A DNA stretch of 64,000 nt, from the IMG/VR virus record IMGVR_UViG_3300032236_001081, positions 1 through 64,000 of that record; one strand, 5' to 3'. Origin of the DNA: a virus. The position numbers and the translations under genes were made by a program. The notes beneath the pieces were generated by a model. That model had not been told where the DNA came from and did no database searches. It saw nothing but the letters and a program-made list of their open reading frames with translations. Of this stretch, positions 1 to 64,000 are shown piece after piece; within the stretch, counting starts at the first letter, position 1; each line of letters opens with the position of its first letter.

Positions 1-114
1 AAAATGAATGGTGCAAATGGAGAAGGTGCTACTATTGGTGCAAATGTTGGGGATGGCGTTTCTTTGAATCGTCAAGCATCAGGTTCTAATCAACGTGCTC
101 TGTGTGGTGTATAG
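1..114 (+). CDS. C-terminal end of an unknown protein (partial)
   Basis: The frame is open from the window edge to a TAG at 112-114. The first in-frame ATG is at 4, but the frame continues upstream, so this is probably the 3' end of a longer gene. The 37 visible residues are rich in Gly, Ala and Asn, with the repeated pattern ATIGANVGDG, as in low-complexity tails of phage virion or fibre proteins. No function can be assigned. An early promoter follows 35 bases downstream. Confidence 0.4.
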   Translation, partial: KMNGANGEGATIGANVGDGVSLNRQASGSNQRALCGV

Positions 115-148
115 TTTAATTTGTCCCACACGAGTCCAATGATGAGAT

Positions 149-205
149 GTGCCAGTTGTAGCACTGGCACAATAAACGGGCACAGACCCCAATCCGTGCT
201 ATGAT
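149..205 (+). promoter_or_regulatory. Early promoter with upstream palindrome (copy 1)
   Basis: A perfect 8-bp inverted repeat (GTGCCAGT / ACTGGCAC around a TGTAGC centre, 149-170) is followed after 29 bases by an extended -10, TGCTATGAT (-10 at 200-205). There is no TTGACA-like -35. The same layout recurs at 2154, 2530, 6741 and 7141. It probably drives the 236-1278 gene group. Confidence 0.7.
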
Positions 206-235
206 AAGAGGACACAAGCAAAGGAAAGGAACTTG

Positions 236-409
236 ATGACGACCGCACAAAAGTTGGAAAAAGCATTTCTTTTGAATGTTTTTTCTCTGGTGAATGAAGT
301 TCAAGGTAAGCACAAACTTCCTTCGCAGATTCATTCTAATCGTAAATCAACTTGGGTGAAGCAAAATCATAATCCCAAGCAAAAGAAAGATGCTCTTTCC
401 TGTGTTTGA
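236..409 (+). CDS. Small basic protein, unknown function
   Basis: A 57-residue protein starting at an ATG 30 bases after the early promoter -10, with AAGGAAAGGAA upstream as a possible ribosome binding site. The N-terminal half is a predicted amphipathic helix (LEKAFLLNVFSLVNEV). The C-terminal half is basic (KSTWVKQNHNPKQKKD) and could bind nucleic acid. No family is recognised. As the first gene behind a strong early-type promoter it is a candidate host-takeover protein, which is inference only. Confidence 0.5.
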   Translation: MTTAQKLEKAFLLNVFSLVNEVQGKHKLPSQIHSNRKSTWVKQNHNPKQKKDALSCV

Positions 410-437
410 ATTAAACTAATCCATTTCTTTTTCTTTT

Positions 438-638
438 ATGTCTTCTTCTTCCTCTTCTTCTGGTGGTATCGGTTTCACTGGTTTGCTGACTGTATTGTTT
501 GTCGGTCTCAAACTGACTGGTCATATTACTTGGCCTTGGTTGTGGGTATTGTCTCCCATCTGGATTAGTGTTCTGATTGGTATTGCTTTTCTTATTCTTC
601 TTCTTATTGCTGCTATTGTTGCTGGACTCTTCAAATAA
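438..638 (+). CDS. Small two-helix membrane protein
   Basis: A 66-residue protein with a Ser run and GG at the N-terminus, then two hydrophobic segments (about residues 12-27 and 37-64) separated by a Trp-rich turn (ITWPWLWVLSPIWI). This architecture matches a short membrane protein that I recall as common in cyanomyoviruses and of unknown role. It would sit in the host inner or thylakoid membrane. There is no signal peptidase site. Confidence 0.65.
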   Translation: MSSSSSSSGGIGFTGLLTVLFVGLKLTGHITWPWLWVLSPIWISVLIGIAFLILLLIAAIVAGLFK

Positions 639-687
639 ACTTCTCTGATTTACAATAACTCTTTACCCACTCATTCTTTCAAATCAA

Positions 688-858
688 ATGCTAGTCAAAA
701 CCACTTTTGATATTCACACTCATCAGCCTGTGTATGCAATCTGTGATGTTAGAAGTAATCAGTGTCTGATGCTTACTACTTCAATCACACAAGCAATCAA
801 AGGGGCACAATGTAAGTCTGCTCATAAAGTTAAAGAGATGCTTTCTAAATCAAACTAA
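688..858 (+). CDS. Small unknown protein, paralogue of the 5038-5166 product
   Basis: A 56-residue protein. Its first two-thirds align with the 42-residue product at 5038-5166. Both share a T-F-x-x-D-I or similar start, then (Q)xVYAI.D, a variable loop, then MLTTSI or YMTTSI followed by AIK. The present copy has an extra Lys-rich tail (KSAHKVKEMLSKSN). The pattern suggests a small beta-beta-alpha fold. The function is unknown. Confidence 0.55.
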   Translation: MLVKTTFDIHTHQPVYAICDVRSNQCLMLTTSITQAIKGAQCKSAHKVKEMLSKSN

Positions 859-872
859 ACTTCAAATGCACA

Positions 873-995
873 ATGAGTAAAGATATGTATCTTATCCTGT
901 TTGTACTTATTGCAATACAAACAGGATTTGCAGTCTCACATAATGCTGATAAATTACTAAAAGAAACTTGTCATTTATCAGTATGTCAGAGATAA
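873..995 (+). CDS. Single-pass membrane or leader peptide
   Basis: A 40-residue protein with one hydrophobic stretch (MYLILFVLIAIQTGFAVS, about residues 5-22) and a short polar tail with two Cys. It could be a membrane-anchored small protein or an uncleaved signal sequence. It overlaps the next gene by 13 bases, which suggests coupled translation. No family is recognised. Confidence 0.45.
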   Translation: MSKDMYLILFVLIAIQTGFAVSHNADKLLKETCHLSVCQR

Positions 996-1174
996 CATTT
1001 GCAAAAGGAATTGAAGTTTATTATAATGGAATGTATGGAGTCGTTGATTTCATTTGCGAACAATACATTACAGTTTGTGTAAGAGTAATGAATCATAAAT
1101 CTAGAGATGTGTGTATATTAGTTTATCCAGATAAATTTCATTTAGTAAAACTAGCAAAAGAATCTGAAAAATGA
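983..1174 (+). CDS. Small beta-rich conserved phage protein
   Basis: A 63-residue protein starting at ATG 983; an upstream in-frame TTG at 968 is less likely because it lies deeper in the preceding gene. The core GIEVYYNGMYGVVDFICEQY followed by ITVCVRV alternates hydrophobic and polar residues, as in a small SH3-like beta barrel. From memory, comparable short proteins occur in cyanophage early regions. Function unknown. Confidence 0.55.
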   Translation: MSEITFAKGIEVYYNGMYGVVDFICEQYITVCVRVMNHKSRDVCILVYPDKFHLVKLAKESEK

Positions 1175-1278
1175 ATCCTCATATAATCACACTCATAATA
1201 TGGAATTGTAAAATGATGATAGAATGTCCCGGTGATGGTTGGATTCCTGGTCGCGGAAAAATAAAAGAATGCGAATAG
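1171..1278 (+). CDS. Short ORF, unknown
   Basis: A 35-residue ORF whose ATG overlaps the TGA of the preceding gene (ATGA), the coupling seen elsewhere in this genome. It contains a CPGDGWIPGRGK segment, a Gly/Pro-rich loop. The overlap is the main support for it being real. The function is unknown. Confidence 0.35.
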   Translation: MNPHIITLIIWNCKMMIECPGDGWIPGRGKIKECE

Positions 1279-1297
1279 AATAGAGACACTTAAACAA

Positions 1298-1341
1298 CTG
1301 GCACACAGGGATCCCCAATCCCCCTGTGGATACCCTATAAT
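1298..1341 (+). promoter_or_regulatory. Early promoter with half-palindrome and spacer hairpin
   Basis: A CTGGCAC half-site (1298-1304) is followed by a hairpin (CACAGGG 1304-1310 pairs with CCCTGTG 1322-1328) and a perfect TATAAT -10 at 1336-1341. The half-site lies 31 bases before the -10, as in the full-palindrome promoters. A GAGGAGG ribosome binding site (about 1355-1361) precedes the gene at 1370. Confidence 0.6.
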
Positions 1342-1369
1342 ACATTCATACACAGAGGAGGTTCTCCAA

Positions 1370-1807
1370 ATGGTTCGCGTGGTCTACAACAGTTGCTACG
1401 GTGGGTTCGGTCTTTCCAAAGAAGCATGTCAGCGTTACTGGGACATCAAAGGTCAACAAGTTTGGATTGAAAATGATACTCAGTTCAAATCACTGGAACT
1501 ATTCACTGTTTGGTTGGTTGCACCAGAAGACCGTATTCCAGCAAAAGATAGAGATGAGTTTTGTGCTATGACTATGGATGAACGGGTTGCTTACAATCAA
1601 GCATATTCCAAACAAACTTGGTATTATAATAATGTTGATCGACATGATCCTGTTCTGGTTCAAGTTGTAGAAGAACTTGGAAAGAAAGCAAATGGAAGTT
1701 TTGCAAATCTACAAATTGAAGAGGTTGATGGTCCTTATCGTATTGATGAGTATGATGGCAACGAATCAGTACAAACTGCTGGTTCTTATGATTGGATTAC
1801 CCCATGA
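1370..1807 (+). CDS. Conserved phage hypothetical protein (YNSCYGGFGLS family)
   Basis: A 145-residue soluble protein with a strong Shine-Dalgarno sequence, one of the few in this early region. It opens with VVYNSCYGGFGLSKEA, an N-terminal signature I recall from unrelated aquatic phages in proteins of unknown function. The central region is Trp- and Tyr-rich, and the C-terminal part (VVEELGKKANGSFANLQIEEV, then Asp/Glu/Tyr-rich residues) is acidic. The next gene starts within its stop codon. Confidence 0.65.
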   Translation: MVRVVYNSCYGGFGLSKEACQRYWDIKGQQVWIENDTQFKSLELFTVWLVAPEDRIPAKDRDEFCAMTMDERVAYNQAYSKQTWYYNNVDRHDPVLVQVVEELGKKANGSFANLQIEEVDGPYRIDEYDGNESVQTAGSYDWITP

Positions 1808-2142
1808 ATAAACTTCTATTCCTTCTTCTACTTCTACCTACTCCTGTATTTGCAGCACCATTCAAGTATCAAACTCCTTGTACTTTAGATTCACAAAACA
1901 CTCTTACAGAAGATGTATGTACTGTGGTTGAAGTTCGGGAGAAAGGTGGAGCACTCAAATCACGCAACATCTATTCAAATAAGTTCTCATTGACGGTTAA
2001 AATGACCTATAACAAGGAGAAAGGATTTATGACATGGGATTCATTCAATAAGATTGAATACTCTTGGGAGTACAAAATAGACCCACTCAAGGGCACATTA
2101 GTAATGCCTGGGTTGTATGTTAAAGAAGTTTCCTGGGATTAA
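1804..2142 (+). CDS. Secreted or periplasmic small protein with signal peptide
   Basis: A 112-residue protein starting at ATG 1804 (ATGA overlap with the previous stop). The start gives a clean signal peptide: Lys, a long Leu run, then TPVFA before APF, a typical A-x-A-type cleavage site after about residue 17. The mature part (about 95 residues) is beta-rich with two Cys (TPCTLDS and EDVCTVV) that could form a disulphide. A phage-encoded exported protein in an early operon may act on the periplasm or outer envelope. No family is recognised. Confidence 0.6.
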   Translation: MNKLLFLLLLLPTPVFAAPFKYQTPCTLDSQNTLTEDVCTVVEVREKGGALKSRNIYSNKFSLTVKMTYNKEKGFMTWDSFNKIEYSWEYKIDPLKGTLVMPGLYVKEVSWD

Positions 2143-2153
2143 GTGATACTACT

Positions 2154-2211
2154 GTGCCAGTTGTAAAGGTGGCATACTATATCCCCAAACCACACTAAAG
2201 CCTGCTATAAT
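2154..2211 (+). promoter_or_regulatory. Early promoter with degenerate palindrome (copy 2)
   Basis: GTGCCAGTTGTAAAGGTGGCA (2154-2174) is an imperfect version of the palindrome at 149. An extended -10 TGCTATAAT (-10 at 2206-2211) follows at the conserved distance. The transcribed leader begins AAGGGGACACAAGCAAAGGA, nearly the same as at 206-225. Confidence 0.65.
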
Positions 2212-2238
2212 AAGGGGACACAAGCAAAGGAAACCAAA

Positions 2239-2514
2239 GTGAATCTTAACAATCTCTTTCCTTATGTTGATATTGATGAAAGTTCTTTGGGTGAAAGTAC
2301 CTCTAAGTTCATTAAAATCTCATTAGACAACAAAGAAGATTGGTCCTACGGAATATATCACAACTCACGCTATGCTATATTTTGTATAAGGGATGAAAAG
2401 ATGGAACTTATAACAAAGCATTTCAATATGCCAAAGTTCAGAAAGTGTAATGTCAAGAGTGATGCTGATGTTGCGAATAAACTGATTAAGTATCATTCTT
2501 TATCTAATGGATGA
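2239..2514 (+). CDS. Unknown acidic small protein
   Basis: A 91-residue protein beginning with GTG at 2239, 27 bases after the -10; no upstream in-frame ATG fits. It is a mixed alpha/beta sequence with LDNKEDWSYGIYHNSRYAIF followed by CIRDEKMELITKHFN. No motif is recognised. It is transcribed alone, bounded by early promoters on both sides. Confidence 0.5.
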   Translation: MNLNNLFPYVDIDESSLGESTSKFIKISLDNKEDWSYGIYHNSRYAIFCIRDEKMELITKHFNMPKFRKCNVKSDADVANKLIKYHSLSNG

Positions 2515-2529
2515 GTTAGTATAGTCGGT

Positions 2530-2599
2530 GTGCCAGTTGTAGCACTGGCACATAACACTCCCAAACCCCACCAATCCGTGCTATGATTACGGAGTAATC
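2530..2599 (+). promoter_or_regulatory. Early promoter with perfect palindrome and start-site hairpin (copy 3)
   Basis: The palindrome at 2530-2551 is identical over 22 bases to that at 149-170. The extended -10 TGCTATGAT (-10 at 2582-2587) lies 30 bases downstream. A perfect hairpin GATTAC-GGA-GTAATC (2585-2599) overlaps the expected transcription start. Confidence 0.7.
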
Positions 2600-2610
2600 A
2601 AGACAAAACG

Positions 2611-2817
2611 ATGAAGTTTCAAGTTACTGAAATTGAGTTTGATTTCACCACCGATGATGGTGAGTATGAACTTCAACTTTCCAAACAAAAACAAATCACT
2701 GCTGACACAATCGGTCAAATCTGGGATGCTGATGATGAAGATGATTTAGTAGAAGAAATTACTTGTGCCACTGGTTGGTGCATTAAGTCTATTGATTATC
2801 GTTACATTCTTTCCTGA
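2611..2817 (+). CDS. Conserved short acidic cyanophage protein
   Basis: A 68-residue protein. The C-terminal signature IWDADDEDDLVEEITCATGW followed by CIKSIDYRY is, from memory, strongly conserved in a family of short proteins found in cyanomyoviruses, function unknown. The acidic centre and a predicted beta N-terminus (FQVTEIEFDF) suggest a protein-binding or DNA-mimic role, which is speculation. It opens an operon that runs to 4728. Confidence 0.7.
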   Translation: MKFQVTEIEFDFTTDDGEYELQLSKQKQITADTIGQIWDADDEDDLVEEITCATGWCIKSIDYRYILS

Positions 2818-2842
2818 ACCTCCAAACAAACAACAAAAACCA

Positions 2843-3007
2843 ATGATAACCTTCAACTACACCGTTGCTCTTTATCGTTTTGCTTATGGTGTAGTTAGTA
2901 TGTCCGAACAAGACAACATTCGGTATAGTTATGGTGAGTGCCTTGATTGTAACATTGGAATTGATATTTTTCATAATAATGTAAACCGTGCCCTGTGCGC
3001 CATCTAA
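2843..3007 (+). CDS. Small unknown protein
   Basis: A 54-residue protein. The ATG at 2843 is preceded by an A/C-rich leader (AACAAACAACAAAAACCA) with no Shine-Dalgarno; the longer frame upstream overlaps the previous gene and is rejected. It contains three Cys, two in GECLDCNIG, suggesting a metal or disulphide site. Function unknown. Confidence 0.45.
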   Translation: MITFNYTVALYRFAYGVVSMSEQDNIRYSYGECLDCNIGIDIFHNNVNRALCAI

Positions 3008-3030
3008 TTCTCCCCACAACAAACAAACAA

Positions 3031-3264
3031 ATGATTCTTGACATTTTTCATTACACCACTTCTCGTTGGGATTGGCAGAATGGTGATGTAAACCAAATGT
3101 GGATTCAAGAGATTGAAGAAGCACCTGATTGTTATAGTTACATTGCTGTTGCTTACAATCCTCGCAAGGATACAAGTATGGTGATGTCTAATCCTCGTGG
3201 GTATTTTGATACTCTACAATGGATTCAAAACTTCTGTGGTTCATTCTCTCTTCTTCCTAACTGA
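3031..3264 (+). CDS. Small unknown protein, Trp-rich
   Basis: A 77-residue protein starting at ATG 3031 directly after ACAAACAAACAA. The sequence is aromatic-rich (TTSRWDWQNGDVNQMWIQEI) with a central beta segment (YSYIAVAYNPR). The C-terminus FDTLQWIQNFCGSF resembles that of small cyanophage hypothetical proteins. Function unknown. Confidence 0.5.
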   Translation: MILDIFHYTTSRWDWQNGDVNQMWIQEIEEAPDCYSYIAVAYNPRKDTSMVMSNPRGYFDTLQWIQNFCGSFSLLPN

Positions 3265-3290
3265 TAATTCTAAACTCAATAAACACACAA

Positions 3291-3491
3291 ATGAACTATC
3301 AAACCGAAAAAACAATCAAAGAAGTTGCGGTTTATGCTTTGACTTGGGGTGTGATTATGTTACTTCTTGTTTTTAGTGTAGTTCTCACTAAACACGAGAA
3401 TGTTGGAATTGAGGCAAGATGTCAAGCAGCAGGTGGGCAAGTATTACAATCACAAGGGAATATCAGTAAGTGCCTTCTACCTGTCAAATAG
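3291..3491 (+). CDS. Single-pass membrane protein
   Basis: A 66-residue protein with a short polar N-terminus, one transmembrane helix (about residues 12-31, VAVYALTWGVIMLLLVFSVV) and a roughly 34-residue tail with two Cys (EARCQAAGG and ISKCLLPVK). The tail Cys pair and topology resemble bitopic proteins with a periplasmic disulphide loop. The leader is A/C-rich with no ribosome binding site. Confidence 0.5.
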   Translation: MNYQTEKTIKEVAVYALTWGVIMLLLVFSVVLTKHENVGIEARCQAAGGQVLQSQGNISKCLLPVK

Positions 3492-3515
3492 TTCTATCCA
3501 CAATCAACAAACAAA

Positions 3516-3806
3516 ATGAAAAAGTACGAACAACTGGAATCTCAGATTCAAGAACTTCAGAAAGAAGTTGAAAGACTGAAACAAGAAGAAACCGAAAATA
3601 AACTTCCTAATCTCTTTAAGATTGATGATGTAAAAAAACTACTTGATACTGGTGAACTTGAATACATTGAGTATGCCTTTGATTGGTCTGATACTTCACA
3701 AGGTTTTGGCTATTGGTATAGCATCTTTTGTGCGGATGAACCACTAACTGATAAGGACATCATTCAACTTCAAAAGTGGGTGATTATCTATCTGGAACAA
3801 AAGTAA
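3516..3806 (+). CDS. Coiled-coil protein, short paralogue
   Basis: A 96-residue protein. Residues 1-26 are a coiled coil (MKKYEQLESQIQELQKEVER) almost identical to the start of the 4261-4728 product. The C-terminal 60 residues also align with that protein: a K-x-LL-x-GELEYI-x-Y-x-F segment, TSQGFGYWYSI, then DIIQLQKWVI. The coil probably makes the two paralogues homo- or hetero-oligomerise. Function unknown. Confidence 0.55.
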   Translation: MKKYEQLESQIQELQKEVERLKQEETENKLPNLFKIDDVKKLLDTGELEYIEYAFDWSDTSQGFGYWYSIFCADEPLTDKDIIQLQKWVIIYLEQK

Positions 3807-3839
3807 AAGTAATTTTATCTCTTTCTACACACAAAACAA

Positions 3840-4214
3840 ATGAAAATTCACAAAAATCGCATCATTAGTATGAATGGTGATGTATTTGGTCATTTTATTC
3901 TTCATACCATTGCCCTGATGGGTAATAAAGGTTTCGAAATTGCCAATCCGGATATTGAAGAATATGATGTGTCTCTGACAATCAATGGCGTAGAGATTCC
4001 AGTGGAAGAAGTTATTATGAGTTGGCACGATAAACTTGATAATAGTGTGGAATATCGCTCCGAACAACTTTTTTACGAAAAGTTTAATGATGTTGGGAAA
4101 ATCTATAGAAATCTTGCTGATGAAATTCGCATTATGATGAACGATATGATGAACGATGCACAACTGGAAATTTGCAATAAACTGAATATCGAATACAATC
4201 CTATTGATCTGTGA
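3840..4214 (+). CDS. Unknown protein between the coiled-coil paralogues
   Basis: A 124-residue protein. A hydrophobic N-terminal half (GDVFGHFILHTIALMG) is followed by VSLTINGVEIPVEEVIMSWHD and a helical C-terminus (NLADEIRIMMNDMMNDAQLE). It has no Cys. No family is recognised. The leader ACACAAAACAA lacks a Shine-Dalgarno. An antisense frame of similar length across it is treated as a shadow. Confidence 0.5.
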   Translation: MKIHKNRIISMNGDVFGHFILHTIALMGNKGFEIANPDIEEYDVSLTINGVEIPVEEVIMSWHDKLDNSVEYRSEQLFYEKFNDVGKIYRNLADEIRIMMNDMMNDAQLEICNKLNIEYNPIDL

Positions 4215-4260
4215 TTTTCTATTAAAAACACTCATTTATCCAACACAACTAACAAACAAA

Positions 4261-4728
4261 ATGAAAAAGTACGAACAACTGGAATCACAGATTCAAGAAC
4301 TTCAAGCAGAAGTTGAAAGACTGAAACAAGAAGAAAAGGCAGAACAAATTGATCTTTCAACTTGTATTATGGGTCAATTAGTTCAACTTCGCAATGGTAA
4401 TTTTGAGTATTACGAACGTAAAAATAGTGCAGGTTTTTATGTTGTTGGTGGTGATTATTATAAGCAGGATGGAAGTTATCATAGTCACTTAACTACTTTC
4501 TATGATGTAGTCAAAGTATTTCCTGTGGAGATTCCGGTTCCTGATTCATTTAATGTTTCTCGTGCCAAGGAAGTTCTAAAAGGAGATATTTCTTTTCTTG
4601 GCTATTCATTTAATTTTGTTGACACTCCACAAGGAGTTCAATACTGGAAAGATATTTACGAGGGTAAAACTAATCTCTCTTTTGGTGATATGATTTTCAT
4701 TCAGAAGTGGGTAATTCAATATTGGTGA
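4261..4728 (+). CDS. Coiled-coil protein, long paralogue with inserted domain
   Basis: A 155-residue protein starting at ATG 4261, chosen because MKKYEQLESQIQELQ matches the start of the 3516-3806 product. The shared coiled coil (residues 1-26) and shared C-terminal region (about 97-155, with TPQGVQYWKDI and FIQKWVIQYW) flank about 65 extra residues rich in Tyr and Gly (NFEYYERKNSAGFYVVGGDY). One copy has therefore gained or lost a middle domain after duplication. It is the last gene of the 2611 operon. Confidence 0.55.
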   Translation: MKKYEQLESQIQELQAEVERLKQEEKAEQIDLSTCIMGQLVQLRNGNFEYYERKNSAGFYVVGGDYYKQDGSYHSHLTTFYDVVKVFPVEIPVPDSFNVSRAKEVLKGDISFLGYSFNFVDTPQGVQYWKDIYEGKTNLSFGDMIFIQKWVIQYW

Positions 4729-4778
4729 ACGGTTAGCATACATAAGGGATGCTGATGTCTCTAACAACCGTAGACCCC

Positions 4779-4807
4779 TTGACAACCACCCCCAAAGGTG
4801 CTATGAT
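4779..4807 (+). promoter_or_regulatory. Canonical early promoter TTGACA-17-TATGAT
   Basis: A perfect -35 TTGACA (4779-4784), a 17-base spacer and an extended -10 TGCTATGAT (-10 at 4802-4807). Unlike the other early promoters here it has a consensus -35 and no GTGCCA palindrome. The leader AAGGGGACAGACAAACAAAGG resembles those of the palindrome promoters. It drives 4832-6344. Confidence 0.8.
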
Positions 4808-4831
4808 AAGGGGACAGACAAACAAAGGCAA

Positions 4832-5005
4832 ATGAGTGAGTTTCAAAAAATCATTCAAGAAGCAAACTTTCAATCAAACTCAAAGAACCAATTTATTCAA
4901 GAACTTTTGAAAGATAAAGTGTTCTGTTCATTGATGATTGAATCTTGTTTGATTGGATTTGTAGATGGTGTGGTAGAAGCTATATTTCCCGATAAAGATA
5001 ACTAA
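4832..5005 (+). CDS. Small helical protein, unknown
   Basis: A 57-residue protein, first gene of an operon led by the consensus promoter at 4779. The N-terminal half is polar and Gln/Asn-rich; the C-terminal half is hydrophobic (CSLMIESCLIGFVDGVVEAI) and may be a buried or membrane-associated helix. No family is recognised. Confidence 0.5.
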   Translation: MSEFQKIIQEANFQSNSKNQFIQELLKDKVFCSLMIESCLIGFVDGVVEAIFPDKDN

Positions 5006-5037
5006 TCTCTCACTCTCACTCACTTAAAACACTCTAA

Positions 5038-5166
5038 ATGACAACTCGTTTCACTTACGACATTCAAACTCAACAACTTGTTTATGCTATTGTTGATAAA
5101 GATGGTACTTGTGTGTATATGACTACTTCTATTGTTGATGCTATCAAACTCACTCAACAGAACTGA
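5038..5166 (+). CDS. Small unknown protein, paralogue of the 688-858 product
   Basis: A 42-residue protein, alignable over nearly its full length with residues 3-40 of the 688-858 product (VYAI, MTTSI and AIK blocks). It lacks that protein's Lys-rich tail. The next gene's ATG begins two bases after the stop. The conserved core across two operons supports both as genuine genes. Confidence 0.55.
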   Translation: MTTRFTYDIQTQQLVYAIVDKDGTCVYMTTSIVDAIKLTQQN

Positions 5167-5167
5167 A

Positions 5168-5479
5168 ATGACTATCACCGCAAACGAACTTCTTCAACTC
5201 TTCGATAAAGTTCAAACACTTGGTTATACTTATGAAAGGTATCAAGATGAAGATGGTGGTTATACAATTCTAATTCGGTATTGGGATAAAAGAAAAACGA
5301 CTGTAGAACTTTATATTAGTAAAAACTCCGATAGGTGGAATGGTAATAATGAGTATGCTGAATTCAATGAAGTGATGGAAGACCTTGATAGTCAACTAGA
5401 AGCAAGGGTGATTGATAAAGAGAAAGAAGAACGATTCGAACAGTATCTGAAACTAAAAGAGGAGTTTGCAAATGACTGA
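5168..5479 (+). CDS. Unknown acidic protein with shared C-terminal module
   Basis: A 103-residue protein. ATG 5168 directly follows the previous stop; a longer frame from 5132 overlaps that gene and is rejected. Residues 1-60 form a beta-rich part (GYTYERYQDEDGGYTILIRY). The C-terminal motif EYAEFNEVMEDLDSQLEARV recurs almost exactly in the next gene's product. It ends in a charged helix. Overlap with the next gene is 8 bases. Confidence 0.55.
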   Translation: MTITANELLQLFDKVQTLGYTYERYQDEDGGYTILIRYWDKRKTTVELYISKNSDRWNGNNEYAEFNEVMEDLDSQLEARVIDKEKEERFEQYLKLKEEFAND

Positions 5480-5798
5480 CGAACAAATCCTAAAAAATGT
5501 AAAAGAATACTGGATTAACAAATTATCTACAATAAGTCCTTCTTATGATTTTGAATCTTATATGTATCAATTATTTCTTAGATTTGCATCTTTAGAAGAA
5601 CTAGAAGGAAACTATGTTCTTTATAGCACACTCAAGAAAATTGAAACTTATCAAGAACTACAAAATGATGAGTATGCTGATTTTTATTATGTGATGGAAG
5701 ATTTAGATAGACAACTAAACGCAAGAGTGAAGGAGTTTATAGATGTAAGTATAAGTCGCAAGGCACAAGAGTTACTTCAATCTAACAAACTTTCATAA
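5472..5798 (+). CDS. Unknown protein, hybrid of two neighbouring modules
   Basis: A 108-residue protein with its start at ATG 5472. The N-terminus MTDEQILKNVKEYW matches the start of the 5807-6004 product. The later segment EYADFYYVMEDLDRQLNARV matches the C-terminal module of the 5168-5479 product. It therefore looks like a recombinant of its two neighbours, or their common ancestor. The remaining sequence is helical and Leu/Tyr-rich. Confidence 0.6.
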   Translation: MTDEQILKNVKEYWINKLSTISPSYDFESYMYQLFLRFASLEELEGNYVLYSTLKKIETYQELQNDEYADFYYVMEDLDRQLNARVKEFIDVSISRKAQELLQSNKLS

Positions 5799-5806
5799 AC
5801 AAACTT

Positions 5807-6004
5807 ATGACTGACGAACAAATCCTGCAAATGGTAAAAGAACATTTCATAGAGGAGGAGGTTGATGAGGATGGTGATTGTTGGATTGAATTTGCCGGAA
5901 AACCAAATGCCTTCTTAAAGTTTGCCAGAGCAATGTATGAGAAAGGCAATCGAGAAGGATATGCTGAAGGATGTATTGATGCTTATAATGAATACAACAC
6001 ATAA
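5807..6004 (+). CDS. Unknown short acidic protein (MTDEQIL family)
   Basis: A 65-residue protein. MTDEQILQMVKEHF is shared with the preceding gene's N-terminus. The middle is very acidic (EEEVDEDGDCWIEF), and the end ARAMYEKGNREGYAEGCIDA resembles the C-terminus of many short phage proteins of unknown function. A TTATG start region lies 8 bases after the previous stop. Confidence 0.55.
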   Translation: MTDEQILQMVKEHFIEEEVDEDGDCWIEFAGKPNAFLKFARAMYEKGNREGYAEGCIDAYNEYNT

Positions 6005-6028
6005 ACTTAATTCACTTACTAAACTGAA

Positions 6029-6127
6029 ATGAAAAGGAAGGAAAAGTTCAAGCTATTAAACAAAGCACAAGATGGTAATGAGTTAATACTGATTGCTTAT
6101 GCTATTGTTGTCTCTCAAGGTAAATGA
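6029..6127 (+). CDS. Very short ORF, unknown
   Basis: A 32-residue ORF with a basic N-terminus (MKRKEKFKLLNKAQDG) and a hydrophobic end. It fills the gap between two better-supported genes and its stop lies one base before the next ATG, so it could be a translated leader. The evidence is positional only. Confidence 0.3.
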   Translation: MKRKEKFKLLNKAQDGNELILIAYAIVVSQGK

Positions 6128-6128
6128 A

Positions 6129-6344
6129 ATGAGCTTTGATTATGATAGGTTTTTACATGATGCAAATGCAAGTTTTATTACTCATGTAGGTGATTTAAGG
6201 TATGGTCAGTATTTGATGAATGAGCTTAATCAACAGTATCCAGAGGTGAGTATTCCAGAGGAGTATGATTGCTTCTATGATAATGATAAAGTTCCTGATT
6301 TCTTGAGGTATATTTCTCAGTATCAATCTATGGGACACATTTGA
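6129..6344 (+). CDS. Unknown small acidic protein
   Basis: A 71-residue protein with ATG 6129; the frame is open further upstream but that part overlaps the preceding ORF. It is rich in Asp, Tyr and Phe (SFDYDRFLHDANASF, then EEYDCFYDNDKVPDFLRYIS) and strongly acidic. No family is recognised. It is the last gene before a 500-base non-coding stretch, and a hairpin follows at 6372. Confidence 0.5.
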   Translation: MSFDYDRFLHDANASFITHVGDLRYGQYLMNELNQQYPEVSIPEEYDCFYDNDKVPDFLRYISQYQSMGHI

Positions 6345-6371
6345 ATGAATGTAGTGTAGAATACATTATTT

Positions 6372-6401
6372 GATGGTTCAAATATGCTATTTGAAACTAT
6401 C
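6372..6401 (+). terminator. Hairpin after the early gene block (possible terminator)
   Basis: GATGGTTCAAATA (6372-6384) pairs with TATTTGAAACTATC (6388-6401) across a TGC loop with one bulge. The only T-run (6414-6418) lies 13 bases downstream, so classical intrinsic termination is uncertain. It may instead protect 3' ends. Confidence 0.4.
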
Positions 6402-6534
6402 ATAAATAGACTCTTTTTATGTTGGTATCGTAATAATAATATACAATAAAAAGGTTTAAATAAATATAGTCCTTTGTTCTATTGTTATTACTATTGCTTA
6501 TCTAAAAAGAGGTATTGTTCAGTATGTCTTAAGT

Positions 6535-6592
6535 CTTATTAGCTACTCATTTCTTATGTTCTTATCCCTTATTAGCTACTCATTGCTTATGT
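6535..6592. repeat. Tandem 25-base direct repeat (2 copies)
   Basis: CTTATTAGCTACTCATT followed by T or G and CTTATGT occurs at 6535-6559 and 6568-6592 with one mismatch. It lies in the non-coding gap, about 45-100 bases downstream of the leftward promoter at 6670-6642, so it would be copied into any leftward RNA. Confidence 0.8.
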
Positions 6593-6641
6593 GTTGATAT
6601 CTCATTTAATGCTCTTATTTCTAGCCGTCTAGGCCCGCATA

Positions 6642-6670
6642 AGTATACCACACCTCTCAAAATTTGTCAA
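6642..6670 (-). promoter_or_regulatory. Canonical leftward promoter TTGACA-17-TATACT
   Basis: On the minus strand, TTGACA (6670-6665) is separated by exactly 17 bases from an extended -10, TGGTATACT (-10 at 6647-6642). This is the best-matching sigma70 promoter in the window and the only clear one on the minus strand. No ORF of useful length follows it to the left; a non-coding RNA starting near 6635 is the likely product. Confidence 0.7.
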
Positions 6671-6740
6671 CCCCCGAAATCCGAGTTATCAGGATTACTT
6701 ATGAGAGACCCACCAATCTTCAGTAAGACTTATAGCTCAT

Positions 6741-6797
6741 GTGCCACTTGTAGAGCTGGCACAGTAAACGGGCACAGCGCCTAAAATGTGGTATTCT
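6741..6797 (+). promoter_or_regulatory. Early promoter with palindrome (copy 4)
   Basis: GTGCCACTTGTAGAGCTGGC plus AC (6741-6762) keeps the GTGCCA/TGGCAC arms. AGTAAACGGGCACAG follows, then after a 29-base gap an extended -10 TGGTATTCT (-10 at 6792-6797). It drives the gene at 6852. Confidence 0.7.
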
Positions 6798-6803
6798 TAA
6801 GGA

Positions 6804-6823
6804 GTGGGAGGAGCAAGTCCCAC
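6804..6823 (+). promoter_or_regulatory. 5' leader hairpin
   Basis: GTGGGA (6804-6809) pairs with TCCCAC (6818-6823) just after the predicted transcription start of the 6741 promoter. It probably stabilises the 5' end of the short mRNA. The next promoter has an analogous hairpin at 7200-7219. Confidence 0.5.
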
Positions 6824-6851
6824 ATTAGTCTCAATCTTTATTCTTTTCATC

Positions 6852-7115
6852 ATGAACGACGACTACAAATTCAACTCTAACAACAGCAACAAACTTCCTT
6901 CTGAGATTGATACTTTAGATGATGCGATTGCTTATCTACAAGTGGCACGAGAGACTATGGGTGGAAATGCTAAGTTTCGTATGGTAGCTGATGGTGAAGA
7001 GACTGATACTGATTGCTATTACCGAGTTAACGATGTAGTGCTCACTGGCAATAAGTCTCTGATGGCAAAGTCTCGTTTTAATGATAACAGAGATTATGTT
7101 CTGTTTCTTTACTGA
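6852..7115 (+). CDS. Unknown protein in a monocistronic early unit
   Basis: An 87-residue protein. ATG 6852 was chosen over the in-frame 6804 start because 6804 falls inside the leader hairpin. The sequence has an Asn-rich start, then EIDTLDDAIAYLQVARETMG, a helical segment, and a beta-rich C-terminus ending YVLFLY. No family is recognised. It has its own early promoter and the next promoter begins 25 bases after the stop. Confidence 0.55.
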   Translation: MNDDYKFNSNNSNKLPSEIDTLDDAIAYLQVARETMGGNAKFRMVADGEETDTDCYYRVNDVVLTGNKSLMAKSRFNDNRDYVLFLY

Positions 7116-7140
7116 ATCTCACAGTAAGTCTCAGACACTT

Positions 7141-7197
7141 GTGCCACTTGTAGAACTGGCACAGTAAACGGGCACAGACGCCAAATTGTGCTATTCT
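7141..7197 (+). promoter_or_regulatory. Early promoter with palindrome (copy 5)
   Basis: The arms GTGCCA (7141-7146) and TGGCAC (7157-7162), the block AGTAAACGGGCACAG and the extended -10 TGCTATTCT (-10 at 7192-7197) match copy 4 closely. The palindrome-to-10 gap is again 29 bases. It drives the gene at 7252. Confidence 0.7.
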
Positions 7198-7199
7198 AA

Positions 7200-7219
7200 G
7201 GGGGTGGAGGGACGCCCCC
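7200..7219 (+). promoter_or_regulatory. 5' leader hairpin
   Basis: GGGGG (7200-7204) pairs with CCCCC (7215-7219) directly after the -10 region, in the same position as the hairpin at 6804-6823 but with different sequence, so structure rather than sequence is kept. Confidence 0.5.
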
Positions 7220-7251
7220 AACACATTCAATACACCAAATTAACCAACACA

Positions 7252-7404
7252 ATGACTAACGAATTCAACCGCGACCTGATGATTTCTATGCTCCGTAAGG
7301 GTCAAAATGGCAATCAAATCCTTGACATTCTAAATGCAATTACTCCTGATAACGATGTGCAGGCAGATGTGACTGTGGAGGATGCTGAACTGATTGAAGC
7401 CTGA
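7252..7404 (+). CDS. Short conserved-type phage protein
   Basis: A 50-residue protein starting at ATG 7252 after CCAACACA; no Shine-Dalgarno. The N-terminal LMISMLRKGQNGNQILDIL followed by NAI is a helix pair of the sort found in many cyanophage 40-60-residue proteins of unknown role. The C-terminus is acidic (VTVEDAELIEA). It is the last early gene before the repeat array. Confidence 0.6.
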   Translation: MTNEFNRDLMISMLRKGQNGNQILDILNAITPDNDVQADVTVEDAELIEA

Positions 7405-7414
7405 TTTCGTGAAT

Positions 7415-7450
7415 AAGTATTCACTGCTACTTCGTGTAGAGTGAATACTT
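7415..7450. repeat. Long hairpin 1 of the array
   Basis: AAGTATTCACT-G-CTAC (7415-7430) pairs with GTAGAGTGAATACTT (7436-7450): 15 base pairs with one bulged G and a TTCGT loop. It starts 10 bases after the 7252-7404 stop, but no T-run follows, so it is not a classical terminator. Confidence 0.75.
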
Positions 7451-7451
7451 T

Positions 7452-7502
7452 GATACGGGGGGAGGGTTCGTTATTCTGTGCAAACAGTGGTGTTTACTTC
7501 GT
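7452..7502 (+). repeat. 51-base direct repeat, copy 1
   Basis: It starts GATACGGGGGGAGGGTT, has CAAACAGTG at 7481-7489 and ends ACTTCGT. It aligns without gaps with copies at 7602-7652 and 7803-7853. The distances between copy starts are 150 and 201 bases. Confidence 0.85.
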
Positions 7503-7522
7503 GGTAATTAGCACTGTTTGCA
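7479..7522. repeat. Long hairpin 2 of the array
   Basis: TGCAAACAGTG (7479-7489) pairs perfectly with CACTGTTTGCA (7512-7522). An inner TTAC/GTAA stem closes a TTCGTG loop. The left arm belongs to repeat copy 1, while copies 2 and 3 lack the matching right arm. Confidence 0.75.
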
Positions 7523-7590
7523 TACTTATCCTCCCTACTTCGTCCTGTTGAGCTACATAAACCACAGTCTACTTCGTCGCAGTTCTTTAT

Positions 7591-7604
7591 ATCCAATTTT
7601 GGAT
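7591..7604. repeat. Short perfect hairpin before repeat copy 2
   Basis: ATCCAA-TT-TTGGAT (7591-7604) is a perfect inverted repeat abutting the GATACGGGGGG of copy 2. Confidence 0.6.
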
Positions 7605-7652
7605 ACGGGGGGAGGGTTAGCTATTATGTGCAAACAGTGCTACTTAGTTCGT
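7602..7652 (+). repeat. 51-base direct repeat, copy 2
   Basis: The GATACGGGGGGAGGGTT block (7602-7618) and GTGCAAACAGTG block (7628-7639) are identical to copy 1. The end is TTAGTTCGT, and the total length is exactly 51 bases. Confidence 0.85.
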
Positions 7653-7685
7653 TATATGCACCCCTAAATGTAAACAATTCGGCGC

Positions 7686-7700
7686 AATCACTTCGTGATT
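7686..7700. repeat. Perfect AATCAC-TTC-GTGATT hairpin
   Basis: Six perfect base pairs close a TTC triloop; the other strand reads C-GAA-G at the loop, a known extra-stable DNA triloop type. TAGAAT (7700-7705) follows immediately. Confidence 0.75.
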
Positions 7701-7715
7701 AGAATAGCTGAGAAG

Positions 7716-7744
7716 TTGACATTACTTCGTGATACTGATAGAAT
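7716..7744 (+). promoter_or_regulatory. Promoter TTGACA-17-TAGAAT inside the array
   Basis: A perfect -35 TTGACA (7716-7721), a spacer of exactly 17 bases that contains ACTTCGTG, and -10 TAGAAT (7739-7744). The same hexamers and spacing occur at 9255-9283. Transcripts would begin within the hairpin at 7747-7791 and copy the G-rich repeat copy 3. No gene of useful size lies between here and 8136. Confidence 0.65.
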
Positions 7745-7746
7745 GT

Positions 7747-7791
7747 GAATTGCGATTGATAGTTACTTCGTGTTACTTTCAGTTGCAATTC
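7747..7791. repeat. Long imperfect hairpin 3 of the array
   Basis: GAATTGC (7747-7753) pairs with GCAATTC (7785-7791); the inner part pairs with four interspersed mismatches or wobbles down to a TTAC-TTC-GTG centre. The arms are about 20 bases long. Confidence 0.65.
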
Positions 7792-7802
7792 TTCGTTTAT
7801 TT

Positions 7803-7853
7803 GATACGGGGGGAGGGTAGTGTATTTTAATCAAACAGTGTTACTTAATTCGT
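7803..7853 (+). repeat. 51-base direct repeat, copy 3
   Basis: GATACGGGGGGAGGGT (7803-7818), CAAACAGTG (7832-7840) and TTACTTAATTCGT are aligned without gaps to copies 1 and 2. The middle is more diverged (TTTTAAT in place of TTATGTG). Confidence 0.85.
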
Positions 7854-7863
7854 TATTTTGGCA

Positions 7864-7913
7864 CTTCGTGTATTAGAATAAACAATTAATCGCAGTTCTT
7901 CGTGTATTAGAAT
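7864..7913 (+). repeat. 16-base direct repeat CTTCGTGTATTAGAAT (2 copies)
   Basis: Perfect copies lie at 7864-7879 and 7898-7913. A shorter relative, CTTCGTGATTAGAAT, is at 7691-7705. Each joins a TTCGTG motif to a TAGAAT that resembles a -10 hexamer. Confidence 0.75.
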
Positions 7914-7957
7914 TACAGTGTATTATGATTGTTGGGTATTATTAACCCTTACCGATG

Positions 7958-8105
7958 CCCCCCCCTTATATAATTTCAATGTACTACCCTAAGCTATAAA
8001 CTACCAAATTCGCTAATATATTACATGTCTTCAAAAAAAATTCCCCAGGAAAAAAATATTGATAAAAGTGTTTTTTGTGAGAACTTTGAAATCATATATA
8101 ATTTT
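7958..8105. other. C8 tract and AT-rich stretch downstream of the array
   Basis: Eight consecutive C (7958-7965) mark the end of the array. The following 140 bases to about 8105 are strongly AT-rich (TTATATAATTTC, AAAAAAAATTCC, CATATATAATTTTTAAAC) and contain no ORF. Such a stretch could act as a DNA-unwinding element if the array is an origin. Confidence 0.5.
8075..8102 (+). promoter_or_regulatory. Promoter TTGTGA-16-TATAAT
   Basis: A -35-like TTGTGA (8075-8080) is separated by 16 bases from a perfect TATAAT (8097-8102), 33 bases before the ATG of the 49-residue gene at 8136. Confidence 0.5.
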
Positions 8106-8135
8106 TAAACGCCCCCATTGAGAATAGGTAAAACA

Positions 8136-8285
8136 ATGAAAATAGATTTTGATGAATATGAGAAAGATATTCTCTTAGAGACACTTCAATATAGAATTGA
8201 GAATGACGAGAGATTAATACTTAGCGAAGGTATTAAAGATGATATTCAAGAACTTTTAAGAAAAGTAGAAGATGAATACTTATAA
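8136..8285 (+). CDS. Small acidic helical protein
   Basis: A 49-residue protein, almost entirely charged helix (FDEYEKDILLETLQYRIEND, then IQELLRKVEDEYL). It overlaps the next gene by 14 bases, implying coupled translation. Short helical proteins like this commonly accompany the next gene's family in cyanophages, as I recall. Function unknown. Confidence 0.55.
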   Translation: MKIDFDEYEKDILLETLQYRIENDERLILSEGIKDDIQELLRKVEDEYL

Positions 8286-8436
8286 TATTTCGGTGGAAGG
8301 AAAAGTAGTATTAACTCAAATACCCACTGAAAATATTGAAGAAAACTTAAAGATTATCCGAGGGTTAGTTTGGACACACGGAGGGTCAGATAAGGATATT
8401 ATGGTTTCTATAAATACCAACGAATTGCACTCATAA
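8272..8436 (+). CDS. Conserved short cyanophage-type protein
   Basis: A 54-residue protein with a predicted beta strand (YNISVEGKVVLTQIP), a helix (ENIEENLKIIRGLVW) and THGGSDKDIMVSIN. The combination EGK(x)VL, a helix ending RGLVWT and a GGSDKDI turn matches a family of 50-60-residue proteins that I recall from many cyanomyoviruses, function unknown. Confidence 0.6.
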   Translation: MNTYNISVEGKVVLTQIPTENIEENLKIIRGLVWTHGGSDKDIMVSINTNELHS

Positions 8437-8449
8437 AATTGACTAGGAG

Positions 8450-8458
8450 TGCTATAAT
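8450..8458 (+). promoter_or_regulatory. Extended -10 promoter TGCTATAAT
   Basis: TGCTATAAT (8450-8458) fits the early -10 consensus of this genome and lies 26 bases before the ATG at 8485. A TTGACT at 8439 is only 8 bases away, too close to be its -35. Confidence 0.55.
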
Positions 8459-8484
8459 AATCACGTTACATACTTGAAAACAAT

Positions 8485-9243
8485 ATGGCAAAAGGATTTA
8501 CAGTAAAGGCAAAGCCACCTGAGGCAAAGCCCCTTGAGGATGAATTTGATTTACAGGCAGCAAAGGAATTAATTAAAGGAAAGACAATTGTATTTTGTCT
8601 ACCTGGAAGAGGAGTTTCATATGTTTATCTGAAGAACTTTGTTCAACTATGTTTTGACTTAGTTCAAGCAGGAGCTGCCATTCAGATTTCACAGGACTAT
8701 AGTTCAATGGTAAACTTTGCACGTTGTAAGTGCTTAGGAGCCAATGTTCTGAGAGGACCAGACCAAATTCCTTGGGATGGAAAACTTCCTTATGACTACC
8801 AGCTATGGATTGACTCTGACATTGTGTTTAATACCGAGTCTTTCTACCGTCTAGTTGCAATGGATAAAGATATTGCAGCTGGTTGGTATTGCACGGAAGA
8901 TGGACACACTTCCTCAGTAGCTCACTGGTTGGATGAAGATGATTTCCGAGGCAATGGTGGTGTGATGAATCACGAAACCTTGGAAACTATGAGTAAGCGT
9001 CGGAAGCCTTTCACAGTAGATTACACTGGATTTGGTTGGACTTTGATTAAGCATGGAGTATTTGAACATCCTGGGCTAAAATATCCATGGTTTGCTCCAA
9101 AAATGCAAGTTTTTGAGTCTGGAGATGTTCAAGATATGTGTGGAGAAGATGTAAGTTTCTGTTTAGATGCAATTGCAGCAGGTTTTGAAATTTGGTGCGA
9201 TCCTAAAATCCGTGTCGGACATGAAAAAACTCGGGTAATCTGA
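8485..9243 (+). CDS. Glycosyltransferase-like protein (GT-A fold)
   Basis: A 252-residue protein. After a charged 25-residue leader it has TIVFCLPGRGVSYVYLKNF, an N-terminal Rossmann-like segment, and YQLWIDSDIVF, where D110-S-D112 fits the metal-binding DxD of GT-A glycosyltransferases. The C-terminal half has SGDVQDMCGEDVSFCLDAI followed by AAGFEIWCDPKIRVGHEK, typical of the acceptor and His region of family-2-like enzymes. It may modify host surface polysaccharide, phage DNA or virion protein; which one cannot be told. It has its own promoter and terminator. Confidence 0.7.
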   Translation: MAKGFTVKAKPPEAKPLEDEFDLQAAKELIKGKTIVFCLPGRGVSYVYLKNFVQLCFDLVQAGAAIQISQDYSSMVNFARCKCLGANVLRGPDQIPWDGKLPYDYQLWIDSDIVFNTESFYRLVAMDKDIAAGWYCTEDGHTSSVAHWLDEDDFRGNGGVMNHETLETMSKRRKPFTVDYTGFGWTLIKHGVFEHPGLKYPWFAPKMQVFESGDVQDMCGEDVSFCLDAIAAGFEIWCDPKIRVGHEKTRVI

Positions 9244-9254
9244 GAAAATCGTCT

Positions 9255-9283
9255 TTGACAAGCCTATAAGGCTATGATAGAAT
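9255..9283 (+). promoter_or_regulatory. Promoter TTGACA-17-TAGAAT overlapping a terminator
   Basis: TTGACA (9255-9260), a 17-base spacer and TAGAAT (9278-9283). The -10 overlaps the left arm of the terminator at 9281-9323, so a transcript starting near 9290 would lack most of that arm. It may supply the genes at 9407 and 9634. Confidence 0.6.
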
Positions 9284-9323
9284 GCTTTGAAAGGAACCAA
9301 ACCACCTTTCAGAGCATTTTTTT
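9281..9323 (+). terminator. Intrinsic terminator of the glycosyltransferase gene
   Basis: AATGCTTTGAAAGG (9281-9294) pairs with CCTTTCAGAGCATT (9305-9318), 14 pairs including one G-U in RNA, followed by seven T (9317-9323). It is the strongest terminator of the early half. Confidence 0.8.
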
Positions 9324-9406
9324 GTTTCTTTGAAACGTTATAAAATTTTTATGCGTTTTAGAAGCGTAAATGTGCGTAAAAAACCCCCAAATAAGAGAAA
9401 AATTCA

Positions 9407-9544
9407 ATGGCAATGAATAAAAAAACAATGCAAATTGAAAGTAAGCCAAAAAGCACTAGGCAAGGTCAAGGAAAAAACACAAAATACTCCGCAACTAGTC
9501 GGAATAAAGCTAAAAAAGCTTATCACCGACAAGGAAAAGGATAA
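9407..9544 (+). CDS. Small very basic protein
   Basis: A 45-residue protein, about one-third Lys plus Arg: ESKPKSTRQGQGKNTKYSAT followed by SRNKAKKAYHRQGKG. From memory, closely similar short basic proteins are conserved in cyanomyoviruses; the role is unknown and nucleic-acid or ribosome binding is plausible. The start MAMNKK could be either of two ATGs (9407 or 9413). The stop overlaps a late-promoter-like octamer. Confidence 0.65.
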   Translation: MAMNKKTMQIESKPKSTRQGQGKNTKYSATSRNKAKKAYHRQGKG

Positions 9545-9547
9545 ATA
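9540..9547 (+). promoter_or_regulatory. Late-promoter-like octamer GATAAATA
   Basis: GATAAATAATATAC at 9540 shares ATAAATAATATAC with the late promoter before gene 25 (10299). A hairpin terminator lies only 24 bases downstream, so expression from it into speD is doubtful. Confidence 0.35.
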
Positions 9548-9570
9548 ATATACAAAAAAGACAAGAATTT

Positions 9571-9601
9571 AAATCTATAGAAGAAATTCTATAGATTTTT
9601 T
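9571..9601 (+). terminator. Intrinsic terminator with GAAA tetraloop
   Basis: AAATCTATAGAA (9571-9582) pairs perfectly with TTCTATAGATTT (9587-9598) around GAAA, followed by a T-run (9596-9601) and a further TTTT. It ends the 9407 transcript. Confidence 0.75.
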
Positions 9602-9633
9602 CTTTTAATCCAAATTCATAGAGGTATTCGGAA

Positions 9634-9975
9634 TTGGAACAGTTTTCTATGGGGTCTCATCTTCTTTTAGAAGTATACGACGTAGAATTTAATCTTCTAA
9701 ATGAAGAAAAACCTCTTTTAGAGGCTATTATTCGGGCGATTTCTCTTGCGAAGATGAATATCTTGAATACTTTCAGTCATTGCTTTAATCCTCAAGGTAT
9801 TACGATTGTAATTGCACTGTCTGAGAGTCATTGTTCTTTACATTCTTGGCCTGAAAATGGATGTGCATCAATAGATGTCTATACTTGTGGTGAAGGTAAT
9901 CCAAAACTTATTGTATTAGAGTTATTGAAATATTTTAACACTGATAATTACACACTAAGAGAATTAGATAGATAG
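9634..9975 (+). CDS. speD: S-adenosylmethionine decarboxylase proenzyme (SpeD)
   Basis: A 113-residue protein of the small prokaryotic class. It decarboxylates S-adenosylmethionine to supply aminopropyl groups for spermidine. The motif LSESHCSLHSWPENG is present. Cleavage between E64 and S65 would generate the pyruvoyl group. S65, H70 and C85 sit at the same relative spacing as the catalytic Ser63/His68/Cys83 of the Thermotoga enzyme. The start is taken as TTG 9634, 8 bases after GAGGT; ATG 9649 is an alternative that keeps all catalytic residues. speD is a recurrent cyanophage auxiliary metabolic gene; its product may aid DNA packing or host polyamine supply. Confidence 0.88.
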   Translation: MEQFSMGSHLLLEVYDVEFNLLNEEKPLLEAIIRAISLAKMNILNTFSHCFNPQGITIVIALSESHCSLHSWPENGCASIDVYTCGEGNPKLIVLELLKYFNTDNYTLRELDR

Positions 9976-10010
9976 TTTTTAGGAGATAGGAACCTCCTTT
10001 ATTAAAAGTT

Positions 10011-10032
10011 CTGTTTTACCCCCTTAAAACAG
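10011..10032 (+). promoter_or_regulatory. Hairpin overlapping a ribosome binding site
   Basis: CTGTTTTA (10011-10018) pairs perfectly with TAAAACAG (10025-10032) around CCCCCT. The right arm overlaps the AGGAG (10031-10035) of the gene at 10042, so folding could limit its translation. Confidence 0.5.
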
Positions 10033-10041
10033 GAGAATCAA

Positions 10042-10299
10042 ATGTCTAATTTACCCGTAAGTAGAGACCCCGAATATATGAAAAAAATGTGGGGAACTGT
10101 GAAACTAGTTACCGATTACAATAGTACCCCCACAAATCGAGTAATTCAAGAAGTAATGCACGACCTTGCACCTAAGCATAATTTTGCAAAGCCATCTGAA
10201 CTTCATGAGAAAATTCGTAATGATGAAGATTATGATGACTGGGAGTATGGTATGGAGCCAATCTATGGGAAATCTAATAAAAATCTTCTATCAGAATGA
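10042..10299 (+). CDS. Unknown protein upstream of the baseplate genes
   Basis: An 85-residue protein with a good Shine-Dalgarno (AGGAG, 6 bases before the ATG). The sequence is hydrophilic with SRDPEYMKKMWGTVKLVTDY near the start and an acidic, Trp-containing part (NDEDYDDWEYGMEP). No family is assigned, although similar proteins before gene 25 occur in cyanophages as I recall. The gene-25 late promoter lies at its stop codon. Confidence 0.55.
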   Translation: MSNLPVSRDPEYMKKMWGTVKLVTDYNSTPTNRVIQEVMHDLAPKHNFAKPSELHEKIRNDEDYDDWEYGMEPIYGKSNKNLLSE

Positions 10300-10306
10300 A
10301 TAAATA
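10299..10306 (+). promoter_or_regulatory. Late promoter before gene 25
   Basis: AATAAATA, one mismatch from the T4 late octamer TATAAATA, lies 24 bases before the gene 25 ATG and starts the long baseplate operon. Confidence 0.65.
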
Positions 10307-10330
10307 ATATACGATTCAAATCCCATATAA

Positions 10331-10732
10331 ATGGCTGCTCAAATATCAAGGAGTTTTAGAGATATTAGTTTATCCTTTGCAAGAAATCCTGTAACTAATG
10401 ATATTCTAGCTCTGAGAAATGAAGATGCCATTAAGAAAGCTGTAATTAATTTAGTGAAGACTCAGATAGGAGAGAGGTTCTTCAATTCATTATTGGGAAC
10501 CTCTACAAATAGTCTGCTTTTTGAATTAAATACAATAGAAGTTTCTTCAGTATTAGAAGAACAGATTACAACTTTATTAGATAACTTTGAACCTAGAATT
10601 AGAGTTAGAAGTATAGTAGTCTCTCCTATAGATGACACAAATGAACTGAATGTAATCATAAATTATGATATTGTTGGATTGCCATTCCCGCCACAAAATA
10701 TAGAGTTCATCTTACAACCGACTAGAATATAA
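10331..10732 (+). CDS. gp25: Baseplate wedge subunit gp25
   Basis: A 133-residue protein, the length of T4 gp25 (132). It contains the typical core of the gp25/lysozyme-like phage baseplate family: ALRNEDAIKKAVINLVKTQI followed by GERFFNSLLGTS, and a C-terminal beta region with VNVI-type strands (ELNVIINYDIVGLP). gp25 sits in the wedge near the tail tube and sheath and is part of the trigger conserved in contractile injection systems. It overlaps gene 6 by one base (TAATG). Confidence 0.92.
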   Translation: MAAQISRSFRDISLSFARNPVTNDILALRNEDAIKKAVINLVKTQIGERFFNSLLGTSTNSLLFELNTIEVSSVLEEQITTLLDNFEPRIRVRSIVVSPIDDTNELNVIINYDIVGLPFPPQNIEFILQPTRI

Positions 10733-12609
10733 TGGCTTTTAATCAATTTACAAATTTAGATTTTAACGATATTCGTACTCAAATTAAAGATTATTTGAGA
10801 GCGAATAGTAATTTCACTGACTTTGATTTTGAAGGGTCTAACTTTTCTAACATCATTGATATTTTAGCATATAACTCATATATCACTTCATTCAACACCA
10901 ATATGGCGGTGAATGAAAGTTTTATTGATAGTGCAACTCTTCGTGAAAATGTAGTATCCTTAGCAAGAAATATCGGCTATGTGCCCCGTTCAAAACGGGC
11001 AGCAAGGGCAATTGCAAACTTTTCGGTAGTCTCGCCCAATAACAAAACTATAACCCTCAAATCGGGCATTGTAGCACTAGGTTCAGTTCAGGGCGGAAAT
11101 TATATATTCTCAATTCCAGAAGATATTATATCCCCAGTGGGGGATGATGGAGTTGCGTATTTTAATAATATAGAAATTTTTGAAGGTTCATATTTTACAA
11201 AATCATATGTAGTTGATAGCTCTCAATTAAATCAAAAGTTCTTAATTCCAAACCCAGGTGTAGATACCTCAACAATCAGAGTTAAAGTATCTACAACTAC
11301 AGTAGAAGAATATAAACAATATCAAAATATATTTGAAGTTAATAAAAATACTAGATTATTTTTAGTTCAAGAAATATTGGATGAAAAATATCAAATTCTA
11401 TTTGGAGATGGCCTTCTAGGAAAGGCGCCAGAGAATAATAGCACGGTTACAATCAGTTATATTATTACTAATGGAATTTCGGGCAATGGTGCGTCTAACT
11501 TCACATTTTCAGGAATTTTAAAGGATAATGAAGATAATACAATTACTGAGGGAATTTCACTATTAACTACAATTCAATCCTCAGAGAATGGAGATTCAAT
11601 TGAACCAGTTGATGCAATCAAATATCTTGCACCTAGAGTTTATTCATCGCAGTATCGTGCAGTTACTGCAAGTGATTATGCTGGATTAATTCCGTATCTA
11701 TTCTCAAATGTAGAGTCGGTAACTGCATATGGAGGAGAAGAGTTGGACCCGCCTCAATATGGAAAAGTATTATTATCAGTAAAGCCAAAGAATGGTTCTT
11801 TTTTATCTCAAGCAACTAAAGAAAGAATTTTAAAACAACTTAAACAGTATAGTGTAGCCGGAGTTAAGCAAGAACTGATAGATTTGAAGTATCTTTATGT
11901 AGAGTTAAATACAAATGTTTACTATAACAAATCAAAGGCTTCGGATGTCAATACATTAAAAACTAATATTCAAAATGCAATTACGAGCTATTCTAAATCT
12001 TCTGATTTGAATAGTTTTGGTGGAAGATTTAAATATAGTAAATTTGGCTCTTTAGTTGATAATGTAAGTGATGCAATTACTTCAAACATTACTAAAGTAA
12101 AAATAAGAAGAAATATAACTCCAGCATATAATAAACTTGCTAATTATGAATTATGTTTCGGAAATCGCTTTCATCTTCAAAAAAATAATTTAAGTGATAA
12201 CCGAGGATACAATATCAAGTCAACTGGATTTAATATTAATGGCGTAGCTTCAACAGTATATCTAAGCGATTCCCCAATAAATGGCACTACCGGAAATGTA
12301 TTCTTTTTTACATTAGATACTGGAATTCCGTTTATTGTGAGTAATAATGCGGGAATTGTTAATTATAAAACAGGAGAGATAAAATTAAATCCAGTAAATA
12401 TTACTAGAAGCGTAGTTGGCTCTGAAATACAAGTTGAAGCAGTTCCTGAATCAAATGATGTCATTGCTTTAAGGGATATATATTTAGACCTTAATATTCA
12501 AAATACAGTCGTAACTATGATAGAAGATACTATATCTTCTGGTGAAAATCTTTCTGCTAGTTCTTATGCAGTAACTTCAAGCTATTCCAACGGTAATTAT
12601 ATTCGTTAA
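10732..12609 (+). CDS. gp6: Baseplate wedge subunit gp6
   Basis: A 625-residue protein (T4 gp6 has 660). The N-terminus has FNDIRTQIKDYLRANSNFTD and FSNIIDILAYNSYITSFNTN, the strongly conserved gp6 start (Baseplate_J-like). A central segment with APRVYSSQYRAVTASDYAGL is the baseplate J motif region. gp6 forms the inner ring that joins the wedges. The gene 7-like start follows after 2 bases. Confidence 0.92.
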   Translation: MAFNQFTNLDFNDIRTQIKDYLRANSNFTDFDFEGSNFSNIIDILAYNSYITSFNTNMAVNESFIDSATLRENVVSLARNIGYVPRSKRAARAIANFSVVSPNNKTITLKSGIVALGSVQGGNYIFSIPEDIISPVGDDGVAYFNNIEIFEGSYFTKSYVVDSSQLNQKFLIPNPGVDTSTIRVKVSTTTVEEYKQYQNIFEVNKNTRLFLVQEILDEKYQILFGDGLLGKAPENNSTVTISYIITNGISGNGASNFTFSGILKDNEDNTITEGISLLTTIQSSENGDSIEPVDAIKYLAPRVYSSQYRAVTASDYAGLIPYLFSNVESVTAYGGEELDPPQYGKVLLSVKPKNGSFLSQATKERILKQLKQYSVAGVKQELIDLKYLYVELNTNVYYNKSKASDVNTLKTNIQNAITSYSKSSDLNSFGGRFKYSKFGSLVDNVSDAITSNITKVKIRRNITPAYNKLANYELCFGNRFHLQKNNLSDNRGYNIKSTGFNINGVASTVYLSDSPINGTTGNVFFFTLDTGIPFIVSNNAGIVNYKTGEIKLNPVNITRSVVGSEIQVEAVPESNDVIALRDIYLDLNIQNTVVTMIEDTISSGENLSASSYAVTSSYSNGNYIR

Positions 12610-12611
12610 AA

Positions 12612-15600
12612 ATGTCAGAAATAAAAAGAATAAAAATTCAGAATCTTATAGAGTCTCAAATCCCAGAATTTTTAAACGAGGAATCTCCACTTTTTCAAGA
12701 ATTTCTAAAACAGTATTATACTTCTCAGGAATATACTACAGGATTAAATGACCTTGCAATCAATTTAAATCAATATAAGGGAATTGAGAACTTCAACGCA
12801 GAGACATTTTATAATTCTTGTAAGTTAAGTTCAAATGTATTGTCTTTTGATAATGAAATTTCGGTCAATAGCACTTTTGGATTTCCTAGTTCATACGGAC
12901 TCTTAAAGATAGATAATGAGATTATTACCTATACTGGAATTACTACAAACTCTTTTACTGGATGCGTTCGTGGATTTAGTGGTATTGATGCCAATTCAGA
13001 CCATTCGGAATTAATATTCAAATCAACTTCGGTAGAAGAACATTCTTCTGGAAGTAAAGTATTTAATTTAAATTTACTATTTTTTAGTGAAATATTTAAA
13101 AAGTTTAAGTCTCAATATCTTTTAGGATTTGAAGACCGTAAGTTTTATTCACAGATAAGTTTACAAAATATATTAACCAGAGCAAAAGACTTCTACGCTT
13201 CAAAGGGAACTGATACTTCATATAAGTTGCTATTTAAAGTCTTATATGGTAAAGACATAAGTATCGTTGACCCTAAAAATTTTACAATAAAACCATCTAA
13301 CAATCCAGCTCTAGTTACTAAAAATATTGTTGTTGAAAAAATTAGTGGAGTTGGTGACCCTATAGATTTAATTGGAAAAACTATATCTCAAGCTATTCCT
13401 GGAGGAAGGACTGCTAGTGCTGCAATTTATAATGTAGAGTATAGAAAGACTGATAACAGAGACTTATATGAAATCTCATTAGATTCAGAAAGTTTTATCT
13501 ATAATTTTATTCCTACAAAAAAAACTAATGTAGTAGAGACTATTAATATTAACTCTACTTCTATTTCCGTAGATTCAACTGTTGATTTTCCAAGCTCTGG
13601 TACTGTTTATATAAAACCGGCCAATAGCTTTACTTCTATTCCAATTAATTACCAAAATAAAAGTGCAAATCAATTCCTAAATGTAAGTGGAATTAATATT
13701 GAAGTTCCTTTCAATAGTGATATTATTGAAGATAATTTTGCATACTCTACTTTAGATAATGGCAATATTCTTAAGTTTAGAATATTTAATATTATAGAGT
13801 CTGTTGATTATTCAAAGACTTCTAATTTGAGAGTCGGGGATAAAATTTATCTATCTTCTTTTGGTGAAAATTATCAGGATTTCCCTGAGTATAATAGTTG
13901 GATGTATAATCTTCCAACTTACCATAATATATCAAATATTAATGGTAACATAATTACCACGGTAGATAATATTTTACTTTATAAGGGAGATACTATTGTA
14001 TTATCAGACACTACAATTCCAAATAATCCTACATTAATAGTTCCAGTAGATAGTATTATTTCTAAAAATAAATTTACTGTCTTAGGAGTATTACCTAATA
14101 TTAGGTATAATCGGATTCAAAAAGTTATCAATAAGAGTAGATTAAATCCTAATATTTCCTCCAGAATTCAAAATACTTATATTGACACCTCAACTGATAA
14201 TATAGTTACATTATCTTCAGGACTTCCTGATTACAAAGATATTGTATTAGATAATAGAGAAGTAGGATTAACAATCACAGGAGTTGGAACATATATATTC
14301 TCCACTACTGATACACACTACTTCTATACTGGAGAGAAGATTCATTTTACTCCAAGTTTAGGGTTCAGTGGACTTTCTACTGGAACTTATTTTGTAAATA
14401 GATACTCTAACACTTCAATATCATTAGCTTACAGTTATAGTAATCTTTATGCTAATAATTACATAGGAATTCAAACTAGTATATCAAATATTGGAACCAT
14501 CGTAAAATTAGGGTATGAGGGAAAAAATGACTCAATCCTAGACCATCAAAAATTATTAAAAATATTCAATATCAATAATAAAAATAATGAGGATACAACT
14601 TTAAGTAAAAATACGATTGGCAAGTCTCTAGGATTACTTATTAATGGAGTTGAATTATATTCATCTGCTATATTTAATGAAGGGTATTATTATGGTCAGA
14701 TTAATGATATTGCAATTTCAAATTCAGGGAAGGATTATGATGTCATAAATGCCCCCACAATTCAAATTAGTGACGAAGGGGGGGAAGGTGCTGGAGCACA
14801 AGTTTATGCCAATATGAGAGGCACAGTGAGGGCAATCCGGGTGATTTCTCCAGGAATTGGCTATCAAGTTAAACCTAAGATTTCTATAATTGGTGGAAAT
14901 GGATATGGTGCAGTGCTTGAAAGTAATTTAGTACAGTCACCTATTATATCTTACTTCTTAGGTTCTGCAATATCATTAAATGTGATTACTTTTGCAGGCA
15001 CTCATAAGTTTCAAGATACAGAACAAGTAATTTATCAAAATAATTCAAATCCAGAATTAGTGGGATTAACTAACAACTCCACTTATTATGTTGGTGTTAT
15101 AAATTCAACTCAAATTAAACTATACCGAAATAGAGATGATTCTATCAATAAGACTAATGCAATTGTTATTGGAAATAATGACACTGGAATTTATTATTTA
15201 ACGACTGTTGATATTAAAAATACTATAACTGAAGTATATGTAAAAGATAGTGGAAAAAATTATTCAAGTAAAACTATTAAACTTTCATCTTCAGAATATA
15301 TTGATGATACTACAGTTGGAATTAGCACTTTTGATAACTACATACTTGTTAAAAATCACAATTTAAGAGAGAAAGATATTGTTGTATATTCAACTACGAA
15401 TACAGTAATTTCAGGATTATCTACAACTAATCAGTATATTGTAAGTGTAATTGATACTAATAAGTTTAGATTAGCAGAAGCTGATTCTACAGATTTTTAT
15501 TATAATTATTCAAACAATAGATTTGTAAATCTGAATTCTATTGGTTCAGGAACACATACTTTTAAATATCCACCTATTCAAGTGGTGGTAGAAACTACCT

Positions 15601-18600
15601 CTGGGATATCTTCAACTACAATTTCTCCAGTATTTACCCCTATTGTACTAGGAGAATTTGAAAGCTTATTTATAGAAAATTATGGCACTAACTATGGTTC
15701 TTCTGATATTATAAACTTCAATAGAAGGCCAAATGTAAAAATTCAAACTCCATCTATAGACGCACTACTTAATCCAATTATACTTGAAGGAAAAATTGTT
15801 GGAGTTCAGATTTTATCTGGTGGAGCTGGATATGGAAAAGATATTGATATTGTAATTGAGGGTTCTGGAAAATATGCGCTATTAATTCCTACCGTTGAAA
15901 ATGGTAAAATTATAGATGTGACTGTAGTAAATTCTGGACTTGGGTATGTAAATAAAAAAACTAGCCTTCAAGTTGTAAAAAGAGGAAATTCTGCTAAATT
16001 TATAGCAAATCTAACAAAATGGACTTTAAATCAATACAAAAAATATTCAAATAAAATAAATGAGCTTACAGGAGAAGGAATTCTTATACCAAGTAATAAT
16101 GTTAAAAAAACTTTACAGTATATTAATTTTTATCCGCCAAAGAAATTAAGAGATGAAGTTGGAGATACTTCTGGAAATGCTTCTCCTATTTTAGGATGGG
16201 CTTATGATGGAAATCCGATATATGGACCCTATGTGAATTTACCTTCATCAACTTCTCCTTCAAAAGTTAGAAGTAGTTATCAATTATCTAATATAAATGT
16301 TAATACTATAAGTAGTATAAGGCCTGTCCAGTGGAATAACGGGGATTTCATAGAAGATTATAAGTATATTCCAAATTTTGGAGATTTAGATGAACATAAT
16401 GGAATGTTCATCAAAACTAATGAATTTCCTAAAGGAATATATGCGTATTTTACAACATTAGATGGTTTAAATTCTCCAGCATATCCATATGCAATAGCTA
16501 CGGAATTTAAAAATACGCCAATAATTAAAAATTTTAACGGATATGTTAATCAAGATTTAAATTTAGATTCTATTAATTTTATTAGAAATACTGGACCATA
16601 TTATCTAAATTCCGAAAATTCCGGATATTTACCAATAAGTAAAATTGAGCCAAAATATAAGCAAGAATTTATAGTAAATAATATTATTAAGTCTGGAATA
16701 GATTCTATTGGTATAGTATCTCCAGGTGATAATTTTATGGTTGGAGATAGGCTTCAATTTGAAAATATTCCAAATACTATTAGTCCAAGCTGCTCCGTAT
16801 CAAATATTAATGGAGTTCCTTTAACTAATATAGCAGTAGGTATTTCTACTTTAAAAAATGTAACATTTAAAAATAAAAATAATATAATTACAGGTATTAC
16901 GACAATACCTCATAATTTAGTATCAAATGATGTTGTTGTGATATCTTCAATTTCTTCTAATCAATATTCATCTTTAGAAGGAAGTAAAACTATTTCAGTA
17001 AGTCAAAAAACAACCGGGATTACAGTAGGCATCTTATCATCAACAGATACTGGAGTATCTACTGCGATTTCCGTCAATGATGTTTCTGGATTTAATATTG
17101 ATGATTATATTAAAATTGATTCTGAAGTATTGAAAATTAGAGATATTAAAATCAATCAATCTCAACTACTTGTAGATAGAAGTAATGATGGAGGAATTCA
17201 TACTGCTGGCGTATCTTTAGTTAATCTTCTTCCCACTAAATTTACATTTAATGAGCCTAAATTTAATGCCAATTTAAAAAGTAATTCTGTTGTATATTTT
17301 AATCCTTCAAATAGTATAGGGTTAGGAACTACTGGAACTACTTATATTGATTATGGCAATACAACTTATTTTGCTCCAGCCCAATCAATCTATATTGAAA
17401 ATCACAAATATTATACAGGTCAGCCCCTAACATATAAGGTGGGAATTGGAGGAACTGGATTGGTCGTGTCAAATTCTCCAACTTCACCTCAATTTAAATT
17501 AATTGATGGTCAAATAGTATATGCAGTAAATTATGGTGCTAACTTTGTAGGTCTATCTACATTAGGATTTACTACCAGTACTGGAATAGGTGTTAGTTAT
17601 AATTCATTATACTTTAGAGATAATAGCAATTCCCTAGGAAATTCTCATAACTTTACTACTCAATATGATTTAATCAGTGGAACAACTGAAAGATATACTA
17701 TAACTGCTAATACAAAATCTCCACATTTATTATCAACTAATGATATAATTGATTTTAAAGTGATAACCTCCGATGCAGTTGATGTTGAATTAAATTATAA
17801 TTCAACTATTCGTAAAATAACTACTCCGCCTCTTACTTTTAATGCATCAACTGAAGTTAATGTTACAACATCTACAATTTATATTTCAGATGATTCGCTT
17901 CAAACTGGGGATAAAGTTGTATATACGAATTCAACCAATCCTTCTATTGGTGGATTAGTTGATAATGAAAGATATTTTGTATTAAGAGAAAGCCCAAATG
18001 CAATCAAATTGACTCAATATTATGATGACATATCTAAAAATAATTATGTCAAGTTAACTAGCACTAGTACTGGCACCCATTCAATTGCAAAAGTAAATCC
18101 ACTAATTTATTTAAATAAAGGAAATAAATACGAATTTATAGGAATTGGTACATATATTAAACTATACAAAGATTCAAATTACTTCTACGAATTGGAACCA
18201 TATAGGTATACCTCATTTACCTTAGATACCATTAATCAAGAGTACCCACAGGAGTTATATTATACTTTATCGCCTTTATCCGGGAGACCAGTATCTTTAG
18301 ATACTGATGTAATATCTGGAGGTAGAATTGTACTACTTGAAAATTCATATGATGGTAGATATTCAGTAATTCCAACTTCTGATACTTCATTCAGATTGAA
18401 CTTAAAAAATAAACCTCGTTATTTGGGAACTATTAATTTTAATAAGGCAACATATTCTACAACTTCAAAAACTGCTAAAGGTCCCATAAAAACTATTAAA
18501 GTAAATCAAAAGGGGAAATTTTATAATAAAATACCTAAAATTACTTCAATACTCACAACCTCTGGAAGTGGTGAATTATTAACTACAGTTTCTAGTACGA

Positions 18601-21600
18601 TAGGAAAAGTTGATACATTAGAAAGAGTTAAAGATGGATTTGATTATCCCACAGATGGCACACTATTGCCAAAATTATCTATACCTACTATTGCAATATT
18701 AAATAAAGTTTCTAATGTTAAATCCGTAGATGTGCTTTATGGAGGAAAAAATTATAATACTCCACCAAACTTGAAAGCAATTGGAAATAATGTATTACAA
18801 TTAACTACAGAACTTAAAGGAAATAGTGTATCTAAGGTAAGTATTATAGTAAATGATAATTCTCTTGATACACCACTATCAATAGTGCCTGTAAATAATT
18901 CTAATGGATTTGATATTATTGGAATAACAACTTCATCAACTAGAAATAGTATTGAACTAGACACTACATCTTATCCTTCATTATCTGGTGTGTTCCCATT
19001 TAGTGTGGGAGATGAAATTTTTATAGAAAACTGCAGTATCACCTCAGAGGTTCAAAAGAATTATAATTCTAAAGATTATAATTATAGATTTTTTAAAGTA
19101 ACCTCAGTAAATCAGAATACTTCAACTATAGAATATGATATAACTGGATTATTTGGATTTGGTACTTACACTTTAGAAAAGGGCTATGGTACGGTAGTTA
19201 ATCGTAAAGATATGGCTACTTTTAAGATGAATATAACTGATGATATTAATTATATTTCTGGTGAAAAACTAATTGGATTTAATACTACTGGAAATCAAAC
19301 CTTTACTGGATATGTAATGGAAGATGGGTGGGATAGTAAAATAAAGCAGATAAGAATTAATAAGTCTGAAGGGGAATTGGATATTGGATACCGATTGAAA
19401 GGAGAATTATCAAATCTCAAGGGAGAAATTACAAATGTAAATAATTTCAATCTAAAATCAAAATTAGGAGTATCTAGAGATAAAATAAATTATACTCAAG
19501 ATGATATTGGAGATTTAAATAATTCATTACAAAAAATATCGGATAATAATTATTATCAGAATTTTTCTTATGCTATAAGAGGTGAGGTTCCATATAGTGA
19601 TTGGAAAGAACCTGTACATTCAGTAATTCACCCTTCAGGATATAGAGAATTTTCAGATTTAGAAGTTATTAGTCAGGCAGGTAAACCTGTTGGAATGAAG
19701 ACTACTACTAACAATGAAGTAACTTTAATCGTAAAAATAGATAATGAAGTATCATTGCATACTCGTGATAATTTTGCAATTGCTTATGATGAAACCCAAC
19801 TTAATCAGTCATATGCTGAAAGAATAAGTTTTGGTGCAATTGAGCCTTGGAATGTTGCTGGAGTTGGGTTAACTGCAATTAAAGGTATTGACTTATTGCC
19901 TTATATTTTAAATAATACAAATAAAGTAATTGAAATTGATGATATTAGTGAGCAGTTTACTGGAACTAATGCTGAAATAAACATACAATCTAATATACCA
20001 GTAACTTTTAATCCACAATATCCATATAACTTAGGAGTATCTACTGCGGGACTATCAGTTGGAGATATTGTTGGTTATTCTACTTATCATACATATCCAG
20101 AAAATACTGGTATTACTTCAATCGGAATTGAAAGTGTATTTACATTATATCCACATAAGTCATATTCAGGAATAGTGACTGAGAGTTTAAGTTTTTCTAG
20201 AAGATTAAATGGAAATATAGTATCTGGAATTAGTTCATTTAAATTAACTAATAAAACTACTCCTCTTTTCAGTAGGACTTTTAATTCTAATGATAGTTCT
20301 ATTGTAAATTTAACCACATACAGTTTTAATATTAATAATCATAACTTACAAACTGGTCAAAAAATATTCTATTCTTATCAGGGTGGAACTCCTATTAGAA
20401 TTGCTACTACTAATTTAGTTTTAGGTGGAATATCTACAAATATACTACCTTCAACTTTATATGTCAATAAAATTAATGATAATAGTTTCCAAGTGGCTGG
20501 GCTATCTACATCTATAAGATTAGAATTGACTAGTTTGGGAATAGGAACTCATAAATTTACTGTGGACAATCCAAATGTTAATGCTTTAATTTCTATTGAT
20601 AATATCATACAGAAACCAATTTACAATAGACCAATTACTTTAGGGTTAGTAAATAATGCTAATGTGGGAATAACTTCAATTTATGTGAATTCTGGAATAA
20701 GTTCTATTTCAACTATTGATATTCTTAAAATTGATGAGGAACTTCTAAAAATAATTAATGTAGGTATAGGTTCAACTAATGTAATAAATGTTAAACGAGG
20801 GTTCCTAGGAACTCAGGAGAAGAACCATACATCTGGGTCTAGTATTAATATCATTAGAGGTGACTATAATATTATTGAAGATACTATATTCTTTACATCT
20901 CCTCCACAAGGTCCTACTGGATTAGAAGGTCTAAAAGTATCGTCTTCTTTCTCGGGTAGAGTATTCAGTAGAAAATTTGACCCTACATATCCAGATGATA
21001 AAAATATTATTTTTGATGATATATCGGACCAGTTTACAGGACTATCTACATTCATCTTAAAACAAAATCAAAATAGTATAACGCAAATTTATAATAATAG
21101 GAATTATGGAACTGATGCAAGTAATAACCCACTGATATTCATAAACAATATATTACAAGTTCCTGAAACTGATTTTACAATTCAAAATAATAGTGTAAAT
21201 GAAATTAGTTATCTAACGGGAATTCCAAATTCTGGTAAGATTTTAAATGTTGGTATCAATACAGCCTTCGGCTATGTGCCTCTTATAGGTGCTGCTGCAA
21301 CCGTTTCGGTGTCTGGATTTGGCACTATCTCCAATGTGTATCTTACAGGGGCAGGGACTGGCTATAGAACTCCTCCATACATTAGCCTAGGCTCTACAGT
21401 TGGGCAAGGAGCTTCTATTATTGCTAATGTAGGTACATCCGGAACTATTACTGGGTTTACTATCGTAAATCCAGGAAGTGGTTATACTTCAACTGCAGTT
21501 CCTATTGTAAATATTGATACTCCTCTACCATACTATAACTTAGATGTGGAATATGCCCCAGGAAATTCTGGATTAGGTACAGGAGCCAAAGTATCAATTT

Positions 21601-23090
21601 CAGTTGCAAGTGATACAACTATCGGTAGTTTCTTATTAAATGACCCAGGTTCCCTATACAAAGTAGGAGATATCTTAAAAGTAGTAGGATTGACTACAAA
21701 TCCTACTGTAGGAAACTTATTTGATGAGTTTAGATTAACTGTAACTGAAACTGTTTCTGATATTTTTAGTGGATATTATCCTGGACAATTTATACAATTT
21801 AATGATATTTCAAATAAGTTTAATGGTTTTGAAAGATTATTTGACATAAAAACTCCTGTAAATGGGATTGATACTAGGATTACATTTAAAGTTCCTCCTG
21901 GTTCAGATTTAGTTATTGAAAATAATTTCTTTATTCTTATTAATGGCATCTTACAAGTGCCAACTGTAGCATACAGATATTTTGCTGGAAGAATACAATT
22001 TACAGAGCCTCCATCTTCTGGCTCTACTTGCACTATATTATTCTATAGAGGTTCTAGCTCTGATGTGGAGGAAGTTACTCCAGTCCAAACTATAAAAGAT
22101 GGTGATATTTTACAATCTAGACAAAATGTAACTTCTACAGTAACTACCGAACAGCTAGAACGAGTTGTTAAAAGAATAGTACAATCAAATACTTTAGATA
22201 CTTTTGTTTATACTGGATATGGTATTACGAATACTGCTAGACCTTTAAGTTGGACTAAACAAACTGCTGATAGAATTATTAATGGCTCTTTGATTTCCAA
22301 ATCAAGAACAACTTTAAAATCTAATATTACTCCGAACACATTCTTAATTAAATCTGTAGGTATCACTGATACTGCAATTTATGTAAATGATGCATTCCCA
22401 TATTTCAGTGAATTGGATTCTGGTCCGACTAAATTACCAGAATTCAAGAGAAATATTAATATTTTAGATTATACTTCTTTAGACTTAATAAAATATGAAA
22501 AACTAGTCTCAGTGAAAGTTAAAGGTGATTATGGTACTATAGTTGGAATTAATACATTTATATCTTCTGTTGGAATACAAACAGGAAGATTAGAATTTAA
22601 ATTAAAATCAAATACATATAACAATAATGATTTAGGAATTGGATATAGTTCTTTAAATACTTTTGGAATTAATTCAAGTCAACTAGAAATTGGGGACTAC
22701 TTTGTAATTTCTAATAGTAATGTAATATGCGGACACGCACTGACTGGAATAACTGATAGTTTAGGGGGAATGTCTAATTATCCAAATTCAAAAGTTGGAA
22801 CTGCAAGAAGTTTTATTGATGGTGTTTATAGAGTGGAGGGGGTAACTGCTGCAAATGCCGGAATTGTTACTGTTAGTTGTAATTTTGTTGCTGTAGATGG
22901 TGGACTATCTGTAAATATTGCAGGATTATCTCAAACTACTTTCTATGGAAATTATAGTTGGGGTAAATTTTACGATTATGATAACCGACAATTGGGAACT
23001 CCTAAGCAATTTGATGTGAATACTAACGATGGGCTAATTGGACTATCTACTTCATCTCAGGTTTCTAGAACAGTACCTCTATTACTTTGA
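12612..23090 (+). CDS. gp7: Giant baseplate wedge protein (gp7-like)
   Basis: A 3492-residue protein, more than three times T4 gp7 (1032). Position and N-terminus (IKIQNLIESQIPEFLNEESP, LFQEFLKQYYTSQ, ASKGTDTSYKLLFKVLYGKD) fit the large gp7-like proteins of cyanophages. The rest is a chain of beta modules. GxGY-x-PP units lie near residues 703, 745, 1070, 1106, 2041, 2911 and 2955. 'Leading-edge' units with GT-H-F ends lie near 569, 796, 914, 1759 and 2575. ID-x-E-x-L-x-I...RG-x-x-G-x-x-x-H units lie near 99, 1502 and 2706. GWAYDGNPIYGPY near 1195 resembles a YHYH domain. The C-terminus has paired FINNILQVP and LINGILQVP segments. The frame is uninterrupted. Confidence 0.8.
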   Translation: MSEIKRIKIQNLIESQIPEFLNEESPLFQEFLKQYYTSQEYTTGLNDLAINLNQYKGIENFNAETFYNSCKLSSNVLSFDNEISVNSTFGFPSSYGLLKIDNEIITYTGITTNSFTGCVRGFSGIDANSDHSELIFKSTSVEEHSSGSKVFNLNLLFFSEIFKKFKSQYLLGFEDRKFYSQISLQNILTRAKDFYASKGTDTSYKLLFKVLYGKDISIVDPKNFTIKPSNNPALVTKNIVVEKISGVGDPIDLIGKTISQAIPGGRTASAAIYNVEYRKTDNRDLYEISLDSESFIYNFIPTKKTNVVETININSTSISVDSTVDFPSSGTVYIKPANSFTSIPINYQNKSANQFLNVSGINIEVPFNSDIIEDNFAYSTLDNGNILKFRIFNIIESVDYSKTSNLRVGDKIYLSSFGENYQDFPEYNSWMYNLPTYHNISNINGNIITTVDNILLYKGDTIVLSDTTIPNNPTLIVPVDSIISKNKFTVLGVLPNIRYNRIQKVINKSRLNPNISSRIQNTYIDTSTDNIVTLSSGLPDYKDIVLDNREVGLTITGVGTYIFSTTDTHYFYTGEKIHFTPSLGFSGLSTGTYFVNRYSNTSISLAYSYSNLYANNYIGIQTSISNIGTIVKLGYEGKNDSILDHQKLLKIFNINNKNNEDTTLSKNTIGKSLGLLINGVELYSSAIFNEGYYYGQINDIAISNSGKDYDVINAPTIQISDEGGEGAGAQVYANMRGTVRAIRVISPGIGYQVKPKISIIGGNGYGAVLESNLVQSPIISYFLGSAISLNVITFAGTHKFQDTEQVIYQNNSNPELVGLTNNSTYYVGVINSTQIKLYRNRDDSINKTNAIVIGNNDTGIYYLTTVDIKNTITEVYVKDSGKNYSSKTIKLSSSEYIDDTTVGISTFDNYILVKNHNLREKDIVVYSTTNTVISGLSTTNQYIVSVIDTNKFRLAEADSTDFYYNYSNNRFVNLNSIGSGTHTFKYPPIQVVVETTSGISSTTISPVFTPIVLGEFESLFIENYGTNYGSSDIINFNRRPNVKIQTPSIDALLNPIILEGKIVGVQILSGGAGYGKDIDIVIEGSGKYALLIPTVENGKIIDVTVVNSGLGYVNKKTSLQVVKRGNSAKFIANLTKWTLNQYKKYSNKINELTGEGILIPSNNVKKTLQYINFYPPKKLRDEVGDTSGNASPILGWAYDGNPIYGPYVNLPSSTSPSKVRSSYQLSNINVNTISSIRPVQWNNGDFIEDYKYIPNFGDLDEHNGMFIKTNEFPKGIYAYFTTLDGLNSPAYPYAIATEFKNTPIIKNFNGYVNQDLNLDSINFIRNTGPYYLNSENSGYLPISKIEPKYKQEFIVNNIIKSGIDSIGIVSPGDNFMVGDRLQFENIPNTISPSCSVSNINGVPLTNIAVGISTLKNVTFKNKNNIITGITTIPHNLVSNDVVVISSISSNQYSSLEGSKTISVSQKTTGITVGILSSTDTGVSTAISVNDVSGFNIDDYIKIDSEVLKIRDIKINQSQLLVDRSNDGGIHTAGVSLVNLLPTKFTFNEPKFNANLKSNSVVYFNPSNSIGLGTTGTTYIDYGNTTYFAPAQSIYIENHKYYTGQPLTYKVGIGGTGLVVSNSPTSPQFKLIDGQIVYAVNYGANFVGLSTLGFTTSTGIGVSYNSLYFRDNSNSLGNSHNFTTQYDLISGTTERYTITANTKSPHLLSTNDIIDFKVITSDAVDVELNYNSTIRKITTPPLTFNASTEVNVTTSTIYISDDSLQTGDKVVYTNSTNPSIGGLVDNERYFVLRESPNAIKLTQYYDDISKNNYVKLTSTSTGTHSIAKVNPLIYLNKGNKYEFIGIGTYIKLYKDSNYFYELEPYRYTSFTLDTINQEYPQELYYTLSPLSGRPVSLDTDVISGGRIVLLENSYDGRYSVIPTSDTSFRLNLKNKPRYLGTINFNKATYSTTSKTAKGPIKTIKVNQKGKFYNKIPKITSILTTSGSGELLTTVSSTIGKVDTLERVKDGFDYPTDGTLLPKLSIPTIAILNKVSNVKSVDVLYGGKNYNTPPNLKAIGNNVLQLTTELKGNSVSKVSIIVNDNSLDTPLSIVPVNNSNGFDIIGITTSSTRNSIELDTTSYPSLSGVFPFSVGDEIFIENCSITSEVQKNYNSKDYNYRFFKVTSVNQNTSTIEYDITGLFGFGTYTLEKGYGTVVNRKDMATFKMNITDDINYISGEKLIGFNTTGNQTFTGYVMEDGWDSKIKQIRINKSEGELDIGYRLKGELSNLKGEITNVNNFNLKSKLGVSRDKINYTQDDIGDLNNSLQKISDNNYYQNFSYAIRGEVPYSDWKEPVHSVIHPSGYREFSDLEVISQAGKPVGMKTTTNNEVTLIVKIDNEVSLHTRDNFAIAYDETQLNQSYAERISFGAIEPWNVAGVGLTAIKGIDLLPYILNNTNKVIEIDDISEQFTGTNAEINIQSNIPVTFNPQYPYNLGVSTAGLSVGDIVGYSTYHTYPENTGITSIGIESVFTLYPHKSYSGIVTESLSFSRRLNGNIVSGISSFKLTNKTTPLFSRTFNSNDSSIVNLTTYSFNINNHNLQTGQKIFYSYQGGTPIRIATTNLVLGGISTNILPSTLYVNKINDNSFQVAGLSTSIRLELTSLGIGTHKFTVDNPNVNALISIDNIIQKPIYNRPITLGLVNNANVGITSIYVNSGISSISTIDILKIDEELLKIINVGIGSTNVINVKRGFLGTQEKNHTSGSSINIIRGDYNIIEDTIFFTSPPQGPTGLEGLKVSSSFSGRVFSRKFDPTYPDDKNIIFDDISDQFTGLSTFILKQNQNSITQIYNNRNYGTDASNNPLIFINNILQVPETDFTIQNNSVNEISYLTGIPNSGKILNVGINTAFGYVPLIGAAATVSVSGFGTISNVYLTGAGTGYRTPPYISLGSTVGQGASIIANVGTSGTITGFTIVNPGSGYTSTAVPIVNIDTPLPYYNLDVEYAPGNSGLGTGAKVSISVASDTTIGSFLLNDPGSLYKVGDILKVVGLTTNPTVGNLFDEFRLTVTETVSDIFSGYYPGQFIQFNDISNKFNGFERLFDIKTPVNGIDTRITFKVPPGSDLVIENNFFILINGILQVPTVAYRYFAGRIQFTEPPSSGSTCTILFYRGSSSDVEEVTPVQTIKDGDILQSRQNVTSTVTTEQLERVVKRIVQSNTLDTFVYTGYGITNTARPLSWTKQTADRIINGSLISKSRTTLKSNITPNTFLIKSVGITDTAIYVNDAFPYFSELDSGPTKLPEFKRNINILDYTSLDLIKYEKLVSVKVKGDYGTIVGINTFISSVGIQTGRLEFKLKSNTYNNNDLGIGYSSLNTFGINSSQLEIGDYFVISNSNVICGHALTGITDSLGGMSNYPNSKVGTARSFIDGVYRVEGVTAANAGIVTVSCNFVAVDGGLSVNIAGLSQTTFYGNYSWGKFYDYDNRQLGTPKQFDVNTNDGLIGLSTSSQVSRTVPLLL

Positions 23091-23096
23091 TAAATA
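23089..23096 (+). promoter_or_regulatory. Late promoter before gene 8
   Basis: GATAAATA overlaps the stop codon of the gp7-like gene (TGA at 23088-23090) and lies 20 bases before the gene 8 ATG. Confidence 0.65.
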
Positions 23097-23116
23097 TATG
23101 AAAGTATTAAGTTAAA

Positions 23117-24667
23117 ATGCCTGCAATTATATCAGACCAATTTAGAATAATGAATGCAGAAACTTTTGTTAAATCACTAGTTTCTATTGGTAGCACTGCA
23201 AATAAATATTATACTTTTATAGGTCAGCCAAATTCATTAAATCCAGAAGCAGGAGGAGATGTAACTTGGCAAGCATCTCCTCCGCCACCATTGGATAGTT
23301 TTGTATATGAAAATAATATAAAAGATACGATAATAACTTTAAAAAAAATATTAACTTCAGATGTCTCTAGAGTTATTAGAAAGGAGCAGTGGACATCGGG
23401 AACTACTTATGAGATGTATAAAAATGATTATAGTGCATATAATGTTTCACCTATAACAAATGAAACTACTTTATATAATGTAAATTATTATGTAATAAAT
23501 GAAGATTTTAGAGTTTATATTTGTTTAAACAATGGTGCTACTCCAGAAAATCCAAAAGGAAACCCATCATTAGAACAACCAACATTTGTAGGATTAGAAG
23601 CAAGCCCAGCTGGAACTAGTGGGGATGGATATATTTGGAAATACTTATATACAATTAAACCTATTGAATTTGTAAAATTTGATAGTGTAAATTATATTCC
23701 TGTTCCCGAAAACTGGGGAAGTAGTGGGGAAAGTATTTCAATAAAGAATAATGCAACTGATGGAAAAATAGAAGTGGTGTCCATCAGAGATAGAGGAGTG
23801 GGATATACAAAATCTACCACTTATAATAACATCCCTATATTAGGAGATGGCACTGGAGGAAAGGTTACAATTGTAACTAATTCTTTTGGAGAGGTTTCGG
23901 AGATTATCGTTACGAATGGGGGAATAGGATATACTAGAGGTATTATTAAATTTGAACCAGGAGCCCCTGGAATTCCTTCAACTCTAAGTCTGGAAAATAG
24001 AAATAATTCCGCTCAATTTGATGTGATTATACCACCCAAAGGAGGACACGGGTATGATGTGTATAGAGAACTTGGAGCATATAGAGTTTTAGTATATTCT
24101 CGTTACGAAACTGACCAAGATAACCCCGATGCAATTGTTGGAAATGATTTTGCTACTGTTGGAATTATAAAAAATCCAACAGTTAATACCGATAATACTT
24201 ATGCAAGTGGATTAAAATCTTTAAAATTAAAGACTACTTCAACTAATACAGACTATCCAGTAGATAATGTAATTACTCAAACTATAAGCACTGGGACTAC
24301 TGCTATTGGATTTGTTGCATCTTGGGATAATATTACTGGAGTATTGAAATATTATCAACCTGTAGGACTAGCTAAAAGTGAAGTTAGTTATGTTATAAAT
24401 GATTTTAGTTCAACTGTTGGGGTAGGAGGAAGTACTCTTATTAATTGTAGTTCTACTCCTTCTCCATTATCAATTGATACTTCATTTAGTGGAATTTCTA
24501 CCACCATAAATAATAAAATCTATCGTCTAGGAACTACTTTCAAATCAGGCATTTCTTCCTCAGAATATGTAAGAGGTTCCGGGGAACTACTTTACATAGA
24601 TACCAGGCAAGCAATTCCAAGGTCTGTAAGTCAAAAAGAAGATATCAAAATAATACTGGAGTTCTGA
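23117..24667 (+). CDS. gp8: Baseplate wedge subunit gp8
   Basis: A 516-residue protein (T4 gp8 has 334). Conserved gp8 parts are visible: TWQASPPPPLDSFVYENNIK near the start and SGDGYIWKYLYTIKPIEFVK with YIPVPENWG near residues 170-200. The extra length includes about 55 residues of two GxGY modules (IRDRGVGYTKS and TNGGIGYTRG, about residues 221-275), shared with the gp7-like and gp14 proteins. gp8 is a dimeric wedge component that binds gp7, gp6 and gp10 in T4. Confidence 0.88.
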   Translation: MPAIISDQFRIMNAETFVKSLVSIGSTANKYYTFIGQPNSLNPEAGGDVTWQASPPPPLDSFVYENNIKDTIITLKKILTSDVSRVIRKEQWTSGTTYEMYKNDYSAYNVSPITNETTLYNVNYYVINEDFRVYICLNNGATPENPKGNPSLEQPTFVGLEASPAGTSGDGYIWKYLYTIKPIEFVKFDSVNYIPVPENWGSSGESISIKNNATDGKIEVVSIRDRGVGYTKSTTYNNIPILGDGTGGKVTIVTNSFGEVSEIIVTNGGIGYTRGIIKFEPGAPGIPSTLSLENRNNSAQFDVIIPPKGGHGYDVYRELGAYRVLVYSRYETDQDNPDAIVGNDFATVGIIKNPTVNTDNTYASGLKSLKLKTTSTNTDYPVDNVITQTISTGTTAIGFVASWDNITGVLKYYQPVGLAKSEVSYVINDFSSTVGVGGSTLINCSSTPSPLSIDTSFSGISTTINNKIYRLGTTFKSGISSSEYVRGSGELLYIDTRQAIPRSVSQKEDIKIILEF

Positions 24668-24673
24668 TAAAAA

Positions 24674-27600
24674 ATGGCTCAAAATACAAATCTCAACATT
24701 TTTCCATATTATGATGATTTTGACCCTTTAAAAAATTATTATAAAGTACTATTTAAACCAGGAGTTTCCATTCAAGCAAGGGAAATTACTACATTACAAT
24801 CTATCTTACAAAATCAAATTGAAAGATTTGGTAATCATTTTTTTAAAGAAGGTTCTGTAGTTATACCTGGGCAAATTGCTTATGATTTTAATTATACTTG
24901 TGTTGAAATTAACGATTCTCATTTAGGTATTCCAGTATCTGCATATATTGATAAGCTTGTAGGTAAATTGATTCAGGGGGAAACTAGTGGAATTAAAGCA
25001 AAAATAGATAATTATATTACTAATGTAGATTCAGATAGATCAAATTATACCCTTTATATAAAGTACCAAAGTTCTGATACTACTAATTTCAAATTAAGTA
25101 AATTTAATGATACTGAAAATTTGATTGTCCTTGAGGATGTTGATTATTCATTATCTTCATTGCGAGCAAATTCTACTTTTGCAACTACAATTTCTTCAGA
25201 ATCTACTTCCGTAGGAACTGCTGCGAAAATAGCAAAAGGTATATATTTTATTAGGGGATATTTTGTAGAAGTTTCATCACAAACAGTCATTTTAGACCAA
25301 TACACGAATACTCCATCATATAGAATTGGACTATCAATTCAAGAAGATTTTGCTGTAGCATCTAATGAATATGATGACCTATTTGATAACGCTCAGGGAT
25401 TTTCAAATTATACATCATCAGGTGCAGATAGATTAGTTATTAATACTACTTTAATTAAAAAATCGTTAAATGACTTTAACGATGAGAATTTTATTGAATT
25501 ATTGAGAGTAAGAAATGGTATTGTAGAGAAAATTACAAAAACTACAACTAATAACTTATTAACTGAGGAACTTGCAAGAAGAACTTATGATGAGTCTGGA
25601 GACTATTATGTGAAACCATTTAAAGTTGCATTAAATGAATCATTAAATAATAAAATTGGAAATAATGGCATTTATAATCTCGGTCAACAAACTAAAAGTG
25701 GAGGAAGCCCTTCTGATGATTTAGCCTGTCTCAGTATAGATGTAGGTAAGGCATATGTTAGAGGATATGAAGTAGAACCTCCTACTGCTTCTCAAATTGA
25801 TATTAATAAGCCTAGACAGACTGCCACTGCAGTTAATGAGTCTGTGCCATTCAGCATAGGTAAACAAATAATATTAAATAATGTATATGGAAGTATTCCT
25901 GTTGGAATCAATACAACTTCTATTGTAAAATTATATAGTGATAGGACTTCAAGTGCTGGCTCTCCGTCTGGAACCGAAATTGGGGTAGCACGAGTATATG
26001 ACTTTAAACTTAAAAATTCCGAGTATGTTGATAAATCTACAAAATTTGAATGTTCTTTATATGATATTCAAACCTATACTAATATTACTTTAAATTCAAA
26101 TATTTCTTCTATAACTACTCCTGCTTTTATTGAAGGCAAAAATGGTGGAGCTTCTGGATATCTAGTATCTAATGTAACAGACTCAAATGCAGTATCATTA
26201 TATCAAGTTTCTGGAACTTTCCTAATAGGAGAGCAAATCAAAATTAATGGTATAGATGACACCAGAACTATTAGAACTGTTAGAGATTATAGTATTTCTG
26301 ATATTCATCAATTATATCAAACTGGGTTTACTGCTGATGTATTATTATCTAAGGTAGTAATACTAGGTTCTTCTAGTTCATTTTCAATTTCAGATGGGAC
26401 TTCTGGAATAAGCACAGTAACTAGTTCAAATCAAAATTTCTATTCGGGAATAAATGTAGGAGATATAGTATCATACACTATTGGAAATTCTAAATTATCC
26501 ACATATAGTAAAGTATCTACTATTAGTTCAACACTGAAATCAATAACAATTGTTCCTACGGTAGATGTGCCTAATGTATGTTTAGGTAGTTTACCAACTA
26601 CAGTATCTACTGTAAATGATTTTAAAAAAATTACATTAGAATTATTGAATACACCTAATGCTTATTTGTATTCTGAATTACATAATAAAAATATTTCAAA
26701 TTTAAACCTTAAAAGTTCTGATGTAATTATCAAAAAATCATATAATATTGCTCCCAATAGTCTTACTTCGGGTTCATATAGTGTAACATTAGAGTCTAAC
26801 CCCGATTTAACTTTAGAACCATTTGATGAAGAAGACTATACTTTAACTTTTTCAAATGGAGTTATAGTTTCATTAGATAATCAAAAATTAATACCCAACA
26901 ATAAAACTATAACAATTCAAGGTATACCTTCTGGGAATGCGAATGCGGCTACACTTACGGTAACATTTAAAAAAGTTAATACAAAGACTCGTAAAAAAAT
27001 ATATAATCCTTGCTCCACATTAATTATTAATAAAACTAGCTCAGGAGTATCTACTTCCACGAATGGACTAACTCTTAGTAATGTATACGGACTGAGAGTA
27101 GAAGATAAAGAAATATCATTAAATATTCCAGATGTTGAGTCGGTTTTAGCGATATATGAATCTTCAACTACTAATGAACCAGAACTACCATCAATTACTT
27201 TGACTGATTTAAATTCTAGTATCTTAAATTCTAGTATTGGTGAAAAAATTATTGGGACTACAAGTAATGCAGTTGCTACATTAGTTTCAATTACTAGTAA
27301 TAAAGTTAATTTAGTATATTTAAATGAAAATAAATTTGTTGCTAATGAAGAGGTTACATTTCAAGTATCTAATATAAAGGCAACTGTGTTTTCAGTTGCA
27401 TTAGGAGACAAAAATATTAGAAATTCTTATGTTTTTGATAATGGATATAGAAAAGAATTTTTAGATTTCTCAAGAATTATACGAAATTCTAACGCTGAAA
27501 GTCCAACCCGAAAACTTAAAATAGTCTACAATAATTATACTATTAAATCTGATGATGATGGTGATTTTGTTGGAGTGAATTCATATGATAAAGATAGATA

Positions 27601-30600
27601 TTCATTTAATATACCAGTATTTGATGCAATAAGGTCTACCGATATTATTGATTTAAGACCAAGAGTTTCCGCATACTCAGGAAGTAAGTCTCCATTTGAA
27701 TTCAATTCAAGAGTATTTTCTTCAGAGAATGGGTCATCTCCCTATATCTTTGCTAAAGATAAAACAATAAACTTATCATATTCATATTATTTACCAAGAA
27801 TTGATAAATTATTTTTAACTAAAGATGGTGATTTTATTATCAATAGCGGAGTTCCTTCAATAACTCCAAAATTACCCAATACTTTAGATTCAGCACTAGA
27901 GGTTGCCACAATTTATTTACCTGCATATCTGTATAATGTAAATGATTGTAATATTATACTATCTCCACATAAGAGATATACTATGAAAGATATTTCTAAT
28001 ATAGATGATAGAGTATCAAATGTAGAGTATTATACTTCATTATCTTTGTTAGAGACTGATACAAAAAATTTAACTATTAGAGATTCTCAAACTAATTTAA
28101 ATAAATTTAAGTGTGGATTTTTTGTAGATAATTTTAAGAGCTTAGATGGTGGAGATTCTAAGAATATTAATTTTAAAGCAAGTATTGATTTAGAGAATGA
28201 GACATTAAGACCACAGCATTATACTACTTCTCTTGATTTATTACTCGGGTCTGAGTTAGTAAGTGGTACTGGTATAGTATATAACCCAGAGGCAGACCCT
28301 AGATATGTTAAAGATTTAGGTTCCCCAAATATTAAAAAGGTAGGTGATATAGTTTGTTTAAACTATAAAGATGTGGAATATGTTGCAAACAGATTCTCGT
28401 CTAGAGTTGAAAATGTAAATCCATTTAATGTTATCAATTGGTTCGGCTCTGTGGTATTACATCCATCTAGTGATAGTTGGTTTGAATCTAAACTCATCGG
28501 AAGTAATACAGTAAATGTGGAAGGTAATTATAATTCAACTATATCCCGATTAGGTGCAGACAGTAACACTGGACTTGCTCCGGCACAGTGGAACTCTTGG
28601 AATCAATCAACTACCACACTAGATGGTGGAGGTGGAAGAAGATTAGTATCAGATATAACAACTGTTAATAGAGCTGGAACTCAAGTTCAAGTAAAGGAGC
28701 AGTTCGTTGCAAATACTTCTACTAGTATAAATTCTCAGAGTATTATTCTTGGAATGAGGTCTAGAAATATTGAAGTTGTTGCAAAAAGATTAAAGCCAAA
28801 TACTAGATTCTATGGATTTTTTGATGGCAAAGATATGAATTCATACTTTATTCCAAAACTTTTGGAAATAAAGATGGTAAGTGGGACTTTCCAAGCAGGA
28901 GAAACTGTAACTGGAATATTGGGTGCTAAAAATATTTCATTCAGGCTTGCTTCTCAAAATCACAAATATGGTCCATATAATGCACCTACGGAAACTTATA
29001 AAACAAATTTATATCAAGCTACATCTGGACTATCTAGTGTTTATTCATCTACATCTACATTATTGAATGTAGATACATTTAGTTTACAATTGAAATCTAC
29101 TTCACAATTTTATGGTTGTGTTTCTATTGGTATGCAACTAGTTGGAGGAACAAGTGGAGCTATAGCTACCATTTCAGATTTAAGATTAATTTCAGATTCT
29201 AGTGGTACTTTAATTGCATCTCTCTTTATTCCTGATTCTAATCTACCCTCTACTCCAACTTTCTCTACTGGAAGTAAGACATTAACGCTAACTAGTAGCT
29301 CATCAAATTCTCAAATTGCTGGAATTTCTGATAGTTCTGCAGATGCAGTATTTACTTCAAGTGGAACTTTAAATAACACTCAAGAAACGACTCTTAGAAT
29401 TAGAAATGCAACAACCACAACAAATAACATTTTTGATTCTAATACTACAACTACGCAGAGATGGGTAGACCCTCTAGCACAATCGTTTGAAGTAGCAGAT
29501 ACTAATGGGGTATTCATTACAAAATGTGATATATTCTTCCGTTCAAAAGATACTAATAATATTCCAGTTACCTTGCAGATTAGAACTATGCAAAATGGAA
29601 CTCCTACTCAACAGATTTTGCCATTTGCTGAAACTGTTATGGAGGCAAAAGATGTAAATATCTCGGAAGATGGAACAGTTCCTACTACTTTTGTATTCCC
29701 TTCTCCAATATATTTAGAACAAACAGGTAGTGGATATGCATTAGCATTAGTCTCAGCATCTGATTCTTATACTGTTTGGATTTCCAGAATGGGAGAGACT
29801 GATGTTTCTACTATTAACAAGCCAGATTCTGAAAAAATTATAATCTCTCAACAGCCAAGCCTTGGGTCCCTATTTAAGTCTCAGAATGGTTCTACTTGGG
29901 AACCAAGTCAATTAGAAGACTTAAAATTTGTATTATATAGAGCTGACTTTAATACTTCAGGTACTGTAAGATTTTATAATCCAGAGTTAAATATTGGAAA
30001 TCATCAAATAGTATCACTGTCTTCTAATCCAATTTCTGCATATTCTCAATCTGCTATTGTAGGGTTAGGTAATAGTTTAACTTCAACTGATATTTCAAAG
30101 CTAAAAGTTGGTGTAGGAATTACTCAATTAAATAATCCTTACTTCTCAGGTAGATTAGTTTCTATATTAGGGGCTATCGGAATAGGAAGTACATTATCCA
30201 TAAATAATTCTGGGAATGGTTTTACTACCTCTACAACTTATTCAAATGTAGACATAGTAAATATCACAGGAAATGGAAGTGGAGCAAAGGCAACTCTGGT
30301 CACTAATGCTTCCGGTATTGTAAGTTCAGTTACAGTAAATTCAGGTGGTTTTGGATATGCTATCGGAGATACATTAACTATAGACTATAATGACACTAAT
30401 AATTTTGGTAAGAATTTAGTTCTCAGTATACCTAATAATGTAGGAATTATCTCTGCATTTAACTCAATTAGAATTGATAATATTCAAGGAACTGTTGATA
30501 ATAATACTAATGTATCCGTAGATTATATTATTTCCAATGGAATTACAATTACAAATGCATATGTAAGTTCATATTCTCCAATCAATAATGGAACCTATCT

Positions 30601-31951
30601 AAAAGTATCACATTCAAATCACGGAATGTATTCGGAAAATTCTATTGTTTCTTTAAGTGGAATAGAATCTGATGTCCCTCCAGCTATTCTTTCTACTGAA
30701 TATTCTTCATCATCAAATGCAGATATTAAATTATCTAATGTAAGTAGTTTTACTACTTTTGAAAATATTTCAGTTGGGCCAGGAAATCCTGGTTATATTT
30801 TGATGGGTGATGAAATTATTAAATATACTAGCGTTGATACTAATACCAATACTCTTGGGGGAATACTTAGAGCCATAGATTCTACTAAATTAAATTTACA
30901 TAAACAAAATGATTTGGTATTTAAATATGAATTTAATGGAATATCATTAAGAAGAATTAATAAAACTCATACTATACAAGCTCCTATTGAAATTGATAGT
31001 TATCATATTCATCTTGATATGGCTTCAGGTGGAGTTAATAGGACATTAGATAATAATATTACAGGTCCTAAACTATTCTTCAATTCTACAAAATCAGGCG
31101 GGTCTTATCTCTATACAATTCCACAAACTGATTCATTAGTTGGACCAAAGGCAACTCAAAATATTGCTTTCAATGTAGCAAAACCAAATGTTCAGACATT
31201 ACTGCCAAATTCCACTAATATTGAAAGTAGAATTAGAACCTTCTCTGGGACTAGTGTAAGTGGAAATGAAGTTCCATATATTGATAATGGATATGAAAAT
31301 ATTTCCTTAAATTCTAACAACTATCTTTCTAGCACTAGAATCATTTGCTCTAAAGTAAATGAAGAAGCTAGACTTGTAGATTTCCCAGGTAAAAAGTCTC
31401 TTACATTGGAAATGGTGTTATCAACTAAGGATTCTAAAGTATCACCGATGATTGACTTAGACCGAGTTAATTTGATTACAGTAATGAATCGTATTGATAA
31501 TCCAGTATCTGATTTTACACTTGACGCAAGAGTAAATGGAATTGACACAGACCCGAATTCTGCAATTTATATTTCTAAGCAAGTAACTCTTGCAAAATCT
31601 GCAGATAGTCTAAAGGTTCTATTAGATGCATATAGGCACTCTAGTAATGAAATTAAAGTTATGTATAGATTATTCAGAAATGATAGCCCAAATGAAGAAC
31701 AAAATTATGAGTTATTCCCAGGATATACCAACTTAGATGAGAATGGTAATGTTATAAATTATTCCAAAAATACTGGAAATGCTGATACTTTTGTATCGCC
31801 TTCAGTTAATTCTAATGATTTTAGAGGTTATGAATATACTGCTTCTAATTTACCAGTGTTTAATGGATTCCAAATTAAAATTATAATGACTGGAACCAAT
31901 CAATCATTTGTCCCCGAAATTAAAAATCTGAGGGCAATAGCAACACTATGA
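24674..31951 (+). CDS. Giant baseplate or fibre-connector protein (DUF4815-like N-terminus)
   Basis: A 2425-residue protein. The N-terminus NLNIFPYYDDFDPLKNYYKV followed by LFKPGVSIQAREITTLQSIL fits the DUF4815-type start of large phage structural proteins. The middle holds long beta-rich stretches and WVDPLAQSFEVAD (about residue 1597), a signature I associate with virion proteins of this class. A GxGY module (about 1862-1902) and an RG-H module (about 2044-2075) are shared with gp7 and gp15. By position it corresponds to T4 gp9/gp10, which link baseplate to fibres, but that equivalence is inferred. It overlaps the next gene by ATGA. Confidence 0.75.
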   Translation: MAQNTNLNIFPYYDDFDPLKNYYKVLFKPGVSIQAREITTLQSILQNQIERFGNHFFKEGSVVIPGQIAYDFNYTCVEINDSHLGIPVSAYIDKLVGKLIQGETSGIKAKIDNYITNVDSDRSNYTLYIKYQSSDTTNFKLSKFNDTENLIVLEDVDYSLSSLRANSTFATTISSESTSVGTAAKIAKGIYFIRGYFVEVSSQTVILDQYTNTPSYRIGLSIQEDFAVASNEYDDLFDNAQGFSNYTSSGADRLVINTTLIKKSLNDFNDENFIELLRVRNGIVEKITKTTTNNLLTEELARRTYDESGDYYVKPFKVALNESLNNKIGNNGIYNLGQQTKSGGSPSDDLACLSIDVGKAYVRGYEVEPPTASQIDINKPRQTATAVNESVPFSIGKQIILNNVYGSIPVGINTTSIVKLYSDRTSSAGSPSGTEIGVARVYDFKLKNSEYVDKSTKFECSLYDIQTYTNITLNSNISSITTPAFIEGKNGGASGYLVSNVTDSNAVSLYQVSGTFLIGEQIKINGIDDTRTIRTVRDYSISDIHQLYQTGFTADVLLSKVVILGSSSSFSISDGTSGISTVTSSNQNFYSGINVGDIVSYTIGNSKLSTYSKVSTISSTLKSITIVPTVDVPNVCLGSLPTTVSTVNDFKKITLELLNTPNAYLYSELHNKNISNLNLKSSDVIIKKSYNIAPNSLTSGSYSVTLESNPDLTLEPFDEEDYTLTFSNGVIVSLDNQKLIPNNKTITIQGIPSGNANAATLTVTFKKVNTKTRKKIYNPCSTLIINKTSSGVSTSTNGLTLSNVYGLRVEDKEISLNIPDVESVLAIYESSTTNEPELPSITLTDLNSSILNSSIGEKIIGTTSNAVATLVSITSNKVNLVYLNENKFVANEEVTFQVSNIKATVFSVALGDKNIRNSYVFDNGYRKEFLDFSRIIRNSNAESPTRKLKIVYNNYTIKSDDDGDFVGVNSYDKDRYSFNIPVFDAIRSTDIIDLRPRVSAYSGSKSPFEFNSRVFSSENGSSPYIFAKDKTINLSYSYYLPRIDKLFLTKDGDFIINSGVPSITPKLPNTLDSALEVATIYLPAYLYNVNDCNIILSPHKRYTMKDISNIDDRVSNVEYYTSLSLLETDTKNLTIRDSQTNLNKFKCGFFVDNFKSLDGGDSKNINFKASIDLENETLRPQHYTTSLDLLLGSELVSGTGIVYNPEADPRYVKDLGSPNIKKVGDIVCLNYKDVEYVANRFSSRVENVNPFNVINWFGSVVLHPSSDSWFESKLIGSNTVNVEGNYNSTISRLGADSNTGLAPAQWNSWNQSTTTLDGGGGRRLVSDITTVNRAGTQVQVKEQFVANTSTSINSQSIILGMRSRNIEVVAKRLKPNTRFYGFFDGKDMNSYFIPKLLEIKMVSGTFQAGETVTGILGAKNISFRLASQNHKYGPYNAPTETYKTNLYQATSGLSSVYSSTSTLLNVDTFSLQLKSTSQFYGCVSIGMQLVGGTSGAIATISDLRLISDSSGTLIASLFIPDSNLPSTPTFSTGSKTLTLTSSSSNSQIAGISDSSADAVFTSSGTLNNTQETTLRIRNATTTTNNIFDSNTTTTQRWVDPLAQSFEVADTNGVFITKCDIFFRSKDTNNIPVTLQIRTMQNGTPTQQILPFAETVMEAKDVNISEDGTVPTTFVFPSPIYLEQTGSGYALALVSASDSYTVWISRMGETDVSTINKPDSEKIIISQQPSLGSLFKSQNGSTWEPSQLEDLKFVLYRADFNTSGTVRFYNPELNIGNHQIVSLSSNPISAYSQSAIVGLGNSLTSTDISKLKVGVGITQLNNPYFSGRLVSILGAIGIGSTLSINNSGNGFTTSTTYSNVDIVNITGNGSGAKATLVTNASGIVSSVTVNSGGFGYAIGDTLTIDYNDTNNFGKNLVLSIPNNVGIISAFNSIRIDNIQGTVDNNTNVSVDYIISNGITITNAYVSSYSPINNGTYLKVSHSNHGMYSENSIVSLSGIESDVPPAILSTEYSSSSNADIKLSNVSSFTTFENISVGPGNPGYILMGDEIIKYTSVDTNTNTLGGILRAIDSTKLNLHKQNDLVFKYEFNGISLRRINKTHTIQAPIEIDSYHIHLDMASGGVNRTLDNNITGPKLFFNSTKSGGSYLYTIPQTDSLVGPKATQNIAFNVAKPNVQTLLPNSTNIESRIRTFSGTSVSGNEVPYIDNGYENISLNSNNYLSSTRIICSKVNEEARLVDFPGKKSLTLEMVLSTKDSKVSPMIDLDRVNLITVMNRIDNPVSDFTLDARVNGIDTDPNSAIYISKQVTLAKSADSLKVLLDAYRHSSNEIKVMYRLFRNDSPNEEQNYELFPGYTNLDENGNVINYSKNTGNADTFVSPSVNSNDFRGYEYTASNLPVFNGFQIKIIMTGTNQSFVPEIKNLRAIATL

Positions 31952-32139
31952 TACCAGTAAAGGGGCATAGTGAACTTTACCGAGATGAAAATAGCAATGC
32001 AATTTTAAATTGCAGTGATATAGAATATAATGAATATCTAAAAGTTAAGAATATTATTATAAATCAAAAAACTGAAATTGATACTATCAAAAAAGATATT
32101 GAAGAAATTAAATTACTTTTATATTCTTTAGCCAATTAA
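31948..32139 (+). CDS. Small coiled-coil protein of the tail operon
   Basis: A 63-residue protein: MIPVKGHSELYRDENSNAIL at the start, then a C-terminal coiled coil (KTEIDTIKKDIEEIKLLLYS). From memory a short MIPVKGH protein is conserved at this place in cyanophages. It may be a chaperone or minor virion protein. It is translationally coupled to the giant gene upstream. Confidence 0.65.
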   Translation: MIPVKGHSELYRDENSNAILNCSDIEYNEYLKVKNIIINQKTEIDTIKKDIEEIKLLLYSLAN

Positions 32140-32145
32140 CATACT

Positions 32146-32153
32146 TATAAATA
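32146..32153 (+). promoter_or_regulatory. Late promoter (perfect TATAAATA)
   Basis: TATAAATA lies 31 bases before the ATG at 32185, immediately after the stop of the coiled-coil gene. Confidence 0.75.
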
Positions 32154-32184
32154 TAAAAAAAGGGATTTTTAAATCGGTAATCCT

Positions 32185-32751
32185 ATGCTTACATACGTAT
32201 CCAATATAACAATTCCGGCAGGAACTGATTATAGTTCTACATTTGTTTATATAGACCCAATTAGTAAGTCTCCTGTTAATTTTACAGGATATTATGCTAG
32301 GGCTATGTTGAAAAAAAATCCATACTCCTTAACGTTTACAGCAGAATTTGAAGTAACAATTAATAATACTGAGATTACTTTATTTTTACCTTCAACTATT
32401 ACATCTGGACTTAGAAACGGAAGATATTCATATGATATTGTAGTAAATGATGGTATTACTATAAGCAGAATTTTTGAAGGAAGTGCAATTGTGAGTGGTT
32501 CAGTGACTACTAACCCAACTCCACCTCCGATAATTCCAAGCATTGATATTACAGATATGAAAGATAAGTATGTATTAATGTATGATGATACTATTAAAAA
32601 ACTTAAATTTGTCAATCCAGATGAAGTCTTGAATGCAGCCGCAGAAACTGAAACTACTCAGCCAGGTTTAGTTGGTTTTGCAACAGCATTTTTAAATGAA
32701 TTAGATGTCGATTTAGATAATAGAATTGATATGGATGCTGGGCAATTTTAA
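32185..32751 (+). CDS. Virion-associated protein, fibre-type N-terminus
   Basis: A 188-residue protein. Residues 1-110 are a beta domain (ITIPAGTDYSSTFVYIDP, YYARAMLKKN, GRYSYDIVVNDG) like the BppU-type N-terminal domains that attach receptor-binding proteins. A Pro-rich linker (TTNPTPPPIIPSI) follows, then a helical end (FLNELDVDLDNRIDMDAGQF). It probably belongs to the adsorption apparatus. No catalytic motif is seen. Confidence 0.6.
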   Translation: MLTYVSNITIPAGTDYSSTFVYIDPISKSPVNFTGYYARAMLKKNPYSLTFTAEFEVTINNTEITLFLPSTITSGLRNGRYSYDIVVNDGITISRIFEGSAIVSGSVTTNPTPPPIIPSIDITDMKDKYVLMYDDTIKKLKFVNPDEVLNAAAETETTQPGLVGFATAFLNELDVDLDNRIDMDAGQF

Positions 32752-32753
32752 AA

Positions 32754-32761
32754 TATAAATA
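32754..32761 (+). promoter_or_regulatory. Late promoter (perfect TATAAATA)
   Basis: TATAAATA lies 84 bases before the ATG of the fibre-like gene at 32846; the leader in between is AT-rich with no ORF. Confidence 0.7.
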
Positions 32762-32845
32762 ATAGTGTTTGAATAGACGATGATAATAATTTATTGTGTA
32801 TTTGATTTTTTGTAATTTACTAGTACTTTACACTTTTTAACAAAT

Positions 32846-34324
32846 ATGGCATCCCCAACAATTCAATTTAAGAGAGGTCTAGTTCAGAATCTTCCTGCCC
32901 TTCGTGCAGGAGAACCTGGATTTGCGACCGACAGATCAGATTTTTATGTAGGTCTTAATAGCACCACCGAAGGAAATAAGTTTTTTGGTTCAAGTAGATA
33001 TTGGATTAGAGAAGACGGAACTAATTCACTTAAGTTAAACCTTGTAGATAAAAGTGGCAATAATGGAGTAAGATTAGCGGCTCCTGATACCCTTTCCGGT
33101 ATTACCACCTATACTCTTCCTGCAACTCCAACTGCTGGATATTTCCTGAAGACAGATGCAAACGGTGTACTTTCGTGGACTAGCGTAACTGCAGGTGCAA
33201 CTTTTGAAAATGCAGTTCTGACTGGTGTTACCACCATCACAAATGCTGTTATCCAAAGTGGTTCAATTAATGGCACAACTGTTGGTTTAACTACAGCAGC
33301 TGCCGCTCAGTTCACTACACTTGGTGCAGATTCACTGAATGTTAGCGGTATTGCTACCGTTGGTTCACTCAGCATCGGTTCAACTCAAGTTGTAAGCAGT
33401 GCTTTCCAACTTAAGAATATTGCATCATTAGACGCAACAACAACAGCAACTATTGAAGCTGCTATTGCAAATGCTCCTAATACTTTCACTGATCTTTCAG
33501 TTACTGGTATTTCAACATTTACTGGCATAGTAAATGCAGGAAATATCAATGCTACTGGCATTGTTACCGCAAGCAGCTTCGTTGGAAATGGTGCTAGTGT
33601 AACTAATCTTACATATAGCAATATCACAGGAGTTTCTACTGCTGTTCGTAATGAAGTTTCTGCTACCAGTTCAGACCTAGGCTCTTTAGTCTATACTGCT
33701 GCTACTGGAGTATTTGCATATACTGGAGTTACTACTAGTCAGATTAGAGACCAGTTCTCTGCTGGTACTGGTGTTTCTTACTCTAGTGGTGAATTCAGCA
33801 TCGGTCAAGATGTTGCAACTACTTCTGACGTAACTTTCAATTCAGTTTCAACTGGAGAAGTTAAGGCAAATGATGGTGCTTCAGCTATTACTATTACTGA
33901 TGTTACTGGTGCAGTTGGAGTTTCTAGTGACCTTACCATTTCTGGTAATCTTTATGTAAATGGAACCACAACTCAGGTAAATACAACTTCATTAACAGTT
34001 GAAGATACCCTGGTTGAACTGGGTATGGTTGATGGCAATGCGCCTGCGTCCGACTTAAATAAGGACCTTGGATTACTTCTTAACTACTTCTCTGGTAGTG
34101 CTAAGAAGGCTGCAGTCTATTGGGATGACAGTGTATCTAGAATTGCTATTGCATCGGAAGTTTCCGAAGCAGCAAGCGTTCTAACTGCTGCTGCATATGC
34201 TGCACTTGAAGTCGGTTCACTTTATATCAACAATGCTTGTACTGGAGGAGTGCAAGAGGTTATTGGTTGTACTGCTGGTCAATTGACCCTTTCCAACATT
34301 GTAGTTGACGGTGGTTCTTTCTGA
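32846..34324 (+). CDS. Tail fibre-like structural protein
   Basis: A 492-residue protein. The N-terminus TIQFKRGLVQNLPALRAGEP followed by GFATDRSDFYVG is the widespread phage fibre attachment motif. The central part is repetitive (ITGVSTAV, TGIVTASSFVGNGAS and GISTFTG elements), as in a trimeric beta shaft. A DTLVELGMVDGN segment and a small C-terminal domain with two Cys near the end complete it. GC content is visibly higher than in the adjacent giant genes. It is likely a receptor-binding or accessory fibre. Confidence 0.75.
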   Translation: MASPTIQFKRGLVQNLPALRAGEPGFATDRSDFYVGLNSTTEGNKFFGSSRYWIREDGTNSLKLNLVDKSGNNGVRLAAPDTLSGITTYTLPATPTAGYFLKTDANGVLSWTSVTAGATFENAVLTGVTTITNAVIQSGSINGTTVGLTTAAAAQFTTLGADSLNVSGIATVGSLSIGSTQVVSSAFQLKNIASLDATTTATIEAAIANAPNTFTDLSVTGISTFTGIVNAGNINATGIVTASSFVGNGASVTNLTYSNITGVSTAVRNEVSATSSDLGSLVYTAATGVFAYTGVTTSQIRDQFSAGTGVSYSSGEFSIGQDVATTSDVTFNSVSTGEVKANDGASAITITDVTGAVGVSSDLTISGNLYVNGTTTQVNTTSLTVEDTLVELGMVDGNAPASDLNKDLGLLLNYFSGSAKKAAVYWDDSVSRIAIASEVSEAASVLTAAAYAALEVGSLYINNACTGGVQEVIGCTAGQLTLSNIVVDGGSF

Positions 34325-34344
34325 TAAGACCTCCACATTAACTT

Positions 34345-34352
34345 AATAAATA
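34345..34352 (+). promoter_or_regulatory. Late promoter abutting a terminator
   Basis: AATAAATA directly precedes the hairpin at 34353-34370. A start some 6-7 bases downstream would fall inside the hairpin's left arm, so the new transcript could not form the full terminator. Confidence 0.55.
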
Positions 34353-34377
34353 GGGGAGAGTAATCTCCCCTTTTTTT
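34353..34377 (+). terminator. Intrinsic terminator of the fibre gene
   Basis: GGGGAGA (34353-34359) and TCTCCCC (34364-34370) enclose GTAA, followed by seven T (34371-34377). The next ATG starts at the very end of the T-run. Confidence 0.85.
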
Positions 34378-34590
34378 ATGACAGAACAAGAACTTAAGAA
34401 TTTAATTGGAATTTATCAACAAAAAACTACAGATTTGATGTCGCAATGTGTGGCACTAGAAGCTCAACTTATGAATTCAAATCAAGTCATTGAATTACTT
34501 ACCAATAGAGTAAATGAATTAAAAGAGGAAAATAAAATATTAAGTGCTCCAAAAACAAGAAAGACTAAAGTTAAAGAAGATTTTACTTAA
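34378..34590 (+). CDS. Small coiled-coil protein before gene 13
   Basis: A 70-residue protein, nearly all coiled coil (EQELKNLIGIYQQKTTDLMS, EAQLMNSNQVIELLTNRVNE), with a basic tail (KTRKTKVKEDF). Short proteins of this type precede gene 13 in cyanophages as I recall. Its ATG is fused to the preceding terminator T-run, and no Shine-Dalgarno is present. Confidence 0.65.
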   Translation: MTEQELKNLIGIYQQKTTDLMSQCVALEAQLMNSNQVIELLTNRVNELKEENKILSAPKTRKTKVKEDFT

Positions 34591-34593
34591 TAA

Positions 34594-34601
34594 TATAAAT
34601 A
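34594..34601 (+). promoter_or_regulatory. Late promoter before gene 13 (perfect TATAAATA)
   Basis: TATAAATA lies 27 bases before the gene 13 ATG. Confidence 0.75.
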
Positions 34602-34628
34602 CTAACAGGATTTCAATTAGCGACAATA

Positions 34629-35444
34629 ATGTCTAAACCAAGTTCAAGAGAAGAGTTAATTGAATACTGTCTAAGACAGTTAGGATATCCGGTCTTAGAA
34701 ATTAATGTGGAGGATGATCAGTTAGATGATAGATTGGATGATGCCTTACAATATTTCCAAGAAAGACATTTTGATGGAATTGAAAGATGTTTTTTAAAAC
34801 ATAAACTATTGTCTGGAGAAAGAGCAATAATTACAAAGAGCCCAAAGTATACTACAGGAAGAGCAGATGAGGGGATAACCACTGCATTAATTGAAGAGGC
34901 GCAAAATTTTATTCCACTTCCAGATACTGTTATTGGGGTTAATAGTGTGTTCAAATCTGATTCAAATACTATTACCAGTGGAATGTTTAATGTTAAATAT
35001 CAAATATTTTTAAATGACTTATATAATTATGGGGCATTAGACCTATTAAATTATGCTATGACTAAAACATATCTAGAAGATATTAGTCGTATTATTACTC
35101 CAGATGTGCAGTTAAGATTTAATAAGAAGCAGCATAGATTATATTTAGATATTGATTGGCAAATGGTAGATATTAATTCATATATCATTTTAGATTGCTA
35201 CCGAATTGTAGACCCAGAGCAATTTACATCAATATATAATGATTACTGGATTAAAAGATACTTAACAGCTACTATTAAAAAGCAGTGGGGACAAAATTTA
35301 ATCAAATTTAATGGAGTTCAACTCCCCGGTGGAATTTCATTTAATGGAAGACAAATCTTTGATGATGCAGTAAGAGAAATTGAAGAAATTGAGAAGCAAT
35401 TAAGGGATGAATATGAATTGCCACCACTAGGACTAATTGGATAA
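34629..35444 (+). CDS. gp13: Neck protein gp13 (head completion)
   Basis: A 271-residue protein (T4 gp13 has 309). The start SSREELIEYCLRQLGYPVLE followed by INVEDDQLDDRLDDALQYFQE and RHFDG is the conserved gp13 N-terminus. RFNKKQHRLYLDIDW and YWIKRYLTATIKKQWGQNLI are further conserved blocks. gp13 and gp14 form the neck that seals the packaged head and receives the tail. It is followed after 9 bases by gene 14. Confidence 0.92.
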   Translation: MSKPSSREELIEYCLRQLGYPVLEINVEDDQLDDRLDDALQYFQERHFDGIERCFLKHKLLSGERAIITKSPKYTTGRADEGITTALIEEAQNFIPLPDTVIGVNSVFKSDSNTITSGMFNVKYQIFLNDLYNYGALDLLNYAMTKTYLEDISRIITPDVQLRFNKKQHRLYLDIDWQMVDINSYIILDCYRIVDPEQFTSIYNDYWIKRYLTATIKKQWGQNLIKFNGVQLPGGISFNGRQIFDDAVREIEEIEKQLRDEYELPPLGLIG

Positions 35445-35453
35445 GGATATAAT

Positions 35454-36815
35454 ATGACACTTAATTCTTATTTTTTAAATGGTTCTAATTCAGAACAAAA
35501 GTTAGTTCAAGATTTAATAAATGAACAGATAAGAATGTATGGGCAAGATGTATATTATATGCCCAGAAAATTTATAAAAGAAAATAAAGTAGTAAGAGAG
35601 GTAATTTTATCAAAATTTGATGAAAGTTTTATAATTGAAGCTTATATTTCAACTGTAGATGGATTTGGAGGACAGGGGGATATTTTAAGTAAATTTGGCG
35701 TTAGAAGCACAGATGAGATAACTTTTATTATATCAAAGGAAAGATATCAAAGTCTTATAACTCCATTTATATTGGATGACCCTAGGGTAAAAGTAGTAGA
35801 GAGACCCCAAGAAGGAGATTTAATTTTTTTACCTTTAGATAATGCTTTGTTTGAAATTAAGTATGTAGAAGGAAAGAGACCATTCTATCAACTTAATGAC
35901 CTTTACATCTATGAACTTAGATGTGAACTTTATGAATATGAGGATGAAATTATTAGCACTGGAGTAGATGCAGTTGATAAAAATATTCAAGATTTTAAAT
36001 ATGTAACTACAATAACTATGGTAGATAATTCCGCATCTAGCGCAGTTTTGGGAATTGGATTGACTCAAAATAAATCAGTACAATATGTGGATATTATTAA
36101 TGGTGGATATGGATATAAATCAACCCCTTCTGTTAAATTTACTAAAGCTCCTTCAGGAGGAGTAACTGCAACCGCTGTTGCAATATTACAAAATCAAGGA
36201 AATAATTCTACTGTAGACAGTATCTTAATCACAAATCCAGGAGCAGGATATACTATTCCTCCTAATGTAAGTATAGTCTCATCATCTGGTTCAGGTTTTA
36301 TAGGAACTTCAATAATTTCTAGTGGAGTATTAGGTCCTATCAGAATAATTAATGGTGGATATAATTATCCTACACCACCAAATATATCAATTTCTACATC
36401 ACCTACAGGTCAAAATGCACAAGCTATTCCAGTATTAAATACTTTAGGAATAGTAACTTCAATTAGATTTGTAAATGCGGGAGCTGGATATACTCAAACT
36501 CCAACAATACAAATAGATAGCCCAGTTGGAATTTATACTGGAAATTATCTTTATGATGAAATAGTAAAAGGTGTATCTACAGGAACTAGTGCATATGTTA
36601 AGGATTGGAATTATGATACTAGAATATTAAAAGTATCCACAATCAACGGAGATTATGAATTAGGTGAGATAGTAGTTGGAGCTGGAGCAAGCTACAGAAT
36701 ATTCTCTATGAATAATGATGATTTAAATAATCCATATGCAGATAATGATACTATACAAGAACAAGCAGATATGATATTAGATTTTGATGAAAAAAATCCC
36801 TTTGGAGATTTTTAA
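35454..36815 (+). CDS. gp14: Neck protein gp14 with inserted beta repeats
   Basis: A 453-residue protein against 256 in T4. The N-terminal 180 residues (LVQDLINEQIRMYGQDVYYM, GDILSKFGVRSTDEITF) and the end (NPYADNDTIQEQADMILDFD) are normal gp14. About residues 185-360 are an insertion with four GxGY-type units: GGYGYKSTP, GAGYTIPPN, GGYNYPTPPN and GAGYTQTP, each followed by a beta strand. The same unit occurs in gp7, gp8 and the 24674 protein. The insert could decorate the neck like a collar. Confidence 0.9.
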   Translation: MTLNSYFLNGSNSEQKLVQDLINEQIRMYGQDVYYMPRKFIKENKVVREVILSKFDESFIIEAYISTVDGFGGQGDILSKFGVRSTDEITFIISKERYQSLITPFILDDPRVKVVERPQEGDLIFLPLDNALFEIKYVEGKRPFYQLNDLYIYELRCELYEYEDEIISTGVDAVDKNIQDFKYVTTITMVDNSASSAVLGIGLTQNKSVQYVDIINGGYGYKSTPSVKFTKAPSGGVTATAVAILQNQGNNSTVDSILITNPGAGYTIPPNVSIVSSSGSGFIGTSIISSGVLGPIRIINGGYNYPTPPNISISTSPTGQNAQAIPVLNTLGIVTSIRFVNAGAGYTQTPTIQIDSPVGIYTGNYLYDEIVKGVSTGTSAYVKDWNYDTRILKVSTINGDYELGEIVVGAGASYRIFSMNNDDLNNPYADNDTIQEQADMILDFDEKNPFGDF

Positions 36816-36819
36816 TCTA

Positions 36820-36827
36820 AATAAATA
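36820..36827 (+). promoter_or_regulatory. Late promoter before gene 15
   Basis: AATAAATA, one mismatch from consensus, 17 bases before the gene 15 ATG. Confidence 0.6.
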
Positions 36828-36844
36828 TAGAACTCTAATTAAAA

Positions 36845-37897
36845 ATGTTTGAAAACTCTTCATATCATCAAATTATCCGAAAGACGATAATCTCTTTCGG
36901 AACACTTTTTAATAACATTTATATTCATCACAGAGATGAAAATGCAGAAGATGTTAGTGTAATTAAAGTTCCCATTAGATATGGTCCTATTCAAAAATTT
37001 CTGGCAAGATTGGAAGAAAAGCCAGATTTAAGAAAAAGGCAGGCAATAACCTTACCTAGAATGTCTTACGAAATCGGAAAATTATCGTATGATAGTTCTC
37101 GTAAAACTTCAAAAATGCAAACATTTAATGCAGTTACAACTGGAAAAACTCCAGCTAAATTGTATATGCCTGTTCCCTATAATTTGCCAATTGAATTATC
37201 TATCATTACAAAGTTTAATGATGATATGTTTGAGATTATAGAACAGATACTACCTTATTTTACTCCGGAATTAAATGTCACTATAGATTTAATTAAAGAG
37301 ATTGGTGAAAAGAGAGATATTCCAATTGTATTAAATGATGTCTCTGCGCTTCAAGATGATTATGAGGGGAATTATCAAACTCGTAGAAATTTAATATGCA
37401 CTCTGAGTTTTACTGCTAAAATATATCTATTTGGCCCAATCCCATCTGACAATAATGGAAATATAATCAAGAAAGTTCAAGTAGATTATCACACTGGAAC
37501 AAATGTTAAAAACTCATCTAGGCAGTTAAGATATATTGCTACTCCTAGGGCAATTAGAGATTATAATAACGACCAGACTACTACATTGGCACAAGACATA
37601 GATGAAACTAAATTATCATTTAATGTTTCTGATGCTACTTCATTAATTCCTAATACTTATATTTCAATAGGTAATGAAGAAATGCTGATTAAGGATATCT
37701 CAGGTAATACTCTTGTGGTAGTCAGAGGAGCTGATGGAACCCTCCTTAGCACTCACGAAGAAGGTTCTGCGGTTAATGTTATAACTACAGCAGATGATGA
37801 GTTGATACCACCTACAGATGATTATGAATTTAATGAAGAAACTTTTGATTTTGGTGATGGAAAAATTTATAGTCCTAGAAAGGGTATGGATGTATGA
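36845..37897 (+). CDS. gp15: Tail sheath stabiliser and completion protein gp15
   Basis: A 350-residue protein (T4 gp15 has 272). The N-terminal half has the conserved gp15 pattern (TLFNNIYIHHRDE, VPIRYGPIQKFLARLEEKPD). The extra length is an insert around residues 258-312 (ISIGNEEMLIKDISGNTLVV, VRGADGTLLSTHEEGSAV). It matches the RG-H beta module found three times in gp7 and once in the 24674 protein. gp15 caps the tail tube and joins tail to head. The stop overlaps gene 16 by 4 bases. Confidence 0.9.
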   Translation: MFENSSYHQIIRKTIISFGTLFNNIYIHHRDENAEDVSVIKVPIRYGPIQKFLARLEEKPDLRKRQAITLPRMSYEIGKLSYDSSRKTSKMQTFNAVTTGKTPAKLYMPVPYNLPIELSIITKFNDDMFEIIEQILPYFTPELNVTIDLIKEIGEKRDIPIVLNDVSALQDDYEGNYQTRRNLICTLSFTAKIYLFGPIPSDNNGNIIKKVQVDYHTGTNVKNSSRQLRYIATPRAIRDYNNDQTTTLAQDIDETKLSFNVSDATSLIPNTYISIGNEEMLIKDISGNTLVVVRGADGTLLSTHEEGSAVNVITTADDELIPPTDDYEFNEETFDFGDGKIYSPRKGMDV

Positions 37898-38316
37898 ATA
37901 ATAATTTTGATAAAATAGACGAAGTTTTAGATATCAATGCGAAAGAATTATCTAAAGAGATAATTAAAAAGGAAAAAGTAGAATTAACAAAACCAATAGA
38001 AGGAACTATTGATAATGATGAAAAGTATACTCGTGATAATTTATATGAGTTAATGGAAATGGGGCAACACGCTGCATATGAAATGTTTGAGATAGCAAAG
38101 GAAACTCAAAAAGCAAGAGATTTTGAAGTTGTCGGTCAACTATTAAAAACAGTTGGAGATATTTCTGATAAATTACTAGATAATCAACAAAAAATGAAGA
38201 AGTTGAAGGAAGATGAGAGTAAAACAAATATTACTAACAATACTACAAATGCACTATTTGTCGGTTCTACTGCAGACCTTCAAAAATTCTTAAAAAATAG
38301 TATGAAAGATAAATAG
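37894..38316 (+). CDS. gp16: Small terminase subunit gp16
   Basis: A 140-residue protein (T4 gp16 has 164). It is predominantly helical: LYELMEMGQHAAYEMFEIAK, then ARDFEVVGQLLKTVGDISDK and LLDNQQKMKKL, the central helical hairpin of T4-type small terminases. gp16 forms a ring that recognises DNA and stimulates gp17. A late promoter overlaps its stop codon. Confidence 0.88.
   Translation: MNNNFDKIDEVLDINAKELSKEIIKKEKVELTKPIEGTIDNDEKYTRDNLYELMEMGQHAAYEMFEIAKETQKARDFEVVGQLLKTVGDISDKLLDNQQKMKKLKEDESKTNITNNTTNALFVGSTADLQKFLKNSMKDK
38308..38315 (+). promoter_or_regulatory. Late promoter inside the end of gene 16
   Basis: GATAAATA overlaps the last codons of gene 16 (AAA TAG) and lies 12 bases before the ATG at 38328. 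Confidence 0.5.
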
Positions 38317-38327
38317 TCAAAAATGCA

Positions 38328-38885
38328 ATGAAAAGTTTTACTGAATTTATTTTAGAAGCTACTTCAATATGCAACCAATCCGGTGAGGGAAAATATTGTC
38401 CCTCTCACGGAAAGGAGAATTGCTCCAAATTAAAATCATATAAAACAGTTGAACAGATTGCTAAAAAGCATCGTCTTGATATTTCTTTTGTAAAAAATCA
38501 ACTTGAGATGGGAATTCCAATTGAGCACGAACATACTAAAGATAAAATGTTAGCAACGGAGATTGCACTTCAACATCTTGGTGAAATCCCAGATTACTAT
38601 ACCCGTTTGAAAAAAATGGAAGCATCAGCTAAAAAAGAACACAAAAAATTTAAAGATGTAAAAGAAGATTATACTGTAATACAATCTCGTGGTTCAACTT
38701 ATACGGTTTTATTAAATTGGAGAGGTCAACATCTTTCAGTTCAGATATTTTTCCCTAAATCATCAAGACCCACTAAAGATGAAGTCGTATTTGAGATAAG
38801 AAAAATATATCCAAATGCAATGGTCTTTTCATATGCACCATCAATTAAAGACCCAACTAAACCATTATTATTTACAGGTATATGA
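38328..38885 (+). CDS. Candidate co-packaged internal protein, DUF5661-like
   Basis: A 185-residue protein between the terminase subunits. The start MKSFTEFILEATS resembles the capsid-targeting leader of T4 internal proteins (MKTYQEFIAEA in IPI), and I8-L9-E10 before A11 fits the prohead protease gp21 cleavage rule (I/L-x-E). C15, C24, H27 and C32 next to it could bind zinc. Residues 60-105 (MGIPIEHEHTKDKMLATEIA, LQHLGEIPDYYTRLKKME) look like DUF5661. A further 80 residues form a mixed alpha/beta end. I infer a protein packed in the head, processed by gp21 and injected with DNA. The gene overlaps gene 17 by ATGA. Confidence 0.7.
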   Translation: MKSFTEFILEATSICNQSGEGKYCPSHGKENCSKLKSYKTVEQIAKKHRLDISFVKNQLEMGIPIEHEHTKDKMLATEIALQHLGEIPDYYTRLKKMEASAKKEHKKFKDVKEDYTVIQSRGSTYTVLLNWRGQHLSVQIFFPKSSRPTKDEVVFEIRKIYPNAMVFSYAPSIKDPTKPLLFTGI

Positions 38886-40540
38886 GCCCTTCTGAACAGT
38901 ATCTAGGTAATCCCCATCTAAAGAAAGCAAATACGAGATTAGAATTCACCTCTGAACAAATTGCTGAGTATATAAAGTGCAATAAAGACCCTATATATTT
39001 TTGTAAAAATTATGTGAAGATTGTAAGTGTTGATGATGGGGTAGTTCCTTTTAAAATGAGAAAGTTTCAAGAGAAACTAGTTCAAAGATTTCATAAAAAC
39101 AGATTTAATATCTGTAAAATGCCTAGACAGTGTGGCAAAACAACTACTGTTACTTCATATATCTTACATTATATACTATTCAACGATAATGTAAATATAG
39201 CTATTCTTGCAAACAAAGCGCAAACTGCTAAAGAAATTTTAGGTAAGCTTCAACTTGCTTATGAAAATCTCCCTAAATGGATGCAGCACGGGGTTAAGAT
39301 ATGGAATAAAGCGTCATTAGAACTAGATAATGGTTCAAAAATAATTGCAGCCTCTACATCTGCTTCTGCTGTTCGTGGTGGTGCATACAATATTCTAGTA
39401 TTAGATGAATTTGCGTTTATTCAAAATAATATCGCAGAAGACTTTTTTAGTTCGGTATATCCTACGATTACTTCAGGTAAGAATACAAAAGTTATAATCA
39501 TTTCTACCCCCAAAGGTATGAATATGTTTTATAAGATGTGGATAAATGCGGAACGAGGTAAAAATGAATATGTTCCTACAGAGGTGCATTGGTCTGAAGT
39601 CCCAGGAAGAGATGCTAAATGGAAAGAGCAGACTATTGCAAACACATCAAAGGAACAGTTTGAACAAGAATTTGAATGTAACTTCTTAGGTTCTATTGAT
39701 ACTTTAATTACTGCAGCAAAACTTAAAACCTTAATATTTGATGAACCTATTACTAAAAATGCAGGATTGGATATATATGAAACTCCTAAAGAAGACCATA
39801 ATTATTTAATGACTATTGATGTATCTAGAGGAACTGAAAATGATTATCACGCATTTATAATATTTGATATAACTAGTATTCCATATAAAATAGTGGGAAA
39901 ATATAGAAATAATGAAATTAAACCTTTTGTATATTCAACTGTTATTGAAAAAGTTGCAAAGTCTTATAATAACGCATATTGTTTGATTGAGGTGAATGAT
40001 ATTGGGGAGCAAGTAGCAAAAGAGCTTCATATGGATTTAGAGTATGATAATGTTCTGATGTGCTCTATGAGAGGTCGTGCAGGTCAAGTTGTTGGACAAG
40101 GATTCTCTGGACGAAAATCCCAATTTGGAATAAAGATGTCTAAGCTGGTAAAAAGAGTAGGATGCTCTAATCTCAAAACTATCATAGAAGATGATAAACT
40201 GTTGATAGGAGATTATGATATTATAAGTGAGCTTACCACATTTATTAGCAAAAATAATTCATTTGAAGCAGATGACGGATATAATGATGACCTTGCGATG
40301 TGTTTGGTAATTTTTTCTTGGTTAATAGTTCAGCCATATTTTAAGGAGATAACGAATAATGATGTTCGTAAAAGAATATACGAAGAGCAGAAAGACCAGA
40401 TTGAACAAGATATGACACCGTTCGGATTTATAGTAGATGGACTAAATGAAGAAGAAAAAATTTTTATGGATGATGACGGAGATACTTGGATTACTGCTGA
40501 TGCCAGGGAAGATACTTCATATATGTGGAACTATTTGTAA
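38882..40540 (+). CDS. gp17: Large terminase subunit gp17 (packaging ATPase-nuclease)
   Basis: A 552-residue protein (T4 gp17 has 610). It has an ATPase Walker A-type motif MPRQCGKTTT (about 80-89) and a Walker B ILVLDEFAF (about 170-178) followed by a coupling motif (IISTPKG). The C-terminal RNase H-like nuclease domain shows TIDVSRGTENDYH (about 310-322), LIEVNDIG and a late DDLAMCLV with the catalytic acidic residues. It drives headful DNA packaging through the gp20 portal. No intron or intein interrupts it. Confidence 0.95.
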   Translation: MSPSEQYLGNPHLKKANTRLEFTSEQIAEYIKCNKDPIYFCKNYVKIVSVDDGVVPFKMRKFQEKLVQRFHKNRFNICKMPRQCGKTTTVTSYILHYILFNDNVNIAILANKAQTAKEILGKLQLAYENLPKWMQHGVKIWNKASLELDNGSKIIAASTSASAVRGGAYNILVLDEFAFIQNNIAEDFFSSVYPTITSGKNTKVIIISTPKGMNMFYKMWINAERGKNEYVPTEVHWSEVPGRDAKWKEQTIANTSKEQFEQEFECNFLGSIDTLITAAKLKTLIFDEPITKNAGLDIYETPKEDHNYLMTIDVSRGTENDYHAFIIFDITSIPYKIVGKYRNNEIKPFVYSTVIEKVAKSYNNAYCLIEVNDIGEQVAKELHMDLEYDNVLMCSMRGRAGQVVGQGFSGRKSQFGIKMSKLVKRVGCSNLKTIIEDDKLLIGDYDIISELTTFISKNNSFEADDGYNDDLAMCLVIFSWLIVQPYFKEITNNDVRKRIYEEQKDQIEQDMTPFGFIVDGLNEEEKIFMDDDGDTWITADAREDTSYMWNYL

Positions 40541-40557
40541 AGGAAAGTTTATTTTTT

Positions 40558-40579
40558 TATAAATACCAATAGATAAATA
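40558..40579 (+). promoter_or_regulatory. Tandem late promoters before gene 18
   Basis: A perfect TATAAATA (40558-40565) is followed six bases later by GATAAATA (40572-40579), 22 bases before the gene 18 ATG. The doubled octamer fits the large amount of sheath protein needed. AAGAGG precedes the start. Confidence 0.75.
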
Positions 40580-40601
40580 GACTTCTTCAAGAGGTAATCA
40601 A

Positions 40602-42725
40602 ATGGCAGTAAATTTAGTATCCCCTGGAGTTAATATAAGAGAAGTTGACTTAACTGTAGGGGGAACAATAGCAGGGAATGCCCAAGTTGCGGCATTATGT
40701 GGTCCATTCCAAAAAGGTCCAGTAAATACTCCTGTTAGTGTTAGAACTGAGCAAGAGTTATTGAATATTTTTGGAAATCCAGTTTTGACTAATAATCAAA
40801 ATGAATATTGGTTATCTGCCACTAATTATCTTAGCTATGGTGGAGAATTAGTAGTTGTAAGATGTGACAGTTCTTCAGCTGGAACATTAATTAACTCTAA
40901 TGCCGCAGTTGGTGGAGGGTCTACTAATATACAAATTAACTCTGCAGTTGATTATAATTTAAACTCAGGTAGTTATTCTGGTTGGTATTATGCTTCAAGA
41001 AACCCAGGCTCTTGGGCAAATGGACTTAAAGTTTGCACTATTGACGCATATGCAGACCAAATTATAAGTGGCATCAATACCACTTCAGTAAATGTTGGAT
41101 ATGGAGTCACTGTAGGAATTAATACAACATATGCTGGAATTGGAACTGTTGTTACTGAAACTGGGTTCTTAAAAGGTATCGTTACAGGAGTTGGTAAGTC
41201 TTCAATTGATGTAAAAATAGTTTCAAAGTATAATAATACTACTAATGAGTATGTTACTGTTGATTACTCTGAAAATACTATCACATCTATAAAATCTGGT
41301 AATATAGTTATTAAAAATAACTCCGGTGCTGGAGTATTAACTACTTCTTCATATACTACTTCCGATTGGTATAATAATCAAATTTTAGAGCTAGATAACT
41401 CTAAAATTTATTGGAAATCTATTGCTCCAAAACCAAAAACTTCAGAATATGGTCGTGCAAGAAATTCTACTAATGATGAAATCCATATCGTAGTAGTTGA
41501 TGATTCTGGAGCAATTACTGGAACTTCTGGAAATATTGTAGAAAAGTTTCCAAATTTATCTAAAGCAATTGATGGTAAGTTATCTCCTGCTCAACAAATC
41601 TACTATAAAAACTATATTGCAGAAAATTCTGCTTATCTTTTTGTAGGAGAGGGTGAACAAGGAGTTGCCACTGGATTTGATACACTATCTTCTAATGCGG
41701 AAGGAGATACTGGAAATTGGGGAACTCTAACTCAAGGAACTACATTCTCGGCTGTTGGAAATAAATCATATTCTATGACAGGTGGAACTGATTATACAGC
41801 TGCAGTAGGAAACTATGGAGTAACTTTAAATGATATTGTTACTGGATATAGAGTATTCTCAAATCCTGCAGAATATAGAATTGATTTCTTACTTGCAGGA
41901 CCTTCCGGTGGAATTACTTCAATAGAGTGTCAATCTAAAGCAAATGAATTAATCAACATAGCAACTACAAGGAAAGATTGTATCGCAGTTATATCTGCAC
42001 CAAAAGAAGCTGTATTGAATACTTCAGATAGTAATGTTCAAACAGCAAATATTATAAATTTCTTTGCTGGAGTTACTCCAAGTAATTATGCTGTATTTGA
42101 TAGCGGTCATAAGTATACTTATGATAGATTTAATAGTCAATTCTTATACCTTCCTTGCAATCCTGATGTTGCAGGAGTAATGGCTAGAACTTCAATCGTT
42201 CAGTATCCTTGGTATTCTCCCGCAGGAGCAAACCGAGGTGTAATTAATAATGCAATTAAACTTGCATATAATCCATCTCAGAGTCAAAGAGATTTACTTT
42301 ACTCTAATGCAATAAACCCAATTATTGCTTCTCCAGGTCAGGGAATTATCTTATTTGGGGATAAAACCGCGTCTAATGTTGTATCTGCATTTGATAGAAT
42401 TAATGTTCGTAGACTATTCCTTACTATTGAAAATCAAATTGGAAGAGTAGCAAGAGCCCAATTATTTGAATTCAATGATGTGATTACAAGAAATAATTTT
42501 GTAAATATCGTTGAGCCATATCTCCGTGATATTAAAGCAAAAAGAGGTATTACTGATTTTCAAATTGTTTGTGATGAAAGTAATAATACTCCAGATGTTA
42601 TTGATTCAAATCAATTTAAAGCGGATATTTATATCAAACCCGCTAGGTCTATTAACTACATCAATCTTACATTTGTTGCTACAAGAACCGGAGTATCATT
42701 CTCTGAGATTGTAGGTACGGTTTAA
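40602..42725 (+). CDS. gp18: Contractile tail sheath protein gp18
   Basis: A 707-residue protein (T4 gp18 has 659). The start VNLVSPGVNIREVDLTVGGT is the classical sheath N-terminus. The conserved C-terminal domain is recognisable: FDRINVRRLFLTIENQIGRV, ARAQLFEFND and IYIKPARSINYINLTFVATR. The variable middle (beta-rich, about 90-470) forms the exposed surface. Sheath contraction drives the tube through the host envelope. Confidence 0.95.
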   Translation: MAVNLVSPGVNIREVDLTVGGTIAGNAQVAALCGPFQKGPVNTPVSVRTEQELLNIFGNPVLTNNQNEYWLSATNYLSYGGELVVVRCDSSSAGTLINSNAAVGGGSTNIQINSAVDYNLNSGSYSGWYYASRNPGSWANGLKVCTIDAYADQIISGINTTSVNVGYGVTVGINTTYAGIGTVVTETGFLKGIVTGVGKSSIDVKIVSKYNNTTNEYVTVDYSENTITSIKSGNIVIKNNSGAGVLTTSSYTTSDWYNNQILELDNSKIYWKSIAPKPKTSEYGRARNSTNDEIHIVVVDDSGAITGTSGNIVEKFPNLSKAIDGKLSPAQQIYYKNYIAENSAYLFVGEGEQGVATGFDTLSSNAEGDTGNWGTLTQGTTFSAVGNKSYSMTGGTDYTAAVGNYGVTLNDIVTGYRVFSNPAEYRIDFLLAGPSGGITSIECQSKANELINIATTRKDCIAVISAPKEAVLNTSDSNVQTANIINFFAGVTPSNYAVFDSGHKYTYDRFNSQFLYLPCNPDVAGVMARTSIVQYPWYSPAGANRGVINNAIKLAYNPSQSQRDLLYSNAINPIIASPGQGIILFGDKTASNVVSAFDRINVRRLFLTIENQIGRVARAQLFEFNDVITRNNFVNIVEPYLRDIKAKRGITDFQIVCDESNNTPDVIDSNQFKADIYIKPARSINYINLTFVATRTGVSFSEIVGTV

Positions 42726-42759
42726 TCTAATCTAATTTAATTCAAAAGGAGGATTCAAA

Positions 42760-43383
42760 ATGGCTCAAATAGGTGGATACAATTCAAGAACTATTACTGA
42801 CTTTAAATCTAGATTAGTGGGAGGCGGGTCAAGAGCTAACCTTTTTGAAGTAGAATTATATTTTCCTGCGGGATTGAATATAGTTACTAACGAAGTATTT
42901 AGATTTATGGTTAAAGGTGCAGAACTCCCAGGGTCAACTGTAAGTGCTATTAGCATTCCATTTAGAGGAAGACAGCTAAAAGTTTCTGGAGATAGAACTT
43001 TTGCTCCTTGGACGATTACAGTCATCAATGATACTAATTTTACACTAAGAAATTCATTTGAAAAGTGGATGAATTTTATGAACCGTAATGATGACAATGC
43101 AGGGGTTATCACTCCCACTCAATATCAAACAAATATGTTAGTTCACCAATTAGGTAGAGGATTGCAAAATGCCAATACTCTTCCTGGAACTGGAGACCAA
43201 ATTCCTATTCATAAGAGTTATAAATTTTATGGAGCATTTCCTACAGATATTACTCCTATCGCATTATCTTATGATTCCGTTGATACAGTTGAAGAATTCT
43301 CAGTGACATTTGAGTATCAGTGGTGGGATACTTATGAAGCAGGGTCGGATGCAAGTATGCTTGGTACTGGCGAGACTGCATAA
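42760..43383 (+). CDS. gp19: Tail tube protein gp19
   Basis: A 207-residue protein (T4 gp19 has 163). AKxSRANLFEVELYFP-type start (GGGSRANLFEVELYFPAG), FMVKGAELPGSTVSAISIPF followed by RGRQLKVSGDR, and a C-terminal VEEFSVTFEYQWWD are typical of tube proteins with the Hcp-like barrel. An AGGAGG lies 8 bases before the start, and no separate late promoter is seen, so it is read with gene 18. Confidence 0.93.
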   Translation: MAQIGGYNSRTITDFKSRLVGGGSRANLFEVELYFPAGLNIVTNEVFRFMVKGAELPGSTVSAISIPFRGRQLKVSGDRTFAPWTITVINDTNFTLRNSFEKWMNFMNRNDDNAGVITPTQYQTNMLVHQLGRGLQNANTLPGTGDQIPIHKSYKFYGAFPTDITPIALSYDSVDTVEEFSVTFEYQWWDTYEAGSDASMLGTGETA

Positions 43384-43386
43384 ATA
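43379..43386 (+). promoter_or_regulatory. Late promoter before gene 20
   Basis: CATAAATA overlaps the gene 19 stop codon and lies 28 bases before the gene 20 ATG. Confidence 0.55.
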
Positions 43387-43414
43387 ATGCTATAGTTGAA
43401 TTTTATTATAACTA

Positions 43415-45097
43415 ATGGCTAAAATATTTGGTTTTAAAATTGAAGGAACTGGGGAAGATAAATCTAAACAGATTCTTTCTCCAGTTCCTCGTAATGATGA
43501 AGATAAATCAGATTATTATGTCCAAAGTGGATTTTACGGTCAGTATGTAGATATAGAAGGCGTTTATAAAAACGAAGCAGACTTGGTGAGAAGATACAGA
43601 GAGATGTCTCTACACCCAGAATGTGATAGTGCGATTGAAGATGTAATTAACGAAGCAATTGTATCAGATTTAAATGATAGTCCAATAGAGATTGAACTAT
43701 CAAATTTACCAGCATCTGATAAATTAAAAGAAATTATCCGAAAAGAGTTCAAATACCTCAAAGAGGCTATGGACTTTGACAAAAAAGCACACGAAATTTT
43801 TAGAAATTGGTATGTGGATGGAAGGGTTTTTTATCATAAAGTAATTGATATAAAAAGACCTTCTGATGGAATCAAAGAAATTAGATATATTGACGCTCTT
43901 AAAATTAAATTAGTTCGCAAACTTAAAAAACCAGGACAACAAAATACATTAAGTAAGCAAGTAAGCACTCTTCTTAAACAAAATGCAGACCAAAATTATG
44001 TTTCTCCTGAAATAGAAGAATATTATTTGTATGACCCAAATATAGGTAAGGGGTCAACTCAATCTAATCTACAAACTAGTTTTACTCAATCTCAAGCGAT
44101 TAAATTATCTTCTGATTCTGTTGTATATGTTACCTCAGGATTAGTAGACAGAAATCGTCAAACTGTATTGTCTTATTTGCATAAAGCAATTAAAGCACTC
44201 AATCAACTAAGAATGATTGAAGATAGTATTGTTATTTACAGACTATCTAGAAGTTCAGAAAAAAGAATCTTTTATATTGATGTTGGTAATCTTCCAAAGA
44301 TTAAGGCAGAACAATATATGAGAGATGTGATGAATCGTTATCGGAATAAACTAGTATACAACGCAGATACTGGTGAAATCCGTGATGATAGAAAATATAT
44401 GGCTATGCTTGAAGACTACTGGTTACCTCGTAAAGATGGAGGTAGAGGAACAGAAGTTACTACTCTTCCAGCAGGACAAAACTTAGGAGAACTAGCTGAT
44501 ATTGAGTATTTCCAAAGAAAACTTTTTAAAGCTTTGGGAGTACCATCAACTCGTCTGGATGCAGGCGGTGGATTCAATCTGGGCCGTTCTTCTGAAATTC
44601 TTAGAGATGAACTTAAGTTCACTAGATTTGTAGGCAGATTAAGAAAAAGGTTTGCTCAAATCTTTATAGATTTACTGAAAACTCAACTTATTCTTAAAAA
44701 TATCGTTACTCCTGAAGATTGGGAAATTCTTTCGGACCACATTCAATTTGATTTCTTATATGATAATCACTTTGCTGATTTAAAGAAGAATGAAATAATG
44801 AATGACAAACTAGGAGTGGTTGCAGCAATGGAACCGTACCTTGGTCGTTATTTCTCAGCAGAATATGTAAGGAAAAATATCTTAGGGCAATCTGATAGTG
44901 AAATTCTGGATATTGATAAGCAAATTAAAAAAGAAATTGAAAAAGGAATCATTGCAAATCCTAAGGCAATGATGATGCCACCTACAGCAGGACAACCTCC
45001 CGCAGAAGGGCAGCCTCCTGCAATGGGTGCTCCAATGCAAGAGCCAGAAGTTGGCAATGGAGGAATGGGTGCAGGTAAAGATATAGGTCAAATTTAA
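43415..45097 (+). CDS. gp20: Portal protein gp20
   Basis: A 560-residue protein (T4 gp20 has 524). Conserved portal blocks: YREMSLHPECDSAIEDVINE with AIVSD, FRNWYVDGRVFYHKVID, and LPAGQNLGELADIEYFQRKL with RSSEILRDELKFTRFVGRLR. It forms the dodecameric vertex for DNA entry and starts prohead assembly. The C-terminal 40 residues are Pro/Gly/Met-rich. Part of this gene is the classic marker for cyanomyovirus diversity. Confidence 0.95.
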   Translation: MAKIFGFKIEGTGEDKSKQILSPVPRNDEDKSDYYVQSGFYGQYVDIEGVYKNEADLVRRYREMSLHPECDSAIEDVINEAIVSDLNDSPIEIELSNLPASDKLKEIIRKEFKYLKEAMDFDKKAHEIFRNWYVDGRVFYHKVIDIKRPSDGIKEIRYIDALKIKLVRKLKKPGQQNTLSKQVSTLLKQNADQNYVSPEIEEYYLYDPNIGKGSTQSNLQTSFTQSQAIKLSSDSVVYVTSGLVDRNRQTVLSYLHKAIKALNQLRMIEDSIVIYRLSRSSEKRIFYIDVGNLPKIKAEQYMRDVMNRYRNKLVYNADTGEIRDDRKYMAMLEDYWLPRKDGGRGTEVTTLPAGQNLGELADIEYFQRKLFKALGVPSTRLDAGGGFNLGRSSEILRDELKFTRFVGRLRKRFAQIFIDLLKTQLILKNIVTPEDWEILSDHIQFDFLYDNHFADLKKNEIMNDKLGVVAAMEPYLGRYFSAEYVRKNILGQSDSEILDIDKQIKKEIEKGIIANPKAMMMPPTAGQPPAEGQPPAMGAPMQEPEVGNGGMGAGKDIGQI

Positions 45098-45103
45098 TAA
45101 ATA
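45096..45103 (+). promoter_or_regulatory. Late promoter before gene 67
   Basis: AATAAATA overlaps the end of gene 20 and lies 23 bases before the ATG at 45127. Confidence 0.6.
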
Positions 45104-45126
45104 GAACTGACATCTAATTACAACAA

Positions 45127-45348
45127 ATGGAAGACTTAGTGAATTTAATTGCAACTAATCAATCTGCTTCTGATATTTCAGATAAGATTAAAGAAATTCT
45201 TTATACCAAATCAGCAGAAAAAATCAATGAGGTAACTCCTTATGTTTCTGCTTCTATGTTTGGTCAGGAAGTAGATGAAGAGGATTACGAAGAAGAAGAT
45301 GAGTATGAAGATGAAGAAGATGATGAAGATGAAGATGAGGAGTATTGA
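45127..45348 (+). CDS. gp67: Prohead core protein gp67-like
   Basis: A 73-residue protein. The start MEDLVNLIATNQSASDISDK and the long C-terminal Asp/Glu run (EEDYEEEDEYEDEEDDEDED) copy the layout of T4 gp67 (80 residues, also highly acidic) and its place after gene 20. T4 gp67 is a core scaffold component digested by gp21. Confidence 0.8.
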   Translation: MEDLVNLIATNQSASDISDKIKEILYTKSAEKINEVTPYVSASMFGQEVDEEDYEEEDEYEDEEDDEDEDEEY

Positions 45349-45362
45349 TATTTGTCCTTATT

Positions 45363-45370
45363 TATAAATA
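45363..45370 (+). promoter_or_regulatory. Late promoter (perfect TATAAATA)
   Basis: TATAAATA lies 21 bases before the ATG at 45392. Confidence 0.75.
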
Positions 45371-45391
45371 ACTAATAATTAGTATATTATA

Positions 45392-45949
45392 ATGTCTTTT
45401 AAAATTGTTCAAAAAATACCCACTATTTCTATTGCATCTTCTGGTGGGATTTCAACTTCCGTTCCAATTGCAATGAAAACTGGATACCTTCTGATTACCC
45501 CAGAAGATAATGCTTATGTTGAAATCAGTCCAAATCCACAAGTAGATAATGTATCAAGTCTTTGGGTTCCTGGTGGAAACTCTGTAGTTATCAAACAGGA
45601 ATGGGGGTCTAGGTCTTTTATTGGAATCCAAACAGGTTCATCTACAACAATTATCTTTGAGTCTGGAACTGCTGCAGGATTTGAAGTTGGGGATGTAGTT
45701 TCAATTAGTGGAGTATCTCCAGTTGGAGTAAATACTAGTTTCACTACAGTAAATAGTATTGAAACTAGCACATCTTATGATAGTTATTATAATACAAGAA
45801 TGACTGTGAATTGGAATACTTCTGGAATTGCCACAGTTACTAGCCCAGTCGGTGAAGTTCGTAAAGTTACAAAAGTTTCTGCATATAATGCAGGAAGTGG
45901 TGCGAATAAAATTCACATTACAGAAATCCAAGCAAACGCATACGCATAA
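45392..45949 (+). CDS. Probable head structural or decoration protein, unknown
   Basis: A 185-residue beta-rich protein between core gene 67 and protease gene 21, with a perfect late promoter. It shows YLLITPEDNAYVEISPNPQV, SLWVPGGNSVVIKQEWGSRS and a GFEVGDVVSISG turn. It has no Cys. Its place in the prohead operon suggests a capsid-associated protein. T4 has gene 68 here, but I see no gp68 similarity. Function unknown. Confidence 0.6.
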   Translation: MSFKIVQKIPTISIASSGGISTSVPIAMKTGYLLITPEDNAYVEISPNPQVDNVSSLWVPGGNSVVIKQEWGSRSFIGIQTGSSTTIIFESGTAAGFEVGDVVSISGVSPVGVNTSFTTVNSIETSTSYDSYYNTRMTVNWNTSGIATVTSPVGEVRKVTKVSAYNAGSGANKIHITEIQANAYA

Positions 45950-45953
45950 ACTA

Positions 45954-46607
45954 ATGAAACTAATCACCGAAGAAATAGACCAGGTAGAAGTTATCGTTGA
46001 AGAAATCAACGGTAAAAAATCTCTTTATATTGAAGGAATTTTCCTTCAAGGTGATATGTGTAATCGCAACAAACGATTATACGAAATGGATACTTTAAGA
46101 GAAGGAGTAAAAACCTATACTGAAAGATATCTCAGTAAAGGTAGGGCAGTTGGTGAATTGGGACACCCTCAAGGACCTGCTATCAATTTAGATAGAGTTT
46201 CTCATAATATTATATCACTAAAAGAATCTGGAAAAAACTTTATAGGTAAGGCTAAGATTTTAACATCTTTACCTATGGGTAAAATTGCTGCCGGTCTTTA
46301 TGGAGAAGGAGTAAAGCTTGGGGTATCTTCTCGTGGTGTTGGTTCATTAGTTCCAACATCAAAGGGATATAGCGTAGTTGGAAGAGATTTTATGCTTTCA
46401 ACTGCTGCAGATATCGTTCACGACCCATCTGCACCTGATGCATTTGTAAATGGCATTATGGAAGGTGTTAGTTGGTTGTATGATAGCAAGCAACAGATTT
46501 GGATTTCTGAAAATATTAAAAAGAGAATTGAAAGTGATTCATTCACTAAACAATTAACTGAAGAAAGAAAACTTCAGCATTTTGAAAATTATTTAAAATT
46601 ACTTTGA
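45954..46607 (+). CDS. gp21: Prohead core protein and protease gp21
   Basis: A 217-residue protein (T4 gp21 has 212). The start is taken as ATG 45954, giving MKLITEEIDQVEVIVEEING, a typical gp21 opening; the frame is open upstream but inside the preceding gene. H71 in AVGELGHPQG and S125/S126 in GVSSRGVGS fit the His/Ser of the herpes-assemblin-like prohead protease family. It cleaves gp23, core proteins and internal proteins after I/L-x-E. Ten overlapped bases precede no extra promoter; it is read with the 45392 gene. Confidence 0.93.
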   Translation: MKLITEEIDQVEVIVEEINGKKSLYIEGIFLQGDMCNRNKRLYEMDTLREGVKTYTERYLSKGRAVGELGHPQGPAINLDRVSHNIISLKESGKNFIGKAKILTSLPMGKIAAGLYGEGVKLGVSSRGVGSLVPTSKGYSVVGRDFMLSTAADIVHDPSAPDAFVNGIMEGVSWLYDSKQQIWISENIKKRIESDSFTKQLTEERKLQHFENYLKLL

Positions 46608-46630
46608 ATAATATCATAAAATATAAAAAT

Positions 46631-46638
46631 TATAAATA
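46631..46638 (+). promoter_or_regulatory. Late promoter before gene 22 (perfect TATAAATA)
   Basis: TATAAATA lies 35 bases before the gene 22 ATG. No separate octamer is seen before gene 23, so this promoter probably also serves the major capsid gene. Confidence 0.75.
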
Positions 46639-46673
46639 AACATAGAATATACAAGGTTATTCGGAGAGTTCAA

Positions 46674-47903
46674 ATGTCTCGTGGTAAGAATTTACAAGAA
46701 ATGGAAATAGGCACTAAACAATCTAACACTGCGGTAAATGCAGGTGCAAAGTCGGGAGACTCAATGCCTAAGTTGACCACAGGTATTCCCGATGGTCAAT
46801 CTGGTAGCTGGGAGGACCTAGGTGGTCCAACTCCAGAAAATTATACAAACGACCCCGAAGGTCCAGCAAAACTTAAGGATGCTGCTGCAGTTTTACAACA
46901 GGTAAGAAATGTAGTTAATGCTAAAGCAAAAGCTGCAGACCCTATGCCTACTATGAAAAAGCCAGTAGATGAAGAATCCGAATACGATGATGAAGATGAA
47001 ATCGTAGAGGCTAAAGAAGAAGATGATGAAGATATGGAGGATGAAGCTCCTAAATCTAAATCAAAGAAAAAAGGAATGATGAAAGGTAAAAAAGAAGAAG
47101 ACAAAGAAGATGATGAAGAAAGCTGTGGGGACGACGAAGAAGTAAAAGAAGAAATTCAAATGATTGAAGACCAGATTGAAGAAGATGTAGCCGCTCTTCT
47201 TTCTGGTGAGGACCTTTCTGAAGAGTTTAAGTTCAAGGCAAGAACTGTTTTTGAAGCAGCTCTTAATGCCAGAACTGAACAAATTGAAGAGGCAATCATT
47301 CGTCAGTATGAAGAACAGCTTTCTGAAGAAGTTCAGGAAATTGTTGAAGCACTCACTGACCGTGTAGATGCTTATCTTGAGTATGTTGCCGATGAGTGGA
47401 TTAAAGAAAATGCACTCGCAATAGAGACTGGACTCAAGGCTGAAATGACCGAATCATTCCTAAATGGAATGAAGGAACTTTTTGAAGATCATTATGTAAC
47501 AATCCCTGAAGATAGATATGATGTACTTGAGAGTATGGTAGAAAAACTAGATGATATGGAGACAAAACTCAACGAGCAAATTGAAAGAAATGTTGCTCTA
47601 AACCAAAGATTAGCAGAGTCAGCAACTGATGTAATTTTTGCAGAAGTAGCTGAAGGACTTGCAATTTCTCAAAAAGATAAGCTTGCCTCTCTTGCTGAAA
47701 ATGTTGAGTTTGATGGTGAAGGAGAATATCGTGAGAAACTAGTCACTCTAAGGGAATCTTATTTCCCTGCATATGCTAGTGCTCCAACCAGAAACAGACA
47801 AGATTATCTTGTTGAAGAGACTACTGATTCTGTTCCATATTCTGCTCCAACTGGAGTTATGGAAGCTTATGTCAATGCCTTCGCAAAAGTTTCTAAAAAG
47901 TGA
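46674..47903 (+). CDS. gp22: Prohead scaffold protein gp22
   Basis: A 409-residue protein (T4 gp22 has 269). The N-terminal 90 residues are Gly/Pro-rich. A stretch of alternating acidic and Lys runs (about 100-165) is followed by a long helical part (EDQIEEDVAALLSGEDLSEE, FKFKARTVFEAAL, then FEDHYVTIPEDRYDV), the conserved gp22 core. LTERK-type sites abound for gp21 digestion. The acidic stretch resembles a fused extra core segment relative to T4. Confidence 0.9.
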   Translation: MSRGKNLQEMEIGTKQSNTAVNAGAKSGDSMPKLTTGIPDGQSGSWEDLGGPTPENYTNDPEGPAKLKDAAAVLQQVRNVVNAKAKAADPMPTMKKPVDEESEYDDEDEIVEAKEEDDEDMEDEAPKSKSKKKGMMKGKKEEDKEDDEESCGDDEEVKEEIQMIEDQIEEDVAALLSGEDLSEEFKFKARTVFEAALNARTEQIEEAIIRQYEEQLSEEVQEIVEALTDRVDAYLEYVADEWIKENALAIETGLKAEMTESFLNGMKELFEDHYVTIPEDRYDVLESMVEKLDDMETKLNEQIERNVALNQRLAESATDVIFAEVAEGLAISQKDKLASLAENVEFDGEGEYREKLVTLRESYFPAYASAPTRNRQDYLVEETTDSVPYSAPTGVMEAYVNAFAKVSKK

Positions 47904-47958
47904 TTTTTAGATAATATCAAATCAAACAACAAACTATTTTTTAAAAGAGGTAAATCAA

Positions 47959-49353
47959 ATGCAAATGTTCAATGCAGAACAATTGCAAGAAAAGTGGGCA
48001 CCGCTCCTTGATTTCAATGGAGTAGAATCTATTGGAGATTCACACCGTAGAGCTGTGACTGCTATCTTGCTAGAGAACCAAGAAAGAGCACTCAGAGAAG
48101 AAAGAGAGTTTCTTTCAGAATCACCCACTACTAATACTCAAGGAGCACCTGGTGCTGCTGGTTTCAGTTATGGTGCTGATGCAACTGGACCCGTAGCTGG
48201 TTTTGACCCTGTTCTTATCAGTCTCATTCGTCGTTCAATGCCTAACTTGGTCGCATATGACCTAGCTGGCGTTCAACCAATGAATGGTCCTGTAAGCTTG
48301 ATCTTCGCAATGAGATCGCGCTATAAGAACCAGTCTGGTGCTGAAACATTCTACAATGAAGTAGATACAGCATTCACTGGACAAAATTCTAGCTTTGATA
48401 ATACTGACGGTTGGGTTGATGGTGCGGTTGGACTTGGTACTACTGCACAGTCAGGCGGAAACCCCGGTCTTCTGAACCCTGATGGTAGTGGTGCTTACAA
48501 TGTAGGACAAGCTATGAGCACTGCTGAGGCAGAAAGTCTCGGTAGCACCTATGACAATAACAACCAGTTCAATGAAATGTCTCTCAGCATTGAGAGAGTG
48601 TCCGTTACTGCGAAGTCACGCGCCCTGAAGGCTGAGTACAGCTTAGAGCTTGCACAAGACCTCAAGGCTATTCACGGTCTGAATGCAGAAGCTGAATTAG
48701 CTAACATTCTCTCAACTGAAATCCTTGCTGAAATCAACAGAGAAGTTATCCGTACTATCTACGGAATTGCTAAGCCTGGTGCTCAGAACAATGTTGCAAC
48801 TAGAGGCATTTTTGACCTTGATGTTGACAGCAACGGTCGTTGGTCAGTTGAGAAGTTCAAAGGTCTTATCTTCCAAATCGAGCGTGATGCTAACCTCATC
48901 GCACAAACCACTCGTAGAGGAAAGGGTAATATCATTATGTGCTCTGCAGACATCGCTTCTGCTCTTGCACACGCTGGTATTCTTGATTATACCCCAGCAC
49001 TTAATGCAAACTTGACTGTTGATGACACCGGAAATACTTTCGCAGGCGTTCTTCAAGGTAAGTTCAAAGTTTATATTGACCCATATGCTGCTAACAACTC
49101 TGGTACTCAGTACTATGTTGCAGGATACAAGGGTTCTTCCCCTTATGATGCTGGTCTATTCTATTGCCCTTATGTTCCTCTCCAAATGGTTCGTGCCGTT
49201 GGTGAGAGAAGCTTCCAGCCAAAAATCGGATTTAAGACCCGTTATGGTATGGTTGCTAACCCATTTGCAGGCGGTCTTGACCAGGATATGGGAGTTATTA
49301 AGAGAAACAGCAATAACTACTACCGTAGAGTTACCGTAAAGAACTTAATGTGA
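47959..49353 (+). CDS. gp23: Major capsid protein gp23
   Basis: A 464-residue protein (T4 gp23 has 521). LQEKWAPLLDF at the start, then SLIRRSMPNLVAYDLAGVQP and a C-terminal RYGMVANPFAGG are hallmark gp23 blocks of the HK97 fold. The gp21 cleavage site is predicted after E54 in FLSES, matching the I/L-x-E rule. Third codon positions are richer in C and G than in neighbouring genes, as expected for the most abundant virion protein. The start could be ATG 47959 or 47965. AAAAGAGG lies upstream; a terminator follows. Confidence 0.96.
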   Translation: MQMFNAEQLQEKWAPLLDFNGVESIGDSHRRAVTAILLENQERALREEREFLSESPTTNTQGAPGAAGFSYGADATGPVAGFDPVLISLIRRSMPNLVAYDLAGVQPMNGPVSLIFAMRSRYKNQSGAETFYNEVDTAFTGQNSSFDNTDGWVDGAVGLGTTAQSGGNPGLLNPDGSGAYNVGQAMSTAEAESLGSTYDNNNQFNEMSLSIERVSVTAKSRALKAEYSLELAQDLKAIHGLNAEAELANILSTEILAEINREVIRTIYGIAKPGAQNNVATRGIFDLDVDSNGRWSVEKFKGLIFQIERDANLIAQTTRRGKGNIIMCSADIASALAHAGILDYTPALNANLTVDDTGNTFAGVLQGKFKVYIDPYAANNSGTQYYVAGYKGSSPYDAGLFYCPYVPLQMVRAVGERSFQPKIGFKTRYGMVANPFAGGLDQDMGVIKRNSNNYYRRVTVKNLM

Positions 49354-49374
49354 GTTCAGTTTACATTTAACTTC

Positions 49375-49402
49375 AGGACCTCCCAAAAGGGGGTCCTTTT
49401 TT
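49375..49402 (+). terminator. Intrinsic terminator after gene 23
   Basis: AGGACC-T-CCC pairs with GGG-GGTCCT around AAAA (49375-49397) and runs into TTTTTT (49397-49402). Confidence 0.85.
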
Positions 49403-49407
49403 ATTGG

Positions 49408-49415
49408 AATAAATA
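49408..49415 (+). promoter_or_regulatory. Late promoter before gene 3
   Basis: AATAAATA starts 6 bases after the gene 23 terminator T-run and lies 24 bases before the ATG at 49440. Confidence 0.6.
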
Positions 49416-49439
49416 GGTATGATTGAATAAATTGATAAA

Positions 49440-49982
49440 ATGTCGGGAAATCCTTGGCCTAATCAGATTACAAATAGAAACTTTCTATCTCCAATAGGAT
49501 TTAAATTTTCTTTGGTAAAGAAGCCAAAAATAGATTTTTTTTGTAATGCTGCAAATCTACCAGGTCTAAATCTAGGAGTTGCAATCCAATCTAATCCACT
49601 TAAACCAATTCCTATTCCAGGAGATACCTTATCTTATGAGGATTTAACTCTTCGTTTTATGGTAGACGAAGATATGGTGAATTACCTAGAAGTTTATAAT
49701 TGGTTGGTTCAATTCGGATTTCCAGATAACTTCGGACAATACCAGCAACTATTGAATGAAGATGAAAATAGTAAAGGAAAACAAAATGCAATTTCCGGTA
49801 TGTCGGATGGAACTCTTTTTGTTTATAACAATACTTTCAATCCAAATTTAAAAGTTGTTTTTAAAGACTTATTCCCAGTTTCTCTAAGTGGTATTTCATT
49901 TGATAGCACTTCAAATGATGTGAATTATGTGACAGCACAGGTCACTTTCAAGTATACTATATTTGATATTATTAAACTATAA
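49440..49982 (+). CDS. gp3: Tail completion / tube terminator protein gp3
   Basis: A 180-residue protein (T4 gp3 has 176). NFLSPIGFKFSLVKKPKIDF, LPGLNLGVAIQSNPLKPIPI with PGDTLSYEDLTLRFMVDEDM, and YNWLVQFGFP are the conserved gp3/tube-like blocks. gp3 ends tube polymerisation and holds the sheath. Gene 3 directly after gene 23 matches cyanophage gene order. Confidence 0.88.
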   Translation: MSGNPWPNQITNRNFLSPIGFKFSLVKKPKIDFFCNAANLPGLNLGVAIQSNPLKPIPIPGDTLSYEDLTLRFMVDEDMVNYLEVYNWLVQFGFPDNFGQYQQLLNEDENSKGKQNAISGMSDGTLFVYNNTFNPNLKVVFKDLFPVSLSGISFDSTSNDVNYVTAQVTFKYTIFDIIKL

Positions 49983-49985
49983 TTT

Positions 49986-50414
49986 ATGAACATTAATGAA
50001 ATTGAAAGTCTCTGGGAAGAAGATAGTAAAATAGACCCAGATAATCTACATCTTGAAAGTATTAAAATTCCTTCTCTACACTCTAAGTATCATCAAATTC
50101 ACAATAATATATCATTACTTAAAAAGATAGAAGAAAATAAATTAGCAGTTATTGAGAAAGAAAAATGGTTATATTATTCAGGGAAAGCAAGTCCAGAAGT
50201 CTATAAAGAAACCCCATTTGACCACAGAGTGATGAAACAGGACTTAGATAAGTATCTACGGTCAGATGAAGATATTGTCAAAGTTATCACTAAAATTCAA
50301 TATTTCCAACTAATGTTGGACTATCTTGAAAGTATTCTCAAGACTTTACATAATAGAACTTTTGTAATTAAAAATGCAATTGATTGGTCTAAATTTTCTG
50401 CAGGATATGATTAA
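49986..50414 (+). CDS. uvsY: Recombination mediator UvsY
   Basis: A 142-residue protein (T4 UvsY has 137). INEIESLWEEDSKIDPDNLH, SLHSKYHQIHNNISLLKKIE and the KEKWLYYSGKASPEVY block are diagnostic. UvsY loads the UvsX recombinase onto gp32-coated single-stranded DNA. It lies 2 bases before uvsW, and both belong to recombination-dependent replication. Confidence 0.92.
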   Translation: MNINEIESLWEEDSKIDPDNLHLESIKIPSLHSKYHQIHNNISLLKKIEENKLAVIEKEKWLYYSGKASPEVYKETPFDHRVMKQDLDKYLRSDEDIVKVITKIQYFQLMLDYLESILKTLHNRTFVIKNAIDWSKFSAGYD

Positions 50415-50416
50415 TT

Positions 50417-51889
50417 ATGTCAGATATTATTATTTCAAAAAAGAATGAGGTATACCTCAAACTCAAATGTGAGCCACATATTCTTTATGAATTGGCACCA
50501 TATTTTACATTTGAAGTTGAGAATGCCAAATTTATGCCTCAGACTAGAAGAAGGAACTGGGATGGAGTTATTCATCTACTTAGCACTCATACTGGAGAAC
50601 TTTATGTTGGTCTTCTTGATAAGTTAATTGAGAAGATAAAGTCTCACGAATATACCTATGAATTTGAAGATAGTAAATTCTATGGCCTTCCTTTTGAAGA
50701 AAATGAAATGATTTCTTTTGAAGGAGTTAAATCCTATATGAGGTCAATTCTTTCTTCAAAGTATGAAGCAAGAGATTATCAGATTGATGCAGTAACTGAT
50801 GCACTTAAATATAATCGTAAACTTCTTCTTTCTCCTACGAGTAGTGGTAAATCAATGATGATTTACACACTTATCCGCTATTACACTCAAAAGGGGCTTA
50901 AGACGCTTCTAATTACGCCTACAACTTCCCTTGTAGAACAAATGTATAAAGACTTCCACGATTATGGTTGGGACTGTGAGGAGTTCATACACCGGGTGTA
51001 TTCAGGCCGTGCTAAGCAAACAGATAAGCAAATTATGATATCTACTTATCAAAGCATTTATGATTTAGATAAAAAATATTTTAATGAGTTTGATGTTGTG
51101 ATTGTTGATGAAGCCCACACTGCAAAATCAAAGTCAATTACGGGTATTATGAATAAAATGCATAATACAAAATATCGTTTTGGATTTACTGGAACTTTAG
51201 ATGGAAGCACTACTCATAAATGGTGTCTAGAAGGAATGTTTGGTCCTACTTATAAAGTAACTCAAACTAAAGAGTTAATGGATAAGGGAAATATTGCTCA
51301 ACTTCAAATTCAAGTTCTTGTTCTTCAACATAAAGGACAAAAGTTTGAAACTTATGAAGATGAAATTCAGTATTTGATTACTCACGAGAAAAGAAATAAC
51401 TTCATCAAAAATCTTACTTTAGATTTAAAAGGTAATACTTTAATTCTTTATAGTCGGGTAGAAACTCACGGAGCAATCTTATATGACCTAATAAATAGTT
51501 CAGTGCCCGATGAACGAAAAGTATTTTTTGTTTTTGGTGGAGTTGACACTGAAGAGAGAGAGAAAATAAGGGAAATTACCGAAACTGAAACTGATGCAGT
51601 TATTGTTGCTTCTTATGGTGTTTTTAGCACTGGTATCTCCATAAAAAATCTTCATAATCTTATTTTTGCAAGCCCTTCCAAATCAAGAATAAGAAATCTT
51701 CAAAGTATTGGTAGAATACTTAGAAAGTCAAATACTAAAAATAAAGCAGTTCTTTATGATATTGCCGATGATTGCACTTATAATTCAAAAAAGAATTATA
51801 CACTAAACCACCTTATTGAAAGAATAAAAATTTATTCTGAAGAACAATTTAATTATCAATTACACAAAATTAACTTTAAAGAAAAATGA
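50417..51889 (+). CDS. uvsW: Helicase UvsW
   Basis: A 490-residue superfamily 2 helicase (T4 UvsW has 503). Walker A SPTSSGKSMM (about 138-147), DEAH box VVIVDEAHTAK (about 228-238), motif III FTGTLDG, and motif VI LQSIGRILRKS (about 428-438) are all intact. UvsW remodels stalled forks and R-loops and in T4 shuts off origin-dependent replication. This is relevant to the candidate origin at 7415-8105. The stop overlaps the next ATG. Confidence 0.94.
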   Translation: MSDIIISKKNEVYLKLKCEPHILYELAPYFTFEVENAKFMPQTRRRNWDGVIHLLSTHTGELYVGLLDKLIEKIKSHEYTYEFEDSKFYGLPFEENEMISFEGVKSYMRSILSSKYEARDYQIDAVTDALKYNRKLLLSPTSSGKSMMIYTLIRYYTQKGLKTLLITPTTSLVEQMYKDFHDYGWDCEEFIHRVYSGRAKQTDKQIMISTYQSIYDLDKKYFNEFDVVIVDEAHTAKSKSITGIMNKMHNTKYRFGFTGTLDGSTTHKWCLEGMFGPTYKVTQTKELMDKGNIAQLQIQVLVLQHKGQKFETYEDEIQYLITHEKRNNFIKNLTLDLKGNTLILYSRVETHGAILYDLINSSVPDERKVFFVFGGVDTEEREKIREITETETDAVIVASYGVFSTGISIKNLHNLIFASPSKSRIRNLQSIGRILRKSNTKNKAVLYDIADDCTYNSKKNYTLNHLIERIKIYSEEQFNYQLHKINFKEK

Positions 51890-52311
51890 ATGAAGAAGAA
51901 TTCTATGCAACAATCAAATTAGTCTCTGGGGAAGAAATATTTGCAAAAGTATGTCCTTTTGATGAAGAAGATAAAACAATTTTAGTTTTAGATAATCCGA
52001 TTACAATAGAAACAATATATGTTCCTAGGTTTGAAGGTTCTATTGCAAAAGTGCATCCTTGGATTAAATTAAGTGACGATACTATGTTTATTATCAATTT
52101 AGATAAAGTTATTACTATGACAGAAGTGTTTGAAAGTTCTCTTATTAAGATGCATAAAAAATACAGCAGAGAACGGTTTAAGAGTTCTAATAAATCTGAA
52201 ATTACTCCTAATATGGGATATGTTTCATCTATTACTGATGCCCGTCGGGACCTAGAAAAAATCTATAACCTAGAGAGTTCTAAAAGTAATTTAGATAATA
52301 TAAAGGAATAG
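51886..52311 (+). CDS. Sm-like small beta-barrel protein, copy 1
   Basis: A 141-residue protein. The pattern TIKLVSGEEIFAKV...ILVLDNPITIE...MFIINLDKVITMTEV fits an Sm-like barrel (Sm1 xxLxxG... and a closing strand). The 59443-59769 product has the same order of elements. From memory an Sm-like protein of putative cyanophage origin has a solved structure. The last 60 residues are a polar, Ser/Lys-rich tail. A role in RNA handling is inferred only. Confidence 0.6.
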   Translation: MNEEEFYATIKLVSGEEIFAKVCPFDEEDKTILVLDNPITIETIYVPRFEGSIAKVHPWIKLSDDTMFIINLDKVITMTEVFESSLIKMHKKYSRERFKSSNKSEITPNMGYVSSITDARRDLEKIYNLESSKSNLDNIKE

Positions 52312-52368
52312 AGTTATTTTCAACTCACAGAAGTTATTATACTTACTTTAGAGTATGCCGTCAATAGG

Positions 52369-52376
52369 TATAAATA
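52369..52376 (+). promoter_or_regulatory. Late-promoter octamer upstream of gene 55
   Basis: A perfect TATAAATA lies 68 bases before ATG 52444. A host-type promoter candidate follows at 52391, so gene 55 may have both types. Confidence 0.55.
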
Positions 52377-52390
52377 CTCATCTTTTAAAA

Positions 52391-52420
52391 TTGACTTATG
52401 TGGTAAGGTCTTGTTAAGAT
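52391..52420 (+). promoter_or_regulatory. Possible host-type promoter for gene 55 (TTGACT-18-TAAGAT)
   Basis: TTGACT (52391-52396) and TAAGAT (52415-52420) are separated by 18 bases, 24 bases before ATG 52444. An earlier-acting promoter is expected for a late sigma factor. Confidence 0.4.
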
Positions 52421-52443
52421 ATTCACAAATAAAAGTATGTAAA

Positions 52444-52911
52444 ATGATTAAAAAACAAAAAAATATTCATTATGTAAACAATAAAGAATTTCACGAAGCA
52501 CTTATTGTTTATAAGAACAAATGTAATATAGCAAAAGAGAAAGGAGAGCCGAAACCACAAATTTCAACTTATCTCGGGGATTGCTTTCTAAAAATTGCTA
52601 CTCACTTATCATATCGTCCTAATTTTGTGAATTATATGTTCCGTGATGATATGATAAGTGATGGAGTTGAGAATTGTCTGCAGTATATTCATAACTTTGA
52701 TGTAGAAAGGACAAATCCATTTGCTTATTTTACTCAAATCGTATACTACGCATTTCTACGCCGTATAGGTAAAGAGAAAAAACAAGTAGAGATTAAAGAG
52801 AAAATTCTAGAAAGAACTTCATTTGATGAAGTCTTTACTGCCGACGAACATTTTAGTAGTTCAGATTACAACTCAATTAAAGAGGGTCTTTATTCTAAAC
52901 ATCGTTATTGA
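52444..52911 (+). CDS. gp55: Late-transcription sigma factor gp55
   Basis: A 155-residue protein (T4 gp55 has 185). ATG 52444 is chosen over the in-frame TTG 52411. FVNYMFRDDMISDGVENCLQ with YIHNFDVERTNPFAYFTQIV and YYAFLRRIGKEKKQ is the sigma region-2-like core that recognises TATAAATA. It redirects host RNA polymerase to the late promoters listed here, helped by gp45 and gp33 (no gp33 recognised in the window). Confidence 0.92.
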   Translation: MIKKQKNIHYVNNKEFHEALIVYKNKCNIAKEKGEPKPQISTYLGDCFLKIATHLSYRPNFVNYMFRDDMISDGVENCLQYIHNFDVERTNPFAYFTQIVYYAFLRRIGKEKKQVEIKEKILERTSFDEVFTADEHFSSSDYNSIKEGLYSKHRY

Positions 52912-52913
52912 TT

Positions 52914-53963
52914 ATGAAAATTGCTTTAATTACGGACACTCATTTCAATTTTAAAAAATCAAATCAGATTTATCACGACTATTTTGAAAGATTTTATACA
53001 GATATCTTCTTTCCTACTCTAGAAGACCGTAGAATTGATACTGCTATTCATTTGGGGGACGCATTTGATAATCGCAAAGGAGTGGATTACTGGGCATTAG
53101 ACTGGGCACAGAGGGTGTTTTATGACAGACTTAATGATTTAAATATTAATCTTATTCAAATTTGTGGAAATCACGATAGCTTTTATAAGAATTCAAATAA
53201 AATTAATGCAATTGATACTCTTTTAAGAAGTTATAAAAATATAAATTCATTCTCATCACCTGGTGAAATTAAAATAGGAAATTTGCAGTGTTTAATTGTT
53301 CCTTGGATATGTGCTGAAAATGAAGAAGAAACCTTTACTTTGATGGAAAAGACCAAAGCGAAAGTTTTATTTGGTCATTTGGAACTTCAAGGGTTCACTT
53401 TATTTCCAGGAAAAGTGAATACTCACGGATTAACAACCGAAAGGTTTGAAAAGTTTGACAGAGTATACACTGGCCATTATCACGCTCGTAGTAATAATGG
53501 CAAAATCTTTTATCTTGGAAATCCATATCAAATGTTCTGGAGTGATGTAGACGATATGAGAGGATTTCATATCTTTGATACTGAAACTTATGAACTAGAG
53601 TTCATTCCAAATCCCTATAATCTATATGAAAGATTTTACTACGAAAATACTGATTGGAAGACTTTTGATTATTCAATTTTTGAAAACAAAAATGTAAAAA
53701 TAATTGTTAAAGAAAGAACCAGTCAAAGTGATTATGACAAGTTTATATCTAAAATTCTTGAAACTAATATCGTTGATTTGAATATAGTTGAATTAATTGA
53801 CCTTAATGATACTAATGTTAATTTTGATGATATTGAACCAGAAGACACATTCGCAGTTTTATCTAAATATGTAGAAGAAGCAGATTTTTCTTTAGATAAA
53901 GATATGATAAAAAATATTCTCCATAACACTTATAAAGAGGCATTAGAACTGGAGGCAGTGTAA
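52914..53963 (+). CDS. gp47: Recombination nuclease subunit gp47 (Mre11-like)
   Basis: A 349-residue protein (T4 gp47 has 339). The start is ATG 52914. Calcineurin-type phosphoesterase motifs are intact: D8/H10 in LITDTHF, HLGDAFDNR (about 47-55), QICGNHDS (about 82-89), FGHLELQG and TGHYHAR (about 186-192). With gp46 it resects DNA ends for recombination and host DNA breakdown. It ends one base into the next gene (TAATG). Confidence 0.94.
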   Translation: MKIALITDTHFNFKKSNQIYHDYFERFYTDIFFPTLEDRRIDTAIHLGDAFDNRKGVDYWALDWAQRVFYDRLNDLNINLIQICGNHDSFYKNSNKINAIDTLLRSYKNINSFSSPGEIKIGNLQCLIVPWICAENEEETFTLMEKTKAKVLFGHLELQGFTLFPGKVNTHGLTTERFEKFDRVYTGHYHARSNNGKIFYLGNPYQMFWSDVDDMRGFHIFDTETYELEFIPNPYNLYERFYYENTDWKTFDYSIFENKNVKIIVKERTSQSDYDKFISKILETNIVDLNIVELIDLNDTNVNFDDIEPEDTFAVLSKYVEEADFSLDKDMIKNILHNTYKEALELEAV

Positions 53964-54247
53964 TGTATATAATCGCTATTGCTGACTGTGTGGATGAAGG
54001 TGCATATGGAGTAGTAGACGAATGTGGTGAGAAGGCATTATGTTTTTTTGAGTCTGAAGATGATGCAATTAGATATGCAGGACTTTTAGAAGCAGATGAC
54101 TTCCCTGAAATGCAAGTAGTGGAAGTTGAAGATGAGATAGCAATTGAAACTTGTGAAAATTATAATTATCACTATGTGATAGTGAACCCTAATGAATTTG
54201 TAATCCCCCCAAAACAAAATGTTGAATATTCAGAGAATAAAATATAA
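53963..54247 (+). CDS. Small acidic protein between genes 47 and 46
   Basis: A 94-residue, very acidic protein (GEKALCFFESEDDAIRYAGL, LEADDFPEMQVVEVEDEIAI). It overlaps gene 47 by one base and gene 46 by 29 bases, so all three are translationally coupled. The alternating beta-alpha-beta pattern (AIADCVDEGAYGVVDECG, helix, VVEVED) suggests a small ferredoxin-like fold. Cyanophages often carry such a protein here, as I recall. It may modulate the nuclease, which is inference. Confidence 0.6.
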   Translation: MYIIAIADCVDEGAYGVVDECGEKALCFFESEDDAIRYAGLLEADDFPEMQVVEVEDEIAIETCENYNYHYVIVNPNEFVIPPKQNVEYSENKI

Positions 54248-55934
54248 AAATATATTATCGGCAGGAAATCAATTTACAGAAGTTAATTTTACCGATACTA
54301 AAACTACTTTAATCGTAGGAGCAAATGGAAATGGTAAAAGTCTGATTATCACTGCTCTTATTTTTGCTCTATATGGTAGGTCCAATCGTGGGACCACTAA
54401 AAGTCAATTAGTCAATAGCACAAATAAAAAAGATTGTGTCGTTGAATTGGAGTTCTCAATAAAGTCAAAACAATATAAAGTGATAAGAGGGATATCTCCA
54501 AATATATTTGAAATATGGGTAGATGGAGTAGTGCAGAACCAACTTGCATCTGTAAAAGACCAACAAAAATATTTGGAGCAGTCTGTGCTCAGGATGAGTT
54601 ATAAGACCTTCATTCAAGTTGTTGTGCTTGGGAGTAATAACTTTGTTCCATTTATGCAACTATCTTCCTCTGACCGTAGAGACCTTGTAGAAGAACTATT
54701 GGATATTAAAATATTCTCATCTATGAATTCAATTCTAAAAGATAAGATTAAAAATTTAGAAAGAAAAAGGCAAGAAATTAATTACAATAAATCTGCTGTA
54801 ATTGATAAAATTGAAATGCAAAAGAATTTTATCAAAACTCTTAAAGAAGAAGGGGAAGTGATTATTGCAAAAAAGCAAAATAAGATTACTGAAATACAAA
54901 ATGAAAGTGAGAGTATTAATAGCGGAATTTCAACTACATTAAAAGATATAGAAGTTAAGCAAAAAGAATTGGAAAGTATTTCTTTTTCTTCTAAAAAACT
55001 TAAACAACTCATAGGTATTAAAGGTAAATTACAGCAGAAGTCTTCTATTCTTGAAGATGATAAAATATTCTTTCAAAATAACGATGTATGCCCAACTTGT
55101 AAGCAGGACTTACAGATTGAATTCAAAGATGAAATGATAGTAAAACTAAAAGATGAACTATCCGGAATTTCCAGAGGGTTCGTTGAATTAGAACAAGTCA
55201 TAGAAGAAGAGGAAACTAAAGAAAATGAATTTACTAAACTGTCTAGGAATATAACATCTTTAAATAATGAAATTTCTAACCAACAATCTCAAATACTTCG
55301 TAATGGCAAACAGATAAAAGAACTTGAAATTGAAATTGAAGAAACTTCAAACAAATTAAAAAATCAAAGTCAAGAAGCAAAAGTTCTTCGTGCATTGATG
55401 AAAGATGAAGATGCTTTAGATAGAGATAGTTCAAAGTGTAATGAAACAATACACTACTTTGAATTTGCACATCTTCTTATGAAAGATGGAGGAATTAAGA
55501 CAAAAATTATGCAGAAATATCTTCCTCTTCTTAATTTGCAAATTAATAAGTATTTGCAAATGATGGACTTTTATATTAATTTTACTCTTGATGAGGAGTT
55601 TAATGAAAATGTAAAAACTCCAATTCACGAAGATTTTTCTTATGGTTCTTTTAGTGAAGGAGAGAAGCAAAAGATTAATCTTGCAATTCTTTTTGCTTGG
55701 AGAGATATTGCAAAGATGAAAAACTCAATCAACTGTAATTTAATGATACTTGATGAAACTTTTGATAGTTCTTTAGATACCGAAGGTTCAGGAAATCTTT
55801 TAAAAATCTTGAACTATGTAATTAAAGACACCAACATATTTGTAATTTCTCATAGAATAGATGAGTTGATTGATAAATTTGATAGAGTGTTGGAAGTCAA
55901 AAAGATTAACGGGTTCTCTAAAGTTCTAAGTTGA
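54219..55934 (+). CDS. gp46: Recombination nuclease ATPase gp46 (Rad50-like)
   Basis: A 571-residue protein (T4 gp46 has 560). Walker A GANGNGKS (about 34-41), a long coiled coil interrupted by a zinc-hook CPTC (about 291-294), the ABC signature YGSFSEGEKQKI (about 475-486) and Walker B LMILDETFDS (about 508-517) are all present. It partners gp47. The start is inside the preceding gene; MLNIQRIKYKNILSAGNQF fits the family. TTGA overlap with the next gene. Confidence 0.94.
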   Translation: MLNIQRIKYKNILSAGNQFTEVNFTDTKTTLIVGANGNGKSLIITALIFALYGRSNRGTTKSQLVNSTNKKDCVVELEFSIKSKQYKVIRGISPNIFEIWVDGVVQNQLASVKDQQKYLEQSVLRMSYKTFIQVVVLGSNNFVPFMQLSSSDRRDLVEELLDIKIFSSMNSILKDKIKNLERKRQEINYNKSAVIDKIEMQKNFIKTLKEEGEVIIAKKQNKITEIQNESESINSGISTTLKDIEVKQKELESISFSSKKLKQLIGIKGKLQQKSSILEDDKIFFQNNDVCPTCKQDLQIEFKDEMIVKLKDELSGISRGFVELEQVIEEEETKENEFTKLSRNITSLNNEISNQQSQILRNGKQIKELEIEIEETSNKLKNQSQEAKVLRALMKDEDALDRDSSKCNETIHYFEFAHLLMKDGGIKTKIMQKYLPLLNLQINKYLQMMDFYINFTLDEEFNENVKTPIHEDFSYGSFSEGEKQKINLAILFAWRDIAKMKNSINCNLMILDETFDSSLDTEGSGNLLKILNYVIKDTNIFVISHRIDELIDKFDRVLEVKKINGFSKVLS

Positions 55935-56281
55935 CTTCTTTCCAATTGATTGCTAAACTAACTCCGATGATTGACATTATTATGGAAGAAAATACAAATG
56001 CTAATGGTTTCTGGAAATACAACGAAGATAAAATCCTGAAACAACTTGAAGAATATATTGCTGGCACTTATAGACAGCATTATGTTGATAGGACTGGTGG
56101 TGGAACAGAACAAACCATTGATAAGATTAAACATAATCGTCGTGAAGGATTTTGTGCTGGTAATATTACCAAGTATACTGACCGATATGATACTAAAGGA
56201 ACTCCTCGTGCTGACTTGTTTAAAGTTCTGCACTATACTATTCTTTTAATTAATCATCTCAATCTTGTTGAAAATAAGTGA
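55931..56281 (+). CDS. DUF3310/SaV-like small protein
   Basis: A 116-residue protein starting with TTG 55931 (TTGA overlap); ATG 55967 is a shorter alternative. The pattern HYVDRTGGGTE, then GFCAGNITKYTDRYDTKG and DLFKVLHYTILL, fits the DUF3310 (SaV-like) family: HY near the start, G-x-GN-x-x-KY-x-x-RY and a K-x-x-HY end. Family function is unsettled. It sits between recombination and clamp genes. Confidence 0.65.
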   Translation: MTSFQLIAKLTPMIDIIMEENTNANGFWKYNEDKILKQLEEYIAGTYRQHYVDRTGGGTEQTIDKIKHNRREGFCAGNITKYTDRYDTKGTPRADLFKVLHYTILLINHLNLVENK

Positions 56282-56298
56282 AAATTAACCCTCAAATT

Positions 56299-56967
56299 AT
56301 GAAACTATCTGATAATACGATTAACATTCTAAAGAACTTTGCTACCATTAATCCCAGTATTCTTATTCGGAAAGGCAATACAATTAGAACTATTGCACTT
56401 TCAGGAAACATTGCAGCAAGTGCTGTTGTTACTGAGGAATTTGATACTGAATTTGGAATTTATGATTTAAACCAGTTTTTGAATGGATTAAAACTGTATG
56501 ATAATCCTGAACTAGACTTCTCTTCCGATGGATTTGTTTATATCCGACAAGGTAAGCACAGAATTAAATATAGATTGACGGAATCTATGTTGATTACCGC
56601 TCCAGAAAACCGTGATATGAAACTTCCTTCTCAGGATGTATGCTTTCAAATTGATGAAGCGCAGTTTGATAAATTAGTAAAAGCAAGTTCGGTATTTGGA
56701 CTTCCCGATTTGTCAGTTATTGGGGAAGATGGTGAGATTAAACTTGAAGTCCATCAGAAGGAGAATGTAACTACTAATGTAGTGTCTATTGATGTGGGTA
56801 AAACTGATAAGGAATTCTGCTTGAATTATAAGATTGAAAACTTGAAAATTATTCAAGGTTCCTATAATGTAGTTATTTCTGAGCAATTGGTATCTCAGTT
56901 TATTAATCAAAATTTTGATTTGACTTATTTTGTCGGATTGGAAAGCGACAGTTCATTTGACTCCTAA
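56299..56967 (+). CDS. gp45: DNA polymerase sliding clamp gp45
   Basis: A 222-residue protein (T4 gp45 has 228). ATG 56299 is preferred over an in-frame GTG at 56278 because MKLSDNTINILKNFATINPS aligns with the T4 gp45 start. QGKHRIKYRLTESMLITAPE and the closing FDLTYFVGLESD are further clamp blocks. The trimeric ring tethers gp43 and also activates late transcription by contact with gp55. Confidence 0.93.
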   Translation: MKLSDNTINILKNFATINPSILIRKGNTIRTIALSGNIAASAVVTEEFDTEFGIYDLNQFLNGLKLYDNPELDFSSDGFVYIRQGKHRIKYRLTESMLITAPENRDMKLPSQDVCFQIDEAQFDKLVKASSVFGLPDLSVIGEDGEIKLEVHQKENVTTNVVSIDVGKTDKEFCLNYKIENLKIIQGSYNVVISEQLVSQFINQNFDLTYFVGLESDSSFDS

Positions 56968-56983
56968 TTTATAAATTTTTATT

Positions 56984-57928
56984 ATGCGTGAAGAATTCTT
57001 ATTTGTTGAAAAATACGCTCCGAAAAGCGTTAGTGAATGTATTTTACCTAAAGGATTAAGAGATTTCTTCGTTGAGGTTGGGAATTCTAAACAGGTTCCT
57101 AACCTTATTCTTTCTGGTCCTTCGGGTATCGGTAAGACCTCAACCATTAAAGCACTTGCAAATGAGTTGAAAATGGACTTTATGATGATAAATGGGTCGG
57201 AAGAAGGACGGTATATTGATACTATTCGCAATAAAGTACAGACATATGCATCTACAGTGTCTCTATCTAATAGTAGCGGTAAAAAAATTCTATTAATAGA
57301 TGAGGCAGATAATCTAACACACGATGCACAAAAGGCTCTTTTGGGGGTTATAGAGAAGTTGCAAAATAATTGCACTTTTATTTTTACCTGCAACTATAAA
57401 AATAAAATCTTACCTGCTCTACATTCTCGTTGTTCCTTGTTGGATTTTACAATTCCATCAAAAGAAAAGCCAAAACTTGCAAAAGCATTCTTTGAAAGAA
57501 TTATCAATATTCTTGAAACTGAAGGAATTGACTATGATAAAAAAGTTTTGGTAGAACTGGTTCAAAAATATTTTCCAGATTTTCGTAGAACTTTACACGA
57601 ACTGCAGAGATTTAGTGCTTCTGGGAACTTAGATATTGGGGCAATCACATCAACCTCAAATGCAAATATTAAAGAATTAGTTTCTCTTATGAAAGAGAAT
57701 AACTTTGGTGGAGTCCGTAAGTGGGTAGTTGAAAATCTAGATAACGAGGTAAATAAAATTCTTCGTCAGATTTATGATGAACTCTATAATGAACTTGTTC
57801 CATCTACGATACCATTTGCAATTCTTGTAATTGCAAAATATCAATATCAGTCTGCTTTCTGTATGGACCAAGAAATCAATCTTATGGCTTGTCTAATTGA
57901 AATTGTGAGAGAGTGTGAATTTCAATGA
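56984..57928 (+). CDS. gp44: Clamp loader large subunit gp44
   Basis: A 314-residue AAA+ protein (T4 gp44 has 319). FVEKYAPKSVSECILP at the start, Walker A SGPSGIGKTS (about 43-52), Walker B ILLIDEADNL (about 102-111), FTCNYKNKI (sensor 1) and the SRC motif in LHSRCSLLD (about 146-154) are intact. Four gp44 and one gp62 load gp45 at primer ends. It overlaps gene 62 by ATGA. Confidence 0.95.
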   Translation: MREEFLFVEKYAPKSVSECILPKGLRDFFVEVGNSKQVPNLILSGPSGIGKTSTIKALANELKMDFMMINGSEEGRYIDTIRNKVQTYASTVSLSNSSGKKILLIDEADNLTHDAQKALLGVIEKLQNNCTFIFTCNYKNKILPALHSRCSLLDFTIPSKEKPKLAKAFFERIINILETEGIDYDKKVLVELVQKYFPDFRRTLHELQRFSASGNLDIGAITSTSNANIKELVSLMKENNFGGVRKWVVENLDNEVNKILRQIYDELYNELVPSTIPFAILVIAKYQYQSAFCMDQEINLMACLIEIVRECEFQ

Positions 57929-58314
57929 CACATAATGTATGGGATATGGTGAACTCTGTCAGCGACACTAAGAAAAATTTATTGGAAGAGGATGTAGAAA
58001 ATATAAAAACCTATGAACCTTATTTGGTAAACAAATCGTTGTCATATCACAACGATGCATTGATGTATGCAAATGAAATGAATAGAAACTTTTTTATTGA
58101 TAAGGATATGCAATATAACTTTTATATAAATATTCTAAGAAAAAGGAAGAGATTCTCCTCCTGGATTAAAAAAGAAAAAGTAGATGATTTGGAATGTATC
58201 AAATCTTATTATAATTATAGTAACGAAAAAGCTCTCCAAGCATTAAAAATTCTTTCTGAAGTCCAAATTAACTTTATAAAGAAACAACTTGATACAGGTG
58301 GTATAACTAAATGA
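57925..58314 (+). CDS. gp62: Clamp loader small subunit gp62
   Basis: A 129-residue protein, shorter than T4 gp62 (187). Position between genes 44 and regA and the SYHNDALMYANEMNRNFFID segment followed by FYINILRKRKRFSSWIKKEK support the call. Similar compact gp62 proteins are usual in cyanophages. ATGA overlaps link 44, 62 and regA in one translational chain. Confidence 0.85.
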   Translation: MTHNVWDMVNSVSDTKKNLLEEDVENIKTYEPYLVNKSLSYHNDALMYANEMNRNFFIDKDMQYNFYINILRKRKRFSSWIKKEKVDDLECIKSYYNYSNEKALQALKILSEVQINFIKKQLDTGGITK

Positions 58315-58751
58315 ATAACTCTAATGAACCCCAGGTGAACTGGACTCCCAATATGATGGTAGAAGTTTTACTGAATGAACCTGATGACTTTCTTAAGGTT
58401 CGTGAAACTTTAACTCGTATTGGAGTAGCTTCACGAAAAGAAAAGAAACTATATCAGTCAGTTCATATTCTTCATAAACAAGGTAAGTATTATCTTACCC
58501 ACTTTAAAGAGCTATTTGCTCTTGATGGTAAGTATGCAAATATTACCGTTAATGATATGCAAAGACGCAATCGTATAGCACAACTAGTTGCTGATTGGGG
58601 CCTGGTATCAATTGTAAATGCAGACTCAGTTTCAGATATTGCTCCACTAAACCAAATTAAAGTTCTTTCTTTTAAAGATAAGGCGGATTGGATGCTTGAA
58701 AGTAAGTATTCTATTGGTAAAAAAGTAAAACCCGAAACCGAAGATAAATAG
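58311..58751 (+). CDS. regA: Translational repressor RegA
   Basis: A 146-residue protein (T4 RegA has 122). VEVLLNEPDDFLKVRETLTR followed by IGVASRKEKKLYQSVHILHK and YYLTHFKELFALDGK are the conserved RegA blocks. It binds start regions of early mRNAs to reduce their translation; in T4 it controls genes 44, 45 and itself. The last 25 residues are an extra Lys-rich tail. Confidence 0.94.
   Translation: MNNSNEPQVNWTPNMMVEVLLNEPDDFLKVRETLTRIGVASRKEKKLYQSVHILHKQGKYYLTHFKELFALDGKYANITVNDMQRRNRIAQLVADWGLVSIVNADSVSDIAPLNQIKVLSFKDKADWMLESKYSIGKKVKPETEDK
58743..58750 (+). promoter_or_regulatory. Late-promoter-like octamer after regA
   Basis: GATAAATA overlaps the regA stop codon (TAG 58749-58751), 124 bases before the Hsp20 start. 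A weak hairpin lies between. Confidence 0.4.
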
Positions 58752-58772
58752 ACACTAATCCGAATATAGAAT

Positions 58773-58799
58773 GGGGGGGTTATACTACTCCCTTTTTTT
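58773..58799 (+). terminator. Weak terminator after regA
   Basis: A run of seven G (58773-58779) can pair with CTCCC (58788-58792), followed by seven T (58793-58799). Confidence 0.45.
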
Positions 58800-58874
58800 A
58801 TGGTTTTATGTTATATACTAATGATGTTGCCTTCGGGGACATTATTAACTTACAGACGCTTTAGGAGGTCTATT

Positions 58875-59318
58875 ATGTTTGGAACAGAATCATTTACGCT
58901 TACAGTGCCACAAACTGCAAAGTATTTGTTGGATATACAAAAGAATAGTATTGGAATGGATGAGTGGTTTAAGAGATTTGATAGTGCTTTTGAGACGCAC
59001 ACTAACTATCCGCCATACAATTTAGTTAAAGATAGTAGTGTAGATTTTAGATTAGAAATTGCCCTTGCTGGATACAAAAGAGAAGATATTGAAGTTACTA
59101 CTGAGTGGAATAAACTTTTTGTAGAAGCAAAGAAAGTGGGAGACTCTACTGATGAATATCTACACAAAGGACTTGCAAAAAGAGCATTTATACGAACTTG
59201 GACTTTATCAGATGATGTAGTTGTTGGTGATATTTCTTTTGAAGATGGATTACTCACAATCAAACTAAATAGAGTCATTCCAGAGCATCAAAAGAAAAAA
59301 GTTTATGAAATTCTATAA
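58875..59318 (+). CDS. hsp20: Small heat-shock protein (Hsp20)
   Basis: A 147-residue protein. ATG 58875 follows AGGAGG by six bases and is preferred over an in-frame ATG at 58800 in the terminator T-run. The alpha-crystallin domain spans about 48-145: VDFRLEIALAGYKREDIEVT, NKLFVEAKK, and a late GDISFEDGLLTIKLNRVIPE. The A-GL motif is present as EDGLLTIKL. Phage Hsp20 next to gene 43 or regA is a cyanophage hallmark; it presumably protects virion or host proteins during infection. Confidence 0.93.
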   Translation: MFGTESFTLTVPQTAKYLLDIQKNSIGMDEWFKRFDSAFETHTNYPPYNLVKDSSVDFRLEIALAGYKREDIEVTTEWNKLFVEAKKVGDSTDEYLHKGLAKRAFIRTWTLSDDVVVGDISFEDGLLTIKLNRVIPEHQKKKVYEIL

Positions 59319-59322
59319 TACG

Positions 59323-59330
59323 AATAAATA
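59323..59330 (+). promoter_or_regulatory. Late-promoter-like octamer after hsp20
   Basis: AATAAATA starts 5 bases after the hsp20 stop. Only a hairpin, a terminator and no ORF lie in the next 80 bases, so its transcript would be a short RNA. Confidence 0.4.
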
Positions 59331-59353
59331 ATTAGGGGCTACTCCCAATTATT
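59327..59353 (+). other. Perfect hairpin downstream of hsp20
   Basis: AATAATT (59327-59333) pairs with AATTATT (59347-59353), with an inner GGG/CCC stem and one bulged A. It lies between the late-type octamer and the terminator at 59366. Confidence 0.6.
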
Positions 59354-59365
59354 GTCGTCGCAAAA

Positions 59366-59410
59366 AGAGACTAATTCTGACTAAGGCCAGAATTGACAGT
59401 CTCTTTTTTT
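59366..59410 (+). terminator. Two-part intrinsic terminator after hsp20
   Basis: AGAGACT (59366-59372) pairs with AGTCTCT (59398-59404), and inside it AATTCTG pairs with CAGAATT; seven T follow (59404-59410). Confidence 0.85.
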
Positions 59411-59420
59411 ATGCTATAAT
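59393..59420 (+). promoter_or_regulatory. Promoter TTGACA-16-TATAAT embedded in the terminator
   Basis: The -35 TTGACA (59393-59398) lies within the right side of the hsp20 terminator; the spacer is the T-run; the extended -10 TGCTATAAT ends at 59420. Transcription would start near 59427, just before the ATG at 59443, and read the DNA polymerase gene. Confidence 0.75.
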
Positions 59421-59442
59421 ACTATGAAATTATGAGATAACT

Positions 59443-59769
59443 ATGGAAGGAATTGTGTTGACGGATGGGAGAGTTTTGGTATCTGAAATAGTCGCAGTGG
59501 AAATTGACCCAGATGCAGTGGGTGTTGTAGACTGCAAATTAATCAATCCTTGTATAATAATTAAAGATAAACTAGTTAAACTTTTAGGTGGGTATACAGA
59601 ACAGACTGAGTTTTTAATAAATTCGGATAAAATATTTACGATGTTTGCTCCTAATACTGAATTAAAAATAGAATATATTAAACTTACTGGATATGTAGAA
59701 CCTGTTGTTCCAGTTGAAGTTGAATCGGACGAAGAAATTGAAGAAATTTACGAAGGAGAGGGCGTTTGA
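59443..59769 (+). CDS. Sm-like small beta-barrel protein, copy 2
   Basis: A 108-residue protein. GIVLTDGRVLVSEIVAVEID, CKLINPCIIIKDKLVKL and TEFLINSDKIFTMFAPNTEL have the same order (LxxG strand, xNPxxI strand, F-I-x-x-D-K-I-x-T-M) as the 51886-52311 product. An acidic tail follows (EVESDEEIEEIYEGEG). It overlaps gene 43 by TTGA, so the two are co-translated; an accessory role in replication or RNA binding is possible but unproven. Confidence 0.6.
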   Translation: MEGIVLTDGRVLVSEIVAVEIDPDAVGVVDCKLINPCIIIKDKLVKLLGGYTEQTEFLINSDKIFTMFAPNTELKIEYIKLTGYVEPVVPVEVESDEEIEEIYEGEGV

Positions 59770-62258
59770 GATTTTACACAAATGCTTATCAAAAATACGA
59801 TAAGATTTTAGTAAGAGGATATGAAAATGGAAAAAAATTCAAAGAAGAGGTAAACTTTTATCCAACATTATACGTTTCAAGTAAAAAACAAAGTAGTTAC
59901 AAAACCCTTGATAATCTTTGGGTTGAACCTATTCAGCCTGGGTCTATTTCTGATTGTAGAGAATTTTATAGAAAATACTCTCAAGTTCAAGGATTTAAAA
60001 TTTATGGAATGGATAATTATACATTTCAATATATCTCAGATAATTATTCTGAACAAATTGAGTATGATTTAACAAAAATAAAATTATTTTCTCTTGATAT
60101 TGAAGTTTGTTCCGAACAGGGATTTCCTAATGTGTTTGATTGTGCTGAAGAAATGCTCTTGATTTCTATACAAGATTATAACACTAAGCATATTACAACT
60201 TTTGGAGTTAGGCCATATGATAATAAAAGAGATGATGTAACTTATATTGAATGTAGCGATGAAATAGAATTATTTGATAAGTTCCTAGCATTTTGGGAGG
60301 AAGAAAATCCTGACCTCATTACTGGATGGAACCTAGAATTATATGATATTCCCTATCTTGTAGGTAGAATGTCAAGAATTCTTGGAGACAAAGAAACTGG
60401 TAGACTATCTCCGTGGGGGATAGTAAAAACAAAAGAGATTGAAATCTCAGGAAGAGTTCAACTTCAGTGTGAAATTGCCGGTATTTCTATTATTGATTAC
60501 CTTAATCTTTATAAAAAATTTACTTATGTAAATAGAGAAAGTTATGCTTTGAACCATATTGCAGAAGTAGAACTCGGTATGGAAAAGTTAGACCACTCTG
60601 AGTTTGATACTTTCAAAGACTTTTACACTAAAGATTGGGATAAGTTTGTTCGCTATAATATAATTGACGTTGAGCTTGTTGACCGATTGGAACAAAAGCT
60701 GAAGTTGATTGAGCTTTGTATTATGATGGCATATAACGCAAAGACAAACTATACCGATGTATTCTATCAAGTGCGAATGTGGGATGCCATTACTTACAAT
60801 TATTTAAGAGAGAGGAATATCGCAGTTCCTCCAAAAGAAATTACAAGTAAAACGGAGAAGTTTCCAGGTGCTTATGTAAAAGAGCCCAAGCCTGGAATGT
60901 ATGATTGGGTTGTAAGTTTTGACTTAGCATCACTATATCCTTCTTTATTGATGATGTATAATATCAGTCCAGAGACTTATATAGAAAAACGGCATCCTAA
61001 TATTACTATTCAGGGAGTTCTAGACCAAACTGTAGATACGCAATCGTATTCTGATTATACAGTATGTCCAAATGGAGCAATGTATCGTAAAGACATTCGT
61101 GGATTTTTCCCCGAACTGACTGAGAAGATGTTTAATGAGAGGAAACTTTATAAGAAAAAGATGCTTGAGGCAGAACAAGAATATGAAAATAACCCGTCAA
61201 TAGAACTTCGTAATACAATTTCAAAATATCATAATCTTCAACAAAACTTAAAAATTTGTTTGAATAGTCTGTATGGTGCTTTGGGAAATCAATATTTTAG
61301 GTATTATAAACTAGAGAATGCAAAGGCAATTACTTTTTCAGGACAAACTACCATTAAATGGATTGAGAGTAGGTTGAATGCATATTTAAATAAAATTGTA
61401 GGGACTAAAAATCAAGATTTTATTATTGCACTTGATACTGATAGCAATTACTTAAATTTTGGACCTTTAGTAGATAAAGTTTTTAAAAATAAAAATCCTA
61501 CAAAGGAAAAGGTTGTGGATTTTCTAGATAAAATCTGCGGAACCACATTTCAAGATTTTATTAATGAGTGCTTCCAGGAACTTTCTGATTATACCAATGC
61601 ATATAATAATGCTCTTTATATGAAAAGAGAAGCGATTTGTGACAGAGCAATCTGGACTAAAAAGAAAAGGTATATTCTAAATGTTTGGGATAATGAAGGG
61701 GTTCGTTATGAAACACCAAAGGTAAAAATCAAAGGACTTGAGGCAATTAAGTCTTCCACTCCTGCAGTTTGTAGAAAGATGATTAAAGATGCAGTTCCTA
61801 TTATGATGAACCAGACTGAAACTGATATGATACAGTATATCCAAGAATGTAAAGAAAAATTTATGAATTTTTCAATTGAGCAAATCTCATTCCCTCGTTC
61901 TGTAAATAATCTGGAAACCTACAGTTCAAATGCCACTATTTACACAAAAGGAACTCCTATGCACGTTAGAGGAACTTTACTTTATAATTATCATATAAAA
62001 AAGAATAAACTTGACAATAAATATCCAATCATTAATAATGGGGAAAAGATTAAATACTGTGCCCTTAAAGTTCCAAATCCTATTCATCAAGATGTAATCT
62101 GCTTCATTCAAAACTTTCCAAAAGAGCTTGAATTGGAAAAATATGTAGATTATACTACTCAGTTTAATAAATCTTTCTTAGAACCTTTGAAGATTATCTT
62201 AGATGCAATTGGGTGGAAAACAGAAAAAACTGTAAACTTATCAAGCTTTTATGTATAA
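59766..62258 (+). CDS. gp43: DNA polymerase gp43 (family B)
   Basis: An 830-residue protein (T4 gp43 has 898). A TTG start at 59766 gives M-R-FYTN, the usual cyanophage start, with GGAG at 59755. Exonuclease motif LFSLDIEV (about 107-114) and DLITGWNLELYDIPY; polymerase motif A FDLASLYPSLL (about 384-394), motif B KICLNSLYGALGN (about 496-508), motif C LDTDSNY (about 555-561) and KKRYILNVW are intact. It replicates the phage genome with the 44/62 loader, 45 clamp and 41 helicase. Confidence 0.96.
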   Translation: MRFYTNAYQKYDKILVRGYENGKKFKEEVNFYPTLYVSSKKQSSYKTLDNLWVEPIQPGSISDCREFYRKYSQVQGFKIYGMDNYTFQYISDNYSEQIEYDLTKIKLFSLDIEVCSEQGFPNVFDCAEEMLLISIQDYNTKHITTFGVRPYDNKRDDVTYIECSDEIELFDKFLAFWEEENPDLITGWNLELYDIPYLVGRMSRILGDKETGRLSPWGIVKTKEIEISGRVQLQCEIAGISIIDYLNLYKKFTYVNRESYALNHIAEVELGMEKLDHSEFDTFKDFYTKDWDKFVRYNIIDVELVDRLEQKLKLIELCIMMAYNAKTNYTDVFYQVRMWDAITYNYLRERNIAVPPKEITSKTEKFPGAYVKEPKPGMYDWVVSFDLASLYPSLLMMYNISPETYIEKRHPNITIQGVLDQTVDTQSYSDYTVCPNGAMYRKDIRGFFPELTEKMFNERKLYKKKMLEAEQEYENNPSIELRNTISKYHNLQQNLKICLNSLYGALGNQYFRYYKLENAKAITFSGQTTIKWIESRLNAYLNKIVGTKNQDFIIALDTDSNYLNFGPLVDKVFKNKNPTKEKVVDFLDKICGTTFQDFINECFQELSDYTNAYNNALYMKREAICDRAIWTKKKRYILNVWDNEGVRYETPKVKIKGLEAIKSSTPAVCRKMIKDAVPIMMNQTETDMIQYIQECKEKFMNFSIEQISFPRSVNNLETYSSNATIYTKGTPMHVRGTLLYNYHIKKNKLDNKYPIINNGEKIKYCALKVPNPIHQDVICFIQNFPKELELEKYVDYTTQFNKSFLEPLKIILDAIGWKTEKTVNLSSFYV

Positions 62259-62264
62259 ATTTAT

Positions 62265-62387
62265 ATGAACTTACCTATTAATGAAAAAGACTTAAAATTT
62301 ATTTTAGAAAAAGTTAAGCACAATACAGAACTTTATAATAAATTATGGTCTTTTTGGTTTAAAATGCAAACAACAAAGGATAACTAA
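62265..62387 (+). CDS. Short protein between gene 43 and uvsX
   Basis: A 40-residue protein: LPINEKDLKFILEKVKHNTE followed by LYNKLWSFWFKM, a basic amphipathic helix pair. Very similar 40-residue proteins at this place are, from memory, conserved in cyanomyoviruses. It lies 6 bases after gene 43 and 2 bases before uvsX, which supports translation. A replisome accessory role is guesswork. Confidence 0.6.
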   Translation: MNLPINEKDLKFILEKVKHNTELYNKLWSFWFKMQTTKDN

Positions 62388-62389
62388 CT

Positions 62390-63394
62390 ATGGATTTTTT
62401 AAAAGATATTGTAAAAGAAATCGGCGGAGAATACACACAACTTGCATCAGATATTGATGAGACTGAAACTTATGTGGACACGGGTTCGTACATATTTAAT
62501 GCTCTTGTATCTGGGAGTATCTTTGGTGGCGTATCTGGTAATAAAATCACTGCAATCGCAGGTGAAACTTCTACAGGAAAAACTTTCTTTAGTCTGGCAG
62601 TGGTCAAAAATTTTCTTGATAATAATCCTACTGGATACTGTCTGTATTTTGATACTGAAGCTGCAATCACCAGATCTTTATTAGAGGGGAGAGGCATTGA
62701 CACAACAAGATTGGTTGTTGTCAATGTGGTCACAGTTGAAGAGTTTCGTGGTAAGGCACTGAAGGCAGTTGACCTTTATTTGAAAAAACCCGAAGGGGAA
62801 CGCAGTCCTTGTATGTTTGTTCTGGATTCTCTTGGTATGCTTTCAACCAGTAAGGAGATTAATGATGCTCTGAATGATAAGGAAGTTAGGGATATGACTA
62901 AATCCCAACTAATTAAGGGTGCATTTCGTATGCTTACCCTGAAACTTGGTCAGGCAAATATTCCAATGATAGTGACTAATCACACTTATGATGTTATCGG
63001 TGCTTATGTTCCAACAAAAGAAATGGGAGGCGGTAGTGGTCTTAAGTATGCAGCATCTTCTATCATCTATCTTTCTAAAAAGAAAGAAAAAGATGGAACT
63101 GATGTAATTGGAAATATTATTAAGTGTAAAACTGCTAAATCACGTTTAAGTAAGGAGAACCAAGATGTTGAAGTTCGTCTTTATTATGATGAACGAGGTC
63201 TTGATAGATATTATGGTTTGCTTGAACTTGGGGAGCTAGGTGGAATGTGGAAGAATGTGGCAGGACGTTATGAAATAGACGGTAAGAAAATTTATGGAAA
63301 ACAAATTCTTGCAGAACCAGAAAAATACTTTACAGAAGAAGTAATGCAAAAACTTGATGTAATTGCCAAGGGTGAGTTTAGTTATGGGGTATGA
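62390..63394 (+). CDS. uvsX: RecA-like recombinase UvsX
   Basis: A 334-residue protein (T4 UvsX has 391). Walker A AGETSTGKTFF (about 57-67), CLYFDTEAAIT with the catalytic Glu, Walker B MFVLDSLGML (about 143-152) and the loop TKEMGGGSGLKYAASSIIYL are intact. It catalyses strand exchange for recombination-dependent replication with UvsY and UvsW. It overlaps the next gene by ATGA. Confidence 0.95.
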   Translation: MDFLKDIVKEIGGEYTQLASDIDETETYVDTGSYIFNALVSGSIFGGVSGNKITAIAGETSTGKTFFSLAVVKNFLDNNPTGYCLYFDTEAAITRSLLEGRGIDTTRLVVVNVVTVEEFRGKALKAVDLYLKKPEGERSPCMFVLDSLGMLSTSKEINDALNDKEVRDMTKSQLIKGAFRMLTLKLGQANIPMIVTNHTYDVIGAYVPTKEMGGGSGLKYAASSIIYLSKKKEKDGTDVIGNIIKCKTAKSRLSKENQDVEVRLYYDERGLDRYYGLLELGELGGMWKNVAGRYEIDGKKIYGKQILAEPEKYFTEEVMQKLDVIAKGEFSYGV

Positions 63395-63942
63395 AGAATA
63401 TTCGTATCATAAAAACTGGAGTTGATGTATCCAAGATACTAGAACAACTCAAACAATATCCAGAGGATTGGGGGTCTCAGAAGAATATTAAAGATAAGAA
63501 TATAGAACAACTTGACCCCTCACAATATACTGTTACTGTTGATGTTCTTCAATTGATAATAGGTGGAATAGAAAAGGAAGGGCAGTATGTTGGTGATACT
63601 GAAATCTGTATTCAAACTCCAGCATATCAGAAACACACAGAGATTCTTACTTACTTGGAAAAGTATTTTAAGAAACTCCGTCGTTGTGGATTTCTAGCAC
63701 TTCCTGTTGGGCAAATAGTTGGAACTCATATTGATGAAGGAACCTACTACCTTACAAAAGATAGATATCACCTTTCCATTCAGGGAGTGTATGAGTATAC
63801 TGTTGGAGATGAAACTATTGTTGTGAAACCTGGAATTCTTTTTTGGTTTAACAATAAACTTCCACACAGTGCAGTGAATATTGGAGAGGACGTTAGAATT
63901 ACTTTCGTATTTGATGTCCCTCACCACAAACGTAATCTTTAA
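63391..63942 (+). CDS. 2-oxoglutarate/Fe(II) oxygenase, aspartyl-beta-hydroxylase type
   Basis: A 183-residue protein. The double-stranded beta-helix has H113-x-D115 (GTHIDEG), H159 (KLPHSAVN) and R169 ten residues later (EDVRITFVF), the metal and 2-oxoglutarate set of this superfamily. VVKPGILFWFNNKLPHSAVN is typical of the aspartyl/asparaginyl beta-hydroxylase fold. It is co-translated with uvsX (ATGA) rather than lying in a metabolic island. The substrate is unknown: protein, nucleic acid or a small metabolite. Confidence 0.8.
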   Translation: MKNIRIIKTGVDVSKILEQLKQYPEDWGSQKNIKDKNIEQLDPSQYTVTVDVLQLIIGGIEKEGQYVGDTEICIQTPAYQKHTEILTYLEKYFKKLRRCGFLALPVGQIVGTHIDEGTYYLTKDRYHLSIQGVYEYTVGDETIVVKPGILFWFNNKLPHSAVNIGEDVRITFVFDVPHHKRNL

Positions 63943-63953
63943 TTTATTAAGTA

Positions 63954-64000
63954 ATGGAAAAAATTGAAACAACTATTCTTAGAAATTTGTTATTTAATAA
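63954..64000 (+). CDS. gp41: Start of replicative helicase gp41 (partial)
   Basis: An ATG opens a frame to the window edge, giving MEKIETTILRNLLFN, which fits the N-terminus of T4-type DnaB-family helicases as I recall. Gene 41 is expected right after uvsX in this gene order. Only 15 residues are visible, so the call rests mainly on context. Confidence 0.5.
   Translation, partial: MEKIETTILRNLLFN

Follow-up and report, generated by a model that had tools for sequence, protein, structure and literature searches.

The window, i.e., the whole stretch of 64,000 nucleotides that was analyzed, is part of a 75.7-kb IMG/VR record of a T4-like cyanophage (Kyanoviridae-like), whose nearest named relatives at the DNA level are ACG-2014f and S-SCSM2R. 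A gene-free gap is located between a 50-aa ORF that ends at 7404 and a short ORF that begins at 8136. The left ~545 nt of this gap (7405-7950) constitute an array of repeats and hairpins, and a C8/AT-rich conserved element is found on the right (7954-8061). No ORF of at least 60 aa is present between 7404 and 8485, in agreement with an initial sequence-only reading which had described the repeat stretch as non-coding. The same reading had placed the array at the border of the early and late regions, and the element is indeed positioned where a region of small ORFs gives way to the baseplate cluster; it lies upstream of the baseplate genes gp25/gp6 by a few kb and of gp6 itself (at 10732) by 2.7 kb. 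The S-adenosylmethionine decarboxylase gene (9634-9975) lies between the element and gp25, and two very large ORFs, at 12612-23090 (3492 aa) and 24674-31951 (2425 aa), are found downstream of gp25/gp6. The features of the locus are as follows:

7405..7950, + strand: non-coding array with three long direct repeats, hairpins and TTCGT motifs; forms the left part of the element and is specific to the lineage
7416..7449, + strand: hairpin 1, loop with TTCGT
7449..7502, + strand: repeat copy 1, 54 nt
7479..7522, + strand: hairpin 2, in which CAAACAGTG of copy 1 pairs with CACTGTTTG
7599..7652, + strand: repeat copy 2, 85% identical to copy 1
7686..7700, + strand: hairpin 3, AATCAC-TTC-GTGATT, same sequence in the related locus L056
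7716..7744, + strand: sigma-70 promoter TTGACA-17-TAGAAT (11/12), reading into copy 3 and the core element
7747..7791, + strand: hairpin 4, stem altered in L056 with two-sided compensation
7800..7853, + strand: repeat copy 3, 78% identical to copy 1
7954..8013, + strand: match to family model R1 (E = 3.6e-11), the sole match in the window
7958..7965, + strand: C8 tract, left end of the conserved element
7966..7974, + strand: AT box, TTATATAAT (TATATAAAA in most relatives)
7983..8000, + strand: conserved core ACTACCCTAAGCTATAAA (family consensus ACTACCCTAACCTACAAA)
8033..8061, + strand: second conserved AT-rich block, A8-TTCCCCAGG-A7-TATT
8136..8285, + strand: short ORF right of the element, 49 aa, without family match
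8485..9243, + strand: PHROG 1574 gene, function unassigned, used to gather syntenic loci

The array and its closest counterpart

The three repeats are ungapped and direct, with spacings of 150 and 201, and have ATACGGGGGGAGGG, CAAACAGTG and a terminal TTCGT in common. Their number, orientation and shared motifs are thus as originally described, while the length of 51 bases given at that time is better read as 54 nt. The TTCGT motif occurs fourteen times within 7406-7903, each time on the + strand and never on the other, and its density per 520-nt window reaches the maximum of the entire 64 kb at the array. Similarly, all six copies of ACTTCGTG in the 64-kb window (0.6 expected) are located in the array. 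Several of the four strong hairpins carry TTCGT in the loop; a fifth hairpin, proposed by the sequence-only reading and situated near 7864-7913, corresponds to a direct repeat in the window. The consensus promoter and the C8 tract that had been noted are both present, and the approximately 140 bases described as AT-rich do possess an A+T content of 73%, although this is ordinary for the window since 18% of all its 130-nt windows reach that value. The three repeats were also considered as promoters in their own right (TTGATA-16-TATTCT and similar), a reading that was dropped because the -35 hexamer is not retained in L056. Of note, in the leader of the small upstream ORF (7190-7250), which is kept in L056, TATTCT precedes GGGGGTGGAGGGACGCCCCC, a start hairpin rich in G that resembles the G tract of the repeats.

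The array was found at the same place and with the same layout in one close relative, L056. This locus is 79% identical to the window over 750 columns, its downstream PHROG 1574 gene product exhibits 96% protein identity to that of the window, its repeats are spaced by 141 and 201, and its counterpart of the 7716-7744 promoter is TTGACA-17-TAAGAT. The consensus fold of the two sequences comprises 136 pairs, of which 109 are unchanged, 17 are changed on one side, 10 are changed on both sides and none is broken, the last figure being partly due to construction, as this very alignment had served to select the fold. The alifold energy is -89.4 compared to -65.6 for column shuffles (z = -4.0), and folding is better for the + strand of the array than for its complement. 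Conservation between the two loci does not extend to every stem, since the pair near 7864-7913 is inverted only in L056.

Eighty IMG/VR loci were collected through the downstream PHROG 1574 gene. The array is absent from most of these, unlike the C tract and the sequence that follows it, which are present in most of the 80 loci, usually 300-500 nt upstream of the PHROG 1574 gene. A blastn search of the array against phages returned no array, with only the small upstream ORF being matched, and exact GATACGGGGGGAGGG was encountered in 51 stretches of IMG/VR. Three further loci (L067, L106 and L125) possess arrays of other sequence that are composed of the same ingredients, i.e., a C or G tract, a CAGTG-like motif and TTCGT; these arrays, and that of L060, are wholly different in sequence from the array of the window. 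Furthermore, the region 20-160 nt to the left of the core contains CAGT in 88/88 loci and TTCGT 123 times versus nine occurrences of its complement ACGAA. Because CAGT and strand-biased TTCGT recur at this position, the array, with its CAAACAGTG and TTCGT motifs, on comparative grounds amplifies motifs present at that place throughout the family.

The conserved element and its neighbors

The element displays a constant layout, namely a C tract, an AT box, the core ACTACCCTAACCTACAAA and then an A7-TT-CCAGG-A7 block. A 57-nt consensus was located in 321 phage records, all of them cyanophages, at 322 places, almost never under an annotated gene, and a repeat search with a second query returned 319 records. 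For 24 of 25 cyanomyovirus genomes, the best match to R1, a sequence-only model built from 42 members, is situated upstream of gp25/gp6, the matches being weak in S-PM2 (E = 0.003) and Sf-FR1 (E = 1.5e-4). ACG-2014f is missed by the model and carries CTAACCTACAAA at the corresponding place. The second AT-rich block, as an A6-9TT motif, is found within 220 nt of the core in 67/90 loci (4 expected), and in most relatives the tracts on the transcribed sense strand are C-rich rather than G-rich. Taken together, these matches identify the array of the window as the variable left portion of an element that has never been annotated and that occurs, nearly always once per genome, in T4-like cyanophages.

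The genes downstream of the element vary among genera, with the core remaining constant. In many relatives, an AbrB/MazE-like ORF (with Pfam scores just below the cut-off) is located immediately to the right of the element, for example at 2778 in L058, at 2772 in L075 and at about 1842 in the Syn9 locus L207, while the ORF beside the element in P-RSM1 is annotated as AbrB/MazE-like. These ORFs start with codons, ATGAAAAAAAATTCCGGAGAAAATTTT, that are similar in sequence to the element's second AT-rich block.

DnaA boxes, promoters and skew

The sequence TTTTCCACA is the cyanobacterial DnaA box (PMC4674748). Seven to eight exact copies are present within ~215 nt at the left edge of the TTCGT arrays of L067, L106 and L125. 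The 23 complete genomes that bear the element contain 97 exact boxes, 34 of which fall within 2 kb upstream of the core, where 1.15 are expected; the Poisson P for this clustering overstates independence and is not to be taken literally, because the genomes are related. All 18 box pairs less than 60 nt apart lie between -125 and -3698 from the core (in 14/23 genomes), and no such pair was found elsewhere in those 23 genomes. In addition, an unbiased count of 9-mers over the 1.4 kb upstream ranks TTTTCCACA first in over-repetition, with at least two copies in 11/23 isolates; the 9-mers ranking next overlap TTTTCCACA, and the next non-overlapping 9-mer and the downstream control reach 2. A host-consensus box cluster is present in 14/23 isolates plus L067, L106 and L125. 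It is absent from the other 9/23 element-bearing isolates, and neither the window record nor L056 contains an exact box. Degenerate boxes near the element do not cluster in phages without exact boxes. The clusters of S-PM2 and Sf-FR1 are distant from the element, at 5.9 kb (over annotated tRNAs) and 4.0 kb, respectively, while in Syn9 the element is located at 53.5 kb and the boxes at 52.6 kb. Of note, a second conserved and apparently non-coding motif, TAGTCTTAGCACG, is found 65-110 nt to the right of the box cluster in several genera, which is ~470-870 nt to the left of the core in L137, L141, L207, L209, L217, L218 and L220.

Near-consensus promoters (at least 10/12) read into the element in 19/82 loci, compared to 1.9 expected and five on the other strand, and several of these score 12/12. 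Cumulative GC skew had been put forward as a check on an origin at this position, and here the expectation failed: in six complete genomes of relatives, no minimum or genome-scale turn is observed at the element. The cumulative AT skew of these genomes likewise lacks a turn there; the curve climbs steadily past the element, which would follow from nearly all genes being on the same strand. A local GC-skew step (mean +0.19) is seen in 55/60 loci, and in some complete genomes it is exceeded at no more than a few percent of positions. That of the window is modest, being equaled or exceeded at 12-23% of positions, and the step could instead stem from a change of gene class.

The element as a candidate replication origin

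Several known origins offer points of comparison. T4 oriE is situated 1.7 kb upstream of gene 6 among the baseplate genes, similar to the position of the present element upstream of gp6, and both regions carry direct repeats near a border of transcription regions. R1 nevertheless finds no sequence match in T4. The oriE iterons are 12 nt long and evenly spaced, whereas the window possesses three 54-nt copies at spacings of 150 and 201, and several short, evenly spaced direct repeats of the iteron type were found in neither the window nor L056. Furthermore, oriE lies inside gene 5 and employs an antisense primer RNA, while the element of the window is non-coding, and a review describes no DnaA-box cluster for oriE, in contrast to the clusters seen in many relatives of the element. 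The T4 origins oriF and oriG consist of a promoter followed by an AT-rich stretch, an arrangement also present in the window with its TTGACA-17-TAGAAT promoter at 7716-7744. They involve a UvsW-type helicase, which the window may also encode: the 490-aa helicase at 50417-51889 (PHROG 16) is compatible with UvsW. However, oriF and oriG have no conserved core sequence, unlike the cyanophage element. Cyanomyoviruses lack MotA and MotA-type middle promoters (PMC2984593). The oriC regions of the cyanobacteria Synechococcus PCC 7942, Anabaena and Cyanothece contain clusters of exact TTTTCCACA, as do relatives of the element (PMC4674748), but neither dnaN nor dnaA adjoins the element, the window is devoid of boxes and the core is phage-specific. 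Conserved AT-rich blocks do accompany the core in relatives, the A+T content in the window itself being ordinary (73%). Finally, a predicted single theta origin of Syn9, as cited in PMC2984593, is possibly the same locus as the element at 53.5 kb, so part of this picture may already be known for that phage; no paper mapping an origin in cyanomyoviruses, or giving the element a name, was found in open-access text.

We consider it probable, though by no means secure, that region 7405-8061 represents the replication-origin region of this T4-like cyanophage. An origin is the best explanation for a nearly universal, single-copy, non-coding site with clustered host-initiator boxes in many relatives and an early promoter. 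The oriE-like position and the L056 array also favor the origin that the sequence-only reading had proposed, while the genome-scale skew does not. For the window, which is without DnaA boxes, the case is one of homology and position. The R-loop mechanism suggested at the outset may operate but receives no specific support, the A+T content of the window being ordinary, the tracts of most relatives being C-rich rather than G-rich on the transcribed sense strand, and the GC skew showing just a local step.

What is observed, i.e., the anatomy of the element, its single-copy conservation, the clustering of DnaA boxes and its position, can be accommodated in the following model. The invariant part (7954-8061), consisting of the C tract, the AT box, ACTACCCTAACCTACAAA and the A7-TT-CCAGG-A7 block, would be flanked on its left by a structured zone that recruits the initiator. 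This zone comprises a host DnaA-box cluster, a strong early promoter and CAGT/TTCGT motifs in many relatives, and in the lineage of the window an array of 54-nt repeats and TTCGT hairpins that is devoid of DnaA boxes, the repeats presumably standing in for the boxes. Host DnaA and/or adjacent sigma-70 transcription would open the AT-rich element early in infection, which may allow the phage primosome (gp41/gp61-type) to load. A broader proposition, to which we assign slightly less than an even chance, is that one origin element serves all T4-like cyanophages: most genera would fire it via host DnaA with oriC-type box clusters, unlike T4, whereas the lineage of the window would have exchanged the boxes for a TTCGT hairpin/repeat array recognized by another initiator.

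Other functions were weighed against an origin. The region might be a transcription hub, in which a strong early promoter, a structured leader and regulator sites meet at the border of the early small ORFs and the baseplate operon, and in which the core acts as an operator or attenuator, possibly for the downstream AbrB/MazE-like protein. Sigma-70 promoters of up to 12/12 that read into the element, the AbrB/MazE-like ORFs adjoining it in relatives, the strand-specificity of CAGT and TTCGT and the location at the early/late border are all in line with such a role. Yet the core stays constant while the downstream genes differ among genera, ordinary promoter motifs are not single-copy as the element is, host-type DnaA-box clusters would not be predicted, and the window has no AbrB-like ORF at this place; a hub is consequently rather unlikely. 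The tight clusters of exact host-type boxes in a lytic phage would also suit a decoy that titrates host DnaA (datA-like) and thereby halts replication of the host chromosome, the adjacent element being unrelated or regulatory. This we deem improbable, as there are just two to eight boxes per genome, placed beside a universal element rather than scattered, and conservation of the core in phages without boxes would be left unexplained.

A structured non-coding RNA, transcribed from the 7716 promoter or from further upstream and with hairpins that act as RNA, would agree with the retention of hairpins between the window and L056 (z = -4.0, 10 compensatory pairs) and with the superior folding of the + strand. 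However, the whole window contains no Rfam match at gathering scores, the arrays of L067, L106, L125 and L060 have nothing of its sequence, the 67-nt region to the left of the core exhibits no folding excess over 82 loci, the core is conserved as sequence, and hairpins in single-stranded DNA fit the data equally well, such that an RNA function appears quite improbable. Least credible is a packaging-start or recombination site instead of an origin: a conserved, non-coding, single-copy site would be expected in that case, but the terminase genes (38882-40540) are not nearby, the DnaA boxes would have no explanation, and T4-like phages package by a headful mechanism, with no strict pac site known.

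If region 7405-8061 does function as an origin, the consequences extend beyond this phage. T4-like cyanophages are among the commonest viruses of the ocean, and one conserved site carrying DnaA boxes of the host would provide a precise locus at which phage replication is tied to an initiator that belongs to the host and tracks light and the cell cycle. The lineage of the window would illustrate how the recruiting half of an origin may be rebuilt with the core being kept, and the element can serve as a marker for orienting permuted genomes. S-B43 (MN018232.1) is the only one of the 25 genomes with two strong R1 matches, the second copy of the element being located at 140280-140339 (E = 7e-7) and possibly representing a second origin.
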